This document shows, piece after piece, positions 1 through 64,000 of a DNA stretch of 64,000 nucleotides (position 1 is its first letter; every line of letters starts with the position of its first letter). The notes beneath the pieces are model-generated. The model had not been told where the DNA came from. It did no database searches and saw nothing but the letters and a program-made list of their open reading frames with translations. Origin of the DNA: Alphaproteobacteria bacterium (lineage in GTDB: Bacteria; Pseudomonadota; Alphaproteobacteria; Micropepsales; Micropepsaceae); the NCBI GenBank assembly GCA_947467345.1, contig CANIHD010000001.1, positions 62,001 through 126,000 on the forward strand. The letters run 5' to 3'. Made by a program: the position numbers and the translations under genes.

Positions 1-546
1 TAGCGGCGCGCCGTAGAAAATCACTTTCACACTATGCGCGAAAGTCTGCGTCGCGGCCTTGGTCGCTACGATGCTGTGGCGTGTCATGCCGGTACGCACA
101 AAGAATACGTCTATCAATGGGCCCGACACGCCTGCGGCCACGTTCATGCCGCTGACCAGAAAGCCGCATAGAATCGCATCCGGCCGCCGTGCCGCATCCA
201 AATGCAGCCTTCTCTTCGGTATCCACGCCGTTATCGGCGCCAGACCGAGCCAAAGATAGACCCACGCTTTTGTCGGCTGATAGGTGACGATCACCAATAT
301 AAGAGCGGCCAGCGTCGACCCAATGGCGTAGTGCCCGACGATGCGCCAGCTGACATGGCGCCGGTGCAGAATGGCGCGCCAGCCATTGGAAACGAATTGC
401 ACCGCGCCATGCGTGACCATGGCAGCGGAAACCGGCAGCGCATATGCCAGCGCGCCCATCAGCACCATGCCGCCGGCCATGCCGAACACGCCCGACAGCG
501 TCGAGGCGAAGAGCACAACAAACAGAAGCGCGAAATATGTGGCCAA
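1..546 (-). CDS. TauE/SafE family membrane permease (3' end outside window)
   Basis: Polytopic inner-membrane protein of the sulfite exporter TauE/SafE family, which moves sulfur oxyanions or other small organic anions. The N-terminus is a hydrophobic segment leading to the family's GVFGMAGGMVLMG glycine motif. A THGAVQ stretch, two more hydrophobic helices and a second GMNVAAGVSGPLID motif follow, which is the usual two-repeat pattern. The frame has a stop just upstream and no early ATG, so I start at TTG 546, with GGAAAG about 10 nt before it. It lies 18 nt downstream of arfB on the same strand. The C-terminus runs off the window edge. The substrate cannot be told from sequence. Confidence 0.75.
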   Translation of the reverse strand, partial: MATYFALLFVVLFASTLSGVFGMAGGMVLMGALAYALPVSAAMVTHGAVQFVSNGWRAILHRRHVSWRIVGHYAIGSTLAALILVIVTYQPTKAWVYLWLGLAPITAWIPKRRLHLDAARRPDAILCGFLVSGMNVAAGVSGPLIDVFFVRTGMTRHSIVATKAATQTFAHSVKVIFYGAPL

Positions 547-564
547 GCCCGATGTGCTTTCCGA

Positions 565-987
565 TCAATCCAGGCTTGGCTTGGAGCGCGCTTTTTTCAA
601 CGTTCCGCGCGCGGATTTCCGTTCCAGATGGCGGCGCTTGCTGGCTTTCGACGGACACGTGGGAATGCGCGGCGCTTCTATCTTGGCGGCCTCTGCTACC
701 AATTCCGCCAGGCGTTCGCGGGCATCGGCACGGTTGCGTTCCTGCGTGCGAAAGCGCCTGGCATCGATCACCAACACGCCGTCTTTGGTGAGGCGCCGTC
801 CGGCCAACATCATCAAGCGCGTGCGCACATAATCGGACAGCGATGGCGAACGCATCACGTCGAAGCGCAATTGCACCGCCGTGGCGACTTTGTTGACGTT
901 CTGCCCGCCGGGACCGGACGCGGTGATAAAGCGCTCTTCAAGTTCGCGTTCGTCGATAGCGATATTTAGCGCCGAGTCACCCGGCAT
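565..987 (-). CDS. arfB: Alternative ribosome-rescue factor ArfB (peptidyl-tRNA hydrolase)
   Basis: Rescues ribosomes stalled on non-stop mRNA by hydrolysing peptidyl-tRNA in the cytoplasm. The 140-residue length is typical. The catalytic GGQ lies at residues 27-29 in the context ASGPGGQNVNK. A basic C-terminal tail (SKRRHLERKSARGTLKKARSK) fits the part of ArfB that enters the empty mRNA channel. A full release factor would be over twice as long and carry codon-recognition domains, which are absent. The start ATG is the first in frame. It appears to be the first gene of a pair with the downstream TauE/SafE permease. Confidence 0.93.
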   Translation of the reverse strand: MPGDSALNIAIDERELEERFITASGPGGQNVNKVATAVQLRFDVMRSPSLSDYVRTRLMMLAGRRLTKDGVLVIDARRFRTQERNRADARERLAELVAEAAKIEAPRIPTCPSKASKRRHLERKSARGTLKKARSKPSLD

Positions 988-1010
988 CGGTCGCGCTCAC
1001 AATGTCCCGC

Positions 1011-1862
1011 TTACAATTTCTCAAACGTATCGCAAGCGGCAGGATCGGCCGCTTGATAGCCGCGGCGTAGCCACATCACGCGTTGTTCGCTGCTGCCATG
1101 GGTGAAGCTGTCCGGCACAACACGGCCTTGGCCTTGACGCTGCAGCGTGTCATCGCCGATGGCGGCGGCCGCAACCAAGCCCTCTTCCAGATCACCAGCT
1201 TCCAGTGCGATGGCGCCGCCGGAAACAGTGGCCGCATTCGCCGCCCACACGCCGGCAAAACAATCCGCCTGAAGCTCCAAAGCAACCGAGTAGCGATTGG
1301 CTTCCGCTTCGCTGCCGGCGGCTTGCTGTGCGCGGCGCACTGTGGCCGCCGTACCCAGGAGGCCTTGCACATGATGGCCGACCTCATGCGCGATGACATA
1401 GGCTTGCGCGAAATCGCCCGGCGCCGCGAAGCGGCTTTCGAGTTCACGGAAGAACCCGAGGTCGAGATAGATGCGCTGATCGCTCGGGCAGTAAAACGGC
1501 CCCATCGCCGCTTGGCCGGTGCCGCAGCCCGTGCCGGTGGCGTTCTCGTAGATAACGAGGGATTTCGGCGGCTCGTAGGTACGGCCCATGCGCTGAAACG
1601 CGGCGCGCCAAACATCCGTTGTGGAGCTCAGGATCGTATCCAGGAATTGGCCGGCCTGATCCTCCGGCGTTCCCTGGCGTCCCTGCTCTTGCTGGGGCGC
1701 GACCTGATTCACCGCCTCCATGATGGTCAGCGGATTGATGCCGAAAATAAAATAGCCAAGCAGGCCAAGCGCCAGCGCGCCTATGCCACCGCCGGCGAAT
1801 TTGCCGCCCATGCCGCGCCGGTCTTCAACGCCGCCATACCGATTGCCGCCTTGCCACCGCAT
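1011..1862 (-). CDS. ypfJ: YpfJ-type neutral zinc metallopeptidase
   Basis: Membrane-anchored putative zinc protease of the YpfJ family (PF04228). The first 25 residues are Gly/Arg-rich and followed by one transmembrane helix at about 27-43. The main domain holds the zinc site HEVGHH at residues 159-164. Two cysteines near 113 and 125 could form a disulfide outside the cytoplasm. Length (283 aa) matches the family. The physiological substrate is unknown. It runs parallel to arfB with a 23-nt gap, so they may be cotranscribed. Confidence 0.9.
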   Translation of the reverse strand: MRWQGGNRYGGVEDRRGMGGKFAGGGIGALALGLLGYFIFGINPLTIMEAVNQVAPQQEQGRQGTPEDQAGQFLDTILSSTTDVWRAAFQRMGRTYEPPKSLVIYENATGTGCGTGQAAMGPFYCPSDQRIYLDLGFFRELESRFAAPGDFAQAYVIAHEVGHHVQGLLGTAATVRRAQQAAGSEAEANRYSVALELQADCFAGVWAANAATVSGGAIALEAGDLEEGLVAAAAIGDDTLQRQGQGRVVPDSFTHGSSEQRVMWLRRGYQAADPAACDTFEKL

Positions 1863-2145
1863 TGTTCAAACTCCGCTGGTCTCAGACGAGACAACGCCAG
1901 AAATGGCCATTCGCCGCACAACTCCACGACATATGTGGCAGACGGACAAGAATATCCAGCATCTTAGCCGCCCCCTACCGGCCTCGCCGCTATCACTGGC
2001 CATGCCGTCGGCCGCCGTCATCTCACTGTCGCGGCGAATCGTTAGGTTTTCCGGGATTGGCGCAGCGGCTTTTGCTCGCTACAGTCCGCTTCGCGAATTG
2101 GCTTTCTTCTGTTGGAGATCAAACCTTCAGTACAGGAATGCAATC

Positions 2146-2706
2146 GTGTTAGCCGCCGCGCGTGTCCCCGACCACTGCCCGGCCCTCGTGCTCAACGCTG
2201 ACTTCCGTCCGCTGAGCTACTTCCCGCTGTCGCTGTGGTCCTGGCAGGACACGATCAAAGCGGTGTTTCTCGACCGCGTGAATATCGTCGCCGAATATGA
2301 TCGCACCGTGCGCTCGGCGGCGTTCGAAATGCGCGTTCCCTCGGTCGTCTCGCTGAAAGCCTATGTCAAACCGACGCGCAATCCGGCCTTCACGCGATTC
2401 AATGTTTTTTTGCGCGATCGCTTCCAATGCCAATATTGCGGCGAACGCAGCGACCTCACATTCGATCACGTCATTCCGCGTTCGCGCGGCGGGCGCACCA
2501 CCTGGATAAATGTCGTAACCGCGTGCGCGCCGTGCAATTTGCGCAAAGGCGGTCACATGCCTGCGCGCGCGGAAATGTATCCGCGCATTGCGCCGCATCG
2601 GCCGAGCGTCGTCGAGTTACAGAACAATGGCCGTCAGTTTCCGCCCAATTATCTGCACCAATCCTGGGCGGACTATCTCTACTGGGATAGCGAACTCGAG
2701 CCTTAA
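2146..2706 (+). CDS. HNH endonuclease domain protein
   Basis: A 186-residue HNH protein of the type common in alphaproteobacteria. The C-terminal half carries the complete ββα-metal fold: C95-x2-C98, then DH at 107-108, N122 and C127-x2-C130. The N-terminal half opens with a conserved PALVLNADFRPLSY segment. I chose GTG 2146 because AGGA sits 8 nt upstream and the protein then begins at the conserved domain; the frame stays open further upstream but without family similarity. It converges with the GNAT gene, and their stop codons overlap in the same TTAA. Nuclease activity is expected from the motif; the biological role is not known. Confidence 0.85.
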   Translation: MLAAARVPDHCPALVLNADFRPLSYFPLSLWSWQDTIKAVFLDRVNIVAEYDRTVRSAAFEMRVPSVVSLKAYVKPTRNPAFTRFNVFLRDRFQCQYCGERSDLTFDHVIPRSRGGRTTWINVVTACAPCNLRKGGHMPARAEMYPRIAPHRPSVVELQNNGRQFPPNYLHQSWADYLYWDSELEP

Positions 2707-3374
2707 TATTGTGCGCGAGTTGCGCGCGCCGGCCGCCACATGGCGAAGAGCGGCGGCGCGTCGCGGCGCGCCACCACTTCATGCGTCACGGAAAATCCGG
2801 CGCGTTCATAAAGCTTGATGTTGCGCGGATTGGAATTTTCCAAAAACGCCGGCGCGCCCGCCGCGTCGACGCGTGCCAGCGTATCCGTCAGAAGCGCGCT
2901 TCCGAGGCCCGAGCCCTGAAAGCGCGGCGCCACACCGATAAAAGCGAGATAGAAAAACGGCTCCTTCGGATGCGCGGCTTCCAAGGCCTGCGCCATAGCC
3001 GCGCCGCGCGGAAAGCGCGAGAGACCCGTGAGGCCAAGAATAACCGGCAGAAGACGCATGTCTCCGCGAAAGGTCGGCGGATTTTTCTTGCTGTCAAAAT
3101 ACGGCGGAATCCACGCGGCGGCGGCATAGCCATCGGGCGCCATCCATGTTTCGCCATGCGGCAGGCTGCGTTCGCGCAAAACCCAAAAGAAGAAGCGCTG
3201 CAGCGCCGTGGCGCGCGCGCCGCCATCGCGTGCCAGCCAATGAAAAACCGGATCGCGATCGAACGCGGCCGCAAACAGTCGTGCTAGACGCGCGGCATCG
3301 TCGATGCTGGCGCGTTTGATAGCGGGAACAGCAGGCGTTTTACGTAAGAGAGCTTGTTCTGTGTTGCCGCTCAC
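2703..3374 (-). CDS. GNAT family N-acetyltransferase
   Basis: Predicted cytoplasmic acetyl-CoA-dependent acetyltransferase, 223 residues from this start. The acetyl-CoA binding part is visible in the second half: FIGVAPRFQGSGLGSALL is the RxxGxG/A pyrophosphate loop, and ENSNPRNIKLYERAGF is the typical C-terminal motif. I prefer GTG 3374, whose GTGA overlaps the coq7 stop by 4 nt, over an ATG 33 nt upstream inside coq7. It is the last gene of dsbB-coq7-GNAT, all joined by 4-nt overlaps. The acceptor substrate is unknown. Confidence 0.82.
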   Translation of the reverse strand: MSGNTEQALLRKTPAVPAIKRASIDDAARLARLFAAAFDRDPVFHWLARDGGARATALQRFFFWVLRERSLPHGETWMAPDGYAAAAWIPPYFDSKKNPPTFRGDMRLLPVILGLTGLSRFPRGAAMAQALEAAHPKEPFFYLAFIGVAPRFQGSGLGSALLTDTLARVDAAGAPAFLENSNPRNIKLYERAGFSVTHEVVARRDAPPLFAMWRPARATRAQY

Positions 3375-3985
3375 AGCCGTTCCGACAGGTGGATAGCCAG
3401 GCGGCATCCCATGCGGATGGCGGCCGACAACGCAGGGTACGCCGGCGCCGATTCCGCGCCATGCGCCAAGGCTTCCTTGCGGTGCTCGCCTTCGTCGTCA
3501 CGGAAGCGTTCCACCGTCGTCTTCAGCGCCGCCTCCTCGGGCACGCCCTGCAATTTCTGGATCTGCGCCGCGTAATGCTCGTCGATGGCGTCTTCCACCG
3601 CGACGGTACACGCCATGGCGGCCTTCTCGCCCATCAGCGCGGTCGCGGCACCCAGCGCGTAGCCCGCGACATGCCATAGAGGCTGCAGCGCCGTCGGACG
3701 GACGCCGCGCTCTTTCACCATCCGGTCGAAGGTGTCGAAATGATGCTGTTCCTGCTCCGCCATCTTGCGGATCGCCGCCGCTCCGGCGCCACCGCGCGGA
3801 CCCAGCACGGCCAGCTGACCGGCATAGATCCGAAGCGCACCGAATTCACCGGCATGATCCACCCGAATCATGGACGCAATCTCGTCCGGCGCCGCCGCAG
3901 CCGTCACCGAACCGCCCGGAGAGGCGGGCCGAGTCTTACGCGGAAGACTGGCTTTGCGCGGAAGCGGCGCGGACATCGCGTTCAC
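3371..3985 (-). CDS. coq7: Demethoxyubiquinone hydroxylase Coq7
   Basis: Di-iron monooxygenase that adds the C6 hydroxyl in ubiquinone biosynthesis (2-methoxy-6-polyprenyl-benzoquinol hydroxylase) at the membrane. The four-helix di-iron ligands are all visible: E in RVDHAGEFGALR (about residue 47), the EQEQHHF cluster near 77-83, the EDAIDEH cluster near 131-137, and DEGEH near 164-168. The first 30 residues are basic and low-complexity. Its ATGA start overlaps the dsbB stop and its stop overlaps the GNAT start. This is the aerobic coq7 route to ubiquinone. Confidence 0.95.
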   Translation of the reverse strand: MNAMSAPLPRKASLPRKTRPASPGGSVTAAAAPDEIASMIRVDHAGEFGALRIYAGQLAVLGPRGGAGAAAIRKMAEQEQHHFDTFDRMVKERGVRPTALQPLWHVAGYALGAATALMGEKAAMACTVAVEDAIDEHYAAQIQKLQGVPEEAALKTTVERFRDDEGEHRKEALAHGAESAPAYPALSAAIRMGCRLAIHLSERL

Positions 3986-4467
3986 CTCTTTGACCTGGCC
4001 AGCACCATGCTCAGCCCGGCGATTCCAAATGATATCAGCGCATTATAACCCGCGAGCGACAATCCCATAAGGCGCCATTCGGCGACGTCGCAGCGAACGA
4101 CATTGAAGACGTCGAAGCCTGTCGTGGCTCCCGGCACATAGCCGCTGCCGGTGCAGTGCGCCGGGCCTTCCCACCATCCCCATTCGACCCCGGCTTGAAA
4201 CACGCCGATAGCGCCGGATATAATAAGGGAGAGAATCGCGAGGGGGGCGAGGATTGCCGCGGGGCCGGCGCCGATCTGCTTGTTCCGGGTCAGGAGATAC
4301 CCCCCCAACCCTAGAAAAGCGGCGATCCCGTGCGGCCAGCGCTGCCAGATGCACATCTCGCAGGGGCTGAGCCCGCCTATGTACTGAAAGAGCAGCGCGC
4401 CCAGCAGCAGAGCTAGGCTTGTGCCCCCTGCCAGCGCCCCAGCCCGGGCTGGATTTGGGTTCCTCAT
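3982..4467 (-). CDS. dsbB: Disulfide bond formation protein B
   Basis: Inner-membrane protein that reoxidises DsbA with ubiquinone as acceptor. Both periplasmic cysteine pairs are present: C36-x2-C39 in SPCEMC, and C105 with C126. Four transmembrane helices fit the 161-residue length. I start at ATG 4467, which gives MRNPNP and GGAAG upstream, rather than an ATG 69 nt earlier that adds no membrane or signal sequence. The coupling with coq7 is notable because both proteins act with ubiquinone, though a functional link is only inferred. Confidence 0.92.
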   Translation of the reverse strand: MRNPNPARAGALAGGTSLALLLGALLFQYIGGLSPCEMCIWQRWPHGIAAFLGLGGYLLTRNKQIGAGPAAILAPLAILSLIISGAIGVFQAGVEWGWWEGPAHCTGSGYVPGATTGFDVFNVVRCDVAEWRLMGLSLAGYNALISFGIAGLSMVLARSKR

Positions 4468-4848
4468 GGTGCCGTCGCTTCCTACCAGTCTCGCCCCTTT
4501 CTCATAGGCTAAGGCTGGCGCCCCAGACAAATCCAAGCCCCCCGCTAGAGTGCCACAAAATTAGGCCAAGGCATCATCTTCCGAACACTGTACGTAATTT
4601 CGTTATGCGTGTGGCATATTTCCATTCCTATTTAGAAAATGCGTTTGATTTCAGTCACATAAGAAATTTTCGCGACTCGCGAAAATCCCCTTTGAGGGGG
4701 CCGAAATGCGCGCTTAAATGGACTGGTCGGGCGGTCAGCAGGCGGGTCGCGCGACGCTCCAAAAGCGAATTGTTTTGTGTGAGTCATCCACGTGCGCGGC
4801 AAACGCACGAACGACTCGGGGTCTTATCCTTTGAATTGAGTCAGACCG
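4468..4848. other. Intergenic region between divergent dsbB and YgjP-like genes
   Basis: About 380 bases without a convincing gene. It holds the divergent promoters of the dsbB operon and the downstream metallopeptidase, and two adjacent inverted repeats near its middle, listed separately. It is less GC-rich than the neighbouring genes over roughly 4580-4690. Confidence 0.6.
4666..4699. repeat. Two abutting inverted repeats
   Basis: A perfect 9-bp inverted repeat (ATTTTCGCG, 3-nt loop, CGCGAAAAT, 4666-4686) is followed directly by CCCC-TTTGA-GGGG (4687-4699). The position, about 150 nt before the metallopeptidase start, would suit an operator or a transcript-end structure for an unannotated short RNA. 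No T-tract follows the first stem. Confidence 0.5.
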
Positions 4849-5631
4849 ATGGATAGAAAAAAAACCAAGAACGGTTCACGCACCACCGCACATGCGAAGC
4901 GGGAGTTGCTCAAGATCGATGGACGTACGGTGGAGATCATATTGCGCGCCAATCCGCGCGCGCGCCGTTACATCGTAAAGGTCGATCCATCCACAGGAGA
5001 AGTTTTCGTCGTCGCGCCGAGTTCGCGTTCGCTGGACCGCGCCCTCGACTTTGCGCGGAAGGAACGCAGCTGGATCGCGGATCGCCTCGCCGATATTCCG
5101 GTGCCCGTGCCGCTGGCCATCGGCGCGCCCATTCTCTTGCGCGGCGTCGAACATATCGTTCGTCTCGGTGAGCGCGCGCCGGGCGAAGCACGTCGTGGCC
5201 CAGTGTGGATCGACCGCGATGCGGCGCGCCCGACAATACGCGTGAGCGGTTCTCCCGAACATGCACCGCGTCGTGTGCTGGACTGGCTTAAGAAGGAAGC
5301 CAAGAGCCGCATCGATGAGAACGTCGTGCATTACGCGCAAATCGTCGGCATGCGCCCCAAGCGCATAACCATCCGCGATACATCAAGCCGCTGGGGTTCG
5401 TGTTCTTCGACGCGTTCCCTTTCGTTTTCATGGCGCCTGATCATGGCGCCGCCTTTCGTGCTCGATTACGTGGTCGCGCACGAGATCTGCCATTTGCGGG
5501 AAATGAATCACGGGCCCCGCTTCTGGCGCCTGTGCGAATCCTTGGTTCCGAATATGGAAAAGCCGCAAAGCTGGCTCAGCGATAACGGTGCGTGGTTGCA
5601 CCGTTACGCGCCGCGCCGCGCGGTTATGTAA
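4849..5631 (+). CDS. YgjP-like M48-type metallopeptidase (SprT/UTP pyrophosphatase family)
   Basis: Cytoplasmic zinc hydrolase of the YgjP/DUF45 family. The hallmark SSRWGSCSS motif lies near residues 179-187. The metal site is HEICH at 211-215, with a third ligand at H221 in NHGPRFW. Length is 260 aa. The first ~15 residues are very basic. Members have been called metal-dependent hydrolases, and one characterised relative acts as a UTP pyrophosphatase, so peptidase activity should not be assumed. The start is the first ATG in a weak ribosome-binding context (GAGTCAGACCG). A strong terminator follows 27 nt after the stop. Confidence 0.85.
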   Translation: MDRKKTKNGSRTTAHAKRELLKIDGRTVEIILRANPRARRYIVKVDPSTGEVFVVAPSSRSLDRALDFARKERSWIADRLADIPVPVPLAIGAPILLRGVEHIVRLGERAPGEARRGPVWIDRDAARPTIRVSGSPEHAPRRVLDWLKKEAKSRIDENVVHYAQIVGMRPKRITIRDTSSRWGSCSSTRSLSFSWRLIMAPPFVLDYVVAHEICHLREMNHGPRFWRLCESLVPNMEKPQSWLSDNGAWLHRYAPRRAVM

Positions 5632-5658
5632 GTCGACGCGTCCCTCTACGCGGGCAAG

Positions 5659-5693
5659 AGCCCTCATGCTTCGGCATGGGGGCTTTTGTTTTT
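5659..5693 (+). terminator. Rho-independent terminator of the YgjP-like gene
   Basis: An 11-bp stem (AGCCCTCATGC / GCATGGGGGCT, one G-U pair) closed by a UUCG tetraloop and followed by TTTGTTTTT. It serves the plus strand. Reading from the PBP gene on the minus strand there is no T-tract after the stem. Confidence 0.92.
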
Positions 5694-5715
5694 CTGGGGT
5701 GCGAAGCGGAACTGC

Positions 5716-7704
5716 TCAGAACAATTTGTTGAGCACATCCTCAAACGCATCGAGAAGGTTTTGCGGCTCGCGTTCGGCGCGCGGCGCATCGGCGACAGCA
5801 TGTGCATCACCGGCGGCCGGAGCTTCGTAATTATCCGCCATGAATTGCTGCGTGCCGGCCAGCGCGCGCACCGGCATGTTCTTTTCGGCCGCCGTCATGA
5901 ATGTCTTGAAAATGCGCGCCGGCATGCCGCCGCCCGTCGCACGTTTCATCGGCGTGTTGTCGTCATTGCCGATCCACACGCCGGTGACGAGATTGCCGGA
6001 GAAGCCGACGAACCACGCATCGCGATAGGATTGCGAGGTGCCCGTTTTACCAGCGCTAGGACGCCCCTTAAGCCTTGCGGCAGTGCCCGTTCCTTCAATC
6101 ACCGTATCTGCGAGCATCGTGGTCATATTGGCGTTGTCGACTTCGCTCATGACACGGCCGAAGCCGGAGCCGCGGCGCTCATAAAGTACTTTGCCGGAGA
6201 GCGTCGTGATGCGCGTCACCGCATAGGGGAAAACGCCGGTGCCGCCATTGGCGATAGCCGCGTAGCCCGTCACCAATTCCAGCGGCGTCACTTCCGATGT
6301 GCCTAATGCCAATGCCGGAACTTCGTTCAAACGCGAGGTGATGCCGAGCCGATGCGCGACACGCGCAACCTGCGCCGGGCCAACTTCATTCACCAATTGC
6401 ACGGCGACCGAATTAGACGAACGCGCCAGCGCACGCGACAAGGTCATGTCGCCTTCGTATTTGCTTTCGTAATTTTCCGGCGACCATTTGCCGATGGTGA
6501 CCGGACCGTCAAACACGAGATCGTTCGGCATCCGGCCATTCTCAAGCGCCGCGAGATACACAAAGGCCTTGAAGGCGGAGCCTGGTTGGCGATAGGCGCT
6601 GGTGGCGCGGTTGAATGCAGAGTCGTCGTAAGAACGGCCGCCGACAATGGCGCGCAATGCGCCATTCGGTGTCATAGACACCAACGCGCCCTGTCCGGCA
6701 TTGAGCTTGACGCCCCCTTTTTCCAAGGCCGCATCCAGCGATTGTTCCGCCACGGCTTGGATGTCGAGATCGAGAGTCGTCTCAACAATCAGACGCTCGC
6801 TGACATCCGTACGCTTGCCGATCAAAACCGGCACAAGCTCAAGCGCGTAATCGACAAAATAACCTGCGCCCGGCGTAGCGTGAAACCGCGCAATGCTCGG
6901 CTTGGCCTTGAGCGCCGCCTGATGTTTCTTGTCGTCGATATAGCCCTGATCTTCCATCGCGCGCAGCACGAGCGTGGCACGCATCCGCGCAGCGTCGAGA
7001 TCGGTGGCGGGATTGTAACGCGACGGCGCCTTGACGCTGCCGGCAAGCATGGCGGCTTCAAGCAAGGTCAGCTCATGCGCCGGCTTTGAAAAATACCGTT
7101 GTGACGCGGCTTCGATGCCGTACACACCGGCGCCGAAATACACGCGATTGAGATAGAGCGTGAGAATTTCATTCTTGCTGTAGCGATTCTCCAATTGCAG
7201 CGCGAAAAACGCTTCGTTCACTTTACGCCGCAACGCGCGCTCAGGCGTGAGAAACAAATTCTTCGCCAATTGCTGCGTGATGGTGGAGCCGCCCTGAACG
7301 AACGCGCCGCCGGAAATATTCGCGCTGAGCGCGCGTGCGATGCCCAACGGATCGACACCGAAATGCGAATAGAAGCGCCGATCTTCAATGGCGATGAAGG
7401 CTTGCCCAACATGGGCCGGCAGGCTTTCGACGGTGACGACCTCGCCCTGGGTAAGCCCGCGGCGCGCGATGGTCCGGCCCTCGGTGTCCAGAAGGGTGAC
7501 GTCGTTGCGCGGCTCGTAGGTCAGGAGATTTGCGATCTGCGGCAGGTCGGCCATCAGATAGGAGCCGGCGACCACCGCAACAAAAAGCAGCCAGGCAGCG
7601 CCAGCGAACAGCACAAAGCGAAAACCGGACCGGCGCGGGCTTGCGCCCTCGTTCTGGCCCTCGTCCGATGACTCCTCGTCATCGTCCCGTTTATGCCTCG
7701 CCAT
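5716..7704 (-). CDS. Class A penicillin-binding protein (PBP1A family)
   Basis: Bifunctional peptidoglycan glycosyltransferase and DD-transpeptidase anchored in the inner membrane. An acidic cytoplasmic N-terminus (DDDEESSDE) precedes one membrane helix at about 30-50. The glycosyltransferase domain has the catalytic E107 in IEDRRFYSHFG and the GGSTITQQLAKN motif. The transpeptidase domain has the SxxK nucleophile in RQPGSAFKAF (S about 375), SSNS, and KTGTS near 553. The 662-residue length is at the short end, without an OB insertion. It forms a single-gene unit with its promoter in the gap before macA. Confidence 0.93.
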   Translation of the reverse strand: MARHKRDDDEESSDEGQNEGASPRRSGFRFVLFAGAAWLLFVAVVAGSYLMADLPQIANLLTYEPRNDVTLLDTEGRTIARRGLTQGEVVTVESLPAHVGQAFIAIEDRRFYSHFGVDPLGIARALSANISGGAFVQGGSTITQQLAKNLFLTPERALRRKVNEAFFALQLENRYSKNEILTLYLNRVYFGAGVYGIEAASQRYFSKPAHELTLLEAAMLAGSVKAPSRYNPATDLDAARMRATLVLRAMEDQGYIDDKKHQAALKAKPSIARFHATPGAGYFVDYALELVPVLIGKRTDVSERLIVETTLDLDIQAVAEQSLDAALEKGGVKLNAGQGALVSMTPNGALRAIVGGRSYDDSAFNRATSAYRQPGSAFKAFVYLAALENGRMPNDLVFDGPVTIGKWSPENYESKYEGDMTLSRALARSSNSVAVQLVNEVGPAQVARVAHRLGITSRLNEVPALALGTSEVTPLELVTGYAAIANGGTGVFPYAVTRITTLSGKVLYERRGSGFGRVMSEVDNANMTTMLADTVIEGTGTAARLKGRPSAGKTGTSQSYRDAWFVGFSGNLVTGVWIGNDDNTPMKRATGGGMPARIFKTFMTAAEKNMPVRALAGTQQFMADNYEAPAAGDAHAVADAPRAEREPQNLLDAFEDVLNKLF

Positions 7705-8043
7705 GGTCCTGGCTATCTCCGGATGGTGAAGCGTAGGGGGTCCAAAAACCCTTTCCCCCTATGCAGTACGTCTTTCATGGTTAATGAAAATTAAACGCGG
7801 CCATGCCCGCCCCTCTCATACAGCCCGTAAAATGGGGCCGCTTGAGGGCTCGAATGGGATATTTTTCGGATATTTCAGGCACCTACCGGCACCGAGGGGT
7901 GGGCGGCCGCAAGGTTTTGGGCCTGCCGCATGGGCGTGGGACGCACAGACGGGTAGAATAAAGTTTAGAACCAGACCCCGGGCCCGCGAAATATTGGCCC
8001 GGGCGCACCATTTATGTCCCGCCGGCCCCGTAGGATCCCCACG
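7705..8043. other. Intergenic region between divergent PBP and macA genes
   Basis: About 340 bases without a gene on either strand. It must hold divergent promoters. The only structure I see is the GC-rich inverted repeat at 7977-8003, next to the macA start. Confidence 0.55.
7977..8003. repeat. Perfect 8-bp inverted repeat before macA
   Basis: CCCGGGCC and GGCCCGGG are separated by an AT-richer 11-nt spacer and end about 40 nt before the macA start. It could be an operator for the efflux operon or a leader hairpin. There is no T-tract for a terminator. Confidence 0.5.
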
Positions 8044-9291
8044 ATGAACGAACGCATTGCGACGTCGGAACCTGACGCGGACATGGTCCGGCGTCTGGGC
8101 GTAGGCGCGCCGCGAAAGCGGGGCTTCTGGACGAAGGGGCGAATCTGGCTCGCGAGCACTCTTGCCGTCCTCCTTGTCATCGCCGCTTCGAGCGCTTATT
8201 TCCTGCGCGCGCGTCCGGTCGAATATCTGACGGCCACCGCGGCGCGCGGCGATATTCTGGTGACGGTGGATGCGACCGGCACGTTGCAGCCGCGCGAAAA
8301 GGTTGATGTCGGCGCCGAGATATCGGGCCGTATCGATTCCGTGAATGTCGATTTCAACGATGAGGTGAAGCGCGGCCAAATTCTGGCAGAACTCGACACG
8401 GAGCAATTGCGCGCGCAATTGCAACAAAGCGAAGCGTCATTAGCGGCAGCGCGCGCCACCGTACGGCAGTCCGAAGCGACACTTGCACAGACGCGCACCA
8501 AGACGACGCGTACCCAGGAACTTTTCAACCGCAACACCATTGCGCGGCAGGATTTGGAAGCGGCAGAGGCCGATCTCCAGCGCGCCGTCGCCACCCTGCA
8601 AAAGTCGCAGGCCGATACGACGTTAGCGGCGGCACGCGTGACCTCCGATCGTACCAATTTGCAGAAAACGCGCATTCTTTCGCCGATCGACGGCATCGTG
8701 CTCGACCGCCGTGTCGAACCCGGCCAAGCGGTAGCGGCGACCATGCAGACGCCGGTGCTGTTCACATTGGCCAGCGATTTGAAATCGATGGAGCTGCAGG
8801 TCGATATTGACGAGGCCGATATCGGCACCGTGCATGAGGGGCAAAGCGCCGTTTTTTCGGTGGACGCGTTTGCGCAACGTAAGTTCGACGCCAAGCTGAT
8901 CGCCGTTTACAACGCGCCGAAAACCACCAATGGCGTTGTGACCTATCAGGGCATTCTTCTGGTGGACAATTCCGATCAGTCTTTGCGTCCGGGCCTTACG
9001 GCGACGGCCGAGATTTTGGTCGCGAATATCAAGGGTTTGCTTTTGGTCCCGAACGGCGCACTTCGCTTTGCGCCCGATAAAAGCATTGTCGATGCAGCCC
9101 CAGCGCTTCCCCCTGCCGCCAATGGCGAACGTGTCAGCCGCGTCTGGGTGCTTGAAGAGGGCAAGCCGCAACCTCGTGCGATCAAACTGGGCGCCACAAA
9201 CGGCACCAACACCGTCGTGCTTTCCGGCGAACTCAAGGCCGGCGAGACCGTCATCGTCGATACAAGCACGCTCGCTACGACGCGGCGATAA
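8044..9291 (+). CDS. macA: MacA-like periplasmic adaptor subunit
   Basis: Membrane-fusion protein that links an ABC exporter to an outer-membrane channel. One N-terminal membrane helix lies at about 32-52. The lipoyl halves bracket a long coiled coil rich in Q, A and R (about residues 110-215), and a KTRILSPIDGIVLDRRVEPGQ segment re-enters the lipoyl domain. I start at ATG 8044 because AGGA lies 9 nt upstream; an ATG 30 nt earlier lacks a site. It is the first gene of a three-gene operon with a separate ATPase and permease. No outer-membrane channel gene is adjacent, so it may borrow one. Confidence 0.88.
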   Translation: MNERIATSEPDADMVRRLGVGAPRKRGFWTKGRIWLASTLAVLLVIAASSAYFLRARPVEYLTATAARGDILVTVDATGTLQPREKVDVGAEISGRIDSVNVDFNDEVKRGQILAELDTEQLRAQLQQSEASLAAARATVRQSEATLAQTRTKTTRTQELFNRNTIARQDLEAAEADLQRAVATLQKSQADTTLAAARVTSDRTNLQKTRILSPIDGIVLDRRVEPGQAVAATMQTPVLFTLASDLKSMELQVDIDEADIGTVHEGQSAVFSVDAFAQRKFDAKLIAVYNAPKTTNGVVTYQGILLVDNSDQSLRPGLTATAEILVANIKGLLLVPNGALRFAPDKSIVDAAPALPPAANGERVSRVWVLEEGKPQPRAIKLGATNGTNTVVLSGELKAGETVIVDTSTLATTRR

Positions 9292-9293
9292 TC

Positions 9294-9986
9294 GTGACCG
9301 GCGTTCCGCTCCTTCACTTGCGCGACGTGCGCAAAATCTATGGCAAGGGCGAAGCGGAAGTCGCGGCGCTTGCCGGCATCGATCTGACTATTGAGGCAGG
9401 CGAGTTCGTTGCCGTGCTTGGCCCGTCGGGTTCGGGAAAATCCACCGCGATGAACATTCTGGGTTGCCTCGATACACCAACATCCGGACATTATTTCTTT
9501 CGCGGCCTCGATGTCGGCACGCTCAGCCGCGATCAGCGCGCTTTGCTCCGGCGCAACTATATCGGCTTCGTCTTTCAAGGCTTCAATCTTCTTAAGCGGA
9601 CGACCGCATTGGAGAATTTGGAGCTGCCGATGATCTATCGCGGCGATCCGCCGGACGTTCGTAAGGTACGCGCGCTAAAGGCCCTCGAAGTTGTTGGACT
9701 TTCCGACCGCGCGCAGCATACCGCCTCCGAACTGTCCGGCGGCCAGCAGCAACGTGTCGCCATCGCCCGCGCCATCGTCACCGATCCCGATGTGATCTTT
9801 GCCGATGAACCAACCGGGAATTTGGACAGCGCCAAAACGCATGAAATCATGCGCCTGTTCAAATCGCTGAACGAAACGCTTGGCATGACCATTGTCCTCG
9901 TGACGCATGAAGAAGACGTCGCCGCCTATGCCAAGCGGCATGTGCGCTTCCACGACGGCCTCATCGCATCGGATGTGAGGCGCTGA
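9294..9986 (+). CDS. ABC exporter ATP-binding protein (MacB/LolD type)
   Basis: Cytoplasmic ATPase of the MacB/FtsE/LolD class, 230 residues. Walker A GPSGSGKST is at 43-51, the Q-loop in GFVFQGFNLL near 91-100, signature LSGGQ at 147-151, Walker B VIFADEP at 167-173, and the H-loop in VLVTHEED. It starts at GTG 9294, 2 nt after the macA stop, and its TGA overlaps the ATG of the permease by one base, so translation is coupled. In E. coli MacB the ATPase and permease are fused; here they are split, as in many alphaproteobacteria. Confidence 0.93.
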   Translation: MTGVPLLHLRDVRKIYGKGEAEVAALAGIDLTIEAGEFVAVLGPSGSGKSTAMNILGCLDTPTSGHYFFRGLDVGTLSRDQRALLRRNYIGFVFQGFNLLKRTTALENLELPMIYRGDPPDVRKVRALKALEVVGLSDRAQHTASELSGGQQQRVAIARAIVTDPDVIFADEPTGNLDSAKTHEIMRLFKSLNETLGMTIVLVTHEEDVAAYAKRHVRFHDGLIASDVRR

Positions 9987-11200
9987 TGTTCGGTAACGCT
10001 CTCATTCTCGCTTTGCGCGAAATCCGCAGGAATCTAATGCGCGCGATTTTGACCACGCTTGGAATTGTCATCGGCGTTGCCGCAGTGGTGATCATCGTCA
10101 CCATCGGCAGCGGCGTTTCGCAAAGCGTCTCAGACAGCATTTCTTCCCTGGGGCGAAACCTCATTGTCTTGCAGCCCGGCGTACGGCGCGGGCCGGGCGG
10201 CGGTGGTGCCAATGTCGGCGCCACGCCGTTTACCTTGGACGATGTGGAAGCCATCCAACGCGAAGTCCCTACTTTACGCGCTGTCGCAGCCGTAGCCACG
10301 CGCGCCGCGACTGCGGTTGCCGGCAACGCCAACTACCCGACGCAGATTGCGGGAACCGAGAACGCCTATATGGGCGTGCGCGATTGGCCATTGGGAGAGG
10401 GCCGCGCCTTCACCGAGGCCGAAGAGCGCAACGGACGTGCCGTGTGCATTCTCGGTCAGACGCCGAAAAATAAATTGTTCGGAGCGCAAGACCCGCTCGG
10501 GCTGGAGCTGCGCGTCGGTCAGATTCCTTGCCAGGTTGTTGGCGTTCTGAGCGCGAAGGGGCAATCCTCATTCGGGCAGGATCAGGACGATTTGATCCTC
10601 ATGCCTCTGCGCACGGTTCAGCGGCGTCTGATCGGAAAACCCGACGTGACGAATATTTTGGTCAGCACCAATCAGTCCGAAGAGATCACCGATGCCAAAA
10701 GGCGAATCATCGATCTGATGCGCGAACGGCGCCTGCCCAACCCCGACGCGGAAGATGATTTTCGCGTCGACGACATGGTGGAGATCGCAAACACCATCCA
10801 GTCCACCACGGCGGTACTGACCGCCTTCTTGGCAGCCATCGGCGCCATCAGCCTGATTGTCGGCGGTATCGGCATCATGAACGTGATGCTGATGAGCGTG
10901 ACCGAACGCACGCGCGAGATCGGTATTCGCATGGCAATCGGCGCGCGCGAACGCGACGTGATGATTCAATTTCTCACCGAGTCGGTGATGATGTCGGGCC
11001 TCGGCGGCGTGATCGGCATCGTTCTCGGCCTCGGAATCACGGTCGCTCTAACGCGCTTCATGGCGGTGCCGTTCGTGCTTTCACCATTGGTCGTCGTCGT
11101 AGCCTTCGTGTTCTCGGCCGGCATCGGTATCGCCTTCGGCTATTTCCCAGCGCGCCGCGCCGCGCGCATGGACCCGATCGAAGCACTACGTCACGAATGA
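9986..11200 (+). CDS. macB: MacB-type ABC exporter permease
   Basis: Four-helix permease of the MacB/FtsX type, 404 residues. One helix near 25-45 (TLGIVIGVAAVVIIVTIG) is followed by a large periplasmic domain (about 50-270), then three helices with the family motif [23 protein letters not shown] before helix 3. It ends in PARRAARMDPIEALRHE, the usual MacB tail. It works with the ATPase and MacA adaptor just upstream. Such systems export macrolides, peptides or siderophores; the cargo here is unknown. Confidence 0.92.
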   Translation: MFGNALILALREIRRNLMRAILTTLGIVIGVAAVVIIVTIGSGVSQSVSDSISSLGRNLIVLQPGVRRGPGGGGANVGATPFTLDDVEAIQREVPTLRAVAAVATRAATAVAGNANYPTQIAGTENAYMGVRDWPLGEGRAFTEAEERNGRAVCILGQTPKNKLFGAQDPLGLELRVGQIPCQVVGVLSAKGQSSFGQDQDDLILMPLRTVQRRLIGKPDVTNILVSTNQSEEITDAKRRIIDLMRERRLPNPDAEDDFRVDDMVEIANTIQSTTAVLTAFLAAIGAISLIVGGIGIMNVMLMSVTERTREIGIRMAIGARERDVMIQFLTESVMMSGLGGVIGIVLGLGITVALTRFMAVPFVLSPLVVVVAFVFSAGIGIAFGYFPARRAARMDPIEALRHE

Positions 11201-11204
11201 TGTC

Positions 11205-11657
11205 TTAGAAAATTTTCCGGTACTGAATGAAGCCGGAGCGCCCGGCCACTTGGTCATACATCGCGCGCGCATCCGCATTGTCTTCCTTGGTAAGCCAATA
11301 GAGTCGCCCGGCGCCCGCTTCGCGCGCCGCAGCTTCAACGGCTTCAATCAATGCCCGGCCCACGCCTTGCCGGCGCGCCTGGCGGGCAACATAAAGATCC
11401 TGCAAATAGCAATAATTGCTGACTGTCCAGCAGGAGCGGTGAAAGAGATAATGCGCGATGCCGACGAGGCGCGCGTCCGAAAACGCACCAAGCGCGAACA
11501 TCGGCTCGGCCGGATAGTTGAGCCGCCGCCACGTCACCCCGCTCAGCGAGTCCGGCAATTGCGTTTCATAGAACTCGAGATAAGCGTTCCAAAGCGGCTC
11601 CCACGCATCGCGTTCGCTCGTTTGCAGCGGACGGATGGCGAGAGTGCTCGTGCCCAT
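11205..11657 (-). CDS. GNAT family N-acetyltransferase
   Basis: A 150-residue acetyltransferase. The acetyl-CoA loop RQARRQGVGRALIEAV follows DLYVA, and WLTKEDNADARAMYDQVA completes the fold. I start at ATG 11657 (MGTSTLAIRPL), since the frame upstream is inside the response regulator gene. It lies 8 nt after the response regulator stop and is probably cotranscribed with it. Its stop is 4 nt from the convergent macB stop. Substrate unknown. Confidence 0.85.
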   Translation of the reverse strand: MGTSTLAIRPLQTSERDAWEPLWNAYLEFYETQLPDSLSGVTWRRLNYPAEPMFALGAFSDARLVGIAHYLFHRSCWTVSNYCYLQDLYVARQARRQGVGRALIEAVEAAAREAGAGRLYWLTKEDNADARAMYDQVAGRSGFIQYRKIF

Positions 11658-11665
11658 TTGATCGC

Positions 11666-12343
11666 CTAGGCGATCAGACGATAGCCGCCGGTTTCCGTGA
11701 CCAATATCTCGGCGCGGCTGGGATCTTTCTCGATCTTCTGGCGCAACCGATAGATGTGGGTTTCCAGCGTGTGGGTCGTGACCGCCGGGTTGTAGCCCCA
11801 CACTTCGTGCAGCAGAACTTCACGGCTGACCGTGTCGCCGGAGCGCTGAAGGAATTTCAGGATATTGGTTTCCTTCTCGGTCAAGCGCACGCGCTTGATG
11901 CCTTCCAGAAGAATCTTGGCGCTCGGCCGGAATGTATACGGCCCGATCTTATAGATCGCTTCCTCGCTGGTTTGATGGCTGCGCAAATGCGCTTCGAGGC
12001 GCGCCATCAGAACGTTGAAGCGGAAAGGTTTGGTGATGTAGTCGTTCGCGCCGGCGCGTAGGCCTTCAATCGTGGCGTCGTCGGAATCCGATGCGGTCAG
12101 CATCACCATCGGGCAGCTAATGCCGCGCTCGCGCAGCTCACCGCACAAAGCACGGCCATCGCCATCGGGAAGCCCGACATCGAGGACGATGAACTCATAG
12201 AGTCCGTCCTGTGCCTTGGCTCGGCCCTCGGCGCAGTTGGCAGCTTCAACCGGCTGATACCCGTTTAGGGAAAACTGCTCGGCCAACGAGCTGCGCAGCA
12301 TCTCGTCGTCATCGACAAGAAGCACCCGCTTCGCACTTGGCAT
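11666..12343 (-). CDS. OmpR/PhoB-family response regulator
   Basis: Two-domain transcription factor, 225 residues. The receiver domain has the acidic pocket at D11-D13, the phospho-acceptor D55 in FIVLDVGLPD, and K105 in YITKPF. The C-terminal winged helix carries the family's RLTEKETNILKFL and THTLETHIYRLRQKIE segments. ATG 12343 is preceded by GGGAGG at a spacing of 7, and the upstream frame does not look coding. No histidine kinase gene is nearby, so it is an orphan here. It is divergent from ribA. Confidence 0.93.
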   Translation of the reverse strand: MPSAKRVLLVDDDEMLRSSLAEQFSLNGYQPVEAANCAEGRAKAQDGLYEFIVLDVGLPDGDGRALCGELRERGISCPMVMLTASDSDDATIEGLRAGANDYITKPFRFNVLMARLEAHLRSHQTSEEAIYKIGPYTFRPSAKILLEGIKRVRLTEKETNILKFLQRSGDTVSREVLLHEVWGYNPAVTTHTLETHIYRLRQKIEKDPSRAEILVTETGGYRLIA

Positions 12344-12404
12344 TATATACCTCCCAATTGAAATATAACGGTTTTTCGCAACTCTATGCCGCCCGGCTAA
12401 GGCA

Positions 12405-13589
12405 GTGTATGTCCGAGCCATGACGGCGCAAAACAAAGATGGGCAGGCTGCCGGAGCCGGACAAGCCGCTTCTCTGATTCATGATCCGCATCGCGTGGAA
12501 CGCGCGGCCGGCGATTTGCGCCGGGGCGTTCCCATTTTCATCACGGCGCCCAGCACAGGCGGCAGCGTGATCGCGGTTGCGGCGGAAACCATGCGTAACG
12601 AGACCTTGCGGGCGCTCATCGCGGACGCGGGCACGGAGGCACGTCTGATCCTGACTCATGCGCGCGCCGCCACCCTGAAAATCCCTCTCTACACACCGGA
12701 AATCGTTTCCGTTCATATCCCACCCGAAGCCGGCGCCGAGGCGATCCGAGCCATCGCGGATCCCACTGCCGATTTGGACAATCCCCTTAAGGGGCCCTTC
12801 GTCACCGACCGCGCGGCCCCGCCCGAAGGGGCGGCGGCCTCGTTGAAGCTGGCGAAGCTGGCGGGGCTTCTTCCAGCGACTCTTGTGTTCCAGCCTGGTG
12901 ACGAAATTGCGGCAAAGCTCGCCCAGGTTGAGGGGCTCTCGCAGGTTAGCGCCATCGCCATTCGCGCCTACGAAGCAGACACCGCGAAGGGATTTCAGCT
13001 GGTAACGCGTGCACGCGTGCCCTTGGCGGGCGCGGAATCTTGCGAATTGGTGGTGTTTCGCCCCCGCGACGGCGGACCCGAACATTACGCCATTGTGATC
13101 GGCGTTAAGACCAGTGCCTCGCTGGCAACGCCGGGACCGGTGCTCGCCCGCCTCCATTCGGAATGCTTTACCGGCGATCTTCTAGGCTCGCTGAAATGCG
13201 ATTGCGGCGACCAGCTGCGCGGCGCCGTGGCCGCCATTGCCGCTGCCGGCGGCGGCGTTTTGCTCTATTTGGCCCAGGAAGGCCGCGGCATCGGCATGAT
13301 GAATAAGATGCGCGCCTATCGGTTGCAGGACGAAGGCTTCGACACGATCGAGGCCAATATGCGCCTCGGCTTCGAGCCGGATGAGCGGCTCTACGATATC
13401 GCCGCGCGCATGTTGGGACGTCTGGGCTATCGCTCCGTGCGGCTGATGACCAACAACCCGGAAAAGATCCGCGCGCTGGAAGCCGCCGGCATCACGGTCG
13501 CCGAACGCGTGCCGCATCATTTTCCCGAGAACGTGCACAACCAGGCCTATCTCAAGGCAAAGTCCGAACGCGGCGGACATTTGGCGTGA
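12405..13589 (+). CDS. ribA: GTP cyclohydrolase II with degenerate N-terminal region
   Basis: First committed step of riboflavin synthesis: GTP to 2,5-diamino-6-ribosylamino-pyrimidinone phosphate, formate and pyrophosphate. The C-terminal half is a clear cyclohydrolase II, with zinc ligands C254, C265 and C267 in HSECFTGDLLGSLKCDCG, QEGRGIGMMNK, and LMTNNPEK. The first ~200 residues align in style with DHBP synthase (RibB), but the acidic catalytic loop is replaced by ITAPSTGGSVIAV, so that half looks inactive. ATG 12405 has AAGG 6 nt upstream; ATG 12420 is possible. Its stop overlaps the next gene's GTG. Confidence 0.92.
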   Translation: MYVRAMTAQNKDGQAAGAGQAASLIHDPHRVERAAGDLRRGVPIFITAPSTGGSVIAVAAETMRNETLRALIADAGTEARLILTHARAATLKIPLYTPEIVSVHIPPEAGAEAIRAIADPTADLDNPLKGPFVTDRAAPPEGAAASLKLAKLAGLLPATLVFQPGDEIAAKLAQVEGLSQVSAIAIRAYEADTAKGFQLVTRARVPLAGAESCELVVFRPRDGGPEHYAIVIGVKTSASLATPGPVLARLHSECFTGDLLGSLKCDCGDQLRGAVAAIAAAGGGVLLYLAQEGRGIGMMNKMRAYRLQDEGFDTIEANMRLGFEPDERLYDIAARMLGRLGYRSVRLMTNNPEKIRALEAAGITVAERVPHHFPENVHNQAYLKAKSERGGHLA

Positions 13590-14101
13590 CGCGCGGCAAT
13601 ATCTTCGTGCGGCGCCAAAGCGGCATTTACATCGCGGATTGGGACGAAGGCGCGAGACGCTGCGCGGTAGGCCGCGCCGGCATTGGCGTGAAAACACGCG
13701 AAGGCGACGGGCTTACACCGGTCGGACAATGGAAGCTGCGCTGGGTTCTCTATCGCGCCGACAGGCTGCGTGCGCCGCGTAGCGCGCTGCCGGTTAGCGC
13801 CATCGCGCCTGACGACGGCTGGTGCGATGCGCCGAACGATCCCGCCTATAATTGCCCGGTAAAGCTTCCCTACGATGCCAGCGCGGAATCGCTGTGGCGC
13901 GAGGATTCCCTTTACGACGTAGTGTTGGTCGTCGGATACAATGACGATCCCGTCATTCCCGGCAAAGGCAGTGCGATTTTTCTGCACGTGGCCAAGGAGG
14001 ATTTCGCGCCGACCGAAGGTTGCGTCGCGTTTGCACGCGACGACCTTCTGGAGGCGCTGACGCAAATCTCCGCGGATTCTTATCTTACGGTTGAACCGTA
14101 A
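13586..14101 (+). CDS. L,D-transpeptidase (YkuD) family protein without signal peptide
   Basis: A 171-residue protein with the YkuD-type catalytic motif: H134 in IFLHVAKEDF and the nucleophile C146 in APTEGCVAF. This resembles the short alphaproteobacterial YkuD proteins (L,D-transpeptidase catalytic domain). No signal peptide or membrane helix is visible, which is odd for an enzyme expected to act on peptidoglycan. GTG 13586 overlaps the ribA stop (GTGA), implying translational coupling. Its 3' end overlaps the convergent yggS gene by 17 nt. Confidence 0.85.
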   Translation: MTRGNIFVRRQSGIYIADWDEGARRCAVGRAGIGVKTREGDGLTPVGQWKLRWVLYRADRLRAPRSALPVSAIAPDDGWCDAPNDPAYNCPVKLPYDASAESLWREDSLYDVVLVVGYNDDPVIPGKGSAIFLHVAKEDFAPTEGCVAFARDDLLEALTQISADSYLTVEP

Positions 14102-14783
14102 CCCGCGTGCCGAATATGGCGGTGCCGATGCGCACATGGCTGGCGCCGAAGCGTATCGCGGTTTCGAAATCGTCGCTCATGCCCATGCTGAGATGCGCGA
14201 GCCCATTTTCGCGCGCGAGTTTCTGCAGCAGCGCGAAATGCGGCACCGGATTTTCGGCGACAGGCGGAATGCACGTCAGTCCAGCCACGGCAAGTCCCAG
14301 CGCGTCGCGGCAATGGCGGACAAATTCGCTGGCATCTTGTGGCGCCACGCCGGCTTTTTGCGGCTCAACACCGGTGTTCACCTGAATGAAGAGTTTGGGA
14401 GCGCGCGCCCCGCGGGCGATTTCCGCTGCCAGCGCCTCGGCGAGTTTCGGCCGGTCGAGCGAATGGATCGTATCGAACAGCTCCAGCGCCTCGCGGACCT
14501 TGTTGCTTTGCAAGGGGCCGACAAGATGAAGCTCGATGTCGGCGAAGCGCTCACGTAGCGCCGGCCATTTGGCTCTGGCTTCCTGCACGCGGTTCTCGCC
14601 GAACACGCGATGGCCGGCTTCAAGCACCGGAAGAATGCGTTCGGCCTCATGCGATTTGGAGATGGCCACCAGAATTGTTTTTGGCGCGGGCGCCACCGCC
14701 GCCTTTCGTGCTGCGTCAATCCGGGCAAGTATGGTTTGAAGATTGGCCGCCGGTCCGCGGTCGATTTCAATATCGGGGGTCAT
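14085..14783 (-). CDS. yggS: YggS-family PLP homeostasis protein
   Basis: Single-domain PLP-binding protein (fold-type III, alanine-racemase-like barrel) involved in vitamin B6 and amino-acid homeostasis; no enzymatic activity is usually found. The PLP lysine is in ILVAISKSHE, and the family segments VFGENRVQEA, HLVGPLQSNKV, LFIQVNTG and LSMGMSDDFETAI are all present. I use ATG 14783 (MTPDIEID) because an ATG 15 nt upstream would overlap the divergent thiE-like start; neither has a strong ribosome-binding site. Confidence 0.92.
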   Translation of the reverse strand: MTPDIEIDRGPAANLQTILARIDAARKAAVAPAPKTILVAISKSHEAERILPVLEAGHRVFGENRVQEARAKWPALRERFADIELHLVGPLQSNKVREALELFDTIHSLDRPKLAEALAAEIARGARAPKLFIQVNTGVEPQKAGVAPQDASEFVRHCRDALGLAVAGLTCIPPVAENPVPHFALLQKLARENGLAHLSMGMSDDFETAIRFGASHVRIGTAIFGTRVTVQP

Positions 14784-14786
14784 ATT

Positions 14787-15407
14787 TTGGCGTCGCATTT
14801 GGCGCGCGCGAAGCTAGCAAGAGCGGCACGCCGACTCAATCGCGCCGCCGCCAATACCAGGCTTCCAGCGCTTATTCTCATGACCGACGAAGCGCGCGTG
14901 CCCGATCCCATGCGTGCGCTCCTGGCATTGCCTATAGGCGCTGCGCTGATCCTGCGCCACCGCGACGCGCCTAAACGCGCGCGGCTGGCAATGGAACTGG
15001 CGCCGGTGGCGAAACGCCGGGGCGTTTTATTTCTCATTGCCGGCGATCCTCTATTGGCCGCGCGCGTCGGTGCGAACGGCATTCATATTCCCGAAGCGCG
15101 CATGATTGATGCGGCGCGCTGGCGCGTCAGGCAACCGCACTGGCTTATCACCGTCGCCGCCCATTCCGAACGCGCGCTTTTGCGTGCGCGGATTGCCGGG
15201 GTCAACGCCGCTCTTTTCGCGCCGGTGTTTCGCAGTGCCAGCCATCCTGACAATCCAGGCTACGGCGTTTTGCGTTTTCTTCTGACATCGCAGCGCGCGC
15301 GCATTCCGGTGTTTGCTTTGGGCGGCATCTCGGCCGCAAACGCGGAACGCTTAGCTGGCGCACATCTCGCCGGCCTCGCCGCCATCGAAGCTCTGCTGCC
15401 TGATTAA
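14787..15407 (+). CDS. Thiamine phosphate synthase-like protein (TenI/ThiE barrel)
   Basis: A 206-residue TIM-barrel protein of the ThiE/TenI family. ThiE couples hydroxymethylpyrimidine-PP with thiazole-P. Recognisable parts are GAALILRHRDA, LFLIAGDPLLAARVGANGIHIPE, SHPDNPGYGVLRF (the phosphate-binding loop region) and IPVFALGGISAANAERL. The N-terminal pyrimidine-binding part is less conserved, so it could be a TenI-like regulator or a divergent ThiE. The only starts are TTG codons; TTG 14787 has GGGGG about 8 nt upstream. The start lies 3 nt from the divergent yggS start. Confidence 0.75.
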   Translation: MASHLARAKLARAARRLNRAAANTRLPALILMTDEARVPDPMRALLALPIGAALILRHRDAPKRARLAMELAPVAKRRGVLFLIAGDPLLAARVGANGIHIPEARMIDAARWRVRQPHWLITVAAHSERALLRARIAGVNAALFAPVFRSASHPDNPGYGVLRFLLTSQRARIPVFALGGISAANAERLAGAHLAGLAAIEALLPD

Positions 15408-15413
15408 AGACGC

Positions 15414-16625
15414 TTACGGAATCTGATAGCCGATGCTCAGAAAACCTGCGTCCTCATCGAATGGGCGAGCAGGAAAATTTGGATCCAGTTTATTATAGTT
15501 ATAGAACTGCCAACCAAGGCTCACATAAAGATTGTCGTTGGGACGATATGCGGCCGCAAGCTGATAGGCATCAATTATAGCGGTTCTCGGCCCGAAATCA
15601 GTTCTGGAAAATTCCCCGCCAACGCTGAATCTATTCCACTCTGCCATCACGCTGGTATGCACGCGGTTATCTTTTCTACTGCCAGTCACATATTGCGAAA
15701 ATTCAATTCCATTGGAAATGCGATAGGCGACGCCGCCGGACAATCTGACATCGCCGATCATCTTGGCGAATTGCAGGCCGAAACTCCAATCGGATAGATC
15801 GCCGCCTCCCATCACGGACGGATTGCGCAACGCCCCATGCGTGTAGGCGGCGGAGAGTCCTATCGCGATGTCGGAAACGAAGGTGTTGTAGCTGGCGACA
15901 CCTTCCACCAATGACGCTTGCTGGTCTGGCCCGTTTGAAGGATTTCCGAGAAACGGCAGCGGCGCCTTCACCAGATTCGGCGTGTAGGAAAAACCGATTT
16001 GCGCGCCAAACAAACGCGGCGAGATATAGGTGAATTTCGCCGCATTGGATGAAGTGTTCTGGCGCGTGACTTGCGCGACTTGGTCGAACTCAAGAAATCC
16101 ACATTTGCAGAACACAGGAGAATCGCGAAACAAAATACTGTCGGGATTTTCCAGACTGATGTGGTCGTCGACCGTCGGTGCCGTCACGCCGACCTGATAG
16201 GCGGCGCCGTCCTGCTGTCCGATCTCGAGCCGGCCGAAACCTGTCTGCAAATAAAGATAGGCCTTCTGAATCGTGTCATTGCCGTAATTGTCGCCGGAGA
16301 GCTCATCATGCGCGAGAAGGAAGCTCATCCAGCCACCGACAATGAGCCCGCTATCGTAAATGCGCTGAAGGCGGAGTCGCGCCTGAGCTTGCCCGACGAA
16401 ATCGGAATCTTCCTGGTCTGGGACAAAGTCGCCGCCCTCTTTGGCCGCCGTGTACCCAGCGCCATAGGCGAAACCTTCCAGGAGCAATTCGTAATTCTCG
16501 AATTCCCAGGTCGGCGGCTCGGCAGCGAGCGCGTCGGCCCAGCCTTGGGCCGCGCCTGGGCTAACCGCGAAGCAAGCCAGCGCGACGCCCAATGAAGGGG
16601 CTACCAAACCACGCACCATCTTCAT
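15414..16625 (-). CDS. Outer-membrane porin
   Basis: A 403-residue β-barrel porin, exported to the outer membrane. The signal peptide is at residues 1-27, ending AVSPGAAQG. Alternating aromatic/polar strands run through the protein, with typical porin segments such as GFGRLEIGQQDGAAY, FTYISPRLFGAQIGFSYTP and SLGWQFYNYNKLDP, and it ends on a strand terminating in a hydrophobic residue plus P (GYQIP). The rare CKC pair near the middle could form a loop disulfide. I start at ATG 16625, with AAGGA 8 nt upstream; earlier ATGs lack a signal peptide. Confidence 0.85.
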   Translation of the reverse strand: MKMVRGLVAPSLGVALACFAVSPGAAQGWADALAAEPPTWEFENYELLLEGFAYGAGYTAAKEGGDFVPDQEDSDFVGQAQARLRLQRIYDSGLIVGGWMSFLLAHDELSGDNYGNDTIQKAYLYLQTGFGRLEIGQQDGAAYQVGVTAPTVDDHISLENPDSILFRDSPVFCKCGFLEFDQVAQVTRQNTSSNAAKFTYISPRLFGAQIGFSYTPNLVKAPLPFLGNPSNGPDQQASLVEGVASYNTFVSDIAIGLSAAYTHGALRNPSVMGGGDLSDWSFGLQFAKMIGDVRLSGGVAYRISNGIEFSQYVTGSRKDNRVHTSVMAEWNRFSVGGEFSRTDFGPRTAIIDAYQLAAAYRPNDNLYVSLGWQFYNYNKLDPNFPARPFDEDAGFLSIGYQIP

Positions 16626-16744
16626 TGTCCGATCCTTGGCGACGCCAACCCTTGGCAGTAGCGGGAACTGCTTAGCCGCCTTCATATGCGAAATCATGCC
16701 GGACGCGCCATGCCGTGGTGGCCGCGGCACCGGTGCGGCAATTG

Positions 16745-16773
16745 TTGCGCCTTTTGATCGGCGTGGATTATAA
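16745..16773 (+). promoter_or_regulatory. Candidate σ70-type promoter of the WPF-repeat gene
   Basis: TTGCGC (16745-16750), a 17-nt spacer and TTATAA (16768-16773) lie about 100 nt before the start of the repeat protein, in the divergent gap with the porin. Fit to consensus is fair; the spacing is ideal. Confidence 0.4.
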
Positions 16774-16873
16774 ATCTCAACTGCCTCACCCGACGGGCGC
16801 ACCGGACTGCATCAGCCGAAAAGATGCCCGCGTGGATTGTGGCTGGGGTGCATCGCGGGAAAGTGAGTCAAAC

Positions 16874-17911
16874 ATGCGCGGAATCTATCGGTTCGCCGCT
16901 ATTGCCTGTGTCGTTACGGCCGGAATGGCCGCTGCAGGTTCCGCGAATGCGCAGGGCGAGGTCCCTTGCCGTAAGGGCATTTTGTGGCCCTTCTCGCGTG
17001 AGCCCGGCGACTGCCTGACCGACGTCGAAAAAAGAAACGGCCAAACCGGCGTTTACGGCAATGCGAACGCCGTCGTCGCGGCGCCGGCGCCGGCGCAACC
17101 GCAGCCGAACGACAGTTTGAGCCGTCTTTGGAGCAGTTTCGGAACGGCTCCCGCCGCCGCGCCGCAAGTGGCCGCCCCGGTTACAGCTCCCGTCGTGACG
17201 GTCGAAAATTGCTCCAAAGGGTTTTTGTGGCCGTTTTCGCGCGAGACCGGCGACTGCCTGACCGACACTGAAATCCGCAACGGACAGACCGGCGTTTATG
17301 GCAATCCAGCCACGGTGCCAGGCGCGCAAGTCGTCAATCTCGCCCCCGCCACTTCGAGTGGAGGCATGTTTGGCCTATTCGGGTCCAACCCCAATAGTAA
17401 TCGCGGCCTTTTGGAAGATGCTTACGCCCCGGTGGTGACAGCCGCGCCGCCGCCCGCGAACACCTTCCAAGCCAACGCGGCGCAGGTGAATGCCGCTCAG
17501 ATGAATTCGGGGCAATCAAATGCCGCCCCAGCGATGGTCGCATCTCTGCCGCCTGCCAATGCAGAGGCGGCTTGCAACAAAGGATTTTTCTGGCCCTTCG
17601 CGCGTGATCCCGGCGATTGCCTGACCGACACTGAAAAGAAAAACGGCCAGATTGGCGTCTATCGCGGGGCCGAAGCGAGTGCTGCAAATGTGGCGGCAAC
17701 GCAGGTTTCTCAACCGGTTCCCAATGCGCCGGCTCCTGCCGCGCCCGTCGTTACGGTTGCTCCCGCCGCACCGGCGGCAGCGCCAGCACCGGCCGGCGAA
17801 GCGGCCTGTACAAAGGGCTTTTTCTGGCCCTTTTCGAGGAGCCCGGGCGATTGCCTGACCGACACTGAAAAGAAAAACGGACAGACCGGCACCTATGGCG
17901 GTGGTCGCTAG
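16874..17911 (+). CDS. Secreted protein with four Cys/WPF/GDCLTD repeats
   Basis: I do not recognise the family. The 345-residue protein has a signal peptide (cleavage after SANAQ, about residue 27) and four copies of a ~31-residue unit at 32-62, 113-143, 234-264 and 312-342. Each unit reads C-x-KG-x-x-WPF-x-R-x-x-GDCLTD-x-E-x-x-NGQ-x-G-x-Y, with exactly two cysteines that probably form an intra-repeat disulfide. The linkers are long, Pro/Ala-rich and, at 200-222, Asn/Ala/Gln-rich, as in cell-wall-spanning proteins. No membrane helix follows the signal peptide. It sits upstream of a DUF3576 lipoprotein gene on the same strand. Start ATG 16874 is chosen for the signal peptide. Confidence 0.8.
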   Translation: MRGIYRFAAIACVVTAGMAAAGSANAQGEVPCRKGILWPFSREPGDCLTDVEKRNGQTGVYGNANAVVAAPAPAQPQPNDSLSRLWSSFGTAPAAAPQVAAPVTAPVVTVENCSKGFLWPFSRETGDCLTDTEIRNGQTGVYGNPATVPGAQVVNLAPATSSGGMFGLFGSNPNSNRGLLEDAYAPVVTAAPPPANTFQANAAQVNAAQMNSGQSNAAPAMVASLPPANAEAACNKGFFWPFARDPGDCLTDTEKKNGQIGVYRGAEASAANVAATQVSQPVPNAPAPAAPVVTVAPAAPAAAPAPAGEAACTKGFFWPFSRSPGDCLTDTEKKNGQTGTYGGGR

Positions 17912-18020
17912 CAGCGTTGCGCCAGCGCGGGGCGGTCAGTATAAGCGGCGCTGCACGCGGCAGACCGGGGGGCGCCGGTCCAACGCGGCACTCGTTTCGA
18001 ACAGCAATAAGGACCAGTCG

Positions 18021-18518
18021 ATGCGGATTCTGATTATCGCCGCGTGTGCGTGTTTACTTGCCGCCTGCAGCACCGATGGCACCGCCCCTGCCGCAACTGC
18101 CCCCGCCACGGCCACTATCGGCACGCCTTCCAGCAGCGGTTCATGGGATTGGCTTTTTGGCACCGGTGAAGAAACGGCAATTGATGCCGGCGGCCCGCAG
18201 CTTGGCGTTAACGCGTTTTTGTGGCGCGCCACGCTCGACACGCTGAATTTCATGCCGCTGTCTTCCGGCGATCCGGTCGGCGGCATCGTCATCACCGATT
18301 GGTACTCCGCGCCCGAGACCCCGAACGACCGCATGAAGGTCACCGCCTATATTCTCGATCGCCGCTTGCGCGCCGACGCGTTGAAGGTCGCGGTATTCCG
18401 TCAGGCCCGCACCGCCGATGGCTGGGTCGACGCGGCCGTGAATCCCAATACGCCGGTCCGGGTCGAGAACGCGATCCTTACCCGCGCCCGCGAACTTCAC
18501 CTCGCTTCGCTGCAGTAA
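18021..18518 (+). CDS. DUF3576 outer-membrane lipoprotein
   Basis: A 165-residue predicted lipoprotein of the alphaproteobacterial DUF3576 family. The lipobox is LLAAC with the modified cysteine near residue 17, followed by a low-complexity Ala/Thr/Pro linker. The conserved domain includes LGVNAFLWRATLDTLNFMPL, GGIVITDWYSAPETPNDR and AYILDRRLRADALKVAVFR. AAGGA precedes ATG 18021. The position directly before leuS-lptE-holA is a common arrangement, which suggests an envelope role near LPS assembly, though none has been established. Confidence 0.9.
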   Translation: MRILIIAACACLLAACSTDGTAPAATAPATATIGTPSSSGSWDWLFGTGEETAIDAGGPQLGVNAFLWRATLDTLNFMPLSSGDPVGGIVITDWYSAPETPNDRMKVTAYILDRRLRADALKVAVFRQARTADGWVDAAVNPNTPVRVENAILTRARELHLASLQ

Positions 18519-18712
18519 TCGCTCCGCCTATTGCGGCGAAGTTCGCCTCCGCCACATCTGCGCGAACGCGCGTCCGGATTTAAACGCGGGGCTTGAACTC
18601 GGGTTTGAACTTCTGGCGCGTCGATGCCATGAAGCTCTGGGCCATGAGGCTTTGGGGAATGGCGTGCCCGCCATTTCAAATACCAAGTCAGAACAATATC
18701 TAGGACACGCAT

Positions 18713-21271
18713 ATGGCGCGCTATAACGCCAAGGAATCGGAACGTATCTGGCAGTCCGTCTGGGACGGAAAACAATCGTTCCGGGCCGAGAACAATTCCA
18801 CCAAGCCCAAAGCCTATGTGCTCGAGATGTTTCCCTATCCGTCGGGGCGCATCCATATGGGCCATGTGCGCAATTACACCATGGGCGACGTCATCGCGCG
18901 CTTTCGCCGCGCGCAAGGACATAACGTCTTGCATCCGATGGGATGGGACGCGTTCGGCCTCCCGGCTGAAAACGCCGCCCGCGAAAAAGGCGTGCATCCG
19001 CGCGCCTGGACCTACGCCAATATCGCCGCGATGCGCGGGCAGCTCAAACAAATGGGGCTGGCGATCGATTGGTCGCGCGAATTCGCCACTTGCGACGAAG
19101 CCTATTACGCGCGCCAGCAAAAATTGTTTCTGGATTTTTTCCGTGTTGGCCTCGTCTACCGCGCCGAAGCCGACGTCAATTGGGATCCGGTCGACCACAC
19201 CGTGCTTGCCAATGAGCAGGTGATCGACGGCCGCGGCTGGCGTTCCGGCGCCATCGTCGAGCGGCGCAAGCTTTCGCAATGGTTCTTCAAGATCACATCC
19301 TTCGCCGACGACCTCATCGGCGCGTTGGACGGTCTCTCGCGCTGGCCGGAGAAAGTCCGGATCATGCAGAAGAACTGGATCGGCCGCTCCGAAGGCATGC
19401 GTTTTTCCTTCGCGCTGCGCGGCGCGCGCGAGCCCGCGATCGAAGTATTCTCGACGCGGGCAGATACGCTGTTCGGCGCCAGCTTCGTGGCGCTCTCGCC
19501 CGATCATCCGCTGGTGCAGAATCTCGCGGCGCGCGATCCCAAGCTTGCGGCCTTTGTCGCTGAATGCCGTCGCCTCGGCACCGCGGAAGAAGCCATCGAG
19601 ACCGCCGAGAAGCTCGGCTACGACACGGGCCTTCGCGCGGTCCATCCCTTCGACGACAGCTGGGAATTGCCGGTCTATGTCGCCAATTTTGTGCTGATGG
19701 GTTACGGCACCGGCGCTATATTCGGCTGCCCGGCGCATGACCAGCGCGATTTGGATTTCGCGCGCAAATATACATTGCCGGTATTGCCGGTGGTCGTTCC
19801 CGAGAGCGCAGATGCTTCCACGTTCGCGGTCGGCAACGAGGCCTATACAGGTCCCGGGCGTCTCGCCAATTCACGCTTTCTCGATGGAATGGATGTCGAA
19901 AGCGCCAAAGCCGAAATGGCGACGCGCATGGAAGGCAAGGGCACCGGCACGCGCACGGTGAATTATCGCCTGCGCGATTGGCTGGTCTCACGTCAACGCT
20001 ATTGGGGCTGCCCGATTCCGGTGGTGCATTGCGCTGCGTGTGGCATCGTTCCCGTGCCGGAAAAGGATTTGCCGGTCGTTCTGCCGGAGGATGTGCGCTT
20101 CGACGTACCCGGCAATCCGCTGGAGCTGCATCCCACTTGGAAGCAGATCAAATGCCCGTCGTGCAGCGCGGACGCGCGGCGCGAAACCGATACGTTCGAC
20201 ACGTTTGTCGATTCCTCCTGGTATTTCGCGCGTTTCGCCGACACGGAAGCGGAAGCGCCGGTGAACAAGGACGCTGCCGATTACTGGCTGCCCGTCGATC
20301 AATATATTGGCGGTGTCGAGCACGCGGTTCTGCATTTGCTGTACGCCCGGTTCTTCACCCGCGCGATGCACCGCGCCGGCCACGTGTCAGTGGACGAACC
20401 CTTCGCCGGCCTCTTCACGCAAGGCATGGTGTGTCACGAGACCTATAAGGACCAAGACGGCAATTGGGTTGAGCCCGCCGACATTGAGAAGCGCAGCGAT
20501 GGCGCCGTGCGCAAAGGCACAGGCGCACCCATCGCCGTCGGCCCTTCCGAGAAAATGTCGAAGTCGAAAAAGAATGTGGTGGCGCCGGAAGCCATCATCG
20601 ACACGTTCGGTGCCGACACGATCCGCTGGTTCATGCTTTCCGACACGCCGCCGGAACGCGACATCGAATGGACGCAGGAAGGCGCCGAAGGCTGCTGGCG
20701 TTTCGTGCAGCGCATTCATCGCCTGGTAGGCGAAGCGGCAAATCTGCCGCCGGTGGGAACACCCATCGGACAGATAGACGGCGCCGCATTGGAATTGCGC
20801 CGCGCCACCCACCGCGCCATCGATGCGGTGACCGACGATCTGGCGAATTTGCGGTTCAACCGCGCCGTCGCGCGCATCTATGAGTTGGCCAATGCCATCG
20901 GCACAGCTGGCGACACCGACGGTGCCGTGCGGCGCGAAGCGCTCGAAACCATCGTGCTGCTGTCGGCGCCGATGATGCCGCATTTGGCGGAAACCAATTG
21001 GCAGCGGCTCGGCCATTCTGTTCTGATTGTGGAATCGCCATGGCCGAAGGCCGATGCAATGCTGGTGCGCCGCGACACGATCAAAATCGGCGTGCAGGTC
21101 AACGGCAAATTGCGCGGCGAAATTGAAGTTGCTCCCGATGCGGAAAAGGCCCTTGTAGAGGGCATGGTCATGAACCTGGACTCTGTGCAGCGCGATCTTA
21201 GCGACAAGCAATTTGTGAAATTCGTCTACGTGCCGGGTCGTGTTGCCAACGTCGTCGCAAAGATTGCCTGA
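18713..21271 (+). CDS. leuS: Leucyl-tRNA synthetase
   Basis: Class Ia aminoacyl-tRNA synthetase that charges tRNA-Leu. The 852-residue length is normal. The HIGH-type motif is HMGH in [12 protein letters not shown] (about residue 47), the CP1 editing domain includes [15 protein letters not shown], and KMSKSKKN lies near 614. A zinc-like cysteine set appears in [10 protein letters not shown] and IKCPSCSA. The C-terminal domain ends in [20 protein letters not shown]. It is followed at 37 nt by lptE and holA, probably one transcript. Confidence 0.98.
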
Positions 21272-21308
21272 ACCCGAGCAGGGCTCGCTTCGAGAGGTGG
21301 GGCCGGGA

Positions 21309-21839
21309 ATGACAGTATTTTTTCGGACAGCTCTTGCGGTTGTCGCAATCGGAACATCGCTGTCGGCGTGCGGATTTCAGCCGCTTTACGGCACGGCCGG
21401 CGTAACCGCTGGCGCGCGCACGCCGGGCGCGCTCCTCCAATCCATCTATGTGGAACCCATTCCGGAACGCGTCGGCTACCGCCTGCGCAACAATCTTCTG
21501 GATCTGTTCAGCGCCAATGCGCGCGCTCAGAACGCGCCCTACAAACTGAAGCTGACTTTGCGCGAACGCAAAGATGCGGTGGCGTTGCAAACCAACGCCT
21601 CCATCACGCGCTACAATTACTCGCTGATCGCGCATTACGAATTGACGCCAGCCGGCGCATCCGCGCCGGTGCGCAGCGGTGAAGTCAGCGCGCTGTCGGC
21701 CTACAACGTTGCCACCTCGCCCTTCGCGACTGTTATCGCCGAGCGCGACGCCAGCGACCGCGCCGCCAACGACATTGCCGAGCGCATTCGCACCGAGCTT
21801 GCGGTCTATTTCCGCGAAGCCAATGGCGGAATCCAATGA
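21309..21839 (+). CDS. lptE: LPS assembly lipoprotein LptE
   Basis: Outer-membrane lipoprotein that plugs the LptD barrel and helps place lipopolysaccharide on the cell surface. From ATG 21309 the protein has 176 residues. A signal peptide ends in the lipobox LSAC, and the next residues GFQPLYG are the LptE signature. The start is chosen for the signal peptide; an in-frame ATG 69 nt upstream lies inside leuS. Its TGA overlaps the holA ATG (ATGA). Confidence 0.93.
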   Translation: MTVFFRTALAVVAIGTSLSACGFQPLYGTAGVTAGARTPGALLQSIYVEPIPERVGYRLRNNLLDLFSANARAQNAPYKLKLTLRERKDAVALQTNASITRYNYSLIAHYELTPAGASAPVRSGEVSALSAYNVATSPFATVIAERDASDRAANDIAERIRTELAVYFREANGGIQ

Positions 21840-22855
21840 TTGTGAAGCCGCAGGATGCGGAGCGCTTTGCGCAGCGGCCGCCGTCGCACATCGCGGCCGC
21901 GCTGGTCTTCGGTCCGGACCAGGGCCTTGTGCGCGAGCGCGCCGAGGCTTTGGCAAAATCCATCGTGCCAGACCTCAACGACCCGTTTCGTGTCGCCGAA
22001 TTGGACGAGAGCACGCTTGGCGCCGACCCTGCGCGCCTGTGGGATGAAGCCGCCGCCATTTCGATGCTGGGGGGACGACGCGTCGTGCGCGTGCGCAATG
22101 CCGGCAATGGCGCCGCCAAATTATTCGAACGCTTTCTCGATGCGCCGACCGGCGATGCGCTGATCGTCGTCGAAGGCGGCGATCTGGCGAAGGGCTCGTC
22201 GCTGCGCCGCATTTTCGAAGAGGCGGAGAACGCCGCCGCGATGGCGTGTTACGGCGATTCGGCGCGCGATCTCGGCGACGTCGTGCGCAACGCGTTGAAG
22301 GCGGACGGACTTTCAATTGAGCCCGATGCGCTGGGTATGGCGGTGTCGCGGCTGGGATCGGACCGCGGCATCACCCGCCGTGAATTGGAAAAGCTGGCGC
22401 TCTACGCCACCGGCGACAAGACGGTAACGACCGCACATGTGCTGGCCGTGATGGGCAACGAATCCGAGCTTCGGATGGACGAAGCCTGTGACTCGGTCGG
22501 CGAAGGCGATTTCGTGCGGCTGGACCAAGCCCTATCGCGGCTGTGGGAGGCGGGCATGTCGCCGGTCGCGGTGTTGCGCTTAACACTCGGCCATTTCCAG
22601 CGCCTGCTACAGGTGCGCGGTGAAGCCGATTCCGGGGGCGATGTGGGGTCTGCCGTCCGCAAATTGCGCCCGCCGGTGCATTTCTCTCGCGCCCGCTCGT
22701 TTGAGGCGCAAGCGTCGCGCTGGGCCCGGTCGAAACTGGAAGAAGCGCTGACGCTGATCTACGAGGCGGAGGTTCTGACCAAGACCACGGCCGTTCCGGC
22801 CGAAGCGGCAGCGGGGCGCGCTTTGCTCTCGGTTGCCGCTCTGGCGCGCCGATAG
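21836..22855 (+). CDS. holA: DNA polymerase III subunit delta
   Basis: Clamp-loader subunit that opens the β-sliding clamp. The 339-residue protein shows the family's N-terminal [16 protein letters not shown], the segment [15 protein letters not shown], and the helical middle [20 protein letters not shown] before the C-terminal collar domain. Walker A is absent, as expected for delta. It is coupled to lptE by a 4-nt overlap, a conserved alphaproteobacterial order. Confidence 0.95.
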
Positions 22856-22878
22856 ATGAGGCTATAAGGCTCTCGCCC

Positions 22879-23637
22879 GTGCTCAAGATCCGCATCATTC
22901 CCTGCCTCGATGTCAAAGACGGCCGCGTCGTCAAAGGCGTGAACTTTGTCGGCTTGCGCGATGCCGGCGATCCCGTGGAGCAGGCGATCATCTATGACGC
23001 GGCCGGCGCCGATGAACTGTGTTTCCTCGACATAACGGCAAGCCACGAGAAGCGCCCCATTCTGCTCGACGTCGTGCGCCGCACCGCGGAAGCCTGCTTC
23101 ATGCCGCTGACCGTCGGTGGCGGTGTACGCACTATCGACGACATTCGCGCTTTGCTGCTGGCAGGCGCCGACAAAGTGTCGATCAACACCGAAGCCGTGA
23201 AGCGGCCGGACTTCGTGCGCGAAGGCGCCGAGAAATTCGGCAGTCAATGCATTGTCGTTGCCATCGACGCCAAACAAGTCTCTCCGGGCCGCTTCGAAGT
23301 GTTCACCCATGGCGGACGCAATGCCACCGGCATTGACGCGGTTGAGCATGCGAAGCGTCTGTGCGAATTCGGCGCCGGTGAAATTCTTCTCACCTCGATG
23401 GACCGCGACGGCACGCGTAAGGGCTATGACCTTCCGCTGACGCGCGCCATTGCCGATGCCGTTCCAGTGCCGGTGATTGCCAGCGGCGGCGTCGGCACGC
23501 TCGACGATCTCGTCACCGGCGTGCGCGAAGGCCACGCCAGCGCTGTGCTGGCGGCGTCTATATTCCATTTCGGCGAAGCGACTATTGCCGACGCAAAGCA
23601 TCGCCTGGCCGACGCTGGCATTCCCGTTCGATTGTGA
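22879..23637 (+). CDS. hisF: Imidazole glycerol phosphate synthase cyclase subunit HisF
   Basis: Histidine biosynthesis: with HisH it converts PRFAR and glutamine-derived ammonia to IGP and AICAR. A complete 252-residue (βα)8 barrel. Catalytic acids are D11 in [10 protein letters not shown] and the Asp in CIVVAIDAK (about residue 130). The phosphate loops [11 protein letters not shown] and [11 protein letters not shown] are present. It starts at GTG. It is unusual in standing 24 nt after holA without hisH, hisA or hisB nearby, so the his genes must be split in this genome. Confidence 0.96.
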
Positions 23638-23648
23638 AGAGACGCGCC

Positions 23649-24383
23649 TTAGCGCGCGGCGGTCAGCCCGGTAATCCCGTGCGACAATGCACCTGCATAG
23701 GAGCGCGGTCCCGCGCTGGCAATCACAGGCGTAACTTTTTCCGACGCCGTGCTGCCGAGAAATTCGATACCGATGCCTTCACCGTGATGGCGCACGATTC
23801 GCCCTGCGCGATTGCCGATGAGAATATGTTCGCCGATCGGCGGACGCGCATCGGAGCGTACCGAAACGCCGGTAAGCGAGAGATCCAACACTTCGCAGCG
23901 AATCTGATCGCCGGTGAACCGCGTGAAATGCGTGAAGCTTCCCGACGCCGCTTCAACGCGGTCATGGCGGCGCATATCGCCTTCACTGAGGAGATGGCGA
24001 TTGGTTTCGAGAATGAGCTGATCGGCAAGCTTCTCGCGCTTTTGCGTCGAGCATGTGAACGTCATGACGAAACCGGCGGATTTGACGCGCACCACCGGGC
24101 CTTCAAAGCGGCCGAACCCACCTAGATAGATGACGCAGCGCCCTTGCGGCTCGCGTTTGAGTTCGCAGATCAACGATGCATCGCCCGGTGAAATATCTTC
24201 GACCGTGCAGATTGCTTCTTCTTGCGTCGCAGGAACGTAAAGACGGCCGGTGGCAGATATCGTCACGCGCCGGAAACGCCGCCGCTCTTGCGCTGCGCGC
24301 GCAATCACATCTTCCGGCGGCGGTTTGACGATGTCGGTCTGCGAGTCCATGGACGCCGGGTTGTCCTGCATCTGGTTTTTCAT
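23649..24383 (-). CDS. Tandem PilZ domain protein
   Basis: Cytoplasmic protein of 244 residues with two PilZ-like β-barrels. The first follows RRRFRR (about residue 37), with VEDISPGDASL. The second follows RRHDRVE (about 140), with LDLSLTGVSVRS. Both keep the RxxxR and [D/N]xSxxG elements that contact cyclic di-GMP in canonical PilZ domains; in the first the second motif is ISPGDA, a weaker match. A c-di-GMP receptor role is likely but not proven. ATG 24383 gives a domain-proximal start. It converges with hisF and has no evident operon partner. Confidence 0.82.
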   Translation of the reverse strand: MKNQMQDNPASMDSQTDIVKPPPEDVIARAAQERRRFRRVTISATGRLYVPATQEEAICTVEDISPGDASLICELKREPQGRCVIYLGGFGRFEGPVVRVKSAGFVMTFTCSTQKREKLADQLILETNRHLLSEGDMRRHDRVEAASGSFTHFTRFTGDQIRCEVLDLSLTGVSVRSDARPPIGEHILIGNRAGRIVRHHGEGIGIEFLGSTASEKVTPVIASAGPRSYAGALSHGITGLTAAR

Positions 24384-24536
24384 TGGGAAATCTAGCCGTC
24401 TACTGCTCAACAAAACGTTTAAGCGGCCCGGAAATATTGTGTTCCGCGTTAGCCATGACGATATTTTCGCGAGGTGGCGCTGCGGTCCGGCCCGGCATAA
24501 GATAGCGATGAAAAACCATTGGAGGCGCCGCATTCC

Positions 24537-24923
24537 ATGCGCAATTCCATTTTTATCCGTTCTCGTCTCGCGCGCCTTGCCCTGGGTGTATCCTTAGGCT
24601 TGGCGTGGCCTATGGTTTCCGAGGCACAAACGCCGGCCGCTACAAGTTCGGTCACCGGGCAAGTAAATTCGCCGCCGCGCACCTTCGACGTGCGCAATCA
24701 GGATTTTTCCTATTGGTGCCAGGAAACGCAGCGTTATCCGCGCGAACGTTGCGATGCGCGGCGGCGTGACGATCTCGACGCCTTCGATAGTTTTCGACTG
24801 ACCGTCGAGCGCTACGAAGTGGAGTTCATGCGCAAGCAAGAGCGCGACCGCGCTGCCATTGAGCGCATGAACCGCGATCCAACGGCGACCGAACGCACCC
24901 TTCAGGATGCGCCGGCGCGCTAA
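24537..24923 (+). CDS. Small exported protein of unknown function
   Basis: A 128-residue protein with a Sec signal peptide (RLARLALGVSLGLAWPMVSEAQ, cut after about residue 31 in my reading). The mature part is charged, with a CQETQRYPRERC segment (two cysteines 10 apart that could pair) and a helical, Arg/Glu-rich C-terminal half. No family recognised. GGAGG lies 11 nt before ATG 24537, a long spacing. Confidence 0.6.
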   Translation: MRNSIFIRSRLARLALGVSLGLAWPMVSEAQTPAATSSVTGQVNSPPRTFDVRNQDFSYWCQETQRYPRERCDARRRDDLDAFDSFRLTVERYEVEFMRKQERDRAAIERMNRDPTATERTLQDAPAR

Positions 24924-24931
24924 TCTTCTCG

Positions 24932-25663
24932 TTAACGGATCTTTACCGGCGTTAATCGCGAACGCGGCAACGGCGTGCTGAGCAAGGAATAGAGCCGGCT
25001 TAGCGCACGATGCGCATCCGCGGTCAGCGGGTCGGATATTTCCGCCGCAATATTTTGCGACACGACGAGGCGCAAATGCGGCGCGCGCGGATGAGACGTT
25101 CCCTCTTCGCGGGGACGCAGGCGTGGCGGGGGCGGCGGCGGCGATGCATCGTCGCTGATGTTCTCGGATGCGCCTTCGCGCACCAAGGACGCCGAGACCA
25201 ACCGTTCGAAGGTGAGGGCACGTCCGAGAATTGGCCCGACATCCGACAACAATTGGGCCACGGCAATAAAGCGCTCGGGCTCCTCGCTGCCGAAACTGAT
25301 GGGCATCAGCACGGTTTCAATTTCTACCATGCGGCAATCGTCAGTGGCTCCGACCGACGTCACGCAAAGGGGCGTGCGCGTCTTGAGCGATTGACGCAGG
25401 AGCACGGAGAGGCGCTCACCGCTATCGGCATCCCAATGCGCCAGAAAATCGAGCCCGCGCAATTCCATGCCGAATCGTTCGCACAAAGTCGTGCCGGCCA
25501 GGCGGTAGACGAATTTGCCATCACGGCTGGCGTCGAGAAGAAAAACGAAGGGAAGCAGGCGTTTTAGGGCGCGGGGATCGATATCGGCCTGGTCCGGAAC
25601 GGCACGGCCGCGGCGAAGGCGGCTCCAATATCCGATAGCGAAATGACTGTTGCGATGTTTCAT
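24932..25663 (-). CDS. PAS_5 domain protein
   Basis: A 243-residue cytoplasmic protein of the PAS_5 (DUF1488-like sensory PAS, PF07310) type common in alphaproteobacteria. Recognisable segments are WSRLRRGRAVPDQADIDPRAL, PFVFLLDASRDGKFVYRLAG and RFGMELRG near the N-terminus, then VEIETVLMPIS. A proline tract (PPPPPP) and a variable C-terminal region follow. Such proteins usually lack an output domain and their ligand is unknown. It converges with the small exported protein gene. Confidence 0.78.
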   Translation of the reverse strand: MKHRNSHFAIGYWSRLRRGRAVPDQADIDPRALKRLLPFVFLLDASRDGKFVYRLAGTTLCERFGMELRGLDFLAHWDADSGERLSVLLRQSLKTRTPLCVTSVGATDDCRMVEIETVLMPISFGSEEPERFIAVAQLLSDVGPILGRALTFERLVSASLVREGASENISDDASPPPPPPRLRPREEGTSHPRAPHLRLVVSQNIAAEISDPLTADAHRALSRLYSLLSTPLPRSRLTPVKIR

Positions 25664-25801
25664 TGACCCACACCCGTACCGGTTGTTCCACCTTGAACCA
25701 TTGCGGCCGGTTTTTAGGGGCCGCGACGGAACAAGAGCGAAAGCCGTGCCAAGCAGGGGGCAGAGCGCGGGTGTGGACGTGACGTCAGATGGGAAGCTGG
25801 A

Positions 25802-26506
25802 TCAGCCCCAGGGACCGAGGCGGCGCCGGCCGAACAGGGGGTATTGCGAAAAAAACGGGATCAGAATGGCGCCGGCGATAAACCCGCCAATATGCGCCCA
25901 CCAAGCCACCCCGGGCTCGCCCGGATTGGCCATGGCCGCCGACATCAGCTGGAGGACAAACCAGAAGCCGACCACGAAAATGGCTGAGATTTTCATCGGG
26001 TAGAGCAGAACCCCAAGCGGCACAACTACGGTGACGCGAGCCCGGGGAAAAACGAGGACATAGGCGGCAAGAACGCCGGAAATCGCGCCCGAAGCGCCGA
26101 TCACCGGGATGGTCGAGGAGGGATCCATCAACCCCTCGGCCGCCGTGGCAGCGATGCCCACCAGCAAATAGAACACGAAATAACGCCCATGCCCCATGGC
26201 GTCTTCGACATTGTTTCCGAAGATCCAGAGGTAAAGCATGTTGCCGCCGAGATGCAGCAAGCCGCCATGCATGAACATTGAAGTAATCAGCGTCAGCCAG
26301 GCCCAATCGGGGAAGGGGAACGCGGTTGAATCGCCGCTGCTGCCGAAAACACTGACCGGGACAAAAGCGAACGCTCCCAGGGCCGCGTCGTGCTGGTCCT
26401 CGGTGAGGCTGATCTGCACCAAATAGACCAGCACGCAACTGGCGACCACAACCCAGTTCACGATCGGCCGGCGCCTAGTGGGATTGTCGTCCGAAATCGG
26501 GATCAT
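25802..26506 (-). CDS. Rhomboid family intramembrane serine protease
   Basis: A six-helix inner-membrane protease of 234 residues. The catalytic serine is in IGASGAISGVLAAY (GASG), and the partner histidine in WWAHIGGFIAGAIL. The L1 loop HGGLLHLGGNMLYLWIFGNNVED has the WR-like and HxxxN elements typical of the family. It is transcribed away from the NK-repeat gene. A second rhomboid-like gene lies at 34813. Confidence 0.9.
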   Translation of the reverse strand: MIPISDDNPTRRRPIVNWVVVASCVLVYLVQISLTEDQHDAALGAFAFVPVSVFGSSGDSTAFPFPDWAWLTLITSMFMHGGLLHLGGNMLYLWIFGNNVEDAMGHGRYFVFYLLVGIAATAAEGLMDPSSTIPVIGASGAISGVLAAYVLVFPRARVTVVVPLGVLLYPMKISAIFVVGFWFVLQLMSAAMANPGEPGVAWWAHIGGFIAGAILIPFFSQYPLFGRRRLGPWG

Positions 26507-26735
26507 CGCTGCCGTCGCACGGTGGCCGGGGCACGCCGCCCTGCCGAGACTGTTCCGTTATGGCACATGATTCTGAAACCCGGGGGTGAAGAGCGGGCAC
26601 AGAGGGCCCTTCGATGTGGCACGGAACATGAAACTGAAGCGCTGGGACCAAAGCCTTTGTCAAGGCGACCGGATGACGACATGCGGCCGATTCGACCGAG
26701 GTAATTTATTCGATCTTTCGCCACGGGACCTCTTC

Positions 26736-27818
26736 ATGAGCCTGCGTTCGAAAACTCCACATACGGGAACTTGGCGTCCGGCCATTTCCGGTATCGCCAT
26801 GTGCGCCCTCATCGGCGCCGGCATGCCTGCCTACGCCGCATCTCCAATAGGAAATTTCAGTTTGGCACCCGCGCCGGCCCAGCTCTGCGGTGGGCCCAAT
26901 AACGGCGGGCATGGCGGCAATACATTCAACTTGAACAAGACCATCAACAACAACAAGACCAATAATTTCGACTTCTCCAAGAAGATCATCATCAACAAAC
27001 CGATCACGATCAATAAGCCGATCACCATCAACAAGAACATCAATATCGAGAAAAACATCGACGCGTCGAAGACGATCATCATCAACAAGAATATCGACGC
27101 GTCCAAGAACATCACCATCAATAAGAACGTCAATATCGACATTTCTGCGCAAGTGAGCGCCTACGCTTCCGCGCAAGCCTCCGCACAGGCACAAGCAGAG
27201 GCCCAGGCACAGGCCTTCGGCTTCATACGTGGCGGCGGCTCCAGCTATGTCACCATCATCAACCGCAGCGGTGATTTCGGCCAGATTGCGGTGACGACAC
27301 AACCGGCGCAAACCGCGTGCGAACAGCAAGCCGCAACGGTGGTGAAATCCATTCACGCGATCTGCGTTGACGTGCGCGGCCGCGAGCATCCCGCGGCGCG
27401 CATGATTCCGGAGACTTGGGTCGATTCAAGCTTCGACAAGGAATTATATCGCTGCCTCGAAGGCTCGTCGCTGAAAGTCACGATCGGCGATGTGGTTCAA
27501 AGCAGCCAAGGACTTGCCGGCCTGTTTGAAAGCGGCGCTGTGCTAACCTGCAAACGCGGTGAGGCCCTACGGCACTATCAGGATGGCTTGGTCAAATGCG
27601 CCATCGCCGAAAAGGTGCCGGACTGTACCGAGCGCGAGAACATGCGCCGTTATGGCGTCGGCAATTTGTTTTACACCTATGTGGAAAATGTTTGCGTGCC
27701 GACGCAGAACATTTCCGAAGCCTATTTCCAAAATGGCGACAACGCTTCCGCTCCTTCACCCGGCGGGGAGGTCGAGATCTCCGGCAATTTCAATGGGGGA
27801 GTGGGTTACGCGCCTTAA
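26736..27818 (+). CDS. Secreted NK/INKNI-repeat protein with Cys-rich C-terminal domain
   Basis: I do not recognise the family. The 360-residue protein has a signal peptide ending AYAASP (about residue 36). A 66-136 block alternates short Asn/Lys/Ile units such as ITINKPITINK, KNINIEKNID and KNITINKN at a period near 6-7, as expected of a β-solenoid or curlin-like fibre. An Ala/Gln-rich stretch (137-161) follows. The C-terminal ~165 residues carry seven cysteines (about 195, 210, 240, 272, 288, 297, 320) in a likely folded domain. It may be a surface or matrix protein. Start ATG 26736 is chosen for the signal peptide. Confidence 0.75.
   Translation: MSLRSKTPHTGTWRPAISGIAMCALIGAGMPAYAASPIGNFSLAPAPAQLCGGPNNGGHGGNTFNLNKTINNNKTNNFDFSKKIIINKPITINKPITINKNINIEKNIDASKTIIINKNIDASKNITINKNVNIDISAQVSAYASAQASAQAQAEAQAQAFGFIRGGGSSYVTIINRSGDFGQIAVTTQPAQTACEQQAATVVKSIHAICVDVRGREHPAARMIPETWVDSSFDKELYRCLEGSSLKVTIGDVVQSSQGLAGLFESGAVLTCKRGEALRHYQDGLVKCAIAEKVPDCTERENMRRYGVGNLFYTYVENVCVPTQNISEAYFQNGDNASAPSPGGEVEISGNFNGGVGYAP
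26928..27143. repeat. Coding tandem repeat region of the NK-repeat protein
   Basis: In-frame AAC/AAG/ATC-rich DNA encoding the INKNI-type units. Units are degenerate at DNA level (for example ATCAACAAG recurs), and the block is much lower in GC than its surroundings. It could change copy number by slippage. Confidence 0.7.
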
Positions 27819-28016
27819 CCCATTCGGGAGCTGTAAAATCGCCTTATTCCCGGCCTTGCGTTGCGGTAGCGGAACACTCGCTCGCTTAGCGTTCTTATTT
27901 CGTCCCGCACGCAAAAATATATGATTTACGAGACGTTTTCGTATCAGAAGGCTTTGACGAACACGCCTTTTCTGCCGTAAGCAGACATCACAGTTTAATT
28001 GGCGAACGCGAGCGGG

Positions 28017-28052
28017 AGCGGATTTCGGCAACGAAATCCGCTTTACGTTTTT
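28017..28052 (+). terminator. Rho-independent terminator about 200 nt after the NK-repeat gene
   Basis: A perfect 11-bp stem (AGCGGATTTCG / CGAAATCCGCT) with a GCAA loop, followed by TTACGTTTTT. It serves the plus strand. The 200-nt distance from the last stop codon leaves room for a long 3' UTR or a short RNA. Confidence 0.85.
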
Positions 28053-28076
28053 AGGCGCCTGGCTCTCAAGACGCCC

Positions 28077-28889
28077 TCACTTAACTCCGACGCGTCGCGC
28101 CTCCAGCGCGAATGCAAGCGGAAGAAACGGCGCCCCATCGGGAAGCGCCCAATAGACTTCGTCGCGCTTGATCAATTGCGGCAGCGCCGCCCAATGAACG
28201 CGATCAAGCTCTTCGAAGCTTCGAATTTCAAACCCGGCGGCAATAGCTGCATTCAATATTTCTCCGACACCATGCGACCATATGAAGATCTCTCCCTCTA
28301 TGCGAGCGCTCGGATCGGCATAGTCGCGATCGAATTCATTCATCTCCGGCATTCGCGATTGATAGGGATAGCGCATCGTGAACGGCGACCTGGGTGAAAC
28401 ATGCTCGTCCATCATCATCATCGCTGGATGTCCTTCGACCAAAAGCAAACGACCACCGACGGCAAGTGCCTTCGCCGCCGCGCGCATCCAGGCACTGATG
28501 TCTTCAATCCACATGATCGCGCCCCACGATGCAAAGACGATATCGAACGCGGCCGGTGGAAGCGGCGGTGCAGTGACGTCACCCTCCACGAAGCTGGCGG
28601 ATAGACCTGTTTCGCTTGCCAACGCTTTCGCTGTCTCTATCGCGCGCGGCGAGAAATCGACGCCCGTTACCTCGGCGCCCATGCGCGCCAGTGACAGCGT
28701 GTCCAGCCCGAAATGGCATTGCAGATGCAGAAGCCTTTTGCCGCGAACATCACCGATGCGTTCGCGCACGATGGGATCGAGCACATTGACGCCCCGCCGA
28801 AATTCGTCGACGCGATAGAACTTGGACGCGAGGTGTATCGAAACCACGCTCTCCCAATAGGCCAGGTTCGATTGCCGGTACAAATCCAT
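28077..28889 (-). CDS. Class I SAM-dependent methyltransferase
   Basis: A 270-residue cytoplasmic methyltransferase with a Rossmann core. Motif I is LLHLQCHFGLDTLSLARMGAE, followed by VTGVDFSPRAIETA, SFVEGDVTAPPLP and FDIVFASWGAIMWIED. Substrate unknown. ATG 28889 has GGAGG 8 nt upstream. It lies downstream of copB on the same strand with a 23-nt gap and might be read through from the copper operon, but a functional link is not evident. Confidence 0.88.
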   Translation of the reverse strand: MDLYRQSNLAYWESVVSIHLASKFYRVDEFRRGVNVLDPIVRERIGDVRGKRLLHLQCHFGLDTLSLARMGAEVTGVDFSPRAIETAKALASETGLSASFVEGDVTAPPLPPAAFDIVFASWGAIMWIEDISAWMRAAAKALAVGGRLLLVEGHPAMMMMDEHVSPRSPFTMRYPYQSRMPEMNEFDRDYADPSARIEGEIFIWSHGVGEILNAAIAAGFEIRSFEELDRVHWAALPQLIKRDEVYWALPDGAPFLPLAFALEARRVGVK

Positions 28890-28912
28890 ATGATTTGCCT
28901 CCAATGGCAGCC

Positions 28913-29665
28913 CTATAACCAAGCCCGAACGCCAAAGACGAAGCGGAATTTCTCGGTGTCATCGCCATGGCTGCGCGCCAAGCGCCGTGTCTTTCCAAAC
29001 GAGCTTTCATACGAGACGCCCACGTAAGGTGCGAATTTGCGCGTGATCTCGTAGCGCAGACGCAAACCCGCTTCGAGATCGGAAAGACCGGAGCCGATGG
29101 CCCGGTCGGATTCGGACTGCGTGTAGAAATTGAGTTCGAGTTGCGGTTGCAGAATGAGTCGTTGGGTCAACAAGAGATCGAACGAACCAGCGGCGTTGCC
29201 GGCGAAATGTCCTGCATCGCTGGCGTAAAGCGTCGCTGACACTTCGAAGAAATTCGGCGCAAGGCCCTGGATACCAATCGCGCCCCAGTTTCGCCCGGCG
29301 CGCGAATCCGCATCCACACGCAATCCCGCCTGCAGGTCGAAATAGGTGGAGATCGGCCGGTCATAGAGAATTTCGTGTTTACCGTCTTCGAGCTTTCCGT
29401 CATCCCGCAATGTGGCTTCGCTTTTCAGCCAGACGCGGTTGCTATCGGTCCCCATCCAGGCCTGCGCGTCCCAATTCAATCCGCCGTCGCCACCTGCGCG
29501 GTACTCGAAACGATCAAGAAGAATGTGACTCCAAACATGCTGATCAGCGGTGGGTACGCCATAAGGCGCCGCTTCGCTGGCCTCGCCGCCATGCTGCATT
29601 TGCGCATGCGCCGGGCACGCAGCGCAAAGAAGCACCCTTACAGTCATGCAACGCGCAACATTCAC
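28913..29665 (-). CDS. copB: Copper resistance outer-membrane protein CopB
   Basis: Outer-membrane β-barrel of the CopB family that works with the CopA oxidase in copper tolerance. From GTG 29665 the protein has 250 residues, with a signal peptide ending CPAHAQ and a short MQHGGEA start of the mature part; the long Met/His-rich stretch of some CopB proteins is absent. Family segments are HILLDRFEYR, KSEATLRDDGKLE, ILYDRPISTYFDLQAG and ITRKFAPYVGVSYE. Its GTGA overlaps the copA stop by 4 nt. Confidence 0.9.
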   Translation of the reverse strand: MNVARCMTVRVLLCAACPAHAQMQHGGEASEAAPYGVPTADQHVWSHILLDRFEYRAGGDGGLNWDAQAWMGTDSNRVWLKSEATLRDDGKLEDGKHEILYDRPISTYFDLQAGLRVDADSRAGRNWGAIGIQGLAPNFFEVSATLYASDAGHFAGNAAGSFDLLLTQRLILQPQLELNFYTQSESDRAIGSGLSDLEAGLRLRYEITRKFAPYVGVSYESSFGKTRRLARSHGDDTEKFRFVFGVRAWL

Positions 29666-31473
29666 GACACGAGCACCGTGCGGAACATGCCCATGTCCAT
29701 ATGATAGAGAAGGTGGCAGTGAAAAGCCCAATAGCCCTTCGTGTGCGCCATGAAGATGAAGCTCATGCGCTCGCCCGGCTTGACATTGATGGTGTGCTTC
29801 AGCGGCAGCGCGCCGTCATTTCCGTTCTCCACCGCGAACAGAAATCCGTGCAGATGGATCGGATGTTCCATCATCGTGTCGTTGATCATGACGAAGCGCA
29901 CCGTCTCGCCGTGCTTCACATGAATGGGTGCCGCTTCGGAAAATTTCTTCCCGTTAAAGCCCCAAACCCAGCGTTCCATATTGCCGGTCATATGAAATTC
30001 GATGTTGCGTTCCGGCGGATTCATATACGGATCCGGCTTCAGCGCTTTCAGATCGGTGTAGACGAGAACGCGGCGGCCATTATTTTCGAGGCCGGTGCCG
30101 GGCTCGCCTAAGCGATTGATCGGCTGCATTGCGACATTGTCGACATTGATCTGTCCGGCCAGAGACTTCGGATCGACGCCATCAGCGTTGATGGCAGCGG
30201 CACTGACCGTAACCGCCGCGCCATGCCCCATAGCGGCGTGATCCATGCCCGGCATCGCCATCGCGGGCTCCATACTTGGCATCACATGCCCCATGGCGGC
30301 GTGATTGACCGCGCCCGCTTGCATATGCGCCATGTCGTGCATCGCGCCCATGCCCATATCGGCCATGCTGCGTAGGGGCCTCGGATCCATCGGCGGAATG
30401 GCAGCGCGCATGCCGGCCCGCGGTGCAAGCGTCGCGCAGGCATAGCCGCTGCGGTCCTGTGCCTGCGCGAAAATCGTGAAGGCCCCGTCTTGCGGCGTGA
30501 CGATCACATCGTAGGTTTCCGCCACACCGATGCGGAATTCTTCGATTTCAACCGGCTCGACATCGCTGCCGTCGCTCGCGACGACACTGAGTGGCAAGCC
30601 CGGGATGCGCACATCGAATGTGCTCATCGAGGAGCCGTTGATGAAGCGCAAACGCACTTTCTCGCCGGGATTGAACAACGCCGTCCAATTCGCGGCAGGC
30701 GCCTGCCCATTGATGAGAAACGTGTACGTGGCACCCGACACATCCGCGATGTCGGTGGGGCTCATGCGCATGCCGCCCCACATCAGACGGTCGCGCAGCG
30801 CGGCGCCGAATCCGGCGCGCCCCGCATCGGCCACGAATGTGCCCAGCGTGCGCTGCTGAAAATTGTAATAGTCCGATTGCTGCTTGAGATTGCCGATCAC
30901 CGCCATCGGATCTTCGTCGGTCCAATCCGACAGCAAGATCACGTAGTCGCGGTCATAGGTGTAGGGCTCTTTCTCGCGCGGCGTGATGAGCAGCGCGCCA
31001 TACATGCCGGTCTGTTCCTGCATCCCGCTATGGCTGTGATACCAATAGGTGCCGCTTTGCTTCACCGGAAAGCGATAGGTGAACGACTCGCCCGGCTTGA
31101 TGCCGTGGAAGCTGAGGCCCGGCACGCCGTCCATCTCCGACGGCAGCAAGATGCCGTGCCAATGCAACGACGAATCTTCGCGCAAATTGTTGGTGACGTT
31201 GATGGTCACGTCATCGCCTTCGCGCCAGCGCAAAATCGGCCCCGGCACTGAGCTATTGACGCCGGTCGCGATGCGCCGCCGTCCCGTGATGTTTACCGGC
31301 ACCTCATCCAAGGTCAGATCGAAACGATCGCCGCTCAGAATGGACGGCGCCTCTGCCGCCAAAGCGGTGCCACGCCACAACGCGCTCGCGCCCCCCGTCG
31401 CGGCCAATCCGGTCACAAAACGCCGGCGCGTCGGCGCGGGCGCGTGCGCCCCTGGCGGAAATTCTCGTGTCAT
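29662..31473 (-). CDS. copA: Copper resistance multicopper oxidase CopA
   Basis: Periplasmic multicopper oxidase, 603 residues, exported folded through Tat: RRRFVTGLAATGG follows a short N-terminus. Copper ligands appear in LHWHGIL, YWYHSHSG, HPIHLHGFLF and the type 1 motif HCHLLYHMDMGM. Between the second and third domains is a Met-rich insert (about residues 365-415: MADMGMGAMHDMAHM and more) typical of CopA copper buffering. ATG 31473 has AAGG at a spacing of about 6. It is transcribed with copB; no copRS regulators are adjacent. Confidence 0.96.
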   Translation of the reverse strand: MTREFPPGAHAPAPTRRRFVTGLAATGGASALWRGTALAAEAPSILSGDRFDLTLDEVPVNITGRRRIATGVNSSVPGPILRWREGDDVTINVTNNLREDSSLHWHGILLPSEMDGVPGLSFHGIKPGESFTYRFPVKQSGTYWYHSHSGMQEQTGMYGALLITPREKEPYTYDRDYVILLSDWTDEDPMAVIGNLKQQSDYYNFQQRTLGTFVADAGRAGFGAALRDRLMWGGMRMSPTDIADVSGATYTFLINGQAPAANWTALFNPGEKVRLRFINGSSMSTFDVRIPGLPLSVVASDGSDVEPVEIEEFRIGVAETYDVIVTPQDGAFTIFAQAQDRSGYACATLAPRAGMRAAIPPMDPRPLRSMADMGMGAMHDMAHMQAGAVNHAAMGHVMPSMEPAMAMPGMDHAAMGHGAAVTVSAAAINADGVDPKSLAGQINVDNVAMQPINRLGEPGTGLENNGRRVLVYTDLKALKPDPYMNPPERNIEFHMTGNMERWVWGFNGKKFSEAAPIHVKHGETVRFVMINDTMMEHPIHLHGFLFAVENGNDGALPLKHTINVKPGERMSFIFMAHTKGYWAFHCHLLYHMDMGMFRTVLVS

Positions 31474-31565
31474 CGACATCCTTATACGCAGGACTCTGCG
31501 CCTATTAGCCGACAGAAGCTGAGGTTGCCACAACCCCTGGTGGTGATATGGCCATGCTCCGTCCG

Positions 31566-31607
31566 CAACCTTGCATATTTGTGAGACTCCGTTCGGTCAC
31601 ATGTGGG
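31566..31607. repeat. 42-bp upstream element, copy 1
   Basis: CAACCTTGCATATTTGTGAG at 31566 and TGTGGG ending at 31607. The second copy (31973-32014) has the same order with the same 36-nt spacing. Each copy starts about 112-115 nt before a small plus-strand gene (31678 and 32088). Confidence 0.6.
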
Positions 31608-31677
31608 ACCCGCATGATCAGATGATTTTCGTCGGCGGACATGCCGCCCGACAGAAACTCTCTGAAGGAGCCCTCCA

Positions 31678-31848
31678 ATGCGTCAATTCATGATCCCCAT
31701 CGTTCTCATTGCCGGGCTCGGCCTGGCGCCGGCCTGCGCCAAGCTCCATGGCGGGACGTTATCGCTGGGCGACAATCATCCCGGCCTGCGCGCCGTTTTG
31801 GAATTTCCTGCAACGGCGTCCAGCGATTCACATAGCCTCGTCGTGTGA
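31678..31848 (+). CDS. Small exported or lipoprotein-like peptide of unknown function
   Basis: A 56-residue frame with GAAGGAG 8 nt before ATG 31678. The N-terminus is a clean signal sequence (MRQFMIPIVLIAGLGLAPAC) with a possible lipobox LAPAC. The mature part is only about 38 residues, with no recognised domain. It is divergent from copA. It could be a real small envelope protein or the surviving 5' end of a longer gene cut by the palindromic element that follows 13 nt later. Confidence 0.55.
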   Translation: MRQFMIPIVLIAGLGLAPACAKLHGGTLSLGDNHPGLRAVLEFPATASSDSHSLVV

Positions 31849-31861
31849 AATGAAAGTGCCG

Positions 31862-31962
31862 CCTCATGGTTCGAGACGGCAGCTTCGCTGCCTCCTCACC
31901 ATGAGGAACTCCAAAAATCCTCATCCTGAGGAGCGCCGAGAGGCCCGTCTCGAAGGATGAGG
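31862..31962. repeat. Dispersed palindromic repeat element (paired)
   Basis: Two palindromes side by side. The first (31862-31906) has CCTCATGGT and ACCATGAGG arms with an inner GGCAGC-TTC-GCTGCC. The second (31919-31962) has CCTCATCCT and AGGATGAGG arms. From memory these match a dispersed intergenic palindrome family found in rhizobial and related alphaproteobacterial genomes; no transposase is present. Confidence 0.8.
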
Positions 31963-31972
31963 GTGCCCGGCA

Positions 31973-32014
31973 CAATCTTGCAGATTTGTGAGGCACGCGT
32001 CGAAGACCTGTGGG
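31973..32014. repeat. 42-bp upstream element, copy 2
   Basis: CAATCTTGCAGATTTGTGAG at 31973 and TGTGGG ending at 32014, matching copy 1 at 31566-31607 with identical spacing. It lies about 115 nt before the ribbon-helix-helix gene, right after the palindromic element. Confidence 0.6.
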
Positions 32015-32087
32015 CCCTTTATGGTTTCTTATTCTCGCCACGGAGATTCCATTCGCGGCAGGTAGGAAATGCAAGCGGGTAAGTGTC

Positions 32088-32276
32088 ATGAACCAAGTTA
32101 CACTCCGGAACCTCGACGAGAACGTGCTGCACCGTCATATCCAATGGGCCTGGCAGAACGGATTGCCGCTCGAAGAATCCTTAAGCCGGCTCCTAATGGA
32201 TATGGCGTATTTGGAACGCTTCGAACGCTTTCTCGCGGAGATCTCGGCACGCGCGTTTCCGCGCGCCGCGCAATAA
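32088..32276 (+). CDS. Ribbon-helix-helix (FitA/Arc-like) DNA-binding protein
   Basis: A 62-residue protein with a ribbon-helix-helix pattern: the β-strand VTLRNLDENVLHRHIQWA, then NGLPLEESLSRLLMDMA. This is the FitA-type antitoxin form, in which LRNLDE and SLEEE-like helices are conserved. No PIN toxin gene follows, so it is an orphan antitoxin or a stand-alone regulator. The start is ATG 32088 with weak GGGTAAG upstream. Its 3' side shares a bidirectional region with the hfa operon terminator. Confidence 0.65.
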   Translation: MNQVTLRNLDENVLHRHIQWAWQNGLPLEESLSRLLMDMAYLERFERFLAEISARAFPRAAQ

Positions 32277-32295
32277 TCGGCACGCGCATACGCCA

Positions 32296-32327
32296 AATAA
32301 AAAAGGGAGAGCCGAAGCTCTCCCTTT
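32296..32327 (-). terminator. Terminator of the hfa-like operon
   Basis: An 11-bp stem (AAAGGGAGAGC / GCTCTCCCTTT, CGAA loop on the plus strand). Read on the minus strand it is followed by TTTTATTTGG, placing it about 24 nt after the last hfa-like gene. It might also act weakly on the plus strand for the ribbon-helix-helix gene. Confidence 0.85.
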
Positions 32328-32350
32328 GCCGAAATCATGCGGCGTGCGCG

Positions 32351-32998
32351 TCAGTCGTGATTGATATGAATGATCTGCGCGGTGTTGCCCGCGGCGGTGG
32401 CCGATACGCCGGCGCCGCCGACATTCTTCACCGTGGCGTTCACATCGGCGAAAGTACCGGCCTGATTGGCCTGCCAATTTTTCACCGGGAAATTCGGCGC
32501 GTTTGAATCGATCTCGATCTGGTTCGATATGGCCGTCGCGCTGATGCCGACCAAGCCTTTGACGTCGCGCACATCGGCATTCACCGTCGCGAACGGATCT
32601 TTCGCATTGCAGTTCTGCACGCTGTCCACGGAGGTGATGCGCGGATCGGTCGAAATCGATGCGCCGTTGCACAGTGACGTTGCGGAAAGGCTGAGGTCGC
32701 CCTTCACATCGGCCACATTCGCCTGCAGCGTTGCGCCGACATCGCCGACTTGCGTCTGATTATTGATGACGCGCGTGTCCTGATCGGTAATCACCATCAG
32801 CTGATTGCCGACCGCGGTGGACGCGGCGGACGCATCGCCGCCCACTGTGTTGAGCGTTGCGTTCAGATGCGAAAAGACCGGCGCGAGATTGAGCTGACCA
32901 TTGATGATGTCCGCGCCGCTATTGTACTCCGCCGCGAAGGCCGGACTTGCCAGCATCAGAATTGCTGTACCAGCGATAAGGGTCGTTGCGAGCTTCAT
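32351..32998 (-). CDS. HfaD-like repeat protein of the holdfast-anchor operon
   Basis: A 215-residue secreted protein with a signal peptide ending SPAFAAEY. Four imperfect repeats at about residues 42-69, 87-115, 135-163 and 182-210 share the pattern [A/L]NAx[V/L]xxVxG...SATAxxNQxxI, a curlin- or β-repeat-like layout. It takes the hfaD position after hfaA and hfaB, but is about half the length I recall for Caulobacter HfaD, so I leave the symbol empty. ATG 32998 has GGAG 8 nt upstream and lies inside the 3' end of hfaB, an 80-nt overlap in another frame. Likely an anchor subunit exported through HfaB. Confidence 0.75.
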   Translation of the reverse strand: MKLATTLIAGTAILMLASPAFAAEYNSGADIINGQLNLAPVFSHLNATLNTVGGDASAASTAVGNQLMVITDQDTRVINNQTQVGDVGATLQANVADVKGDLSLSATSLCNGASISTDPRITSVDSVQNCNAKDPFATVNADVRDVKGLVGISATAISNQIEIDSNAPNFPVKNWQANQAGTFADVNATVKNVGGAGVSATAAGNTAQIIHINHD

Positions 32999-34157
32999 TG
33001 CGGTTCTCCATCGGAAGCGAAGGCTGCGTGTTGGCGCGCGGTGCCGGGGCATAATACGGGTCGGATTGCGGCGGCAAAGGCGCCGGATAAGACGGATAAG
33101 GATAGGAAGGTCCCGGATTATAGGGAGCGGGATTATATGAGTCCTGATTGTGTGGGCCCTGGTTGTACGGATTGGGCGCGTAAGGCTGCGCCGAACGTTC
33201 ATACGGCGGCGGCGGCGCATAGGTTTGGCCGCCATTTTCTTGCGGGTATGGCGCTTGCTGATACGGCGTCTGTTGATATGGCACACCATTTTCGGCCAAA
33301 GGATCGCCGCCATTGCAGATGTCGGGGCCAATTCCGTAAAGCCGCGCCACCATTTCCAACACCGCGCGTTCGATCACCGCGCGCACTGCCAATTGTACGG
33401 GCTCAAGCGCGCTTTCGCCGATTCCGGCAGTCACCACATTGGTGCCGAGAACATCGAAAATGCCGGCCTGAACTTGCCGTGCCACAATCTGCTTTTGATA
33501 GGAAATGACGTCGACCACTTCGAGCGTCTTGGTATCGACAAGGCGTAGATCGATGCCGACATTCATCACATAGGCGCTGGCCGAGAGAGAGCCTTTCAGG
33601 TCCTTCGCGCCGATCCCGCCGCCATCGGCCGAACCGCCGGTGGAGCGCAGATTGAAATTCATCTCGGTGATACCGCCGACAAGATAAAAATCAGATCCCG
33701 GAATCGAGCCCGCCAGAATTTTGCGATAGTCGTTGGTGTTCTCGCCGCCGATGAGTTTGTTGTTGGCGTATTTGAGTTCGAGTTCGGCCACCGATGTGTC
33801 GAAACGCTCCACCAGACGCACGCCGGATTTACTCAGCGCAGAAATCGCCATCAGCGCGGCGCCTTGCGTGATTTTGCGCCCCGATCCGTCGGCCTCTTCC
33901 TTGCCGGTGTAATCGGCAATTTGGCCGACGGCGATGCGCGGCGCCGAACGTCGGGCATTGTAGCCAGCGACGCAAACAAGACCGCGCGAATGCGGCGTTT
34001 CATTCGAGATAACCGGCGCGCCGCCAATCGGCGCCGTATAGCGGCCGACCGAATCCGGCGTCGTGCTGACGCAGGCGGCCAACGGCATGACGGCAATGGC
34101 CGTTAGCAGCTTTTTGGCGAAAGGGCGACGAGCCCGGATCGTAGGAAGCTTTTCCAT
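32919..34157 (-). CDS. hfaB: CsgG/HfaB family outer-membrane secretion lipoprotein
   Basis: Forms the outer-membrane pore for curli-like (type VIII) or holdfast-anchor subunits. From residue 1 there is a basic N-terminus, a signal helix and lipobox LAAC (cysteine about 29). The CsgG-type core runs to about residue 290, with RIAVGQIADYTGKEE, QGAALMAISALSKSGVRLVERFDTS, DFYLVGGITEMNFN and VDVISYQKQIVARQVQAGIFDVLG. A ~110-residue Pro/Tyr/Gln tail follows, unusual for CsgG. The ATG comes 0 nt after the hfaA stop. In Caulobacter, HfaB secretes HfaA and HfaD, which anchor the polysaccharide holdfast. Confidence 0.88.
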   Translation of the reverse strand: MEKLPTIRARRPFAKKLLTAIAVMPLAACVSTTPDSVGRYTAPIGGAPVISNETPHSRGLVCVAGYNARRSAPRIAVGQIADYTGKEEADGSGRKITQGAALMAISALSKSGVRLVERFDTSVAELELKYANNKLIGGENTNDYRKILAGSIPGSDFYLVGGITEMNFNLRSTGGSADGGGIGAKDLKGSLSASAYVMNVGIDLRLVDTKTLEVVDVISYQKQIVARQVQAGIFDVLGTNVVTAGIGESALEPVQLAVRAVIERAVLEMVARLYGIGPDICNGGDPLAENGVPYQQTPYQQAPYPQENGGQTYAPPPPYERSAQPYAPNPYNQGPHNQDSYNPAPYNPGPSYPYPSYPAPLPPQSDPYYAPAPRANTQPSLPMENRNEARNDPYRWYSNSDAGKSGLRGGVQ

Positions 34158-34577
34158 TCAGAAATCCAGTTCGCCGTTGAGCGACGCCGTCGCGTTCTGA
34201 TCGCCATTGTTGGTTTGGGTGGAATCGATGATCACCGTGTTCCAATTGCCGATCACGTTGACGTTGAGCGAATTGCCGATGGCGACAGCCGACGCGCCGT
34301 AACCGGCGCCGGATTGGTTCACCCCGTCCTGCCGAACTACCGAAGTTCCGGTCATGACACCGTTGACGATGGTCAGATTGCCGTTGGCATCGCGCACTTG
34401 CCCGGTAACGGCGTGGTTTTCACCGCCCGAACCCAGACCGAAGCCGCCATTGAAGGCGGCAGAATTTGAAGAGAAGCCGCCGGAGGCCGCGCTTGCACCC
34501 GAGGTCTGACCCAGCGCTGCGCCAGCGCCAAAGGCGGCAACGACAGCAATGCTGAAAATGAGCGGCGCGCGGTACAT
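34158..34577 (-). CDS. hfaA: Holdfast anchor subunit HfaA-like protein
   Basis: A 139-residue exported protein: signal peptide to about residue 25 (AAFGAGAALGQ), a Ser/Gly/Asn-rich linker, then NLTIVNGVMTG, VAIGNSLNVNVIGNWNTVIIDSTQTNNGDQNA, rich in Asn and Gln as in curlin-like amyloid subunits. The length fits the HfaA family. ATG 34577 is chosen for the signal peptide. It heads hfaA-hfaB-hfaD on one transcript. I name it from family resemblance and from the operon; direct similarity should be checked. Confidence 0.78.
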   Translation of the reverse strand: MYRAPLIFSIAVVAAFGAGAALGQTSGASAASGGFSSNSAAFNGGFGLGSGGENHAVTGQVRDANGNLTIVNGVMTGTSVVRQDGVNQSGAGYGASAVAIGNSLNVNVIGNWNTVIIDSTQTNNGDQNATASLNGELDF

Positions 34578-34812
34578 GGCGAAGGGTCCAATGGCGTCGC
34601 ACCCAACAGAGCAACGCCCGTGCCAGCCTGCGAGGCTGGTGGAATCGTTGATCTGTCTCATCCTGGCACAGACACGACATGGAACCGCGGCACGGTCATC
34701 GCCGGATTCTCAAATTGACCCTATGCTGAGATGCAACCCGGATTTACCAATAGACGAAGCCGCCAAGATGGTTTTGGATCGGGCTTCCCTGGTCAGCGCA
34801 TAGGATAAGCCC

Positions 34813-35526
34813 ATGGCCTTCTTTCAGGAGACACGGCCTCAGCGCGAGCCCTTCCTCAACGCGCCATCCTCTGTTCTGTGGTTAATCGGCGTGCTTGTGG
34901 CTGTGCATATGGCCCGGACTCTGGCGCCCACGCTGCTGAGCGAAGAAATCCTATTCCACCTCAGTTTTTTGCCCGCGCGTTATGCGCCGGGCGCGCTGGC
35001 CGCGGCGGGCCTTCCACCTACCAACATGCTGGAAATGGTCGGCTCGTTCCTCAGCCACATATTTCTCCACGGCAGTTTTGCGCATCTGGCGATCAACTGT
35101 ATGTGGCTTCTTGCCTTCGGGCCGGGCGTAGCGCGCCGGCTGGGAACGCCGCGTTTTCTCGCCTTCTTCTTCTTTTGCGGCGTCGTCGCGGCCTCGGTCC
35201 ACCTTGCCGTCAATTGGGGTTCGCCGGCGATCATGCTCGGCGCTTCGGGCGCTGTGGCCGGGCTGATGGGGGCCGGTATGCGCATTCTCTATGGCAGCCG
35301 CCATCTTCCCTTTATCGAAAACCCGCCTTTGGCCCCGATTGGCGCGCGCCCCATTTTGTTTTTCACCGCCTCATGGGTGGCGGTGAATTTGCTGTTTGGC
35401 TTCACCAGCCTTGGTCTCAGCGACGCGCCAATTGCGTGGGCCGCGCATCTCGGCGGTTATTTTAGCGGCTTAGTCACCATCGGCATGTTTGACCGGCGCA
35501 CACGGCAACCAGTTTTCGGCATATAA
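34813..35526 (+). CDS. Rhomboid family intramembrane protease (second copy)
   Basis: A 237-residue polytopic protein. It keeps the catalytic serine motif MLGASGAVAGLMGAGMR and the histidine in WAAHLGGYFSGL, plus HGSFAHLAINCMWLLAFGPGVARRLG in the L1 region. It diverges from the hfa-like operon. A DUF4389 gene follows at 33 nt and may be cotranscribed. It differs from the copy at 25802 in a longer first loop. Confidence 0.88.
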   Translation: MAFFQETRPQREPFLNAPSSVLWLIGVLVAVHMARTLAPTLLSEEILFHLSFLPARYAPGALAAAGLPPTNMLEMVGSFLSHIFLHGSFAHLAINCMWLLAFGPGVARRLGTPRFLAFFFFCGVVAASVHLAVNWGSPAIMLGASGAVAGLMGAGMRILYGSRHLPFIENPPLAPIGARPILFFTASWVAVNLLFGFTSLGLSDAPIAWAAHLGGYFSGLVTIGMFDRRTRQPVFGI

Positions 35527-35559
35527 TTCGTAAGATGGTGACAGCATGACGGGCACAAG

Positions 35560-35862
35560 ATGACCAATGGCGATTTTGGCCGCGGCGCTGAACGGAGCGC
35601 TCCGGTAGGTTTGCGCCATCCCTTTCCGTTCGCGCGGCTTTTCTATGCCATCGGCTTCGCCTTCATCGCCTGGCTGGTGTTCTGGCTGATCCTTATTCTG
35701 GCAGCACTGCAATTCGCCACCCGCGCCGTCGCCGGCCACAGCAATGAAGAGCTGCGCCAGTTCAGCCGCAATCTGATCACCTATATGTCCGAACTCCTCG
35801 CTTATGCTTCGCTGGCGCGCGACGAGCAGCCCTTCCCCATCGGCATTTTCCCAAAGGGCTGA
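35560..35862 (+). CDS. DUF4389 small membrane protein
   Basis: A 100-residue protein with one strong membrane helix (LFYAIGFAFIAWLVFWLILILAALQ region split by polar residues) followed by RQFSRNLITYMSELLAYASLARDEQPFPIG, the DUF4389 signature. Function unknown. The first ATG is used. It directly follows the second rhomboid. Confidence 0.8.
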   Translation: MTNGDFGRGAERSAPVGLRHPFPFARLFYAIGFAFIAWLVFWLILILAALQFATRAVAGHSNEELRQFSRNLITYMSELLAYASLARDEQPFPIGIFPKG

Positions 35863-35973
35863 GCCGGTGATTCCCGCCTCGCTCATTCTTGTCTTGCCTG
35901 TATCGCCAGCGGGCACTCCCCTGGCGCGCACACGCTTGCAGACAGCACCACCCATTTCGAAAGGACCCGTCCC

Positions 35974-38055
35974 ATGAAGCGGATTGCTGTTCTCGTTGCA
36001 GCCATATTCGCGGCTGTCGGGCTTTGGTACGGCTTGACACATATTTCCGAACCGGCCGAGACGGCCGCAGTCGCGGCGCCGCCTGCGAAGCCCGAGATCG
36101 GCGCTTGGGGTTTTGATCTTGCCGGCATCGATCCCAATGTGAAACCCGGCGATGACTTCTTCCGCCATGTGAACGGCACTTGGTTCGACAAGGCGGTGAT
36201 TCCGGATGATCGCGCCAACACAGGTTCATTCTTGGATTTGCGCATCCGCAGCGAAGATCAGGTGCAAGCCATCATCGCCGAACTCGACAAGAAGACCGAG
36301 CTGACGCCGATCGAAACCAAAGTGCGTGATCTCTACCATTCTTATGTCGACGCCGATCGGCTCGAACAATTGGGCCTCGAACCCGCGCAGGCGGATTTAA
36401 AACTGATTGCCAGCTTGCAGACCTACGAGGATGTAGCGCGCGCGATGGCGTCGATCCGCATGGGCACGCAAAGCCTGTTCGGTTCCGGCGTCGGCATCGA
36501 CGATAAGAACCCTTCAAAATATGCGGTGTTCGTGTCGCAAGCGGGATTGGGATTGCCGGACCGCGACTATTATTCGCAAAACGAGCCCAACATCGTTGCG
36601 GCCCGCAATGCCTATAAAACCTATATCGGCACGATGTTGGGACTTGGTGGCATCGCCGACGCAGAGGCGAAAGCCGACACGATATTCAAACTCGAAACCG
36701 CGATTGCCGCGGTGACATGGGCGCGCGCCGAGCGCCGCGACGCCGACAAAATGTTCAACCCGATGACGATCGCAGAACTTTCCACCTTCGCGCCGGAATT
36801 TCCGTGGAACACCTATTTCACGGAAATGCATATCGCCGCGCCGGCAGGCGGCGAACGCGTTATTGTGGTCGGCGAAAAATCTGGCTTCCCGCCGTTGGCG
36901 AAATTGTTCACCGCGACACCGGTTGCGGTGTGGCGCGATTATCTGACCTTCCATTATCTCGATTCGCACGCGGTCTATTTGCCCAAGCGCCTCGACGATG
37001 CGCGCTTCGATTTCCGCGGCAAGGTTTTGAACGGACAAGCGCAGCAGCTCGACCGCGCCAAACGCGGCGTGCAATTCCTCGACCGCATGATCGGCGAAGC
37101 GGTGGGCCAGATTTACGTCGCCAAACATTTCCCGCCCATCGCCAAGGAAAAGGCGGAAGCGCTCGTCGGCAACCTCATGGCCGTCTACAAAACACGCGTG
37201 CAGGAATTGCCGTGGATGACTGAAGCGACGCGCGCCAAGGCGTTTGAGAAGGCCAGCAATTTCGACGTCAAAATCGGCTATCCCGACAATTGGCGCGACT
37301 ACGCGAAATTCGAAGTGATTGCCGGCGATCTCATGGGCAATCAGGCGCGCGGGTCCGAATTCGATTGGCAGCGCGATGTCGTGCGGCTGGACGATCCCGT
37401 TGATCGCAGCGAATGGCACATGTCGCCGCAAACGGTGAACGCCTATTACAACGCGTCGCTGAACGAGATCGTTTTTCCTGCCGCCATTCTGCAGCCGCCC
37501 TTCTTCGATCCGCTCGCCGACGATGCGATCAATTACGGCGGCATCGGCGCCGTAATCGGTCATGAAATCAGCCACGGCTTCGACGACCAGGGCAGCAAAT
37601 ACGACGCCAAAGGCGTGTTGCAGAATTGGTGGACGGAAATGGACCGCTCCAATTTCGATGCCCGTACCGCGCGTCTTGTCGGGCAATACGACACATACAG
37701 CCCCGCCTCCGGCATGTTCGTGAACGGCAAGCTGACCTTGGGCGAAAACATCGCCGATCTCGCCGGCCTCACCGTCGCGCATGCCGCCTATCGACTGTCG
37801 CTCGGTGGCAAAGAGGCACCGGTTCTCGATGGATATACCGGCGATCAACGCCTCTTCCTCGGCTTCGGCCAGGTGTGGCGCGCCAAATATCGCGAGGCGA
37901 TGCTGCGCCAGATGGTCTTGTCGGATCAGCACAGCCCGCCGGAATTCCGGGCCAGCGGCGCCGTCCGCAATGTCGACGCTTGGTACGATGCCTTTGGGGT
38001 CAAAGAAGGCGAAAAGCTTTATCTCGCCCCCGATCAGCGCGTCCATCTCTGGTAA
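35974..38055 (+). CDS. M13 family zinc metallopeptidase (PepO/neprilysin-like)
   Basis: A 693-residue zinc endopeptidase. The N-terminus is a signal or anchor helix (RIAVLVAAIFAAVGLWYG), so it acts in the periplasm. The zinc site is HEISH at residues 530-534 with the third ligand E591 in ENIADLAGL, and NAYYNASLNEIVFPA is the neprilysin substrate-loop motif. It ends CxxW-like in RVHLW, where eukaryotic neprilysin has CRVW. It probably degrades peptides in the envelope. A single-gene unit. Confidence 0.95.
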   Translation: MKRIAVLVAAIFAAVGLWYGLTHISEPAETAAVAAPPAKPEIGAWGFDLAGIDPNVKPGDDFFRHVNGTWFDKAVIPDDRANTGSFLDLRIRSEDQVQAIIAELDKKTELTPIETKVRDLYHSYVDADRLEQLGLEPAQADLKLIASLQTYEDVARAMASIRMGTQSLFGSGVGIDDKNPSKYAVFVSQAGLGLPDRDYYSQNEPNIVAARNAYKTYIGTMLGLGGIADAEAKADTIFKLETAIAAVTWARAERRDADKMFNPMTIAELSTFAPEFPWNTYFTEMHIAAPAGGERVIVVGEKSGFPPLAKLFTATPVAVWRDYLTFHYLDSHAVYLPKRLDDARFDFRGKVLNGQAQQLDRAKRGVQFLDRMIGEAVGQIYVAKHFPPIAKEKAEALVGNLMAVYKTRVQELPWMTEATRAKAFEKASNFDVKIGYPDNWRDYAKFEVIAGDLMGNQARGSEFDWQRDVVRLDDPVDRSEWHMSPQTVNAYYNASLNEIVFPAAILQPPFFDPLADDAINYGGIGAVIGHEISHGFDDQGSKYDAKGVLQNWWTEMDRSNFDARTARLVGQYDTYSPASGMFVNGKLTLGENIADLAGLTVAHAAYRLSLGGKEAPVLDGYTGDQRLFLGFGQVWRAKYREAMLRQMVLSDQHSPPEFRASGAVRNVDAWYDAFGVKEGEKLYLAPDQRVHLW

Positions 38056-38250
38056 AACCGGCAAACCCGCGGGAAAAGCCGGCCTAATCATGGGCGCACA
38101 CGCAAGACAGCGAAATAAATGGCATTCGGGTGTCGCCAAATCGCGGCACACGGGCTAGAAACCCCGGCGCTTGTGGTGCCCGCCCCCCCTTCCGGGTGAC
38201 CGCTTAGTCTGGTCAAAAAGAGTTTGACCCAAGAGGGTTTGAATCTGCCG

Positions 38251-38904
38251 ATGACGAATGACGCTCTGGTTTCAAACAAAAAAGGAAGCCGCAGTCTGGC
38301 TCAGCGGGCCTTGGTGCCGGCGTTGTGCTTCCTTGCAGGCGTCGTCGTTGCGCTTGGCGCCGAACGCCTATTGACGATGGCGCGAGGGAATCCGCAGGAA
38401 ACGCGGGTTCTGTCCTATCAGGATTGGCGCGTCATCTGCTCGCCAGCCATGCCGGCTGTGGCCGCAGTCTCAGCCACCGTCGCCACCGAAACCACGCCCG
38501 CTCGGCCCGCCACGCCTGCCATTCCGGCTGTCGCCGCCACATGCCGCCTGGTGCAGGATGTCGTGCGGCCAGAAGGCGGCAGCCTGCTTCAGATCGCTCT
38601 GCCGCTGGACACCATGGACAGACTGATGGTCACGGTTCCGCATGGCGTCATGCTTGAGCCGGGCCTTGGTTTCGCCGTGGGACAGGGCGCGACACCGGCC
38701 GTGCATCCATATCTCGCCTGCACCGAAGCCGGTTGTGTTGCGTCCGTTCCGCTCGACGCCGCCACGCTGAAGCTGATGCGCGAAAACACAGACGGCCGCG
38801 TCAGCGTGGTTCCGGGAAATGGAACGCCGGTCGGTATTCCCTTTTCGTTGCGTGGATTTGCCAATGGCTACGCCGCACTCGCCCGCGAAGGCTCCTGGTT
38901 CTAA
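38251..38904 (+). CDS. Invasion-associated locus B (IalB) family protein, membrane-anchored
   Basis: A 217-residue protein with an N-terminal membrane helix (ALVPALCFLAGVVVALG) and an IalB domain: YQDWRVICS...CRLVQDVV, LQIALPLD, VPHGVMLEPGL, CTEAGCVASVPLD. An Ala/Thr/Pro-rich insert lies between the first strand and CRLVQD. IalB proteins are periplasmic; their role outside Bartonella is not established. ATG 38251 is used. It is the first of two tandem IalB genes. Confidence 0.85.
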   Translation: MTNDALVSNKKGSRSLAQRALVPALCFLAGVVVALGAERLLTMARGNPQETRVLSYQDWRVICSPAMPAVAAVSATVATETTPARPATPAIPAVAATCRLVQDVVRPEGGSLLQIALPLDTMDRLMVTVPHGVMLEPGLGFAVGQGATPAVHPYLACTEAGCVASVPLDAATLKLMRENTDGRVSVVPGNGTPVGIPFSLRGFANGYAALAREGSWF

Positions 38905-38930
38905 CGCTCTCGCATTGAAGGCCCGAAGAT

Positions 38931-39515
38931 ATGACGAACATGTTCGCTCGATCGATTGCATCTCTAGCGCTGGCCGCCATTGCCTTGCCGGCTTTGGCTC
39001 AGAACGCGGCACCGCAAGCACCCGCGAGTCCTTTCAGCGCTGAAAATATGAGCGTCAACGAAATGGTTGGCGATTGGTCCGTGCGCTGCTTTCGCGTCGC
39101 GTCGATTGCGCCGTGCGACGTGATGCAACTTGCGACGCAGGAGGGTACCAACCGCCGCGTCATGCTGGTCTCGATCGCCTATGTTCCGAGCGAGAAGAAT
39201 TTCGCGATGCAGATCGTGGTGCCGCTCGGCGTCGTGCTGGCACAGGGGCTTACGTTGGGGACGGGAGCAGCGGCGTTGAGCAATGTGAAATTCACGCGCT
39301 GCGAGCGTGATGGTTGTTATGTCGAATCGGCGTTGCCCATGGCCACTGTCGACGGCCTATCCGCCGCGACCGGCATGACCAGTATTTCTCTGGTCGCCTA
39401 TCCCAGCAATGAAGCGGTGAATCTGCCGGTATCGCTCAATGGATTTAAGGACGCGATTGCGAAGATGCGCGCCGAAGCTAACGCGCGCGCCACGGCGCCC
39501 GCAGCGCCGCAATAG
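38931..39515 (+). CDS. Invasion-associated locus B (IalB) family protein, secreted
   Basis: A 194-residue IalB homologue with a cleavable signal peptide (ALPALAQN). The domain has GDWSVRCFRVASIAPCDVMQLA, MQIVVPLGVVLAQGLTL, RCERDGCYVESALP and an Ala-rich tail. Four cysteines likely make the two family disulfides. It lies 26 nt after the first IalB gene, suggesting a duplicated pair with different anchoring. Confidence 0.88.
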   Translation: MTNMFARSIASLALAAIALPALAQNAAPQAPASPFSAENMSVNEMVGDWSVRCFRVASIAPCDVMQLATQEGTNRRVMLVSIAYVPSEKNFAMQIVVPLGVVLAQGLTLGTGAAALSNVKFTRCERDGCYVESALPMATVDGLSAATGMTSISLVAYPSNEAVNLPVSLNGFKDAIAKMRAEANARATAPAAPQ

Positions 39516-39518
39516 GTC

Positions 39519-40922
39519 TCAATCTTCGTCGGGTGCGCACCAACCGCCCCCCAGCGCGCGGTAGAGCGTAACCAACGCCTGCAATCTCGACAGCTTGATC
39601 TGCCCCAGCGAGTCGCGCGACTGATAGAGCGTGCGCTGCGCATCGAGCACCGTCAGAAAATCAGCAACACCTTCGCGATAACGCGCCTGCACGATGTCGA
39701 ACGCGACTTGTGCTTGCATCGCCTGTTCGATTTGGAAGCGTTCCTGCTCCGTCAGATTTGCCACATTGCCGAGCGCGATTTCGACTTCCGAGAAAGCCCC
39801 GATCACAACGCTGCGGTAATTCGCCAGCACTTCGATTTCGCGCGATTGCGCCGCTTCGACCTGCGCCTGTCGTGAGTCCGCGTCGAATATGGATTGCGCC
39901 AGCGATGCGCCGAGCGACAGCGAAAGCCCGGGGTTGGACACCAGCGAAATCAGGCTGGCGCTGGAGGCGCCGCCACCCGCCGACAGCGATATGGACGGAA
40001 ACAAAGCCGCGCGCGCGGCAATGATATTGGCATGCGCGCCTTCGAGATTGGCTTCCGCCGCAACGATATCGGGCCGCCGCACGAGCAATTCGGACGGAAG
40101 GCCCGGTGCCACCGGCGGCATTTGGATGGCGTCGAGATTCTGCGCCATCACATCGAAACCTTCGGGCGGTCGGCCGAGCAATACCGCGAGGCCCGCGCGC
40201 GCCGTCAGCTCCTGTTGCTCCAAATTCGGAATGGCCGCCTGCTGCGAAGCAATGGCGCCCAATTGCTGCGACAATTCCAGCGGCGTCGCCACACCGTTGC
40301 GAACGCGCGATTCCGTCACTTGCAGCACCGAGCGCGCGATATCGAGATTGAGGCGCGCGATGTCCAACCGATTGCGAATGGAGAGCAACTGAAAATAGGT
40401 GTTGGCGGCGCCGGACACCGCCGTCAGCGCTACCGTTTCGCGATCGGCGCGTGACGCGGTGCCAGCCGCGCGTGCAGCCGTGACACCGGCGCGATTGGCG
40501 CCCCAAAAGTCGAATTCGTAACTGACACTGGCATTGGCGCTGAAGGAATTGGACGGTGTCGATCCGTTATCGCCACCGCTGACGCGGCGATTGCCGCCCA
40601 GGCTTACACCGACCGAAGGGAGCAAAGCGGCGCCCGCTTGGGTCAGTCTCGCGTCGGCTTGCAATATGCGCTGTTCGGCGGCGGCGAGACTGAGATTGTC
40701 GCTCTCAACCGACGAGATCACAGTGTTTAGTTCGGGACTGCCGAAACCTTGCCACCAATCCGCTTCCGGCCAGATCGGCGCATTTTCGGGCGAAGGCTGC
40801 TCCCATGCCATCGGAATATCTTGCGGCGGCGGTACCAGCGCGGGGCCGGTGGTCGCGCACGCGGACAGCGCGGTGGAAAGCATCAAGGTCGCGAGTGTCG
40901 GAATTCGTATGTGCATGGTCAT
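39519..40922 (-). CDS. NodT-family outer-membrane efflux lipoprotein
   Basis: A TolC-like trimeric outer-membrane channel of the RND/MacAB type, 467 residues. The lipobox is LSAC near residue 22. The coiled-coil repeats show PLELSQQLGAIASQQ, LLVRRPDIVAAEANLEGAHANIIAARAALFPSISL and GVADFLTVLDAQRTLYQ, all typical of NodT-family lipoproteins. Its ATG overlaps the macB stop by one base (TGATG), so it is the last gene of macA-macB-OMF. It supplies the outer-membrane exit for this exporter. Confidence 0.93.
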   Translation of the reverse strand: MTMHIRIPTLATLMLSTALSACATTGPALVPPPQDIPMAWEQPSPENAPIWPEADWWQGFGSPELNTVISSVESDNLSLAAAEQRILQADARLTQAGAALLPSVGVSLGGNRRVSGGDNGSTPSNSFSANASVSYEFDFWGANRAGVTAARAAGTASRADRETVALTAVSGAANTYFQLLSIRNRLDIARLNLDIARSVLQVTESRVRNGVATPLELSQQLGAIASQQAAIPNLEQQELTARAGLAVLLGRPPEGFDVMAQNLDAIQMPPVAPGLPSELLVRRPDIVAAEANLEGAHANIIAARAALFPSISLSAGGGASSASLISLVSNPGLSLSLGASLAQSIFDADSRQAQVEAAQSREIEVLANYRSVVIGAFSEVEIALGNVANLTEQERFQIEQAMQAQVAFDIVQARYREGVADFLTVLDAQRTLYQSRDSLGQIKLSRLQALVTLYRALGGGWCAPDED

Positions 40923-42913
40923 CAATGATTGGCCAAAGCCACGACAGGATCGAGCTTGGCGGCTTTGCGCGCAGGCGCATAGCCGAAGACGAGACCGGTG
41001 GCCGCGGCGCAGGTGAATGCCAGCAGCATCGGCGAGGCGGTAAACACAATCGGCGTACCGAAGGCCTGAATGATGTAGCCGACAGCAACGCCGGCCAGCA
41101 GCCCGACCACACCACCCAGCGCCGACACCATCAGCGCTTCCGAGAGAAATTGCTGGAGTATGTCGCGTTGCCGCGCGCCGGTGGCGATACGGATGCCGAT
41201 TTCGCGGGTGCGCTCGGTGACCGACACCAACATGATGTTCATAACACCAATGCCACCGACAAGAAGCGAGATCGCCGCCACCGCCGCCAAAAGAACGGTG
41301 AGCGTATTTTGCGCTGTCGTTGCGGTCTCCAAAAGATCGGCCATGTTGCGGACGCGGTAATCCACCGCCCCGTTGTGCCGAACGCGCAAAAGATTTTCGA
41401 CCTCGGTTTGCACCGTGTCCATCTTATCAAGATCGCTTACGGCAATGGTGACGGAGCGCAGGAAGCGTTGGCCGAACACCCGCAGCATGCCGGTGGTCAG
41501 CGGTACGAACACCACGTCGTCGGCATCATCGCCGCCTGTCGTCGCGCCTTTGGTCGACAGCACGCCAATGACGAGGAATGGCACGTTTTTTACGAGCACA
41601 TACTTCCCGATTGGATCGTCACCTTCGGGAAACAAGGTTTCGTAGGCAGTTTGGCCCAGCACCGCGACGGTTGCGTAGTCGTCGATATCTTCCTGCGTGA
41701 AGAAGGCGCCGCGCGCCACCGGCCAGCTTCGCGTGGTGGGAAGATCGATGGTGGTGGCGGTCACGGTTTCCGGTTGGTAATCGATCGCGCCGTAACGAAC
41801 GGTGGCGTTCCCCGAGACATCCGGCATCACGCTCATCACATAGGGAATGTCGCGAATGGCGGTCGCGTCTTCAGGTGTGAGTGTCGCAGGTGGACCGAGC
41901 GTTCCGCGTGCGCCGCCGCGAAATTGCGGGCGAATGACCAAAAGATTCGTGCCCATAGAGCCGATCTGTTCCACAACGCGCGCTTTGGCGCCTTCACCGA
42001 TGGCAAGCATCGCCACCACCGATGACACGCCAATGACGATCCCGAGCAATGTCAGAACGGTGCGGAACACATTGGCCCGCAAGGACCGCGTGGCCATGCG
42101 CACGGATTCATCGAGCCCTGCCATAAACGAAGCCGCTGCGGATTTGCGCGCCGGCGCCGCGACGGTCACCGGATTTGCATTCAGAGAGGGTTTGGGGCCG
42201 GTGTCGCGCACAATCTGACCATCGGCGATTTCAATAACGCGCTGCGCGTGCTCCGCTACTTTGGCGTCATGGGTGATGAGGATGACGGTGTGACCGTCGG
42301 CCGCGAGGTTTTTCAATATCCCCATCACCTCGGTGCCGCTCTTGGAATCGAGCGCGCCGGTGGGTTCGTCCGCCAGAATGATCTTGCCGCCATTCATCAA
42401 CGCGCGCGCCACCGAGACACGCTGTTGCTGCCCACCGGAAAGTTCGGTGGGGCGGTGCTCCATGCGATCGCCCAGCCCGAGCGATTGCAGCAAATACTCC
42501 GCCCGCTCGCGGCGTTCTACGGCGCCAAGCCCGGCATAGATGGCGGGAATTTCGACGTTCTCGATTGCCGTTTCGGTGGGCAGAAGATTGTAGCTCTGGA
42601 ATACGAAACCGAAGGCTTCGCGCCGCAGCCACGCCAATGCATCCGGATCGAAATTGGAAACATCGCGGCCGGCGAACAGATAGGTGCCGCTGGTTGCGCG
42701 GTCGAGACATCCGAGAATGTGCATCAATGTGGATTTGCCGGAGCCTGATGTCCCCATAATGGCGACGAATTCGCCAGGATAAATTGAGAGCGAAACGCCG
42801 CGCAGCGCGCGCACCGTGACGTCGCCGCCGGTTGTGAAGATGCGTTCGATGTCGCGCAATTCCACCAGCGGCGCGGCGGCTTCCATTGCAGTGTCACGAA
42901 CGATCTCGTTCAC
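40922..42913 (-). CDS. macB: MacB-type ABC exporter, fused ATPase and permease
   Basis: A 663-residue exporter. The N-terminal ATPase has Walker [10 protein letters not shown] at 54-62, [26 protein letters not shown] and an H-loop in LITHD. The C-terminal half is a MacB permease with a large periplasmic domain and three C-terminal helices around [23 protein letters not shown], ending [20 protein letters not shown] 42913 has GGAGG 8 nt upstream. It lies between its adaptor and outer-membrane partner. Unlike the split system at 9294-11200, this one is fused. Confidence 0.94.
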
Positions 42914-42915
42914 GA

Positions 42916-44436
42916 TCAGCCTCCAAACCCGCGGCCGCCGAAGCCGCCGGGAGGTCCGCCAAAGCCACCGGGCGGGCCGCCATTATTATTGTTGCGGTTG
43001 TTATTGTTGTTCTGGTTGCGCGCTAGCGTGCCGGCAACCACGCGTTCGCCCTCCTCTAAACCCGAAATGATTTCGACCTTGATGCGGTCGGTCACACCGG
43101 CCACGACATTGCGTTCGCTCTGCGTGCCGTTTTCGGCAACGACGGTGACGACAGCGGGACGTCCGCGCGGCCGCTGCGGTGCATCTCCGCCTCGCGGTGC
43201 ATCTCCGCCCGCGCCTTGACGATTGCGAAAGCGTTCACCGCGCCCGGCGCCCGCGCCATTCGGAGCGCCGGCTGCATTTGCTCCCGCGCCATTGTCAGCG
43301 GTTCTGGTCCGTGCAGGTCCGGCAGTTGCGGTCTCCGGCGTTCCCGCCCCTTCCACTCTCGCGCCGCGTTGCGCCGCGCCGTTTGCGCGGCCAGCGCCAC
43401 GATCAGCGTATTTCACTGCCGACACAGGAACGGTGACGGCATTGCGTGCTTCATCGAGCACAAAGAAAACCTGCGCCGTCATCTGCGTCATCAATTGGCG
43501 GTCTGGATTGGCTACATCGAATTGCGCCGTATACATGACGACATTGTTCACCACCTGCGGTGTCGGGAGAATCTGCCGAAGCGTGCCGGGCCAGCGCCGG
43601 TTGGGATTGCCCAGCGTGGTGAAATAGGCCGGCATGCCGATGCGCAATCTCGGTATGTCGGCTTCCGAGACCTGCGTCGACACCATCATCGTGGAAAGAT
43701 CCGCGATCTGCAGAATGGTCGGCGCCTGCTGATTGGCGTTTAGTGTCTGGCCCTGTTTCGCGGTGACCGATGAAACCGTTCCGGCAATCGGCGCGAAGAT
43801 GCGGCTATAGCCTAGCGTGGCTTGATCGCCGCGCATCGTCGATTCCGATTGTTGGATCTGCGCCTGCGTTGCGCGCACTTGCGCCTCGGCTGACTGCAGC
43901 GAGGATTTCGCGCTGTCATAGGCTTCGATGCTGGTGGCGTTATCGGCCTTCAGGCGCTCTTGACGATCGGCTTGCGATTTCGCCAATTGCATCTGTGCCT
44001 GACGATCAGCAAGTTGTGCGCGCAGATTTTGCAATTGCGCTTGGCCTGATTCCACGCGCGCGCTTTGCACGGTGGCGTCGATCTCGGCCAGCAATTGCCC
44101 CTTCGTGACTTCGTCGCCGGCGATGACATGCAGGGTTTCGAGCTGCCCCGAAACTTGGGCGCCGACATCGACGAAAGTCAGCGGTTGCAAACTGCCGACG
44201 GCGGTAACGACATTTTCCACATCGCCGCGCTCGGCTTCGACGATGATGACCTCGCCCGTTTGTTCCTCAGTGCTGCGCGTGGCGAAGTAACCGGCGCCGA
44301 TCAGGGCAAGCAAAACAACGCCAATGAGAACCGGCTGACGGCGCACAAAGCCGACTATTCCGCCGGGGCGCGCGCCACGAGGCATTCCCTTGTTCGGCGG
44401 CGGTACATTTCCCGTTGCCGGTCTGTTGTCTTGCAT
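42916..44436 (-). CDS. macA: MacA-like periplasmic adaptor with Asn/Gly-rich tail
   Basis: Membrane-fusion subunit for the fused MacB. One membrane helix at about 30-50 ([18 protein letters not shown]), lipoyl halves around a long Gln/Ala coiled coil, and [20 protein letters not shown]. The C-terminal third is unusual: a Gly/Ala/Arg-rich insert (about 340-430) and a tail of Asn runs followed by GG-PPGGFGG repeats, giving 506 residues where 380-400 is normal. ATG 44436 is used; a TTG 9 nt earlier has the better AAGGG site and cannot be excluded. Confidence 0.88.
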
Positions 44437-44611
44437 CGTTGCCAAGTGGGAAGGCCCTTTGTCGAAAAGAGATTGTCTCGGTAATCTAGCGCACGGATCG
44501 CGAGCTGCTTGTGTCGGGATCCGCCTTCCGAACGGCTTTATTGTAACAAGCCGTCCCTAAGCTTCTCCCTGTAAACGTCTCCACCTGAACTGAACCTGAC
44601 AACGCGCCAGC

Positions 44612-44645
44612 TTGACCCTGGTCGTGTAAGCACAATATACACGAC
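44612..44645 (+). promoter_or_regulatory. Rrf2 gene promoter with overlapping palindrome
   Basis: TTGACC (44612-44617), a 17-nt spacer and ATATAC (44635-44640) form a good σ70-type promoter. A perfect palindrome GTCGTGTA-N9-TACACGAC (44621-44645) covers the spacer and -10 box. The position fits an autorepressor operator. The start codon follows 23 nt later. Confidence 0.7.
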
Positions 44646-44667
44646 TATCTCCGTTGAATTGGTAGGG

Positions 44668-45111
44668 ATGCTGTCTCAGAAGGCCCGTTACGCGTTACGC
44701 GCTCTGTTCGTGCTGGCGAAGTCCAAGCCCGAGAGCATGATCGGTATTGCGGATATCGCTGCCCAGGCCGATGTCCCCCGGAAATTCCTGGAGCAGATTC
44801 TCCTGGAGTTGAAGAGGCGGGGCATCGTCTTCAGCGAGCGCGGCAAGTTCGGGGGCTATGCCTTGGCGCGCCCGCCGGGGAAAATCGCCTTCGCCGAAGT
44901 CATACGTGTTATCGACGGCCCGCTCGCGCTCACCCCTTGTGCCAGCCAGACCGCCTATCGGCGCTGCGACGACTGCGTGGACGAGACGACCTGCGCCATC
45001 CGAAAGGTGCTTCTCGAGGTCCGTGACTCGACAGCAAATATTCTCGAGTCCCATAGTCTGGCAGACGCGCTGATACCGACCGCGCCGGACAATCCATATA
45101 ATTCAATATAA
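44668..45111 (+). CDS. Rrf2-family transcriptional regulator with four cysteines
   Basis: A 147-residue winged-helix regulator: SQKARYALRALFVLA, then IADIAAQADVPRKFLEQILLELKRRGIVFSERGKFGGY split over the recognition helix and wing. The ligand region has C91, C100, C103 and C109 (PCASQ...RRCDDCVDETTC), a pattern that could bind an Fe-S cluster or sense thiols, as IscR and NsrR do with three cysteines. ATG 44668 gives the usual Rrf2 start; GGTAGGG abuts it, so translation may be inefficient or leaderless-like. It precedes a TonB receptor and a TauE/SafE permease, suggesting control of sulfur-compound uptake. Confidence 0.85.
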   Translation: MLSQKARYALRALFVLAKSKPESMIGIADIAAQADVPRKFLEQILLELKRRGIVFSERGKFGGYALARPPGKIAFAEVIRVIDGPLALTPCASQTAYRRCDDCVDETTCAIRKVLLEVRDSTANILESHSLADALIPTAPDNPYNSI

Positions 45112-45130
45112 TCAATGAGTTGGGTGCGTC

Positions 45131-45193
45131 TTAACCGAGACGTCATATAACACGATAAACTCTATTGATTCTATCGTGTAGATCAACAATATT
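45131..45193 (+). promoter_or_regulatory. TonB-receptor promoter region with palindrome
   Basis: A perfect 8-bp palindrome ACACGATA-N14-TATCGTGT (45150-45157 and 45172-45179). Two promoter readings overlap it: TTAACC-N17-GATAAA (45131-45159) and TTGATT-N17-AATATT (45165-45193). The TCGTGT half-site also makes up the operator before the Rrf2 gene, though with reversed half-site order and wider spacing. Confidence 0.6.
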
Positions 45194-45266
45194 CCGGCCG
45201 AAGCCATTGCCGGGGTCGGGCGTCCCCTTCGCGGCGTCGATATTCATCAGCCGTGTGGGGATTGAG

Positions 45267-47741
45267 ATGCGCATTTCCGTGCCGAGTTTTGTGATTGCCG
45301 TTTCCGGGGCCGCCGTCGTGTTTTCTGGGGGCAATGCCGCCGCCCAAGACAGTGCCGTATTAATTGCCGCCGCAGCGCCGGGCGCCCCAGTTCAGGTCGC
45401 TGCCGCCCAGGGTGCTGCCCCTGTCGCTGAAGAAGTGTTCGTGACCGCCCGTCGCCGACAAGAGAATGTGCAGAATATTCCGATCGCAGTATCGGTTCTC
45501 GATTCCGGCACGCTTGATGTCACGGGCAGTCTCAACGTTCTGAAGCTGACGCAGATTCAACCTTCGCTTCAGTTCTACTCCACCAATCCACGCAACTCAT
45601 CGGCCACGATCCGCGGCCTCGGCGCGCCGCTTGGCCTTGCGAATGATGGTGTCGAGCAAGGGGTCGGCGTCTATGTCGATCAAGTCTACAACAGCCGCAT
45701 AGCATCAGCGACGTTTGACTTCCTCGACATCGATCAAATCGAAATCTTGCGCGGTCCGCAGGGCACGCTCTATGGCAAGAACACGACCGCAGGCGCGATC
45801 AACGTAACGACCCGCAAGCCGAGCTTCACCTTCGAAGCGAATTCCGAAGTTACAGTGGGCAATCTCGGTTATGTGCAGGCGCGCGCCGGCGTTTCGGGTC
45901 CATTGATTGAAAATCAACTCGCCGTACGTTTCGCCGCCTCATCGACCAGCCGTCGTGGCACGATTTACAACGTGACGACCAGCAATTAGGTCAACGAGCA
46001 AGACAATTTGGGCTTTCGTGGCGCGGTTCTATGGGTGCCGAGCCCCGCTATCGAAATCGTCTTGTCAGGCGATTATAGCGTCCAGGATCCCGAGTGCTGC
46101 GCGCAGATCTATGTGCGGACCGGCGCGACGCAGCGTCCGCTCAATCGCCAGTTCGCTGGCCTTGCAGCCGCCTTCAACTATGCGCCGCCGAGCACAAATC
46201 CGTTCGATCGTAAAACCGATCTCGATACGCCGCTCGACGCCTATCAGGAGATTGGCGGTCTCTCCGCCCGCGCGGAATGGGACGTCGGTCCGGGAACACT
46301 TACCTCCGTCACCGCGTGGCGCTTCTGGAACTGGGGACCGTCGAATGACCGCGACTTCACCGGCCTTCCGATTACGACCATTTCGGCAAATCCGTCAAAG
46401 CAGAATCAGTACTCCCAGGAATTCCGTTATGCCGGATCGACCGACAATTTCGATTATGTCGGCGGATTGTTCGCGTACACGCAAAAGCAGAAAACCGACG
46501 GCGTTCAACAGCAAGGCGCCGCGGCAAGCCGTTGGACACTTAACCCGACCAGCGCGAATGCAAATAATCCGGCGGTACTGAATGGTCTGCGTTCGGAAAA
46601 TGAAATTGTTCTCAAGACCACCAGCCTTGCAGCCTATGGACAGCTGGGCTGGAAGGTTACGGATCGCCTGACGCTGCAGCCGGGCGTCCGCATCAATTAC
46701 GATAAAAAGGACGGTCTTTATAACGCGGTTGTTTATGATGGTGCCGGCAATCTCGTGATCTGCACCCCGGCTCCGACGAATGCCGTCCTGCGCGATCAAT
46801 GCGCGACACCTCCGCAAACCTACCATCCGAAATTCGATGACTGGAATTTCTCTGGCGACTTCACGGCCTCCTATCAGCTGACCGACGATGTGCTTGCCTA
46901 TGGCACTTATGCGAAGAGCTTTAAAACCGGCGGCATCAATCTCGCGGGCCTACCGCTTGATGCCAATAACAGTCCGATCTTGGCAGCCCAGACGGTCAGA
47001 CCGGAAGACATCAATCATTACGAAGGCGGCCTGAAGACTCAGCTCCGTGATTACGGCGTGACGCTCAACCTCGCGGGCTTCTGGACTGAGATCAACGACT
47101 TCCAAGCGACCGTCAATAATGGTCAGCTCGGCGTGTTGCGCGGATATCTGGCCAATGCCGAAAAAGTGCGCGTGCGCGGCATCGAGTTGGACTTCTCAGC
47201 ACAACCGACTGACGAATTGAGCCTCTATGTGAATGGCGCTCTCAATGACGCCAAATATCTGAAATTCGTCGACGCGCCTTGCCCGCCGGAATTGTCGGGG
47301 GGCACCACCGTTGCGGCCGGCCAAACGCCGAGCGCACCGGGAACGCCGAACGGCCTCAGCCCGGCTGCATGCGATATCTCCGGACAGATTCTACCCGGCG
47401 TTTCGAAGTGGGCGTTTTCTTACGGCGCGGAGTACGCGATCCCCGCGGAATTTATCGGCCTTCAGGGGCAAACATACGTTGCCTATGACGGCAGCTACCG
47501 TTCGAGTTTCTCCTCGAATCCTTCGCGCTCAGCATACACGGATATCGATGGCTATGCGCTTTCGAACTTCCGCCTGGGTTATCGCGGGGAAAACCAGTGG
47601 GAAATTTATGGATGGGTGCGTAATGCTTTCGACGAGCAATATTTTGAAGTGCTCGCTCTTCAATCAGGCAGCACCGGTCTCGTCATTGGCCAGCCTGCTG
47701 ACCCACGCACTTTCGGCCTGACATTCAAGGCCGCGTACTAA
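45267..47741 (+). pseudogene. TonB-dependent receptor interrupted by one in-frame TAG
   Basis: An outer-membrane TonB-dependent receptor of about 824 codons. The signal peptide ends GGNAAAQ, and the TonB-box region EEVFVTARRR lies near residue 54. The plug shows ATIRGLG, ILRGPQGTLYGKNTTAGAINVTTRKP. Codon 241 (45987-45989) is TAG after VTTSN, and the same frame continues at once with VNEQDNLGFRGAVL through a full β-barrel to LTFKAAY. No frameshift or other stop is present. It is either a recent single-base pseudogene (CAG, AAG or TAC/TAT to TAG), a sequencing error, or amber-read. ATG 45267 follows GGGGATTGAG. Confidence 0.85.
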
Positions 47742-47751
47742 ATACATTGAT

Positions 47752-47792
47752 CGTCGGCCTTCAACCTTCGTGAAGAAGATTGAAGGCCGACG
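47752..47792. repeat. Long perfect inverted repeat after the TonB receptor
   Basis: CGTCGGCCTTCAA and TTGAAGGCCGACG form a 13-bp stem 10 nt after the receptor stop, with a 15-nt loop that can itself pair TTC with GAA. It is followed by AAAAAAA rather than T residues, so it lacks a classical T-tract but may still stop or protect the transcript. Confidence 0.75.
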
Positions 47793-47972
47793 AAAAAAAT
47801 CACCAACACGAACTACATCTCTCTTCTGTTTATTGTGCCGTCCAATTCCAGTTTCATCCTCGGCATTTCCGGCGATCCGCCGACTCCGGTATTACACTGC
47901 GTACGATGTATTGATTTTGAGCCTATTGCCTCCTCGACCGTCTATGGCGATAGAGGTTGCCGGAGGTGAGTG

Positions 47973-48749
47973 GTGGAAGATGTAATTCTTTTTGCAGTGG
48001 TGGGATTCCTAGCGCAGCTTGTTGACGGTGCGCTGGGCATGGCCTTTGGGCTTGTGTCTTCCACGGTGCTTCTCTCGTTCGGCGTTCTTCCCGCCACCGC
48101 GTCGGCGAGCGTGCATGTCGCGGAAATGTTTACGACCGCAGCATCGGGCGCTTCGCATTTCCTGCATCGCAATGTGAACTACAAAACATTTTTGCGTCTT
48201 GCGCCCGCCGGCGTTGTTGGCGGCGCGCTCGGCGTTTATGTCGTCACTGGAATCGACGGCGCGGTATTGCGTCCGTTTGTTGCCGCCTATCTCGGACTCA
48301 TGGGCATCGTTGTGCTCTATCGCGTGACACGCAGCCCGCAACCTCCGCCGAAGCAGCATTCCGCGCCCTACACCGCTGCACTCGGCACGGTCGGCGGCTT
48401 CGCCGACGCCATTGGTGGGGGTGGCTGGGGACCCATCGTCAGCAGCACGCTGATGGCCAGCGGCGGCGAGCCGCACTACGTCATCGGAACGGAGAACGCG
48501 GCGGAGTTTTTGGTCACGGTTGCCATCTCCGCGGCCTTCGCATGGTCTTTGTTCACCGGTCATTGGGAAGAAGCAGGCGCGATTTCCGACCACGCCGGTG
48601 CGGTCGGCGGCCTCATTATTGGCGGTATGGTCGCCGCCCCCGTGGCGAGTTACGTTGTAAAGCTCGTCTCGCCCCGCAAACTCGGCATCGCCGTGGGCAC
48701 CCTGATCCTTGTCATGGCGGCCTATCAAACCTGGCAATTGGTCGGCTGA
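47973..48749 (+). CDS. TauE/SafE family sulfite exporter-like permease
   Basis: A 258-residue polytopic permease. The repeat motifs are GFLAQLVDGALGMAFGLVSST and GTVGGFADAIGGGGWGPIVSS in the two halves, with about eight helices. Substrates in the family are sulfite, sulfoacetate or related anions. Two adjacent GTG codons can start it; CGGAGG is 6 nt before GTG 47973. The nearest neighbours are the Rrf2 regulator and TonB receptor upstream, possibly one sulfur-related locus. Confidence 0.88.
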   Translation: MEDVILFAVVGFLAQLVDGALGMAFGLVSSTVLLSFGVLPATASASVHVAEMFTTAASGASHFLHRNVNYKTFLRLAPAGVVGGALGVYVVTGIDGAVLRPFVAAYLGLMGIVVLYRVTRSPQPPPKQHSAPYTAALGTVGGFADAIGGGGWGPIVSSTLMASGGEPHYVIGTENAAEFLVTVAISAAFAWSLFTGHWEEAGAISDHAGAVGGLIIGGMVAAPVASYVVKLVSPRKLGIAVGTLILVMAAYQTWQLVG

Positions 48750-48972
48750 GACCCCTCATTTGGGCAGGCATCGACGCCGGCGCCAGAATCCGGCACACTT
48801 TTTTAACCCTATCGTATTTGATTAGAGCGGGCCGAAACGCGCCAAATCCGACAATGGCGCCGGCCCGTTTGAGACGGCCAGCTTAATTATCCGGAACTGA
48901 GGGAACTCTTGCTCCGGGGAACCGTAATTAGACGTCACCGCGCGCCCCCGGCGCCGCATTTTGGAGAATCTT

Positions 48973-49296
48973 ATGGCCGCGAAACGGAAGAAAAAATCCC
49001 CAGCCGTCGAATATGATCTGCAAGGCAAGCTGGACGCCCTGAAGACCGATCTGGAAGCGCTGCAAAAGGACATCAAAGGCCTGGCCGGCGATGTCACCGG
49101 CGTGGCTTCCGAGCGCGCAAGCCTGGCGTTGGGTGAGGCGATGACGCGGGTTCAAGAAATTACTAACAGCGTGGAAGAATGGAGCGAAGACAATCTCCAG
49201 AATTTCCGCGACCAGGTTCGCGATCAACCTCTGGCGTCTGTGGCGCTTTCGGTTGGCGTTGGCGCCCTGATCGGCGCGATCCTGTTCCGCCGCTAA
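48973..49296 (+). CDS. DUF883 / ElaB-YqjD-like ribosome- or membrane-associated protein
   Basis: A 107-residue protein. Basic N-terminus (AAKRKKKSPA), a long amphipathic helix region (LQGKLDALKTDLEALQKDIKGLAGD) and a C-terminal membrane helix (SVALSVGVGALIGAILFRR), the layout of DUF883 proteins, some of which bind ribosomes at the inner membrane in stationary phase. GGAG lies 6 nt before ATG 48973. Confidence 0.82.
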   Translation: MAAKRKKKSPAVEYDLQGKLDALKTDLEALQKDIKGLAGDVTGVASERASLALGEAMTRVQEITNSVEEWSEDNLQNFRDQVRDQPLASVALSVGVGALIGAILFRR

Positions 49297-49303
49297 AGAA
49301 CCG

Positions 49304-49588
49304 ATGATGCATAAGATCGCCGCCGGAGTTTTGCTGCTTGCTGGCGGCGTCACAGTGCTATGCCTTGGCGTCTCCTATGGCGCCTATGCGATTTACACCG
49401 CTTTGCTACCGCTGGTTGGCGATGCACCGGCCTCCGGCATCATTGCGGTTGTATTTCTCATCGTTCCGGTCGTCACCTACGTGATACTGGCTGCGCGCGC
49501 GAAAGAGCGAGCGAAGCAGGTGTCAATGATGAGTGTGGTGAGTGCTGGCCTCGGCCTACTCACGACCTTTCTGACAAGACGCAGATAA
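49304..49588 (+). CDS. Small two-helix membrane protein
   Basis: A 94-residue protein with two membrane helices (about 5-33 and 42-64) and a basic C-terminus (ARAKERAK, then LTRRR). It lies 7 nt after the DUF883 gene, where a small membrane protein is often found, and is probably cotranscribed. I do not assign a family. Confidence 0.72.
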   Translation: MMHKIAAGVLLLAGGVTVLCLGVSYGAYAIYTALLPLVGDAPASGIIAVVFLIVPVVTYVILAARAKERAKQVSMMSVVSAGLGLLTTFLTRRR

Positions 49589-49609
49589 TGCGAACTCAGC
49601 GGCGCCGCG

Positions 49610-51880
49610 TTACGCGGCCGCCGCTGAGCGCGTTCTCTCGGCCAGGCTTGGCGCCAATTCCTCGGGCGCGAAATCATCGACATCAATTGCGTCACGCACG
49701 ACGGCGTTCGCACGCTTTAAAGCGTCCGCTTCCGTTTGCGTGATGATGCCTTCGCTGACCAAACCGGCGAGATCAGCCAACGCCTTGCGGCCCGCTTTGC
49801 CGCTCTTGCGGATTTTGTCTTCAATCGCGTCGCGCTCGAGCGCAGCCGCGAAGGCCGCCTCGACCCGCCCCGTGGAATCGGTGGCGCGCTTCGACACATA
49901 GATACCGCGCGTCAAACGCTCGCGCGTATCCGACGGCTTGGTGATCAGATTGGCGCACGCCTGCACCACCCGGTCAGACGGCACGCGGCGATGACGCCCC
50001 CAGGGGAACGCGACCATACGCAATCCCCATGCAACCGGGCGCAGCGGTAAATTGCGCAACACCTCATCGAGGCGGTTCTGCATGACATGCAATGACATGC
50101 GAAAATTCCATTCCACCAACGGCAGATCGACCGCCTGCGCACCGTCATCCTCAAAGCGCTTCAGTGTGCAGCTCAGAATATAAAGCTCTGAGAGCACGTC
50201 ACCCAATCGCGCCGACAGACTTTCTTTGCGTTTCATTTCGCCGCCCAACGTCGCCATGACGAGATCGGCGACGGCGGCAAAGGTGACGCTCGCCACATGC
50301 AATTGACGATACATCACACCGACGCCCGCCACTTCCGGCGCGGGCGCGAAAATGCCGAATGTCAGATTGTGCCAAAAGGCGCGGAAGACATTCGAAATGG
50401 AGTCGCGCGCGTGCGCCCATAATACTTTGTCAAACGCGGCGAGCGCTTCATTCGGATCGGGCAGAGTCGCCGCTTCCATTTCCTTCAGCAAATGCGGATG
50501 GCAACGCAGCGCGCCCTGTCCAAAAATGATGAGATTGCGCGTCAGAATATTGGCGCCTTCGACCGTGATGGCGACAGGTACGCTCTGATAGACGCCGAAG
50601 AGATAATTGCGCGGGCCATCGCAAATGGCGCGCCCGCCGTGAATGTCGAGCGCATCGTTGAGCGCGGTGCGCATGCGTTCGGTGGCGTGATATTTCAGGA
50701 TCGCCGACAGCACTGATGGCTGTTCACCGGCATCGAGCGACGCGGAGGTCAAACGCCGCGCTGCTTCCAGCGCATAGGCATAGGCGGCGATGCGCCCCAG
50801 CGGTTCTTGCACGCCTTCGAAACGCCCGATGGAAAGACCAAATTGCCGCCTGATGCGCGCATAGGCCCCCGCATAGCGCGCGGAAAACATCGCCGCGCCT
50901 GTGCCCAAAGCCGGCAACGAAATGGCGCGGCCTGCGGCCAGGCAATCCATCAGCATCCGCCAGCCGTGACCGAGCTGTTCTTGTCCGCCAATCACCCATT
51001 CCATTGGAATGAACACGTCGTGTCCGCGCGTCGGTCCGTTCATGAACGCTTGATCGGCCGGAAAATGCCGGCGCCCGATTTCGACGCCTGCCGTATCGGT
51101 TGGAATGAGAGCGAGCGTGATGCCGAGATCTTCTTTGTCGCCGACCAGATGTTCGGGATCGTAGACGCGAAACGCCAGACCCAGAATCGTCGCCACCGGC
51201 GCGAGCGTGATGTAGCGCTTGTCCCACGTCACTTTCAGACCCAGCACGCGCTTGCCTTCGAATTCTCCATAGGTGATGGAAGCGCGATCCGGAATCGACG
51301 CAGCGTCGGAACCGGCCTCCGGCGAGGTGAGTGCGAAGCAGGGAATTTCTTTTCCTTGTGCGAGACGCGGCAAATAATGCGCGCGTTGCGCCTCGGTGCC
51401 GTAGCGCATCAGCAATTCCGCGGGCCCGAGCGAATTCGGCACCATCACTGTGACGGCAACGGTCGGGCTGCGGCTGGCGATTTTCATAACGACAGACGAG
51501 TGCGCGAGGGCCGAGAATCCAAGCCCGCCTTGCGCCTTCGGAATGATCATTCCGAGAAATCCTTTGTCGCGGATGAAGGTCCACACTTCAGGCGGCAAAT
51601 CGCCATCACGGCGAATCTGCCAATCGTCGACCATGTCGCAGAGCGTTTCGACCGGCCCATCGAGAAAGGCCTGTTCTTCAGCAGATAAAGTCGGCTTCGG
51701 AAAATTGCGCAGCAACGCCCAATCGGGTTTGCCCGAGAACAGCTCTGCGTCCCACCATACGGTGCCGGCGGCGATAGCGTCGCGTTCGGTCGGCGAAATG
51801 GGCGGCAGCTGCTTGCGGTACCATTTGAATATGGGCGCGCTGATCCAGCGCATGCGCCAATCGTGTTTTTGACTGCTCAT
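49610..51880 (-). CDS. fadE: Long-form acyl-CoA dehydrogenase FadE
   Basis: FAD enzyme for the first step of fatty-acid β-oxidation, 756 residues, the long FadE form with a C-terminal DUF1974-type extension. Core segments are LGMIIPKAQGGLGFSALAHS, PCFALTSPEAGSDAAS, GLKVTWDKRYITLAPVATI, and the flavin/acyl region RRQFGLSIGRFEGVQEPLGRIAA. DIHGGRAICDGPRN is also typical. ATG 51880 has GGGAG about 9 nt upstream. It stands alone between convergent and divergent genes. Confidence 0.95.
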   Translation of the reverse strand: MSSQKHDWRMRWISAPIFKWYRKQLPPISPTERDAIAAGTVWWDAELFSGKPDWALLRNFPKPTLSAEEQAFLDGPVETLCDMVDDWQIRRDGDLPPEVWTFIRDKGFLGMIIPKAQGGLGFSALAHSSVVMKIASRSPTVAVTVMVPNSLGPAELLMRYGTEAQRAHYLPRLAQGKEIPCFALTSPEAGSDAASIPDRASITYGEFEGKRVLGLKVTWDKRYITLAPVATILGLAFRVYDPEHLVGDKEDLGITLALIPTDTAGVEIGRRHFPADQAFMNGPTRGHDVFIPMEWVIGGQEQLGHGWRMLMDCLAAGRAISLPALGTGAAMFSARYAGAYARIRRQFGLSIGRFEGVQEPLGRIAAYAYALEAARRLTSASLDAGEQPSVLSAILKYHATERMRTALNDALDIHGGRAICDGPRNYLFGVYQSVPVAITVEGANILTRNLIIFGQGALRCHPHLLKEMEAATLPDPNEALAAFDKVLWAHARDSISNVFRAFWHNLTFGIFAPAPEVAGVGVMYRQLHVASVTFAAVADLVMATLGGEMKRKESLSARLGDVLSELYILSCTLKRFEDDGAQAVDLPLVEWNFRMSLHVMQNRLDEVLRNLPLRPVAWGLRMVAFPWGRHRRVPSDRVVQACANLITKPSDTRERLTRGIYVSKRATDSTGRVEAAFAAALERDAIEDKIRKSGKAGRKALADLAGLVSEGIITQTEADALKRANAVVRDAIDVDDFAPEELAPSLAERTRSAAAA

Positions 51881-52035
51881 CGCGTCACTCCCGAAGCGAG
51901 GATCATACGGCACGCCATGTTTCGGCGAACACTACGCGTCGACACAGGCGGCAGTGCCGTGACGGCACGTCAGCCTATCCCTCGACTCAATAGGCAAACG
52001 TAAACCCCCACACCTTGCCTGTCGCGCTTCCTGCC

Positions 52036-52069
52036 CAATAAAAAAGCCGAGCTTTGCGGCCCGGCTTTT
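52036..52069 (-). terminator. Terminator of the 52090 gene
   Basis: Stem AAAAGCCG / CGGCTTTT with an inner GC/GC pairing. Read on the minus strand it is followed by TATTGGG after a run of T, about 20 nt beyond the stop at 52090. Confidence 0.8.
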
Positions 52070-52089
52070 CACAAAAGCGGAGAAAGCGA

Positions 52090-52533
52090 TTAGGACGGCT
52101 TGACGTTGTTCGCCGTCAGCGGGGCGAGGATGCACTGCACCTCCACCGGCTTCAGCGGGCGATCCATAAACTGGCGGCGCACCTGGCTGGCTTCCTTGAA
52201 GCCTTGCTTGGTGCAGCTCACGACGACCGATTTGGCGTCGATATGCTTCGCAAATCCCGGGAGAATAAAATGGCCCAGGATGTTGGTCTGCATGCTGATG
52301 CTGGAGCCGCCCGGCTTGATCGTCGCTGTGACCGTGGCGCCGCTGATGAACTTGCCGCGCTGGTCGCGCACGAAGCCGAAATAGGGCGAGCCGGCGTCTG
52401 GCTTGGGGGCGCCCCAATGCGCCTGCAGCTCCTCGAAAAAGTCGCCGCCATTGGCAAAGGCAGGTGCAACCGAGGCCATCGCGAGGGCGAGAGCTAAACC
52501 GCCGCCCAATAAAGATAATTTCGCAATTCTCAT
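52090..52533 (-). CDS. Secreted carboxypeptidase-regulatory-like domain protein
   Basis: A 147-residue exported protein: signal peptide ending VAPAFANG, then GDFFEELQAHWG and a β-sandwich like carboxypeptidase regulatory or CNA-B domains, with FVRDQRGKFISGATVTATIK and LGHFILPGF. Two cysteines in the C-terminal half may pair. GGGAG lies 8 nt before ATG 52533. It is the last of three minus-strand genes beginning with two small membrane proteins, and it sits beside the ThDP-cytochrome locus, so it may be an accessory secreted part of that system. Confidence 0.7.
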   Translation of the reverse strand: MRIAKLSLLGGGLALALAMASVAPAFANGGDFFEELQAHWGAPKPDAGSPYFGFVRDQRGKFISGATVTATIKPGGSSISMQTNILGHFILPGFAKHIDAKSVVVSCTKQGFKEASQVRRQFMDRPLKPVEVQCILAPLTANNVKPS

Positions 52534-52595
52534 GGGCATCTCCCGTATTCTTCCAGCGCGTCTTACGAGCGCGCCATTACCTGCTTTCATAATGC

Positions 52596-52934
52596 CTATC
52601 CGGCCAAATTGTAAGTAAACCAATGGCGAGCTTCGTAGGACATGTAGGCAATGGCCACCAAAGGCACTAGCCAAACCAGCAAAGACCAGGCTTTTTCGGT
52701 CAGTTTCGCCGGCAGAACCAGCGCCACGGCTGCCCCAACTAATCCGGCGAGTATCGAATAGACCAGCCAGCCATACCAAAAAATGGGCGGCCCAACGGTG
52801 TCGCTGCCCGGAACCACGCCCAATTTGATTTCGTTCAGGGCGGGGAAATAGGTGAACGGCGTGTAGTTAAAGGTGAAGGCCAGCACGTAGAAAATGGCGA
52901 AGGCCACGGCGAAGGCGGGTGCTGCACGTTCCAT
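52596..52934 (-). CDS. Small three-helix membrane protein
   Basis: A 112-residue protein with three hydrophobic helices (about 5-22, 50-72, 84-101) and the segment NYTPFTYFPALNEIKLG between the first two. Family not recognised. It lies 19 nt after the four-helix gene at 52954-53409, and the two may form one membrane complex. Confidence 0.7.
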   Translation of the reverse strand: MERAAPAFAVAFAIFYVLAFTFNYTPFTYFPALNEIKLGVVPGSDTVGPPIFWYGWLVYSILAGLVGAAVALVLPAKLTEKAWSLLVWLVPLVAIAYMSYEARHWFTYNLAG

Positions 52935-52953
52935 TAGACGATCCTCCCACGCA

Positions 52954-53409
52954 TCACGCGAATCCTCTCACATTGTTGACGATATGTCCGACGAGGAAGC
53001 TCCACCACACGATGAGCGCGAGCAGGACCGTGATCATGGTGCGCGTCAGGCGCTGCTCCGGGCGGCGGTGCCAGAAAAACCAATAGGCGGGAAGCATCGC
53101 CAAACCGAAGGCGAGAAAATGTTCTTTGAGTTCGAATAGTCCGACGGTGGGAAGATCTTGCAGCGCCTCCAATGGCGGTCGCACTTCGATGCGATAGATC
53201 GTGTAGACGATACCGCCCATGATGAATGTGGCGATGTAGAGCACGATCACCGCGTCGGTATATCCAACCCCATTCACACCGCGAAACCGCGCCACGAAAT
53301 CACGTTGTCCCGGCTTGCGCGGCCACACTGTGCCGAGGGCCTGATGCGTGAGGGCGCCAAGCAGCGCGACCGCGAATAGCCCGTGAGTAATCAGCAAGGC
53401 GATATTCAT
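52954..53409 (-). CDS. Four-helix membrane protein with conserved histidines
   Basis: A 151-residue polytopic protein. Helices at about 5-25, 48-72, 90-110 and 122-143. Histidines lie in or near the helices (H9, H22 in LTHQALG, H in LKEHFLAFG, H in VGHIVNN), a spacing that could ligate haem b, though this is inferred and the family is not recognised. AGGGG lies about 6 nt before ATG 53409. It is the first gene of the minus-strand trio ending at 52090. Confidence 0.7.
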   Translation of the reverse strand: MNIALLITHGLFAVALLGALTHQALGTVWPRKPGQRDFVARFRGVNGVGYTDAVIVLYIATFIMGGIVYTIYRIEVRPPLEALQDLPTVGLFELKEHFLAFGLAMLPAYWFFWHRRPEQRLTRTMITVLLALIVWWSFLVGHIVNNVRGFA

Positions 53410-53487
53410 TTTTTCCCCTGAGCTTTAGCCCTAAAGCGTTTCCATCGATATTTCGATTTGGCCGAATCTTATCCTATTGGCCGAATC

Positions 53488-54921
53488 TTATCCTAGAATT
53501 TCATTGAACGCGCGGTCGGCCGACCACAACGCACCTTCCATCCAGCCCGGCCATGGCGAGACATGCTCGCCGGCAAAGTGGATGCGGCCCTCGGCCCGGC
53601 CCAACGCAGCGCCCCAGCGCGACAACTGACCCGGATAGAAGACAGCAAACCCACCCCGCGCCCAAGGGTCTTCGGCCCAATTCTGCGTGATTCCCTTCTG
53701 AAATCGCCCCTGAAGATCGGGAAAGGCCGCGGCGGCAATGGAGGCGCCGAACCGGACCCGCGCCTCTCCGGAAAGCGCCGCCAACCGGGCCTGCACATCG
53801 GGTGTGCCTCCCGCCGTAACTGAGAGGAGGCCGCGCACGCTCAATTGCCCGGCGCTGGCATCCCACAGTTCAGCCGGCGCATCGGTGCGCGCCGCCCCCG
53901 AAAGCTGCTGCGTTTGCCAGAAGCGTCGATCTGTTTGCAGCAGAAAACGCGTCACTGGCCGGTAGGGAAGCGTGGTCACCATTTCGCGCGCCAGCGGCGA
54001 CAGCGGCGGATTCATCGCGACATTGCGCAGCGTGGAGAACGGAAGGGTCACGACCCCGCGATCGCCTGCAACGATCTCGTCTTTGCCGTCTTTTCGAAAC
54101 GTGACGCGCACGGAATTCAAGTTCGCATCGATGCGCGTCACCGTGCAACCATAGCGAATATCATTGCCAAGAGGCTGCGCCAGCGCACGCGGCAAGCGAT
54201 CCATGCCGCCTTCAATCTTCAAATATTGACGCCCATCACGATGCATCATGATCTGGCGCAAAATATACAGCGCCGAAATAGCGCGTGAATCCGCACCCAT
54301 GGTCAGCAGCTTCACCGCCGACTCGGAAGCGCCGCGCTGACGCAGAAAATCAGGCCAGGTGACACGGTCGAACGGCGCCCAACGCGCATAGGTGGCGGCA
54401 TCGGCCAGCGGCTCACCGAGATCGGCGGGCAGACCTTCCAGATATTTATTGGTCAACGCCGCCGGTGTCAGCCCACGCTCGTCGCGGCGCAGATCTGGAA
54501 ACAAAGCCGCGCCGGCGCCCGGATCGTCTGCGCGCAAACGGCGCCCGCCAACCGCGAACAGCGCGGCGCCCGCATTGGGCGAGAAAGGGACCAGATTAAG
54601 ACCAAGCGCACTGACCCAATGCTGCACATAGAAATGGGTGTCGAACACACGCGCCGCGCCCAATTCTCCGTAAAGCCCGTCATCGAACGGCGCGCGCGCC
54701 GTGCGCACGCGCCCGCCGGGTTCGCCCCGCCCTTCAAGAACGATCACAAGCCGTCCGGTTTCCTTGAGTCGGTTGGCGACGGCTAGACCTGCGACACCCG
54801 CGCCGATCACCACAATGGTTTCCACGGTACGTGGCGTGAGCGCGGCGGCGCGCGCCAAACCGGGGGCGGCCACAGAAACAGCCATGGTCTGCAGAAGCTC
54901 GCGGCGGCGGATAGACAACAT
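53488..54921 (-). CDS. Tat-exported flavin monoamine oxidase family protein
   Basis: A 477-residue FAD amine oxidase-like enzyme. The Tat signal is SIRRRELLQTMAVSVAAPGLA. The FAD motif VIGAGVAGLAVANRL is at about 37-51, with GRGEPGGRVRTARAP (GG-R-x6-G) after it. The C-terminal FAD segment IHFAGEHVSPWPGWMEGALWSA is complete. Export means it oxidises amines or amino acids in the periplasm. It is divergent from the solute-binding protein at 55021 across a 99-nt gap and may share regulation. Confidence 0.9.
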   Translation of the reverse strand: MLSIRRRELLQTMAVSVAAPGLARAAALTPRTVETIVVIGAGVAGLAVANRLKETGRLVIVLEGRGEPGGRVRTARAPFDDGLYGELGAARVFDTHFYVQHWVSALGLNLVPFSPNAGAALFAVGGRRLRADDPGAGAALFPDLRRDERGLTPAALTNKYLEGLPADLGEPLADAATYARWAPFDRVTWPDFLRQRGASESAVKLLTMGADSRAISALYILRQIMMHRDGRQYLKIEGGMDRLPRALAQPLGNDIRYGCTVTRIDANLNSVRVTFRKDGKDEIVAGDRGVVTLPFSTLRNVAMNPPLSPLAREMVTTLPYRPVTRFLLQTDRRFWQTQQLSGAARTDAPAELWDASAGQLSVRGLLSVTAGGTPDVQARLAALSGEARVRFGASIAAAAFPDLQGRFQKGITQNWAEDPWARGGFAVFYPGQLSRWGAALGRAEGRIHFAGEHVSPWPGWMEGALWSADRAFNEILG

Positions 54922-55020
54922 ATTTAGAGTTTAGGCTCTGGGTCTGGCCACGTCACGCGCCGGGCCGCGCAGGAGGCGGTTATCTTTATTCGCTTTCGCC
55001 GGCCCTGTTAGAGTGAGGTC

Positions 55021-56022
55021 ATGATGGTGCTCAAACGTCTGGTGATGGCCCTTTTGTTTCTGGGCGTCATTCCCGCATCTGCCGGCCCACGCCTGGACGC
55101 GATCAAAGCGCGCGGCGTGCTGAATTGCGGCGTCGCGGTCGCCGAGCCCGGCATGTCGCGTGCCGAGCGCGGTAACTATATCGGCTTCGAGCCGGACCTT
55201 TGCCGCGCCGTCGCCATTGCGATTTTCGGCACGCCCAAAATCGCCTTCAAGCCGGTGACGACGGCGCAGACATTTTTGCAGTCGAACGACATCGACATTG
55301 TGTTTCGCGGACTCACTTCCTCGTTCCGGCGCGAAGCCGGAACCGATATCAGATTCGGCCCTATCTATCTTTATGACGGTCAAACATTCCTTGTACGGAG
55401 CAAAATGGGCGCGCGAACCGTCGCGCAATTGTCGCGCCGTTCCATTTGCGTGTCGTCGGACATGTATGCCGATTTCATGCCTGCGCTGCAGCTTCATTTC
55501 CACGATCGCAATCTGGTGCTGAATGCGAAGAGTGTGCAGACGCGCGCCGAAGCGGAACGGCTTTTCTTTGCCGGTAGCTGCGATGCGGTGACCGCCGATG
55601 CATCAGAGCTTGCGTCCGCCGTGATCGCGCATGGCGGTAGTGCCGGCGAATTTTCCATATTCGCGGATCATATCACCAAGGAACCGTTGGCCCCGCTTTT
55701 GCGCAAAGGAGACGATCAATTCTTCGATATTGTCCGGTGGAGTCTGCACGCGCTGGTGGCGGCCGAAGAACTTGGCATCACGCAAAGCTCTGCGGACACG
55801 GCGCGCGCAGCGGCCACCCCCGACATCCAGGCCTTCTTCGCCCCACCACCCCAAGCCTCCGGGCTCGCCGCCGGCTGGTCCTATGCCATCGTCAAACAAT
55901 TGGGCAATTACGGCGAAGTGTTCGAACGCCATCTGGGCGCGGGCACCGCAGCACGCCTCCCCCGCGGGTTGAACCGGCTGGGAACCCAAGGCGGCCTCCT
56001 TTACGCGCCGCCGATACGCTGA
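55021..56022 (+). CDS. Family-3 periplasmic solute-binding protein
   Basis: A 333-residue periplasmic binding protein of the amino-acid (AapJ/BztA-like) type. The signal peptide ends ASAGP. The body has RGVLNCGVAVAEPGMS, GFEPDLCRAVAIAIFG, VTTAQTFLQSNDIDIVFRGLT and a CDAVTADASEL segment. No ABC permease or ATPase gene is near, so it may deliver a ligand to another transporter or to a neighbouring periplasmic enzyme. GAGG precedes the ATG-ATG start. It is read in the same direction as the ThDP-cytochrome units. Confidence 0.85.
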   Translation: MMVLKRLVMALLFLGVIPASAGPRLDAIKARGVLNCGVAVAEPGMSRAERGNYIGFEPDLCRAVAIAIFGTPKIAFKPVTTAQTFLQSNDIDIVFRGLTSSFRREAGTDIRFGPIYLYDGQTFLVRSKMGARTVAQLSRRSICVSSDMYADFMPALQLHFHDRNLVLNAKSVQTRAEAERLFFAGSCDAVTADASELASAVIAHGGSAGEFSIFADHITKEPLAPLLRKGDDQFFDIVRWSLHALVAAEELGITQSSADTARAAATPDIQAFFAPPPQASGLAAGWSYAIVKQLGNYGEVFERHLGAGTAARLPRGLNRLGTQGGLLYAPPIR

Positions 56023-56183
56023 AAGCGCATCCCCCCCCCCGCTGGCGAGGGTTCACTTCCCCTGCTAGTTTCTGGTCACGGGGAGCCGATTTCGATACGA
56101 TAGAGCCTTAGCTCTCAATGATGTTCGCGTGCGCTCCCCCACGCGCGGCGAGGGGCGAAGGCCAATCCGGGACGGGACCAAAC

Positions 56184-58178
56184 ATGGCGAAGAAGACGGA
56201 CGGCCAAAAGGCCGGCCAGAAGAATGGGCATAGCGTCGATCGGCGTAAATTCCTTGCAGGCGTGGCGGTAGCAGGCGCCGCAGCCGTTGCCACCGATGCC
56301 AAAGCCATTGTCCCAACTGCTGAAGCCCCGCCGGCGCCGCCAGTGCGCCCGTCCGCGCTCCGGCCGTCCTTCCGCGTCGCCCAGGCTGAAACCGGCCCCG
56401 TTCGCGACGCCGCCGCCGATGGCGCGCCGGGCACTATCTCCGGCAAGCCGGGCTCCGACTTCATGGTCGACGTCATCAAGACCCTCGGCATCGAATATGT
56501 CGCTACCAACCCAGCTTCCAGCTGCCGTGGCATTCATGAATCCCTGGTCACCTATGGCGGCAATAAAATGCCGGAACTCCTCACCTGTACGCATGAGGAA
56601 GTCGCCACCGCCATGTCCCATGGCTATTTCAAAGTCTCAGGCAAGCCGATGATCGCATTGTGCCACGGCACGGTCGGTCTGCAGCACGCCGCGATGGCGG
56701 TTTACAACGCGTGGTGCGACCGCGTCCCGGTCATCATGCTGGTGGGCAATAACACCATTGCCGACACACGCCAGCCCGGCACGCCGACGATCCATTCCGT
56801 TCTCGATGCCGGCGCACTGACCCGCGATTTCACGAAATGGGACGACCAGCCCGGCTCGCTGCAGCATTTCGCGGAATCCATGGTGCGTGCCTATCGCGTG
56901 TCGATGACGCCGCCGTTCGAACCTGTGCTCATCGCCATGGAAGAGCACATGCAGGAGAACGTCGAGCATTCCGAACGTCCGCTCACCATTCCGAAAATGC
57001 AGCTGCCGTCTTACCCGCAAGGCGACAGCAACGCCGTGCGCGAAGCCGCGCGCCTGCTCGCCTTGGCGGATAATCCCGTGATCGTTGTCGACCGCGCGGC
57101 TCGCTCGCCGGAAGGCGTAAAGCTTTTGGTCGAACTCGCCGAAACGCTGAACGCGACGGTGATCGATCTCATGGGGCGCATGAACTTCCCCAACCAGCAC
57201 CCGCTTTACGCGCGTGGCACCGGCCCGATCGCGAACGCCGACGTTGTGCTCGGCATCGAAGTTGGCGATTTCTGGGGCACGGTGAACGACACCCACGACA
57301 ATGCCGAATTCACCCAAGCGGTGGGCACCAAGCCGGGCACAAAACTGATCACCATCGGCACCGGCGATCTGTATATCCGCGCGAATTTCCAGGATTTCCA
57401 GCGTTTCCAAGCGGTCGATCTCGCCATCGGCGCCGATGGACAAACTACCTTGCCGTCCCTCATCGAAGCGGTGAAAAGCGCGCTGACGGCTGACAAACGC
57501 GCGATGATCGCGGCGCGTGGCGAGAAGGCGAAAACCGCTTACGCGGCTGCGCTTCAGCGCAACAAGACCGACGCCGCGGCAAATGCATGGAACGCGAGCC
57601 CAATCAGCTCGGCACGTCTTTCGGCGGAAGTTTGGAACGTCATCAAGAACGAGGACTGGGCGCTCGTCTCACGCGACCAGAGTCTTTCCAACTGGCCGCA
57701 CCGCCTTTGGGACTTCAAGCAGCATCATCAATTCATCGGCGGCCCAGGCGGACAAGGCATTGGCTATGCATTGCCCGCAGCGGTGGGCGCGTCACTGGCG
57801 CACAAAGCGCATGGACGCCTCGCGATAAATCTACAGAACGATGGCGACTGCATGTATGTGCCGGGCGCGCTGTGGACCGCCGCGCATCACAAAATTCCGA
57901 TGCTCACCATCATGCACAACAACCGCGCCTATCATCAGGAAGTCATGCACATGCAGCGCATGGCAAGCTGGCGGCAACGCGCGATGGAAAACGCCAAGAT
58001 CGGCACGGTTATCCGCGAGCCGAATATCGATTTCGGGGGACTCGCCAAATCGCTCGGCGTTGTCGGCATCGGCCCGATTGAAAATCCCGTCGATATCGAG
58101 CCCGCATTGCGCCGCGCTCTGGCCGCCGTCAAAGCCGGCGAACCGGCGCTCGTCGACATCATCACCCAGCCGCGCTGA
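56184..58178 (+). CDS. Tat-exported ThDP-dependent enzyme, copy 1
   Basis: A 664-residue thiamine-diphosphate enzyme of the pyruvate-oxidase/acetolactate-synthase/benzoylformate-decarboxylase superfamily. The Tat motif is DRRKFLAGVAVAG (RR at 20-21). The N-terminal Pyr domain has the catalytic Glu E138 in THEEVATAMSHGY, the middle domain NPVIVVDRAARSPEG, and the C-terminal PP domain the metal motif N552-D553-G554-D555 with N579-N580 in HNNRAYHQE. The first Gly of GDG is Asn here. ATG 56184 keeps the Tat signal near the N-terminus; an ATG 66 nt earlier would bury it. A cytochrome c gene starts 21 nt downstream. Confidence 0.85.
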   Translation: MAKKTDGQKAGQKNGHSVDRRKFLAGVAVAGAAAVATDAKAIVPTAEAPPAPPVRPSALRPSFRVAQAETGPVRDAAADGAPGTISGKPGSDFMVDVIKTLGIEYVATNPASSCRGIHESLVTYGGNKMPELLTCTHEEVATAMSHGYFKVSGKPMIALCHGTVGLQHAAMAVYNAWCDRVPVIMLVGNNTIADTRQPGTPTIHSVLDAGALTRDFTKWDDQPGSLQHFAESMVRAYRVSMTPPFEPVLIAMEEHMQENVEHSERPLTIPKMQLPSYPQGDSNAVREAARLLALADNPVIVVDRAARSPEGVKLLVELAETLNATVIDLMGRMNFPNQHPLYARGTGPIANADVVLGIEVGDFWGTVNDTHDNAEFTQAVGTKPGTKLITIGTGDLYIRANFQDFQRFQAVDLAIGADGQTTLPSLIEAVKSALTADKRAMIAARGEKAKTAYAAALQRNKTDAAANAWNASPISSARLSAEVWNVIKNEDWALVSRDQSLSNWPHRLWDFKQHHQFIGGPGGQGIGYALPAAVGASLAHKAHGRLAINLQNDGDCMYVPGALWTAAHHKIPMLTIMHNNRAYHQEVMHMQRMASWRQRAMENAKIGTVIREPNIDFGGLAKSLGVVGIGPIENPVDIEPALRRALAAVKAGEPALVDIITQPR

Positions 58179-58199
58179 CGCTAGATTTTGGGGCCAATT

Positions 58200-58565
58200 A
58201 TGAAACGCATTCTTCTCTCCGTTGCGGCGCTTGCCGGTGCCGCCGCTTTTTTCGCGTTCAGCAACGCTCCCATCGCCGAAGCCGCACAAGCGCAAGGCGA
58301 TGTGGCGCGCGGCCAAGCCGCATTCGAACGCATCGGCTGCTGGGCATGTCATGGTCATCAAGGGCAAGGCGGCTCTACCGGGCCGAAGATTGCGCCCAAT
58401 CCACTCGCCTTTCCGGCCTTTAGCGGATTTGTGCGGACGACGTCGGGTGAGATGCCGCCCTTCACGGCGCGCGTATTGCCGGATCAGGATTTGCGCGACA
58501 TCCACGCGTTCCTGATGTCGGTCCCGGCGGCGCCTGCCGTGGCTACCATTCCACTCCTGCAATAG
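58200..58565 (+). CDS. Small exported c-type cytochrome, copy 1
   Basis: A 121-residue monohaem cytochrome c. Signal peptide to about residue 30. The haem site is C47-WA-C50-H51, followed by GHQGQGG, and the distal ligand is probably M85 in GEMPPF. The C-terminus is ...IPLLQ. It is a class I periplasmic electron carrier. It is encoded 21 nt after ThDP enzyme copy 1 in the same orientation, so it is likely that enzyme's electron acceptor. ATG 58200 is chosen for the signal peptide. Confidence 0.88.
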   Translation: MKRILLSVAALAGAAAFFAFSNAPIAEAAQAQGDVARGQAAFERIGCWACHGHQGQGGSTGPKIAPNPLAFPAFSGFVRTTSGEMPPFTARVLPDQDLRDIHAFLMSVPAAPAVATIPLLQ

Positions 58566-58626
58566 CGGCGCCTGTTCATTAGGCGAACGACACGATCTAT
58601 TTCATTTAGCCATCTCAAATTTTTGT

Positions 58627-58696
58627 AATGCGATGTGCAAGAATGCTGCACCGGCAGAGTTTTCGCTGCCGGTCGCTCATTCTTGTGCACCGCATT
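58627..58696. ncRNA. Extended 70-nt hairpin between the first and second ThDP-cytochrome units
   Basis: Nested complementary arms fold into one long stem: AATGCG/CGCATT, GTGC/GCAC, AAGAATG/CATTCTT and ACCGGCAG/CTGCCGGT, 25 base pairs in all, with small bulges, a 4x4 internal loop and an 8-nt terminal loop. No T-tract follows. It may be an RNA regulatory or processing structure, a protein-binding site or a small palindromic element. The RNA class is a guess; the pairing is certain. Confidence 0.6.
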
Positions 58697-58832
58697 ATGG
58701 GATTCGTGTTGGTTACGGACACGCAGCGCTGATAGTCTCCGCTCCGAAATGCTGATTTTCGGACAGTAATCGATCTCGCCCGGTGCTCGCGTAAAGCGGG
58801 CCCGCGGTCAGGTCTTGGGAGGAAGCGCATCC

Positions 58833-60800
58833 ATGTCAAAACCAGAAGCAAAAAAAGTCGACCGGCGGAAATTTCTCGCCGGCGTCGCAGTTGTCGGCGC
58901 CGCCGCCGTAACGGCTGACTCCGCTAGGGCTGCGGTTCTTCCTAACGGGCAAATAGCGCCTGTCGCTCCGTCGGCGCTGCGCCCATCAACGCTGATGGCG
59001 CAAGTCGATAACGGCGTACACGCGCCGCCGGCGGCGCTCGGAACGCATGCAGGCCTCACGCAAGGCCGTCCCGGCTCCGACTACATGCTCGATGTCATCA
59101 AATCGTTGAACATCGACTACGTCGTCACCAACCCGGCTTCGAGCTGCCGCGGGTTGCACGATTCCATCGTCACCTATGGCGATAACAAGAAGCCCGAACT
59201 CATCACCGCGATGCACGAGGAAAGCGCCACCGCGATGGCGCATGGCTATTTCAAAGCCTCGGGCAAGCCGATGATTGCGCTCTGTCATGGCACGGTCGGT
59301 CTGCAGCACGCCGCGATGGCCGTTTACAATGCGTGGTGCGACCGCGCCCCCGTCATCATGATGATCGGCAATTCGCTGGATGCCACGCAGCGCCGCCCCG
59401 GCGTTCCGACGACCCATTCGGTGCAAGATCCCGGCTCGCTGATCCGCGACTTTACGAAATGGGACGATCAACCGACCTCGCTCGGCCATTTCGGCGAATC
59501 CATGGTGCGCGCCTATCGCATCGCGCTGACGCCGCCATACGAACCCGTTCTTATCGTGATGGACGAGGATTTGCAGGAGAAGGGTTTCGCCGCCGATGCC
59601 TTTCCGGTCATTCCGAAATTCGTCATGCCGACAGCGGCGGCCGGTGATCCCAACGGCGTGCGTGAAGCGGCCCGCATGTTGGTTGCGGCGGAAAATCCCG
59701 TCATCGTCGCGGACCGCGCGGCGCGTTCACAAAACGGCGTGAATTTGCTGGTGCAGTTGGCTGAGCTGTTGCAGGCCACCGTCATCGACCAAGGCGGCCG
59801 CATGAACTTCCCGAATCTTCATCCGCTTTATGCGCGCGGCGGCGGACCGATTGCGACTGCCGACGTGGTGCTCGGCCTCGAGCTCACCGATTTCTTCGGC
59901 ACCGTGAACAATTTCACCGACAGCGCCGAGGTCACGCAAGGACCGCGCGTAAAACCCGGCACCAAGCTGATCAGCATCGGCATGGGCGACGTTTACATTC
60001 GCGCCAACTACCAGGACTTCCAGCGCTACCAGCCGGTGGACATCGCCATCGGCGCCGACGCGGAAGCGACGCTGCCTATGCTGGTGGAATACGTCAAAGC
60101 CGAAATCACCGCTGCGCGCCGCGCAGTCATCGACAAACGCGGACAAGCGGCGGCAGCAGCCTTTGCCAATTCGGCGGATCGCATGCGCACCGACGCTGCC
60201 GGCGGCGCGTGGAATGCTACACCGATCAGCACCGCACGACTTTCAGCTGAGTTGTGGGCGGCGATCAAGAACGAAGATTGGGCACTGGTGGCGCGCGATC
60301 AGAGCGTTTCGTTCTGGCCGCATCGCATGTGGAATTTCAGCAAGTACCATCAATATATCGGCCATTCCGGCGGCGCCGGCGTGGGTTATGGTTTGCCGGC
60401 CGCCGTTGGCGGCGCATTGGCGCACAAAGCGAATGGACGCCTGGCGGTGAACATTCAGCCCGACGGCGACTGCATGTATGCGCCGGGCGCGCTATGGACG
60501 GCGGCGCATCACAACATTCCGCTGCTCACCGTGATGCACAACAACCGCGCCTATCATCAGGAGACAATGCATTTGCAGCGCATGGCCACGTGGCGCGAGC
60601 GCCGCGTCGATCGCTGGAAGATCGGCACCACGATCGAAAACCCGAACATGAATTTCGCCAAGCTAGCGGAATCCATGGGCGTTGTCGGTATCGGTCCGAT
60701 CGAAAACCCCAACGATCTGGCGCCGGCGTTGAAGCGTGCGTTGGAAGTGGTCAAGTCAGGCGAGCCGGTGCTTGTCGACGTCGTCGCGCAACCGCGTTAA
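58833..60800 (+). CDS. Tat-exported ThDP-dependent enzyme, copy 2
   Basis: A 655-residue paralogue of copy 1, close along its length. Tat motif DRRKFLAGVAVVG. Catalytic Glu E129 in MHEESATAMAHGY. The PP-domain metal motif is P-D544-G-D, with the first Gly of GDG replaced by Pro, then HNNRAYHQE. GGAGGAAG lies 7 nt before ATG 58833, the best ribosome-binding site of the three. A cytochrome c gene begins 22 nt later. The residue change could alter or weaken cofactor binding, or mark a subgroup variant shared with copy 1. Confidence 0.85.
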   Translation: MSKPEAKKVDRRKFLAGVAVVGAAAVTADSARAAVLPNGQIAPVAPSALRPSTLMAQVDNGVHAPPAALGTHAGLTQGRPGSDYMLDVIKSLNIDYVVTNPASSCRGLHDSIVTYGDNKKPELITAMHEESATAMAHGYFKASGKPMIALCHGTVGLQHAAMAVYNAWCDRAPVIMMIGNSLDATQRRPGVPTTHSVQDPGSLIRDFTKWDDQPTSLGHFGESMVRAYRIALTPPYEPVLIVMDEDLQEKGFAADAFPVIPKFVMPTAAAGDPNGVREAARMLVAAENPVIVADRAARSQNGVNLLVQLAELLQATVIDQGGRMNFPNLHPLYARGGGPIATADVVLGLELTDFFGTVNNFTDSAEVTQGPRVKPGTKLISIGMGDVYIRANYQDFQRYQPVDIAIGADAEATLPMLVEYVKAEITAARRAVIDKRGQAAAAAFANSADRMRTDAAGGAWNATPISTARLSAELWAAIKNEDWALVARDQSVSFWPHRMWNFSKYHQYIGHSGGAGVGYGLPAAVGGALAHKANGRLAVNIQPDGDCMYAPGALWTAAHHNIPLLTVMHNNRAYHQETMHLQRMATWRERRVDRWKIGTTIENPNMNFAKLAESMGVVGIGPIENPNDLAPALKRALEVVKSGEPVLVDVVAQPR

Positions 60801-60822
60801 GCCGAACATATTGAGGATCGTC

Positions 60823-61260
60823 ATGAAATTTTCTCGTCTCGCTTTCGCGGTGGCTTCGGTTTGCGTTCTCAGCGGCGGCGCTCTCGCGGCGCAAGCTCAG
60901 GCTCCCGCCGGAGATGCCGCACGCGGCAAAGCCATCTTCGCCCGCGTCGGCTGCTACACCTGCCACGGTTTTGAAGGGCAGGGAGGCGTCGGCCCCAAGC
61001 TGGCACCGGGTCCGGTGCGCGCTTGGCCGGTATTCTCCACCTTCGTGCGCACCACATCCCGCGATATGCCGCCCTTTACAACGCGCAATCTTACCGACCA
61101 GGAGCTCGCCGATATCTATGCCTATCTGACGGCGGTTCCGGCCTCGCCGGCGCCAGCTTCCATCCCGCTGCTGATGCAACTCGGCGGCCGATCTGGCCTT
61201 CCATGTAAAAGGGCGCTTCCCTGCCCGGGAGCGCCCCTTTTTTATGCGCCGACAGCATGA
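60823..61260 (+). CDS. Small exported c-type cytochrome, copy 2, with aberrant C-terminus
   Basis: A monohaem cytochrome c. Signal peptide to about residue 26; haem site C44-YT-C47-H48, then GFEGQGG; distal M82 in RDMPPF. The body ends in IPLL at residue 117 (nt 61173), where the other two copies stop with PLLQ. Here the frame continues 28 more residues, including two unpaired-looking cysteines (about 128 and 134), through the downstream terminator stem to a TGA at 61258. It may have lost its normal stop by a small deletion. Encoded 22 nt after ThDP copy 2. Confidence 0.82.
   Translation: MKFSRLAFAVASVCVLSGGALAAQAQAPAGDAARGKAIFARVGCYTCHGFEGQGGVGPKLAPGPVRAWPVFSTFVRTTSRDMPPFTTRNLTDQELADIYAYLTAVPASPAPASIPLLMQLGGRSGLPCKRALPCPGAPLFYAPTA
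61207..61243 (+). terminator. Terminator overlapping the cytochrome copy 2 frame
   Basis: Stem around GGGCGCT...CCC and GGG...AGCGCCC with flanking AAAA/TTTT pairing, one bulge, and a CTTTTTT tail. It lies inside the extended reading frame of the upstream cytochrome, which is evidence that the coding sequence once ended earlier. Confidence 0.85.
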
Positions 61261-61370
61261 ACTCAGGGCGCATCTTTCGCCCCTTCTGATTGACTTTTCC
61301 GACCCAAAGCGCCCTCATTCGCCACCCGAGACTTGCGCCGAAGCGAGCTCGAAGACGAAGGGATGGGACC

Positions 61371-63311
61371 ATGTCGGGATCTGACAAACAGCCACGCATT
61401 GAACGCCGTCAATTCCTGAAGGGCGCTGCCGCCGCAGGTCCTGCCCTCGCTGCCGCAAGTCTTGTTTCCCCCCAGGCGGCTCAAGCGGCGCAAACGCCTG
61501 CCGGTGCCGCAGCCCCCGCCACGATGGCGGTGCGCGAACAGCATCCACCCGGCACAGGCCAGCCCTTGGCGCCCGGCTATGTCGTCGGCGGCGATCACAT
61601 GACCGACTGTTTGCGCGCGCTTGACATTGAATATGTCGCGTCGTGCCCCGGCTCCACATTCCGCGGCTTCCAGGAATCGATCATCAATTACGGCGGCAAC
61701 AAGAAGCCGGAATTCCTGACCGCGCTCCACGAAGATTCATCGGTCCATTTCGCGATGGGTTACGCCAAGATCACCGGCAAGCCGATGGCAGCGATGATCC
61801 ATGGCGTGGTCGGCGTGCAACACGCCAGCATGGCCATCTACAACGCATTCGGCGATCAGGTTCCCGTCTATATCATCGCCGGCAATTTGCTCAGCGAATG
61901 GGGCCGCCGCCCCGGGGCGGAAGCGGCGCACTCGTCGACGGACCAAGCCCAGATGGTTCGCGACTACATCAAATGGGACGAGCAGCCCACGACGTTGCGC
62001 GATTTCTCCAATGCTGCCGCGCGCTGCTACGAGGCGGCGGTTTCCGGCGCGCCTGGTCCGGTGATGCTAACGGCCGACGCCGATATGCAGGAAGAAGCGA
62101 TCCACGAAGATCATAAAGCCGATTTGCGCCTGCCCAAGATCGGCCGGCGCATTCCCGCATCCGCCGATAGCGGCACGGTGCAGGAATTGGCGACCATGCT
62201 CTGCAACGCCGAAAATCCGGTGCTGTCGCTGGACCGCTACGGCAATAACGACAAATCCATTCCGCTGATGGTGGAATTGGCGGAAGCGCTTCAAGCGCCG
62301 GTTATCGATACGCGCGGACGCATGAACTTCCCCAATCGCCATCCGCTCAACGTCTCCGATATTGGCGGACCCTATTTGCGCAATGCCGATGTCGTTCTCG
62401 CCGTCGAGCCGCGCGATCTGTTCGGCATGGTGATGGCGTTGGACGATGAAGACGTGCGCACGCCACGTCCGCGCATCGGCCAAAATACCAAAGTGGTGCG
62501 CCTCGGTATTTCGCATACGTCGCAAAAGCCGAACTATGGCGGCTCGCAGCGTTATGCGCCGGCCGACCTCGACATTCAGGCCGACGCGCAAGGCACCATG
62601 CCGGCGCTGATCGAAGCGGTGAAGCGCATGGCGAAGCCGAATTTCGCGGCACGCGGGGAGCGCATTGCCAATCAAACCAAGAATCTTTTGGAGCGCGCGA
62701 AAGCGGAAGCTGCCTATGGCTGGGATGCGTCGCCGATTTCAACCGCGCGTCTCTGCGCCGAGATCTGGGACCAAATCAAAAACGAGGAATATACTGTCCC
62801 GACTGAAACCAACTTCCTCAGCTCATGGCCGCAGCGTCTGTGGGTGATGGACAAATATTACAACTTTCTCGGCCGTTCCGGCGGCTGGGGCGTGGGCTAC
62901 AATTCGGCAGCCGCGATCGGCGCCGCGTTGGCGAACAAGCCCCATGGCCGCGTGACCGTGGCCCTGGCCGGTGACGGCGACTTCATGATGGCGCCCGGCG
63001 TTATCTGGACCGCCGCGCATCACCAGATTCCCATCCTCTTCGTCATCCATAACAACCGCGGCTATCACCAGGAGACGATGCATTTGCAGCGCATGGCGAA
63101 TAGACGCAACCGCGCGGTGACCACTGCCGATATCGGCACCACCATCAAAGATCCGAACATGGATTTCGCGATGATGGCCAAGTCGATGGGCGTTTACAGC
63201 GAAGGCCCGGTCAGCAATCCGGTCGATCTTCGCCCGGCGATTCAACGCGCGCTTGCGGTTGTCAAACGTGGCGAACCCGCGGTGCTCGATATCGTCGCGC
63301 AGCCGCGCTAA
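61371..63311 (+). CDS. Tat-exported ThDP-dependent enzyme, copy 3 (canonical GDG)
   Basis: A 646-residue paralogue, more divergent than copies 1 and 2. Tat motif ERRQFLKGAAAAG. Catalytic Glu E121 in LHEDSSVHFAMGYAK. The metal motif is intact: G534-D535-G536-D537, then HNNRGYHQE, with the usual ~25-residue spacing. The substrate-side segments (EYVASCPGSTFRGFQES) differ from the NPASSCRG of copies 1 and 2, suggesting a different substrate. AAGGG precedes ATG 61371. A cytochrome c gene follows at 25 nt. It starts a new unit after the terminator at 61243. Confidence 0.88.
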   Translation: MSGSDKQPRIERRQFLKGAAAAGPALAAASLVSPQAAQAAQTPAGAAAPATMAVREQHPPGTGQPLAPGYVVGGDHMTDCLRALDIEYVASCPGSTFRGFQESIINYGGNKKPEFLTALHEDSSVHFAMGYAKITGKPMAAMIHGVVGVQHASMAIYNAFGDQVPVYIIAGNLLSEWGRRPGAEAAHSSTDQAQMVRDYIKWDEQPTTLRDFSNAAARCYEAAVSGAPGPVMLTADADMQEEAIHEDHKADLRLPKIGRRIPASADSGTVQELATMLCNAENPVLSLDRYGNNDKSIPLMVELAEALQAPVIDTRGRMNFPNRHPLNVSDIGGPYLRNADVVLAVEPRDLFGMVMALDDEDVRTPRPRIGQNTKVVRLGISHTSQKPNYGGSQRYAPADLDIQADAQGTMPALIEAVKRMAKPNFAARGERIANQTKNLLERAKAEAAYGWDASPISTARLCAEIWDQIKNEEYTVPTETNFLSSWPQRLWVMDKYYNFLGRSGGWGVGYNSAAAIGAALANKPHGRVTVALAGDGDFMMAPGVIWTAAHHQIPILFVIHNNRGYHQETMHLQRMANRRNRAVTTADIGTTIKDPNMDFAMMAKSMGVYSEGPVSNPVDLRPAIQRALAVVKRGEPAVLDIVAQPR

Positions 63312-63336
63312 TTCAAAAAGTTTCGGGGGGGTCTAC

Positions 63337-63687
63337 GTGCAAAAGAGTTTGTTCCTCGCGCTCGCGGGGGTGACGGGCATCGCGGTTACGGCAACGGCAT
63401 GGGCGCAAAACGCGCCGGGGGGAAATGCGGCCAACGGAAAAATGCTGTTCGAACATGTCGGCTGTTACCAGTGCCACGGCTTTGCAGGCCAAGGTGGCGC
63501 AGCGGGACCGAAATTGGTACCGGCGCTGGAGTTTGAACCCTTTGCGTTGCAGCTGCGCATGCCGCGTCAATTGATGCCGCCTTATTCGCCGCAAGCGCTT
63601 AGCGATCAACAAGTCGCCGACATCCATGCCTTCGTCAAATCGCTTCCGGGCCCTGTGAACCGCGCGAATGTTCCTTTGCTGCAGTAG
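63337..63687 (+). CDS. Small exported c-type cytochrome, copy 3
   Basis: A 116-residue monohaem cytochrome c. Signal peptide ending TAWAQN. Haem site C43-YQ-C46-H47, then GFAGQGG; likely distal M80 in RQLMPPY. C-terminus VPLLQ, as in copy 1. It starts at GTG 63337 behind GGGGGG, 25 nt after ThDP copy 3. Confidence 0.86.
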   Translation: MQKSLFLALAGVTGIAVTATAWAQNAPGGNAANGKMLFEHVGCYQCHGFAGQGGAAGPKLVPALEFEPFALQLRMPRQLMPPYSPQALSDQQVADIHAFVKSLPGPVNRANVPLLQ

Positions 63688-63742
63688 AAGCGGACGGCGT
63701 TAAAGGCGTATCGTTTCTTCGCGGCGCGTTGCGGTTTGCATC

Positions 63743-64000
63743 ATGGTTGAAATTCCCGACAAACGCCCTCTGGGACGCTCCGGCATCGAAATCATGCCGC
63801 TGATGTTTGGCGGAAATGTCTTCGGCTGGACCGCCGACGAACAGCAATCTTTCGCATTGTTGGATGCATTCACCGGCGCCGGCTTGGACTCCATCGATAC
63901 AGCGGATGTCTATTCGCGCTTCGTTGAAGGCAATGAGGGCGGCGAATCGGAAACCATCATCGGCAATTGGATGGCGGCGCGAAAAAACCGAGAGTCGGTG
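63743..64000 (+). CDS. Aldo/keto reductase, N-terminal part (runs off window)
   Basis: The first 86 residues of an aldo/keto reductase. LGRSGIEIMPLMFGGNVFGWT is split by family-typical spacing, then LDAFTGAGLDSIDTADVYS, which carries the catalytic Asp and Tyr of the (βα)8 NAD(P)H-dependent family, and NEGGESETIIGNWM. It follows the third cytochrome by 55 nt on the same strand; it could process carbonyl products of the neighbouring enzymes, but this is only positional. Confidence 0.85.
   Translation, partial: MVEIPDKRPLGRSGIEIMPLMFGGNVFGWTADEQQSFALLDAFTGAGLDSIDTADVYSRFVEGNEGGESETIIGNWMAARKNRESV

Follow-up and report, generated by a model that had tools for sequence, protein, structure and literature searches.

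An exported protein built from four copies of a 31-residue unit with paired cysteines is restricted to one lineage of Alphaproteobacteria, is conserved only in those units, has a promoter of its own and co-occurs with an aromatic tract in the DUF3576 lipoprotein encoded next to it. Its gene, which has homologues in four sister genomes, lies at 16874..17911 (+; 345 aa) of the window, the 64,000-nucleotide stretch of DNA analysed here. We tentatively propose that the protein is a multivalent binder whose disulfide-closed aromatic loops may recognize an envelope partner shared with DUF3576, or DUF3576 itself.

Architecture of the exported repeat protein

As read from the sequence, the protein opens with the signal peptide MRGIYRFAAIACVVTAGMAAAGSANA (16874..16951, +), which ends in an AxA cleavage site after residue 26, is followed by Q and is without a lipobox. 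Signal-like N-termini with AxA sites were likewise read in all 6 homologous proteins, and reading by eye found AxA-type sites and no lipobox cysteine in the repeat proteins. A longer mechanical open reading frame starting at GTG 16715 was rejected as the gene because the promoter at 16745–16773 falls within the extension; ATG 16874 opens the signal peptide.

Four units follow, all on the + strand: unit 1, CRKGILWPFSREPGDCLTDVEKRNGQTGVYG (16967..17059, starting at residue 32); unit 2, CSKGFLWPFSRETGDCLTDTEIRNGQTGVYG (17210..17302, residue 113); unit 3, CNKGFFWPFARDPGDCLTDTEKKNGQIGVYR (17573..17665, residue 234); and unit 4, CTKGFFWPFSRSPGDCLTDTEKKNGQTGTYG (17807..17899, residue 312). Their consensus in the window protein is C-x5-WPF-x-R-x2-GDCLTD-x-E over 31 residues, and the linkers between them (50, 90 and 47 aa) are about 28% Ala and 15% Pro, with sparse charges. 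At the DNA level the units appear as a 104-nt direct repeat in four copies, and because these are 72–80% identical to the reference copy, the units are not a product of chance. Between units, 17–21 of 31 codons agree at the third position versus 25–28 at positions 1 and 2, and this concentration of differences at third positions indicates that the protein is under selection. The reading frame with its coordinates, the four units with invariant WPF and GDCLTD, and the Pro/Ala linkers thus stand as an earlier note described them, as does the picture of multiple copies on a flexible tether.

Across the wider set of homologues, WP[FY] and GDC are kept, WPF and GDCLTD being invariant within the window protein. 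The alignment of 21 units has six invariant columns (C1, W7, P8, G14, D15 and C16) and four near-invariant ones (R11, T18, E21 and G4), with F or Y at position 9; the two cysteines, W, P, G and D are present in 22 of 22 units from the six proteins. The unit sequence is conserved and the linkers vary in length and sequence. In sister genome G003 the C-terminal third of the units (LTD..GVYG) is degenerate and C..WPF.R..GDC is retained, so the loop, persisting while the C-terminal part decays, is the kernel of function, with aromatics that can do without packing against the hairpin predicted for that part of the unit.

The cysteines of the mature proteins all fall within unit pairs and none lies elsewhere (for G001, checked on the full sequence). 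An AlphaFold2 model of a 40-residue unit, built from a shallow 20-row alignment in which many rows are paralogous units, reached a pLDDT of 86, with four of five models above 83; in it, each cysteine has pairing beside it, TDTEI forms a short helix and the C-terminus a hairpin. The genome encodes a DsbB disulfide oxidoreductase about 12 kb from the repeat gene (4003–4437, −) and two DsbA-type proteins. Unit-internal cysteine pairs, export and a Dsb system thus occur together, as in a disulfide-closed mini-domain, and the bond is predicted; the single disulfide per unit that had been suggested earlier is supported by the cysteine pattern, the model and the Dsb genes. In our reading the bond would form in the cell and the aromatics would be exposed; alternatively, W-P-F/Y could be buried as the core of the mini-domain. 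Folding of the whole protein, run with no alignment, gave low confidence (38) and was uninformative, and a Foldseek search with the unit model returned no match, the 40-residue query being too short for a fair comparison.

Self-contained units, disordered and variable linkers and a varying copy number are also what one would see in a precursor polyprotein whose linkers are cut, each unit being released as a free disulfide-closed signal or inhibitory peptide. The WWPFxR core adds a resemblance to tritrpticin, a Trp-rich antimicrobial peptide (VRRFPWWWPFLRR; PMC6017362). The linkers, however, carry no conserved cleavage site, the conserved neighbourhood holds no protease, transporter or immunity gene, and the units have a net charge of −2 to +2, unlike cationic antimicrobial peptides, so we consider such processing improbable. 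Tritrpticin and indolicidin, Trp-Pro-rich peptides that have the WWPFxR-like core in common with the unit, are free host-defence peptides that are strongly cationic and have no disulfide loop, unlike the near-neutral units, and the likeness is almost certainly convergent.

Family searches, distribution and unit number

Searches for a characterized family, which the earlier note had named as the test that could overturn its view of an unrecognized secreted unit, placed the unit in none among Pfam, NCBIfam, PDB and PHROG, and that view is supported. With the whole protein, the best Pfam match was DUF3291 (14.4 bits against a cut-off of 23.5) and the best NCBIfam match scored 13.5 against a cut-off of 150; single units had no Pfam match at E up to 10, and PDB sequence and unit-profile searches returned nothing convincing. 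Searches of phage and plasmid proteins found nothing relevant, and two further viral pattern scans were empty. Two PHROG candidates were examined and rejected: phrog_35049 reached a summed E of 3e-4 over the repeats, but its best single unit gave 0.29 and its profile misses this gene in its own genome, and phrog_13804 failed the same single-unit and own-genome checks. As judged from these searches, the unit belongs to no described family, and its architecture is of a familiar kind.

LysM- and SPOR-type periplasmic binders present small repeated modules on Pro/Ala linkers. The repeat protein is like them in its export signal, small modules, disordered spacers and variable copy number, and has no sequence relation to them: neither it nor its single units matched the LysM or SPOR domains of Pfam. 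A repeat protein that binds peptidoglycan or another glycan would fit the periplasmic location, the small repeated aromatic modules and the L,D-transpeptidase gene nearby (13586–14101), yet no LysM, SPOR, PG_binding or carbohydrate-binding similarity was detected for the whole protein (E up to 1) or the units (E up to 10), and we give this possibility little weight.

Homologues occur in five of seven genomes of a single alphaproteobacterial genus (the window genome, G001, G002, G003 and G004), where the unit profile found 17 further units in the four sister genomes (E 6e-7 to 3e-20). The same profile had no convincing match in 89 other genomes of the order (the order and family searches covered an identical set of 96 genomes), in the other 384 of 385 genomes sampled from the class or in the other 397 of 398 sampled from the phylum. 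Weak profile matches in three genomes of the phylum sample (G478, G504 and G814) were discarded as out of frame or in unrelated reading frames. A scan of 84,980 species with the exact pattern C-x5-WP[FY]-x-R-x2-GDC, which recovers 15 of 18 units in the four sister records and is sensitive only for close relatives, returned those four records and chance matches only; the species-scan matches beyond the genus, and those in viral contigs, lay in tiny or unrelated reading frames. The records of the four sister genomes are environmental alphaproteobacterial metagenome-assembled genomes (Baikal-deep-G57, RH-23may17-1006, REEB348 and ErkenSummer_bin-2686), and two of the isolate names suggest lake habitats.

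Unit number differs among the carriers: four in the window genome, three each in G001 and G002, eight in G003 and two plus two in G004, 22 in total. In G003, units 3–7 with their linkers repeat at exactly 201 bp, a recent tandem amplification. G004 (L048:370-1482) has two adjacent repeat genes in separate reading frames; both encode a signal peptide plus two units, and they are collinear with units 1–2 and 3–4 of the window protein. This difference from the single window gene is a gene fusion or fission. Both arrangements share a GLFGLFGS...GLLED linker, which the window protein has downstream of its unit 2 and G004 toward the end of its first protein, making unit 2 orthologous by context to the second unit of that G004 protein. 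The signal peptide of the second G004 protein aligns with residues 221–232 in the window protein, a hint that the window gene may be the fused form. Variation of unit number by tandem duplication is as expected if valency matters.

The locus and the adjacent DUF3576 lipoprotein

In every copy with readable surroundings, the repeat gene sits between a divergent porin gene (Porin_4; 15414..16625, −; PF13609, E 6.3e-17) and DUF3576-leuS; the DUF3576 lipoprotein gene (18021..18518, +; PF12100, E 1.8e-41) is the neighbour at every homologous locus. G005, a genome of the same genus, has nothing between the porin and DUF3576 starts, which lie about 170 bp apart; DUF3576 was not found in G006, a genome too incomplete to judge. 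A phylogeny from the concatenated sequences of seven syntenic proteins, with the next genus as root, set the five carriers apart from G005, which forms the deepest branch (SH-aLRT 94.3, bootstrap 91). LeuS alone, which differs by about 25% across the five carrier species, did not resolve this split, and a constrained-tree test was uninformative, yielding a tree identical to that of the unconstrained search. Because G005 lacks the gene and branches deepest in the seven-gene tree, a single recent gain after its divergence would be the simplest history, with moderate support.

Elsewhere in the window, three consecutive genes (56118–63311, +) encode acetolactate-synthase-type thiamine-pyrophosphate (TPP) enzymes carrying all three TPP domains of Pfam. 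Each has an apparent twin-arginine export signal (RRKFLAG or RRQFLKG), which makes this an unusual tandem group of enzymes that seem to be exported. A multicopper oxidase with a Met/His-rich insert (29662–31533, −) probably serves copper resistance, and a MacA/MacB/outer-membrane-factor type efflux set (39519–44445, −; assigned by eye from translations) includes a MacA-like protein whose C-terminal tail is very rich in Gly and Asn.

The repeat gene and the DUF3576 gene are preceded by the same type of promoter, TTGCGC-N18-TATAA at 16745..16773 (+) and TTGCGC-N17-TATAA at 17917..17944 (+), both exact pattern matches. The pattern TTGCGC-N16-18-TATAA occurs at these two places in the window against 0.11 expected and at four in the genome, upstream of the repeat gene, DUF3576 and rpsB-like and hflK-like genes (the latter two named by eye from translations). 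A reversed control pattern has seven matches in the genome, so the number of matches shows no enrichment; the evidence lies in the correct placement of all four before genes. Related elements lie upstream of the repeat gene in G001, G002 and G004 and before DUF3576 also in two genomes without the repeat gene (G005 and G033). No classical sigma-70 site came out of a generic promoter scan, the −35 element being TTGCGC rather than TTGACA. The repeat gene thus has its own promoter, probably of a housekeeping type.

Near its lipid anchor, DUF3576 carries a tract, GSWDWLFGTGEE (18138..18173, +), that is a cysteine-free counterpart of the unit core. DUF3576 has a W-x-W-P/L-F-G tract in all five genomes that carry the repeat gene and lacks it in G005 and every other relative read. 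The carriers' tether tracts resemble SWFWPFGSGDD; the window version reads WDWLFGTGEE. The G003 tract WYWPFGGGDSSA matches unit 2 WYWPFGSGDCSA with a score reached by 0 of 300 shuffles, and the G002 match also lies above all shuffles; taken singly in the same test, the window, G001 and G004 matches are not significant or only marginal. This link rests on five related genomes, one phylogenetic step, and common descent or a shared binding partner would each explain the likeness, two origins that five related genomes cannot separate. The two proteins otherwise differ: DUF3576 has one tract, the W-x-W-P-F-G(x)GD type without cysteines, together with a lipobox and a conserved C-terminal domain, whereas the repeat protein has units with cysteine pairs and is without that domain (PF12100; GVNxYLWRAxLDT...ITDWY), which was found only in the neighbour. 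Across the order, the position of DUF3576 before leuS is kept and the tract in its tether changes from genus to genus (FGIFGGG, W-x-WPFGG or acidic).

An aromatic tract right after a lipid anchor would also suit insertion at the membrane or lipopolysaccharide interface, with the loops entering, Arg turned toward phosphates and no protein partner involved. W-P-F/Y, flanked by hydrophobic residues and then the near-invariant R, accords with such an anchor, but the units are near-neutral, and the invariant G-D-C and the T-x2-E would be unneeded for insertion; on balance we regard it as rather unlikely. The promoter type and W-x-W-P-F tract shared with DUF3576, the single-genus distribution with one gain and the tandem expansion in G003 would likewise be expected of a new gene of little function, derived by partial duplication of the 5′ end of DUF3576 and neutrally expanded. 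Against this stand unit columns that are invariant across five species beside unconserved linkers, a contrast that argues for selection on the units and leaves a neutral origin very improbable.

Proposed function and meaning

In the multivalent binding that we propose, an exported, intrinsically disordered chain would present several disulfide-closed loops of the form C-x5-W-P-[FY]-x-R-x2-G-D-C, whose contact surface would be the aromatic core W-P-F/Y together with R and GD. Single loops would make weak contacts with a partner in the periplasm or outer membrane, and their two- to eightfold repetition on Pro/Ala spacers could supply avidity, so that the partner is coated or crosslinked. Since DUF3576 carries its cysteine-free tract beside the lipid anchor, this partner would probably be common to DUF3576, or be DUF3576 itself; we infer both the binding and the partner's identity from the features described above.

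A further and more speculative suggestion, which we consider unlikely as a whole, is that a new binding module with a disulfide-closed aromatic loop arose recently within one genus, probably from the linker tract of DUF3576, and through amplification became a multivalent partner for DUF3576. If true, this would be a protein domain observed shortly after its origin. The unit is undescribed and limited to some members of a single genus, and the site is empty in a sister genome, so how a secreted disulfide module arose and multiplied can be traced. DUF3576 is widespread in Alphaproteobacteria but is named in a single paper of the open literature searched, and its link to the repeat protein, if real, would offer an initial clue to what DUF3576 does.
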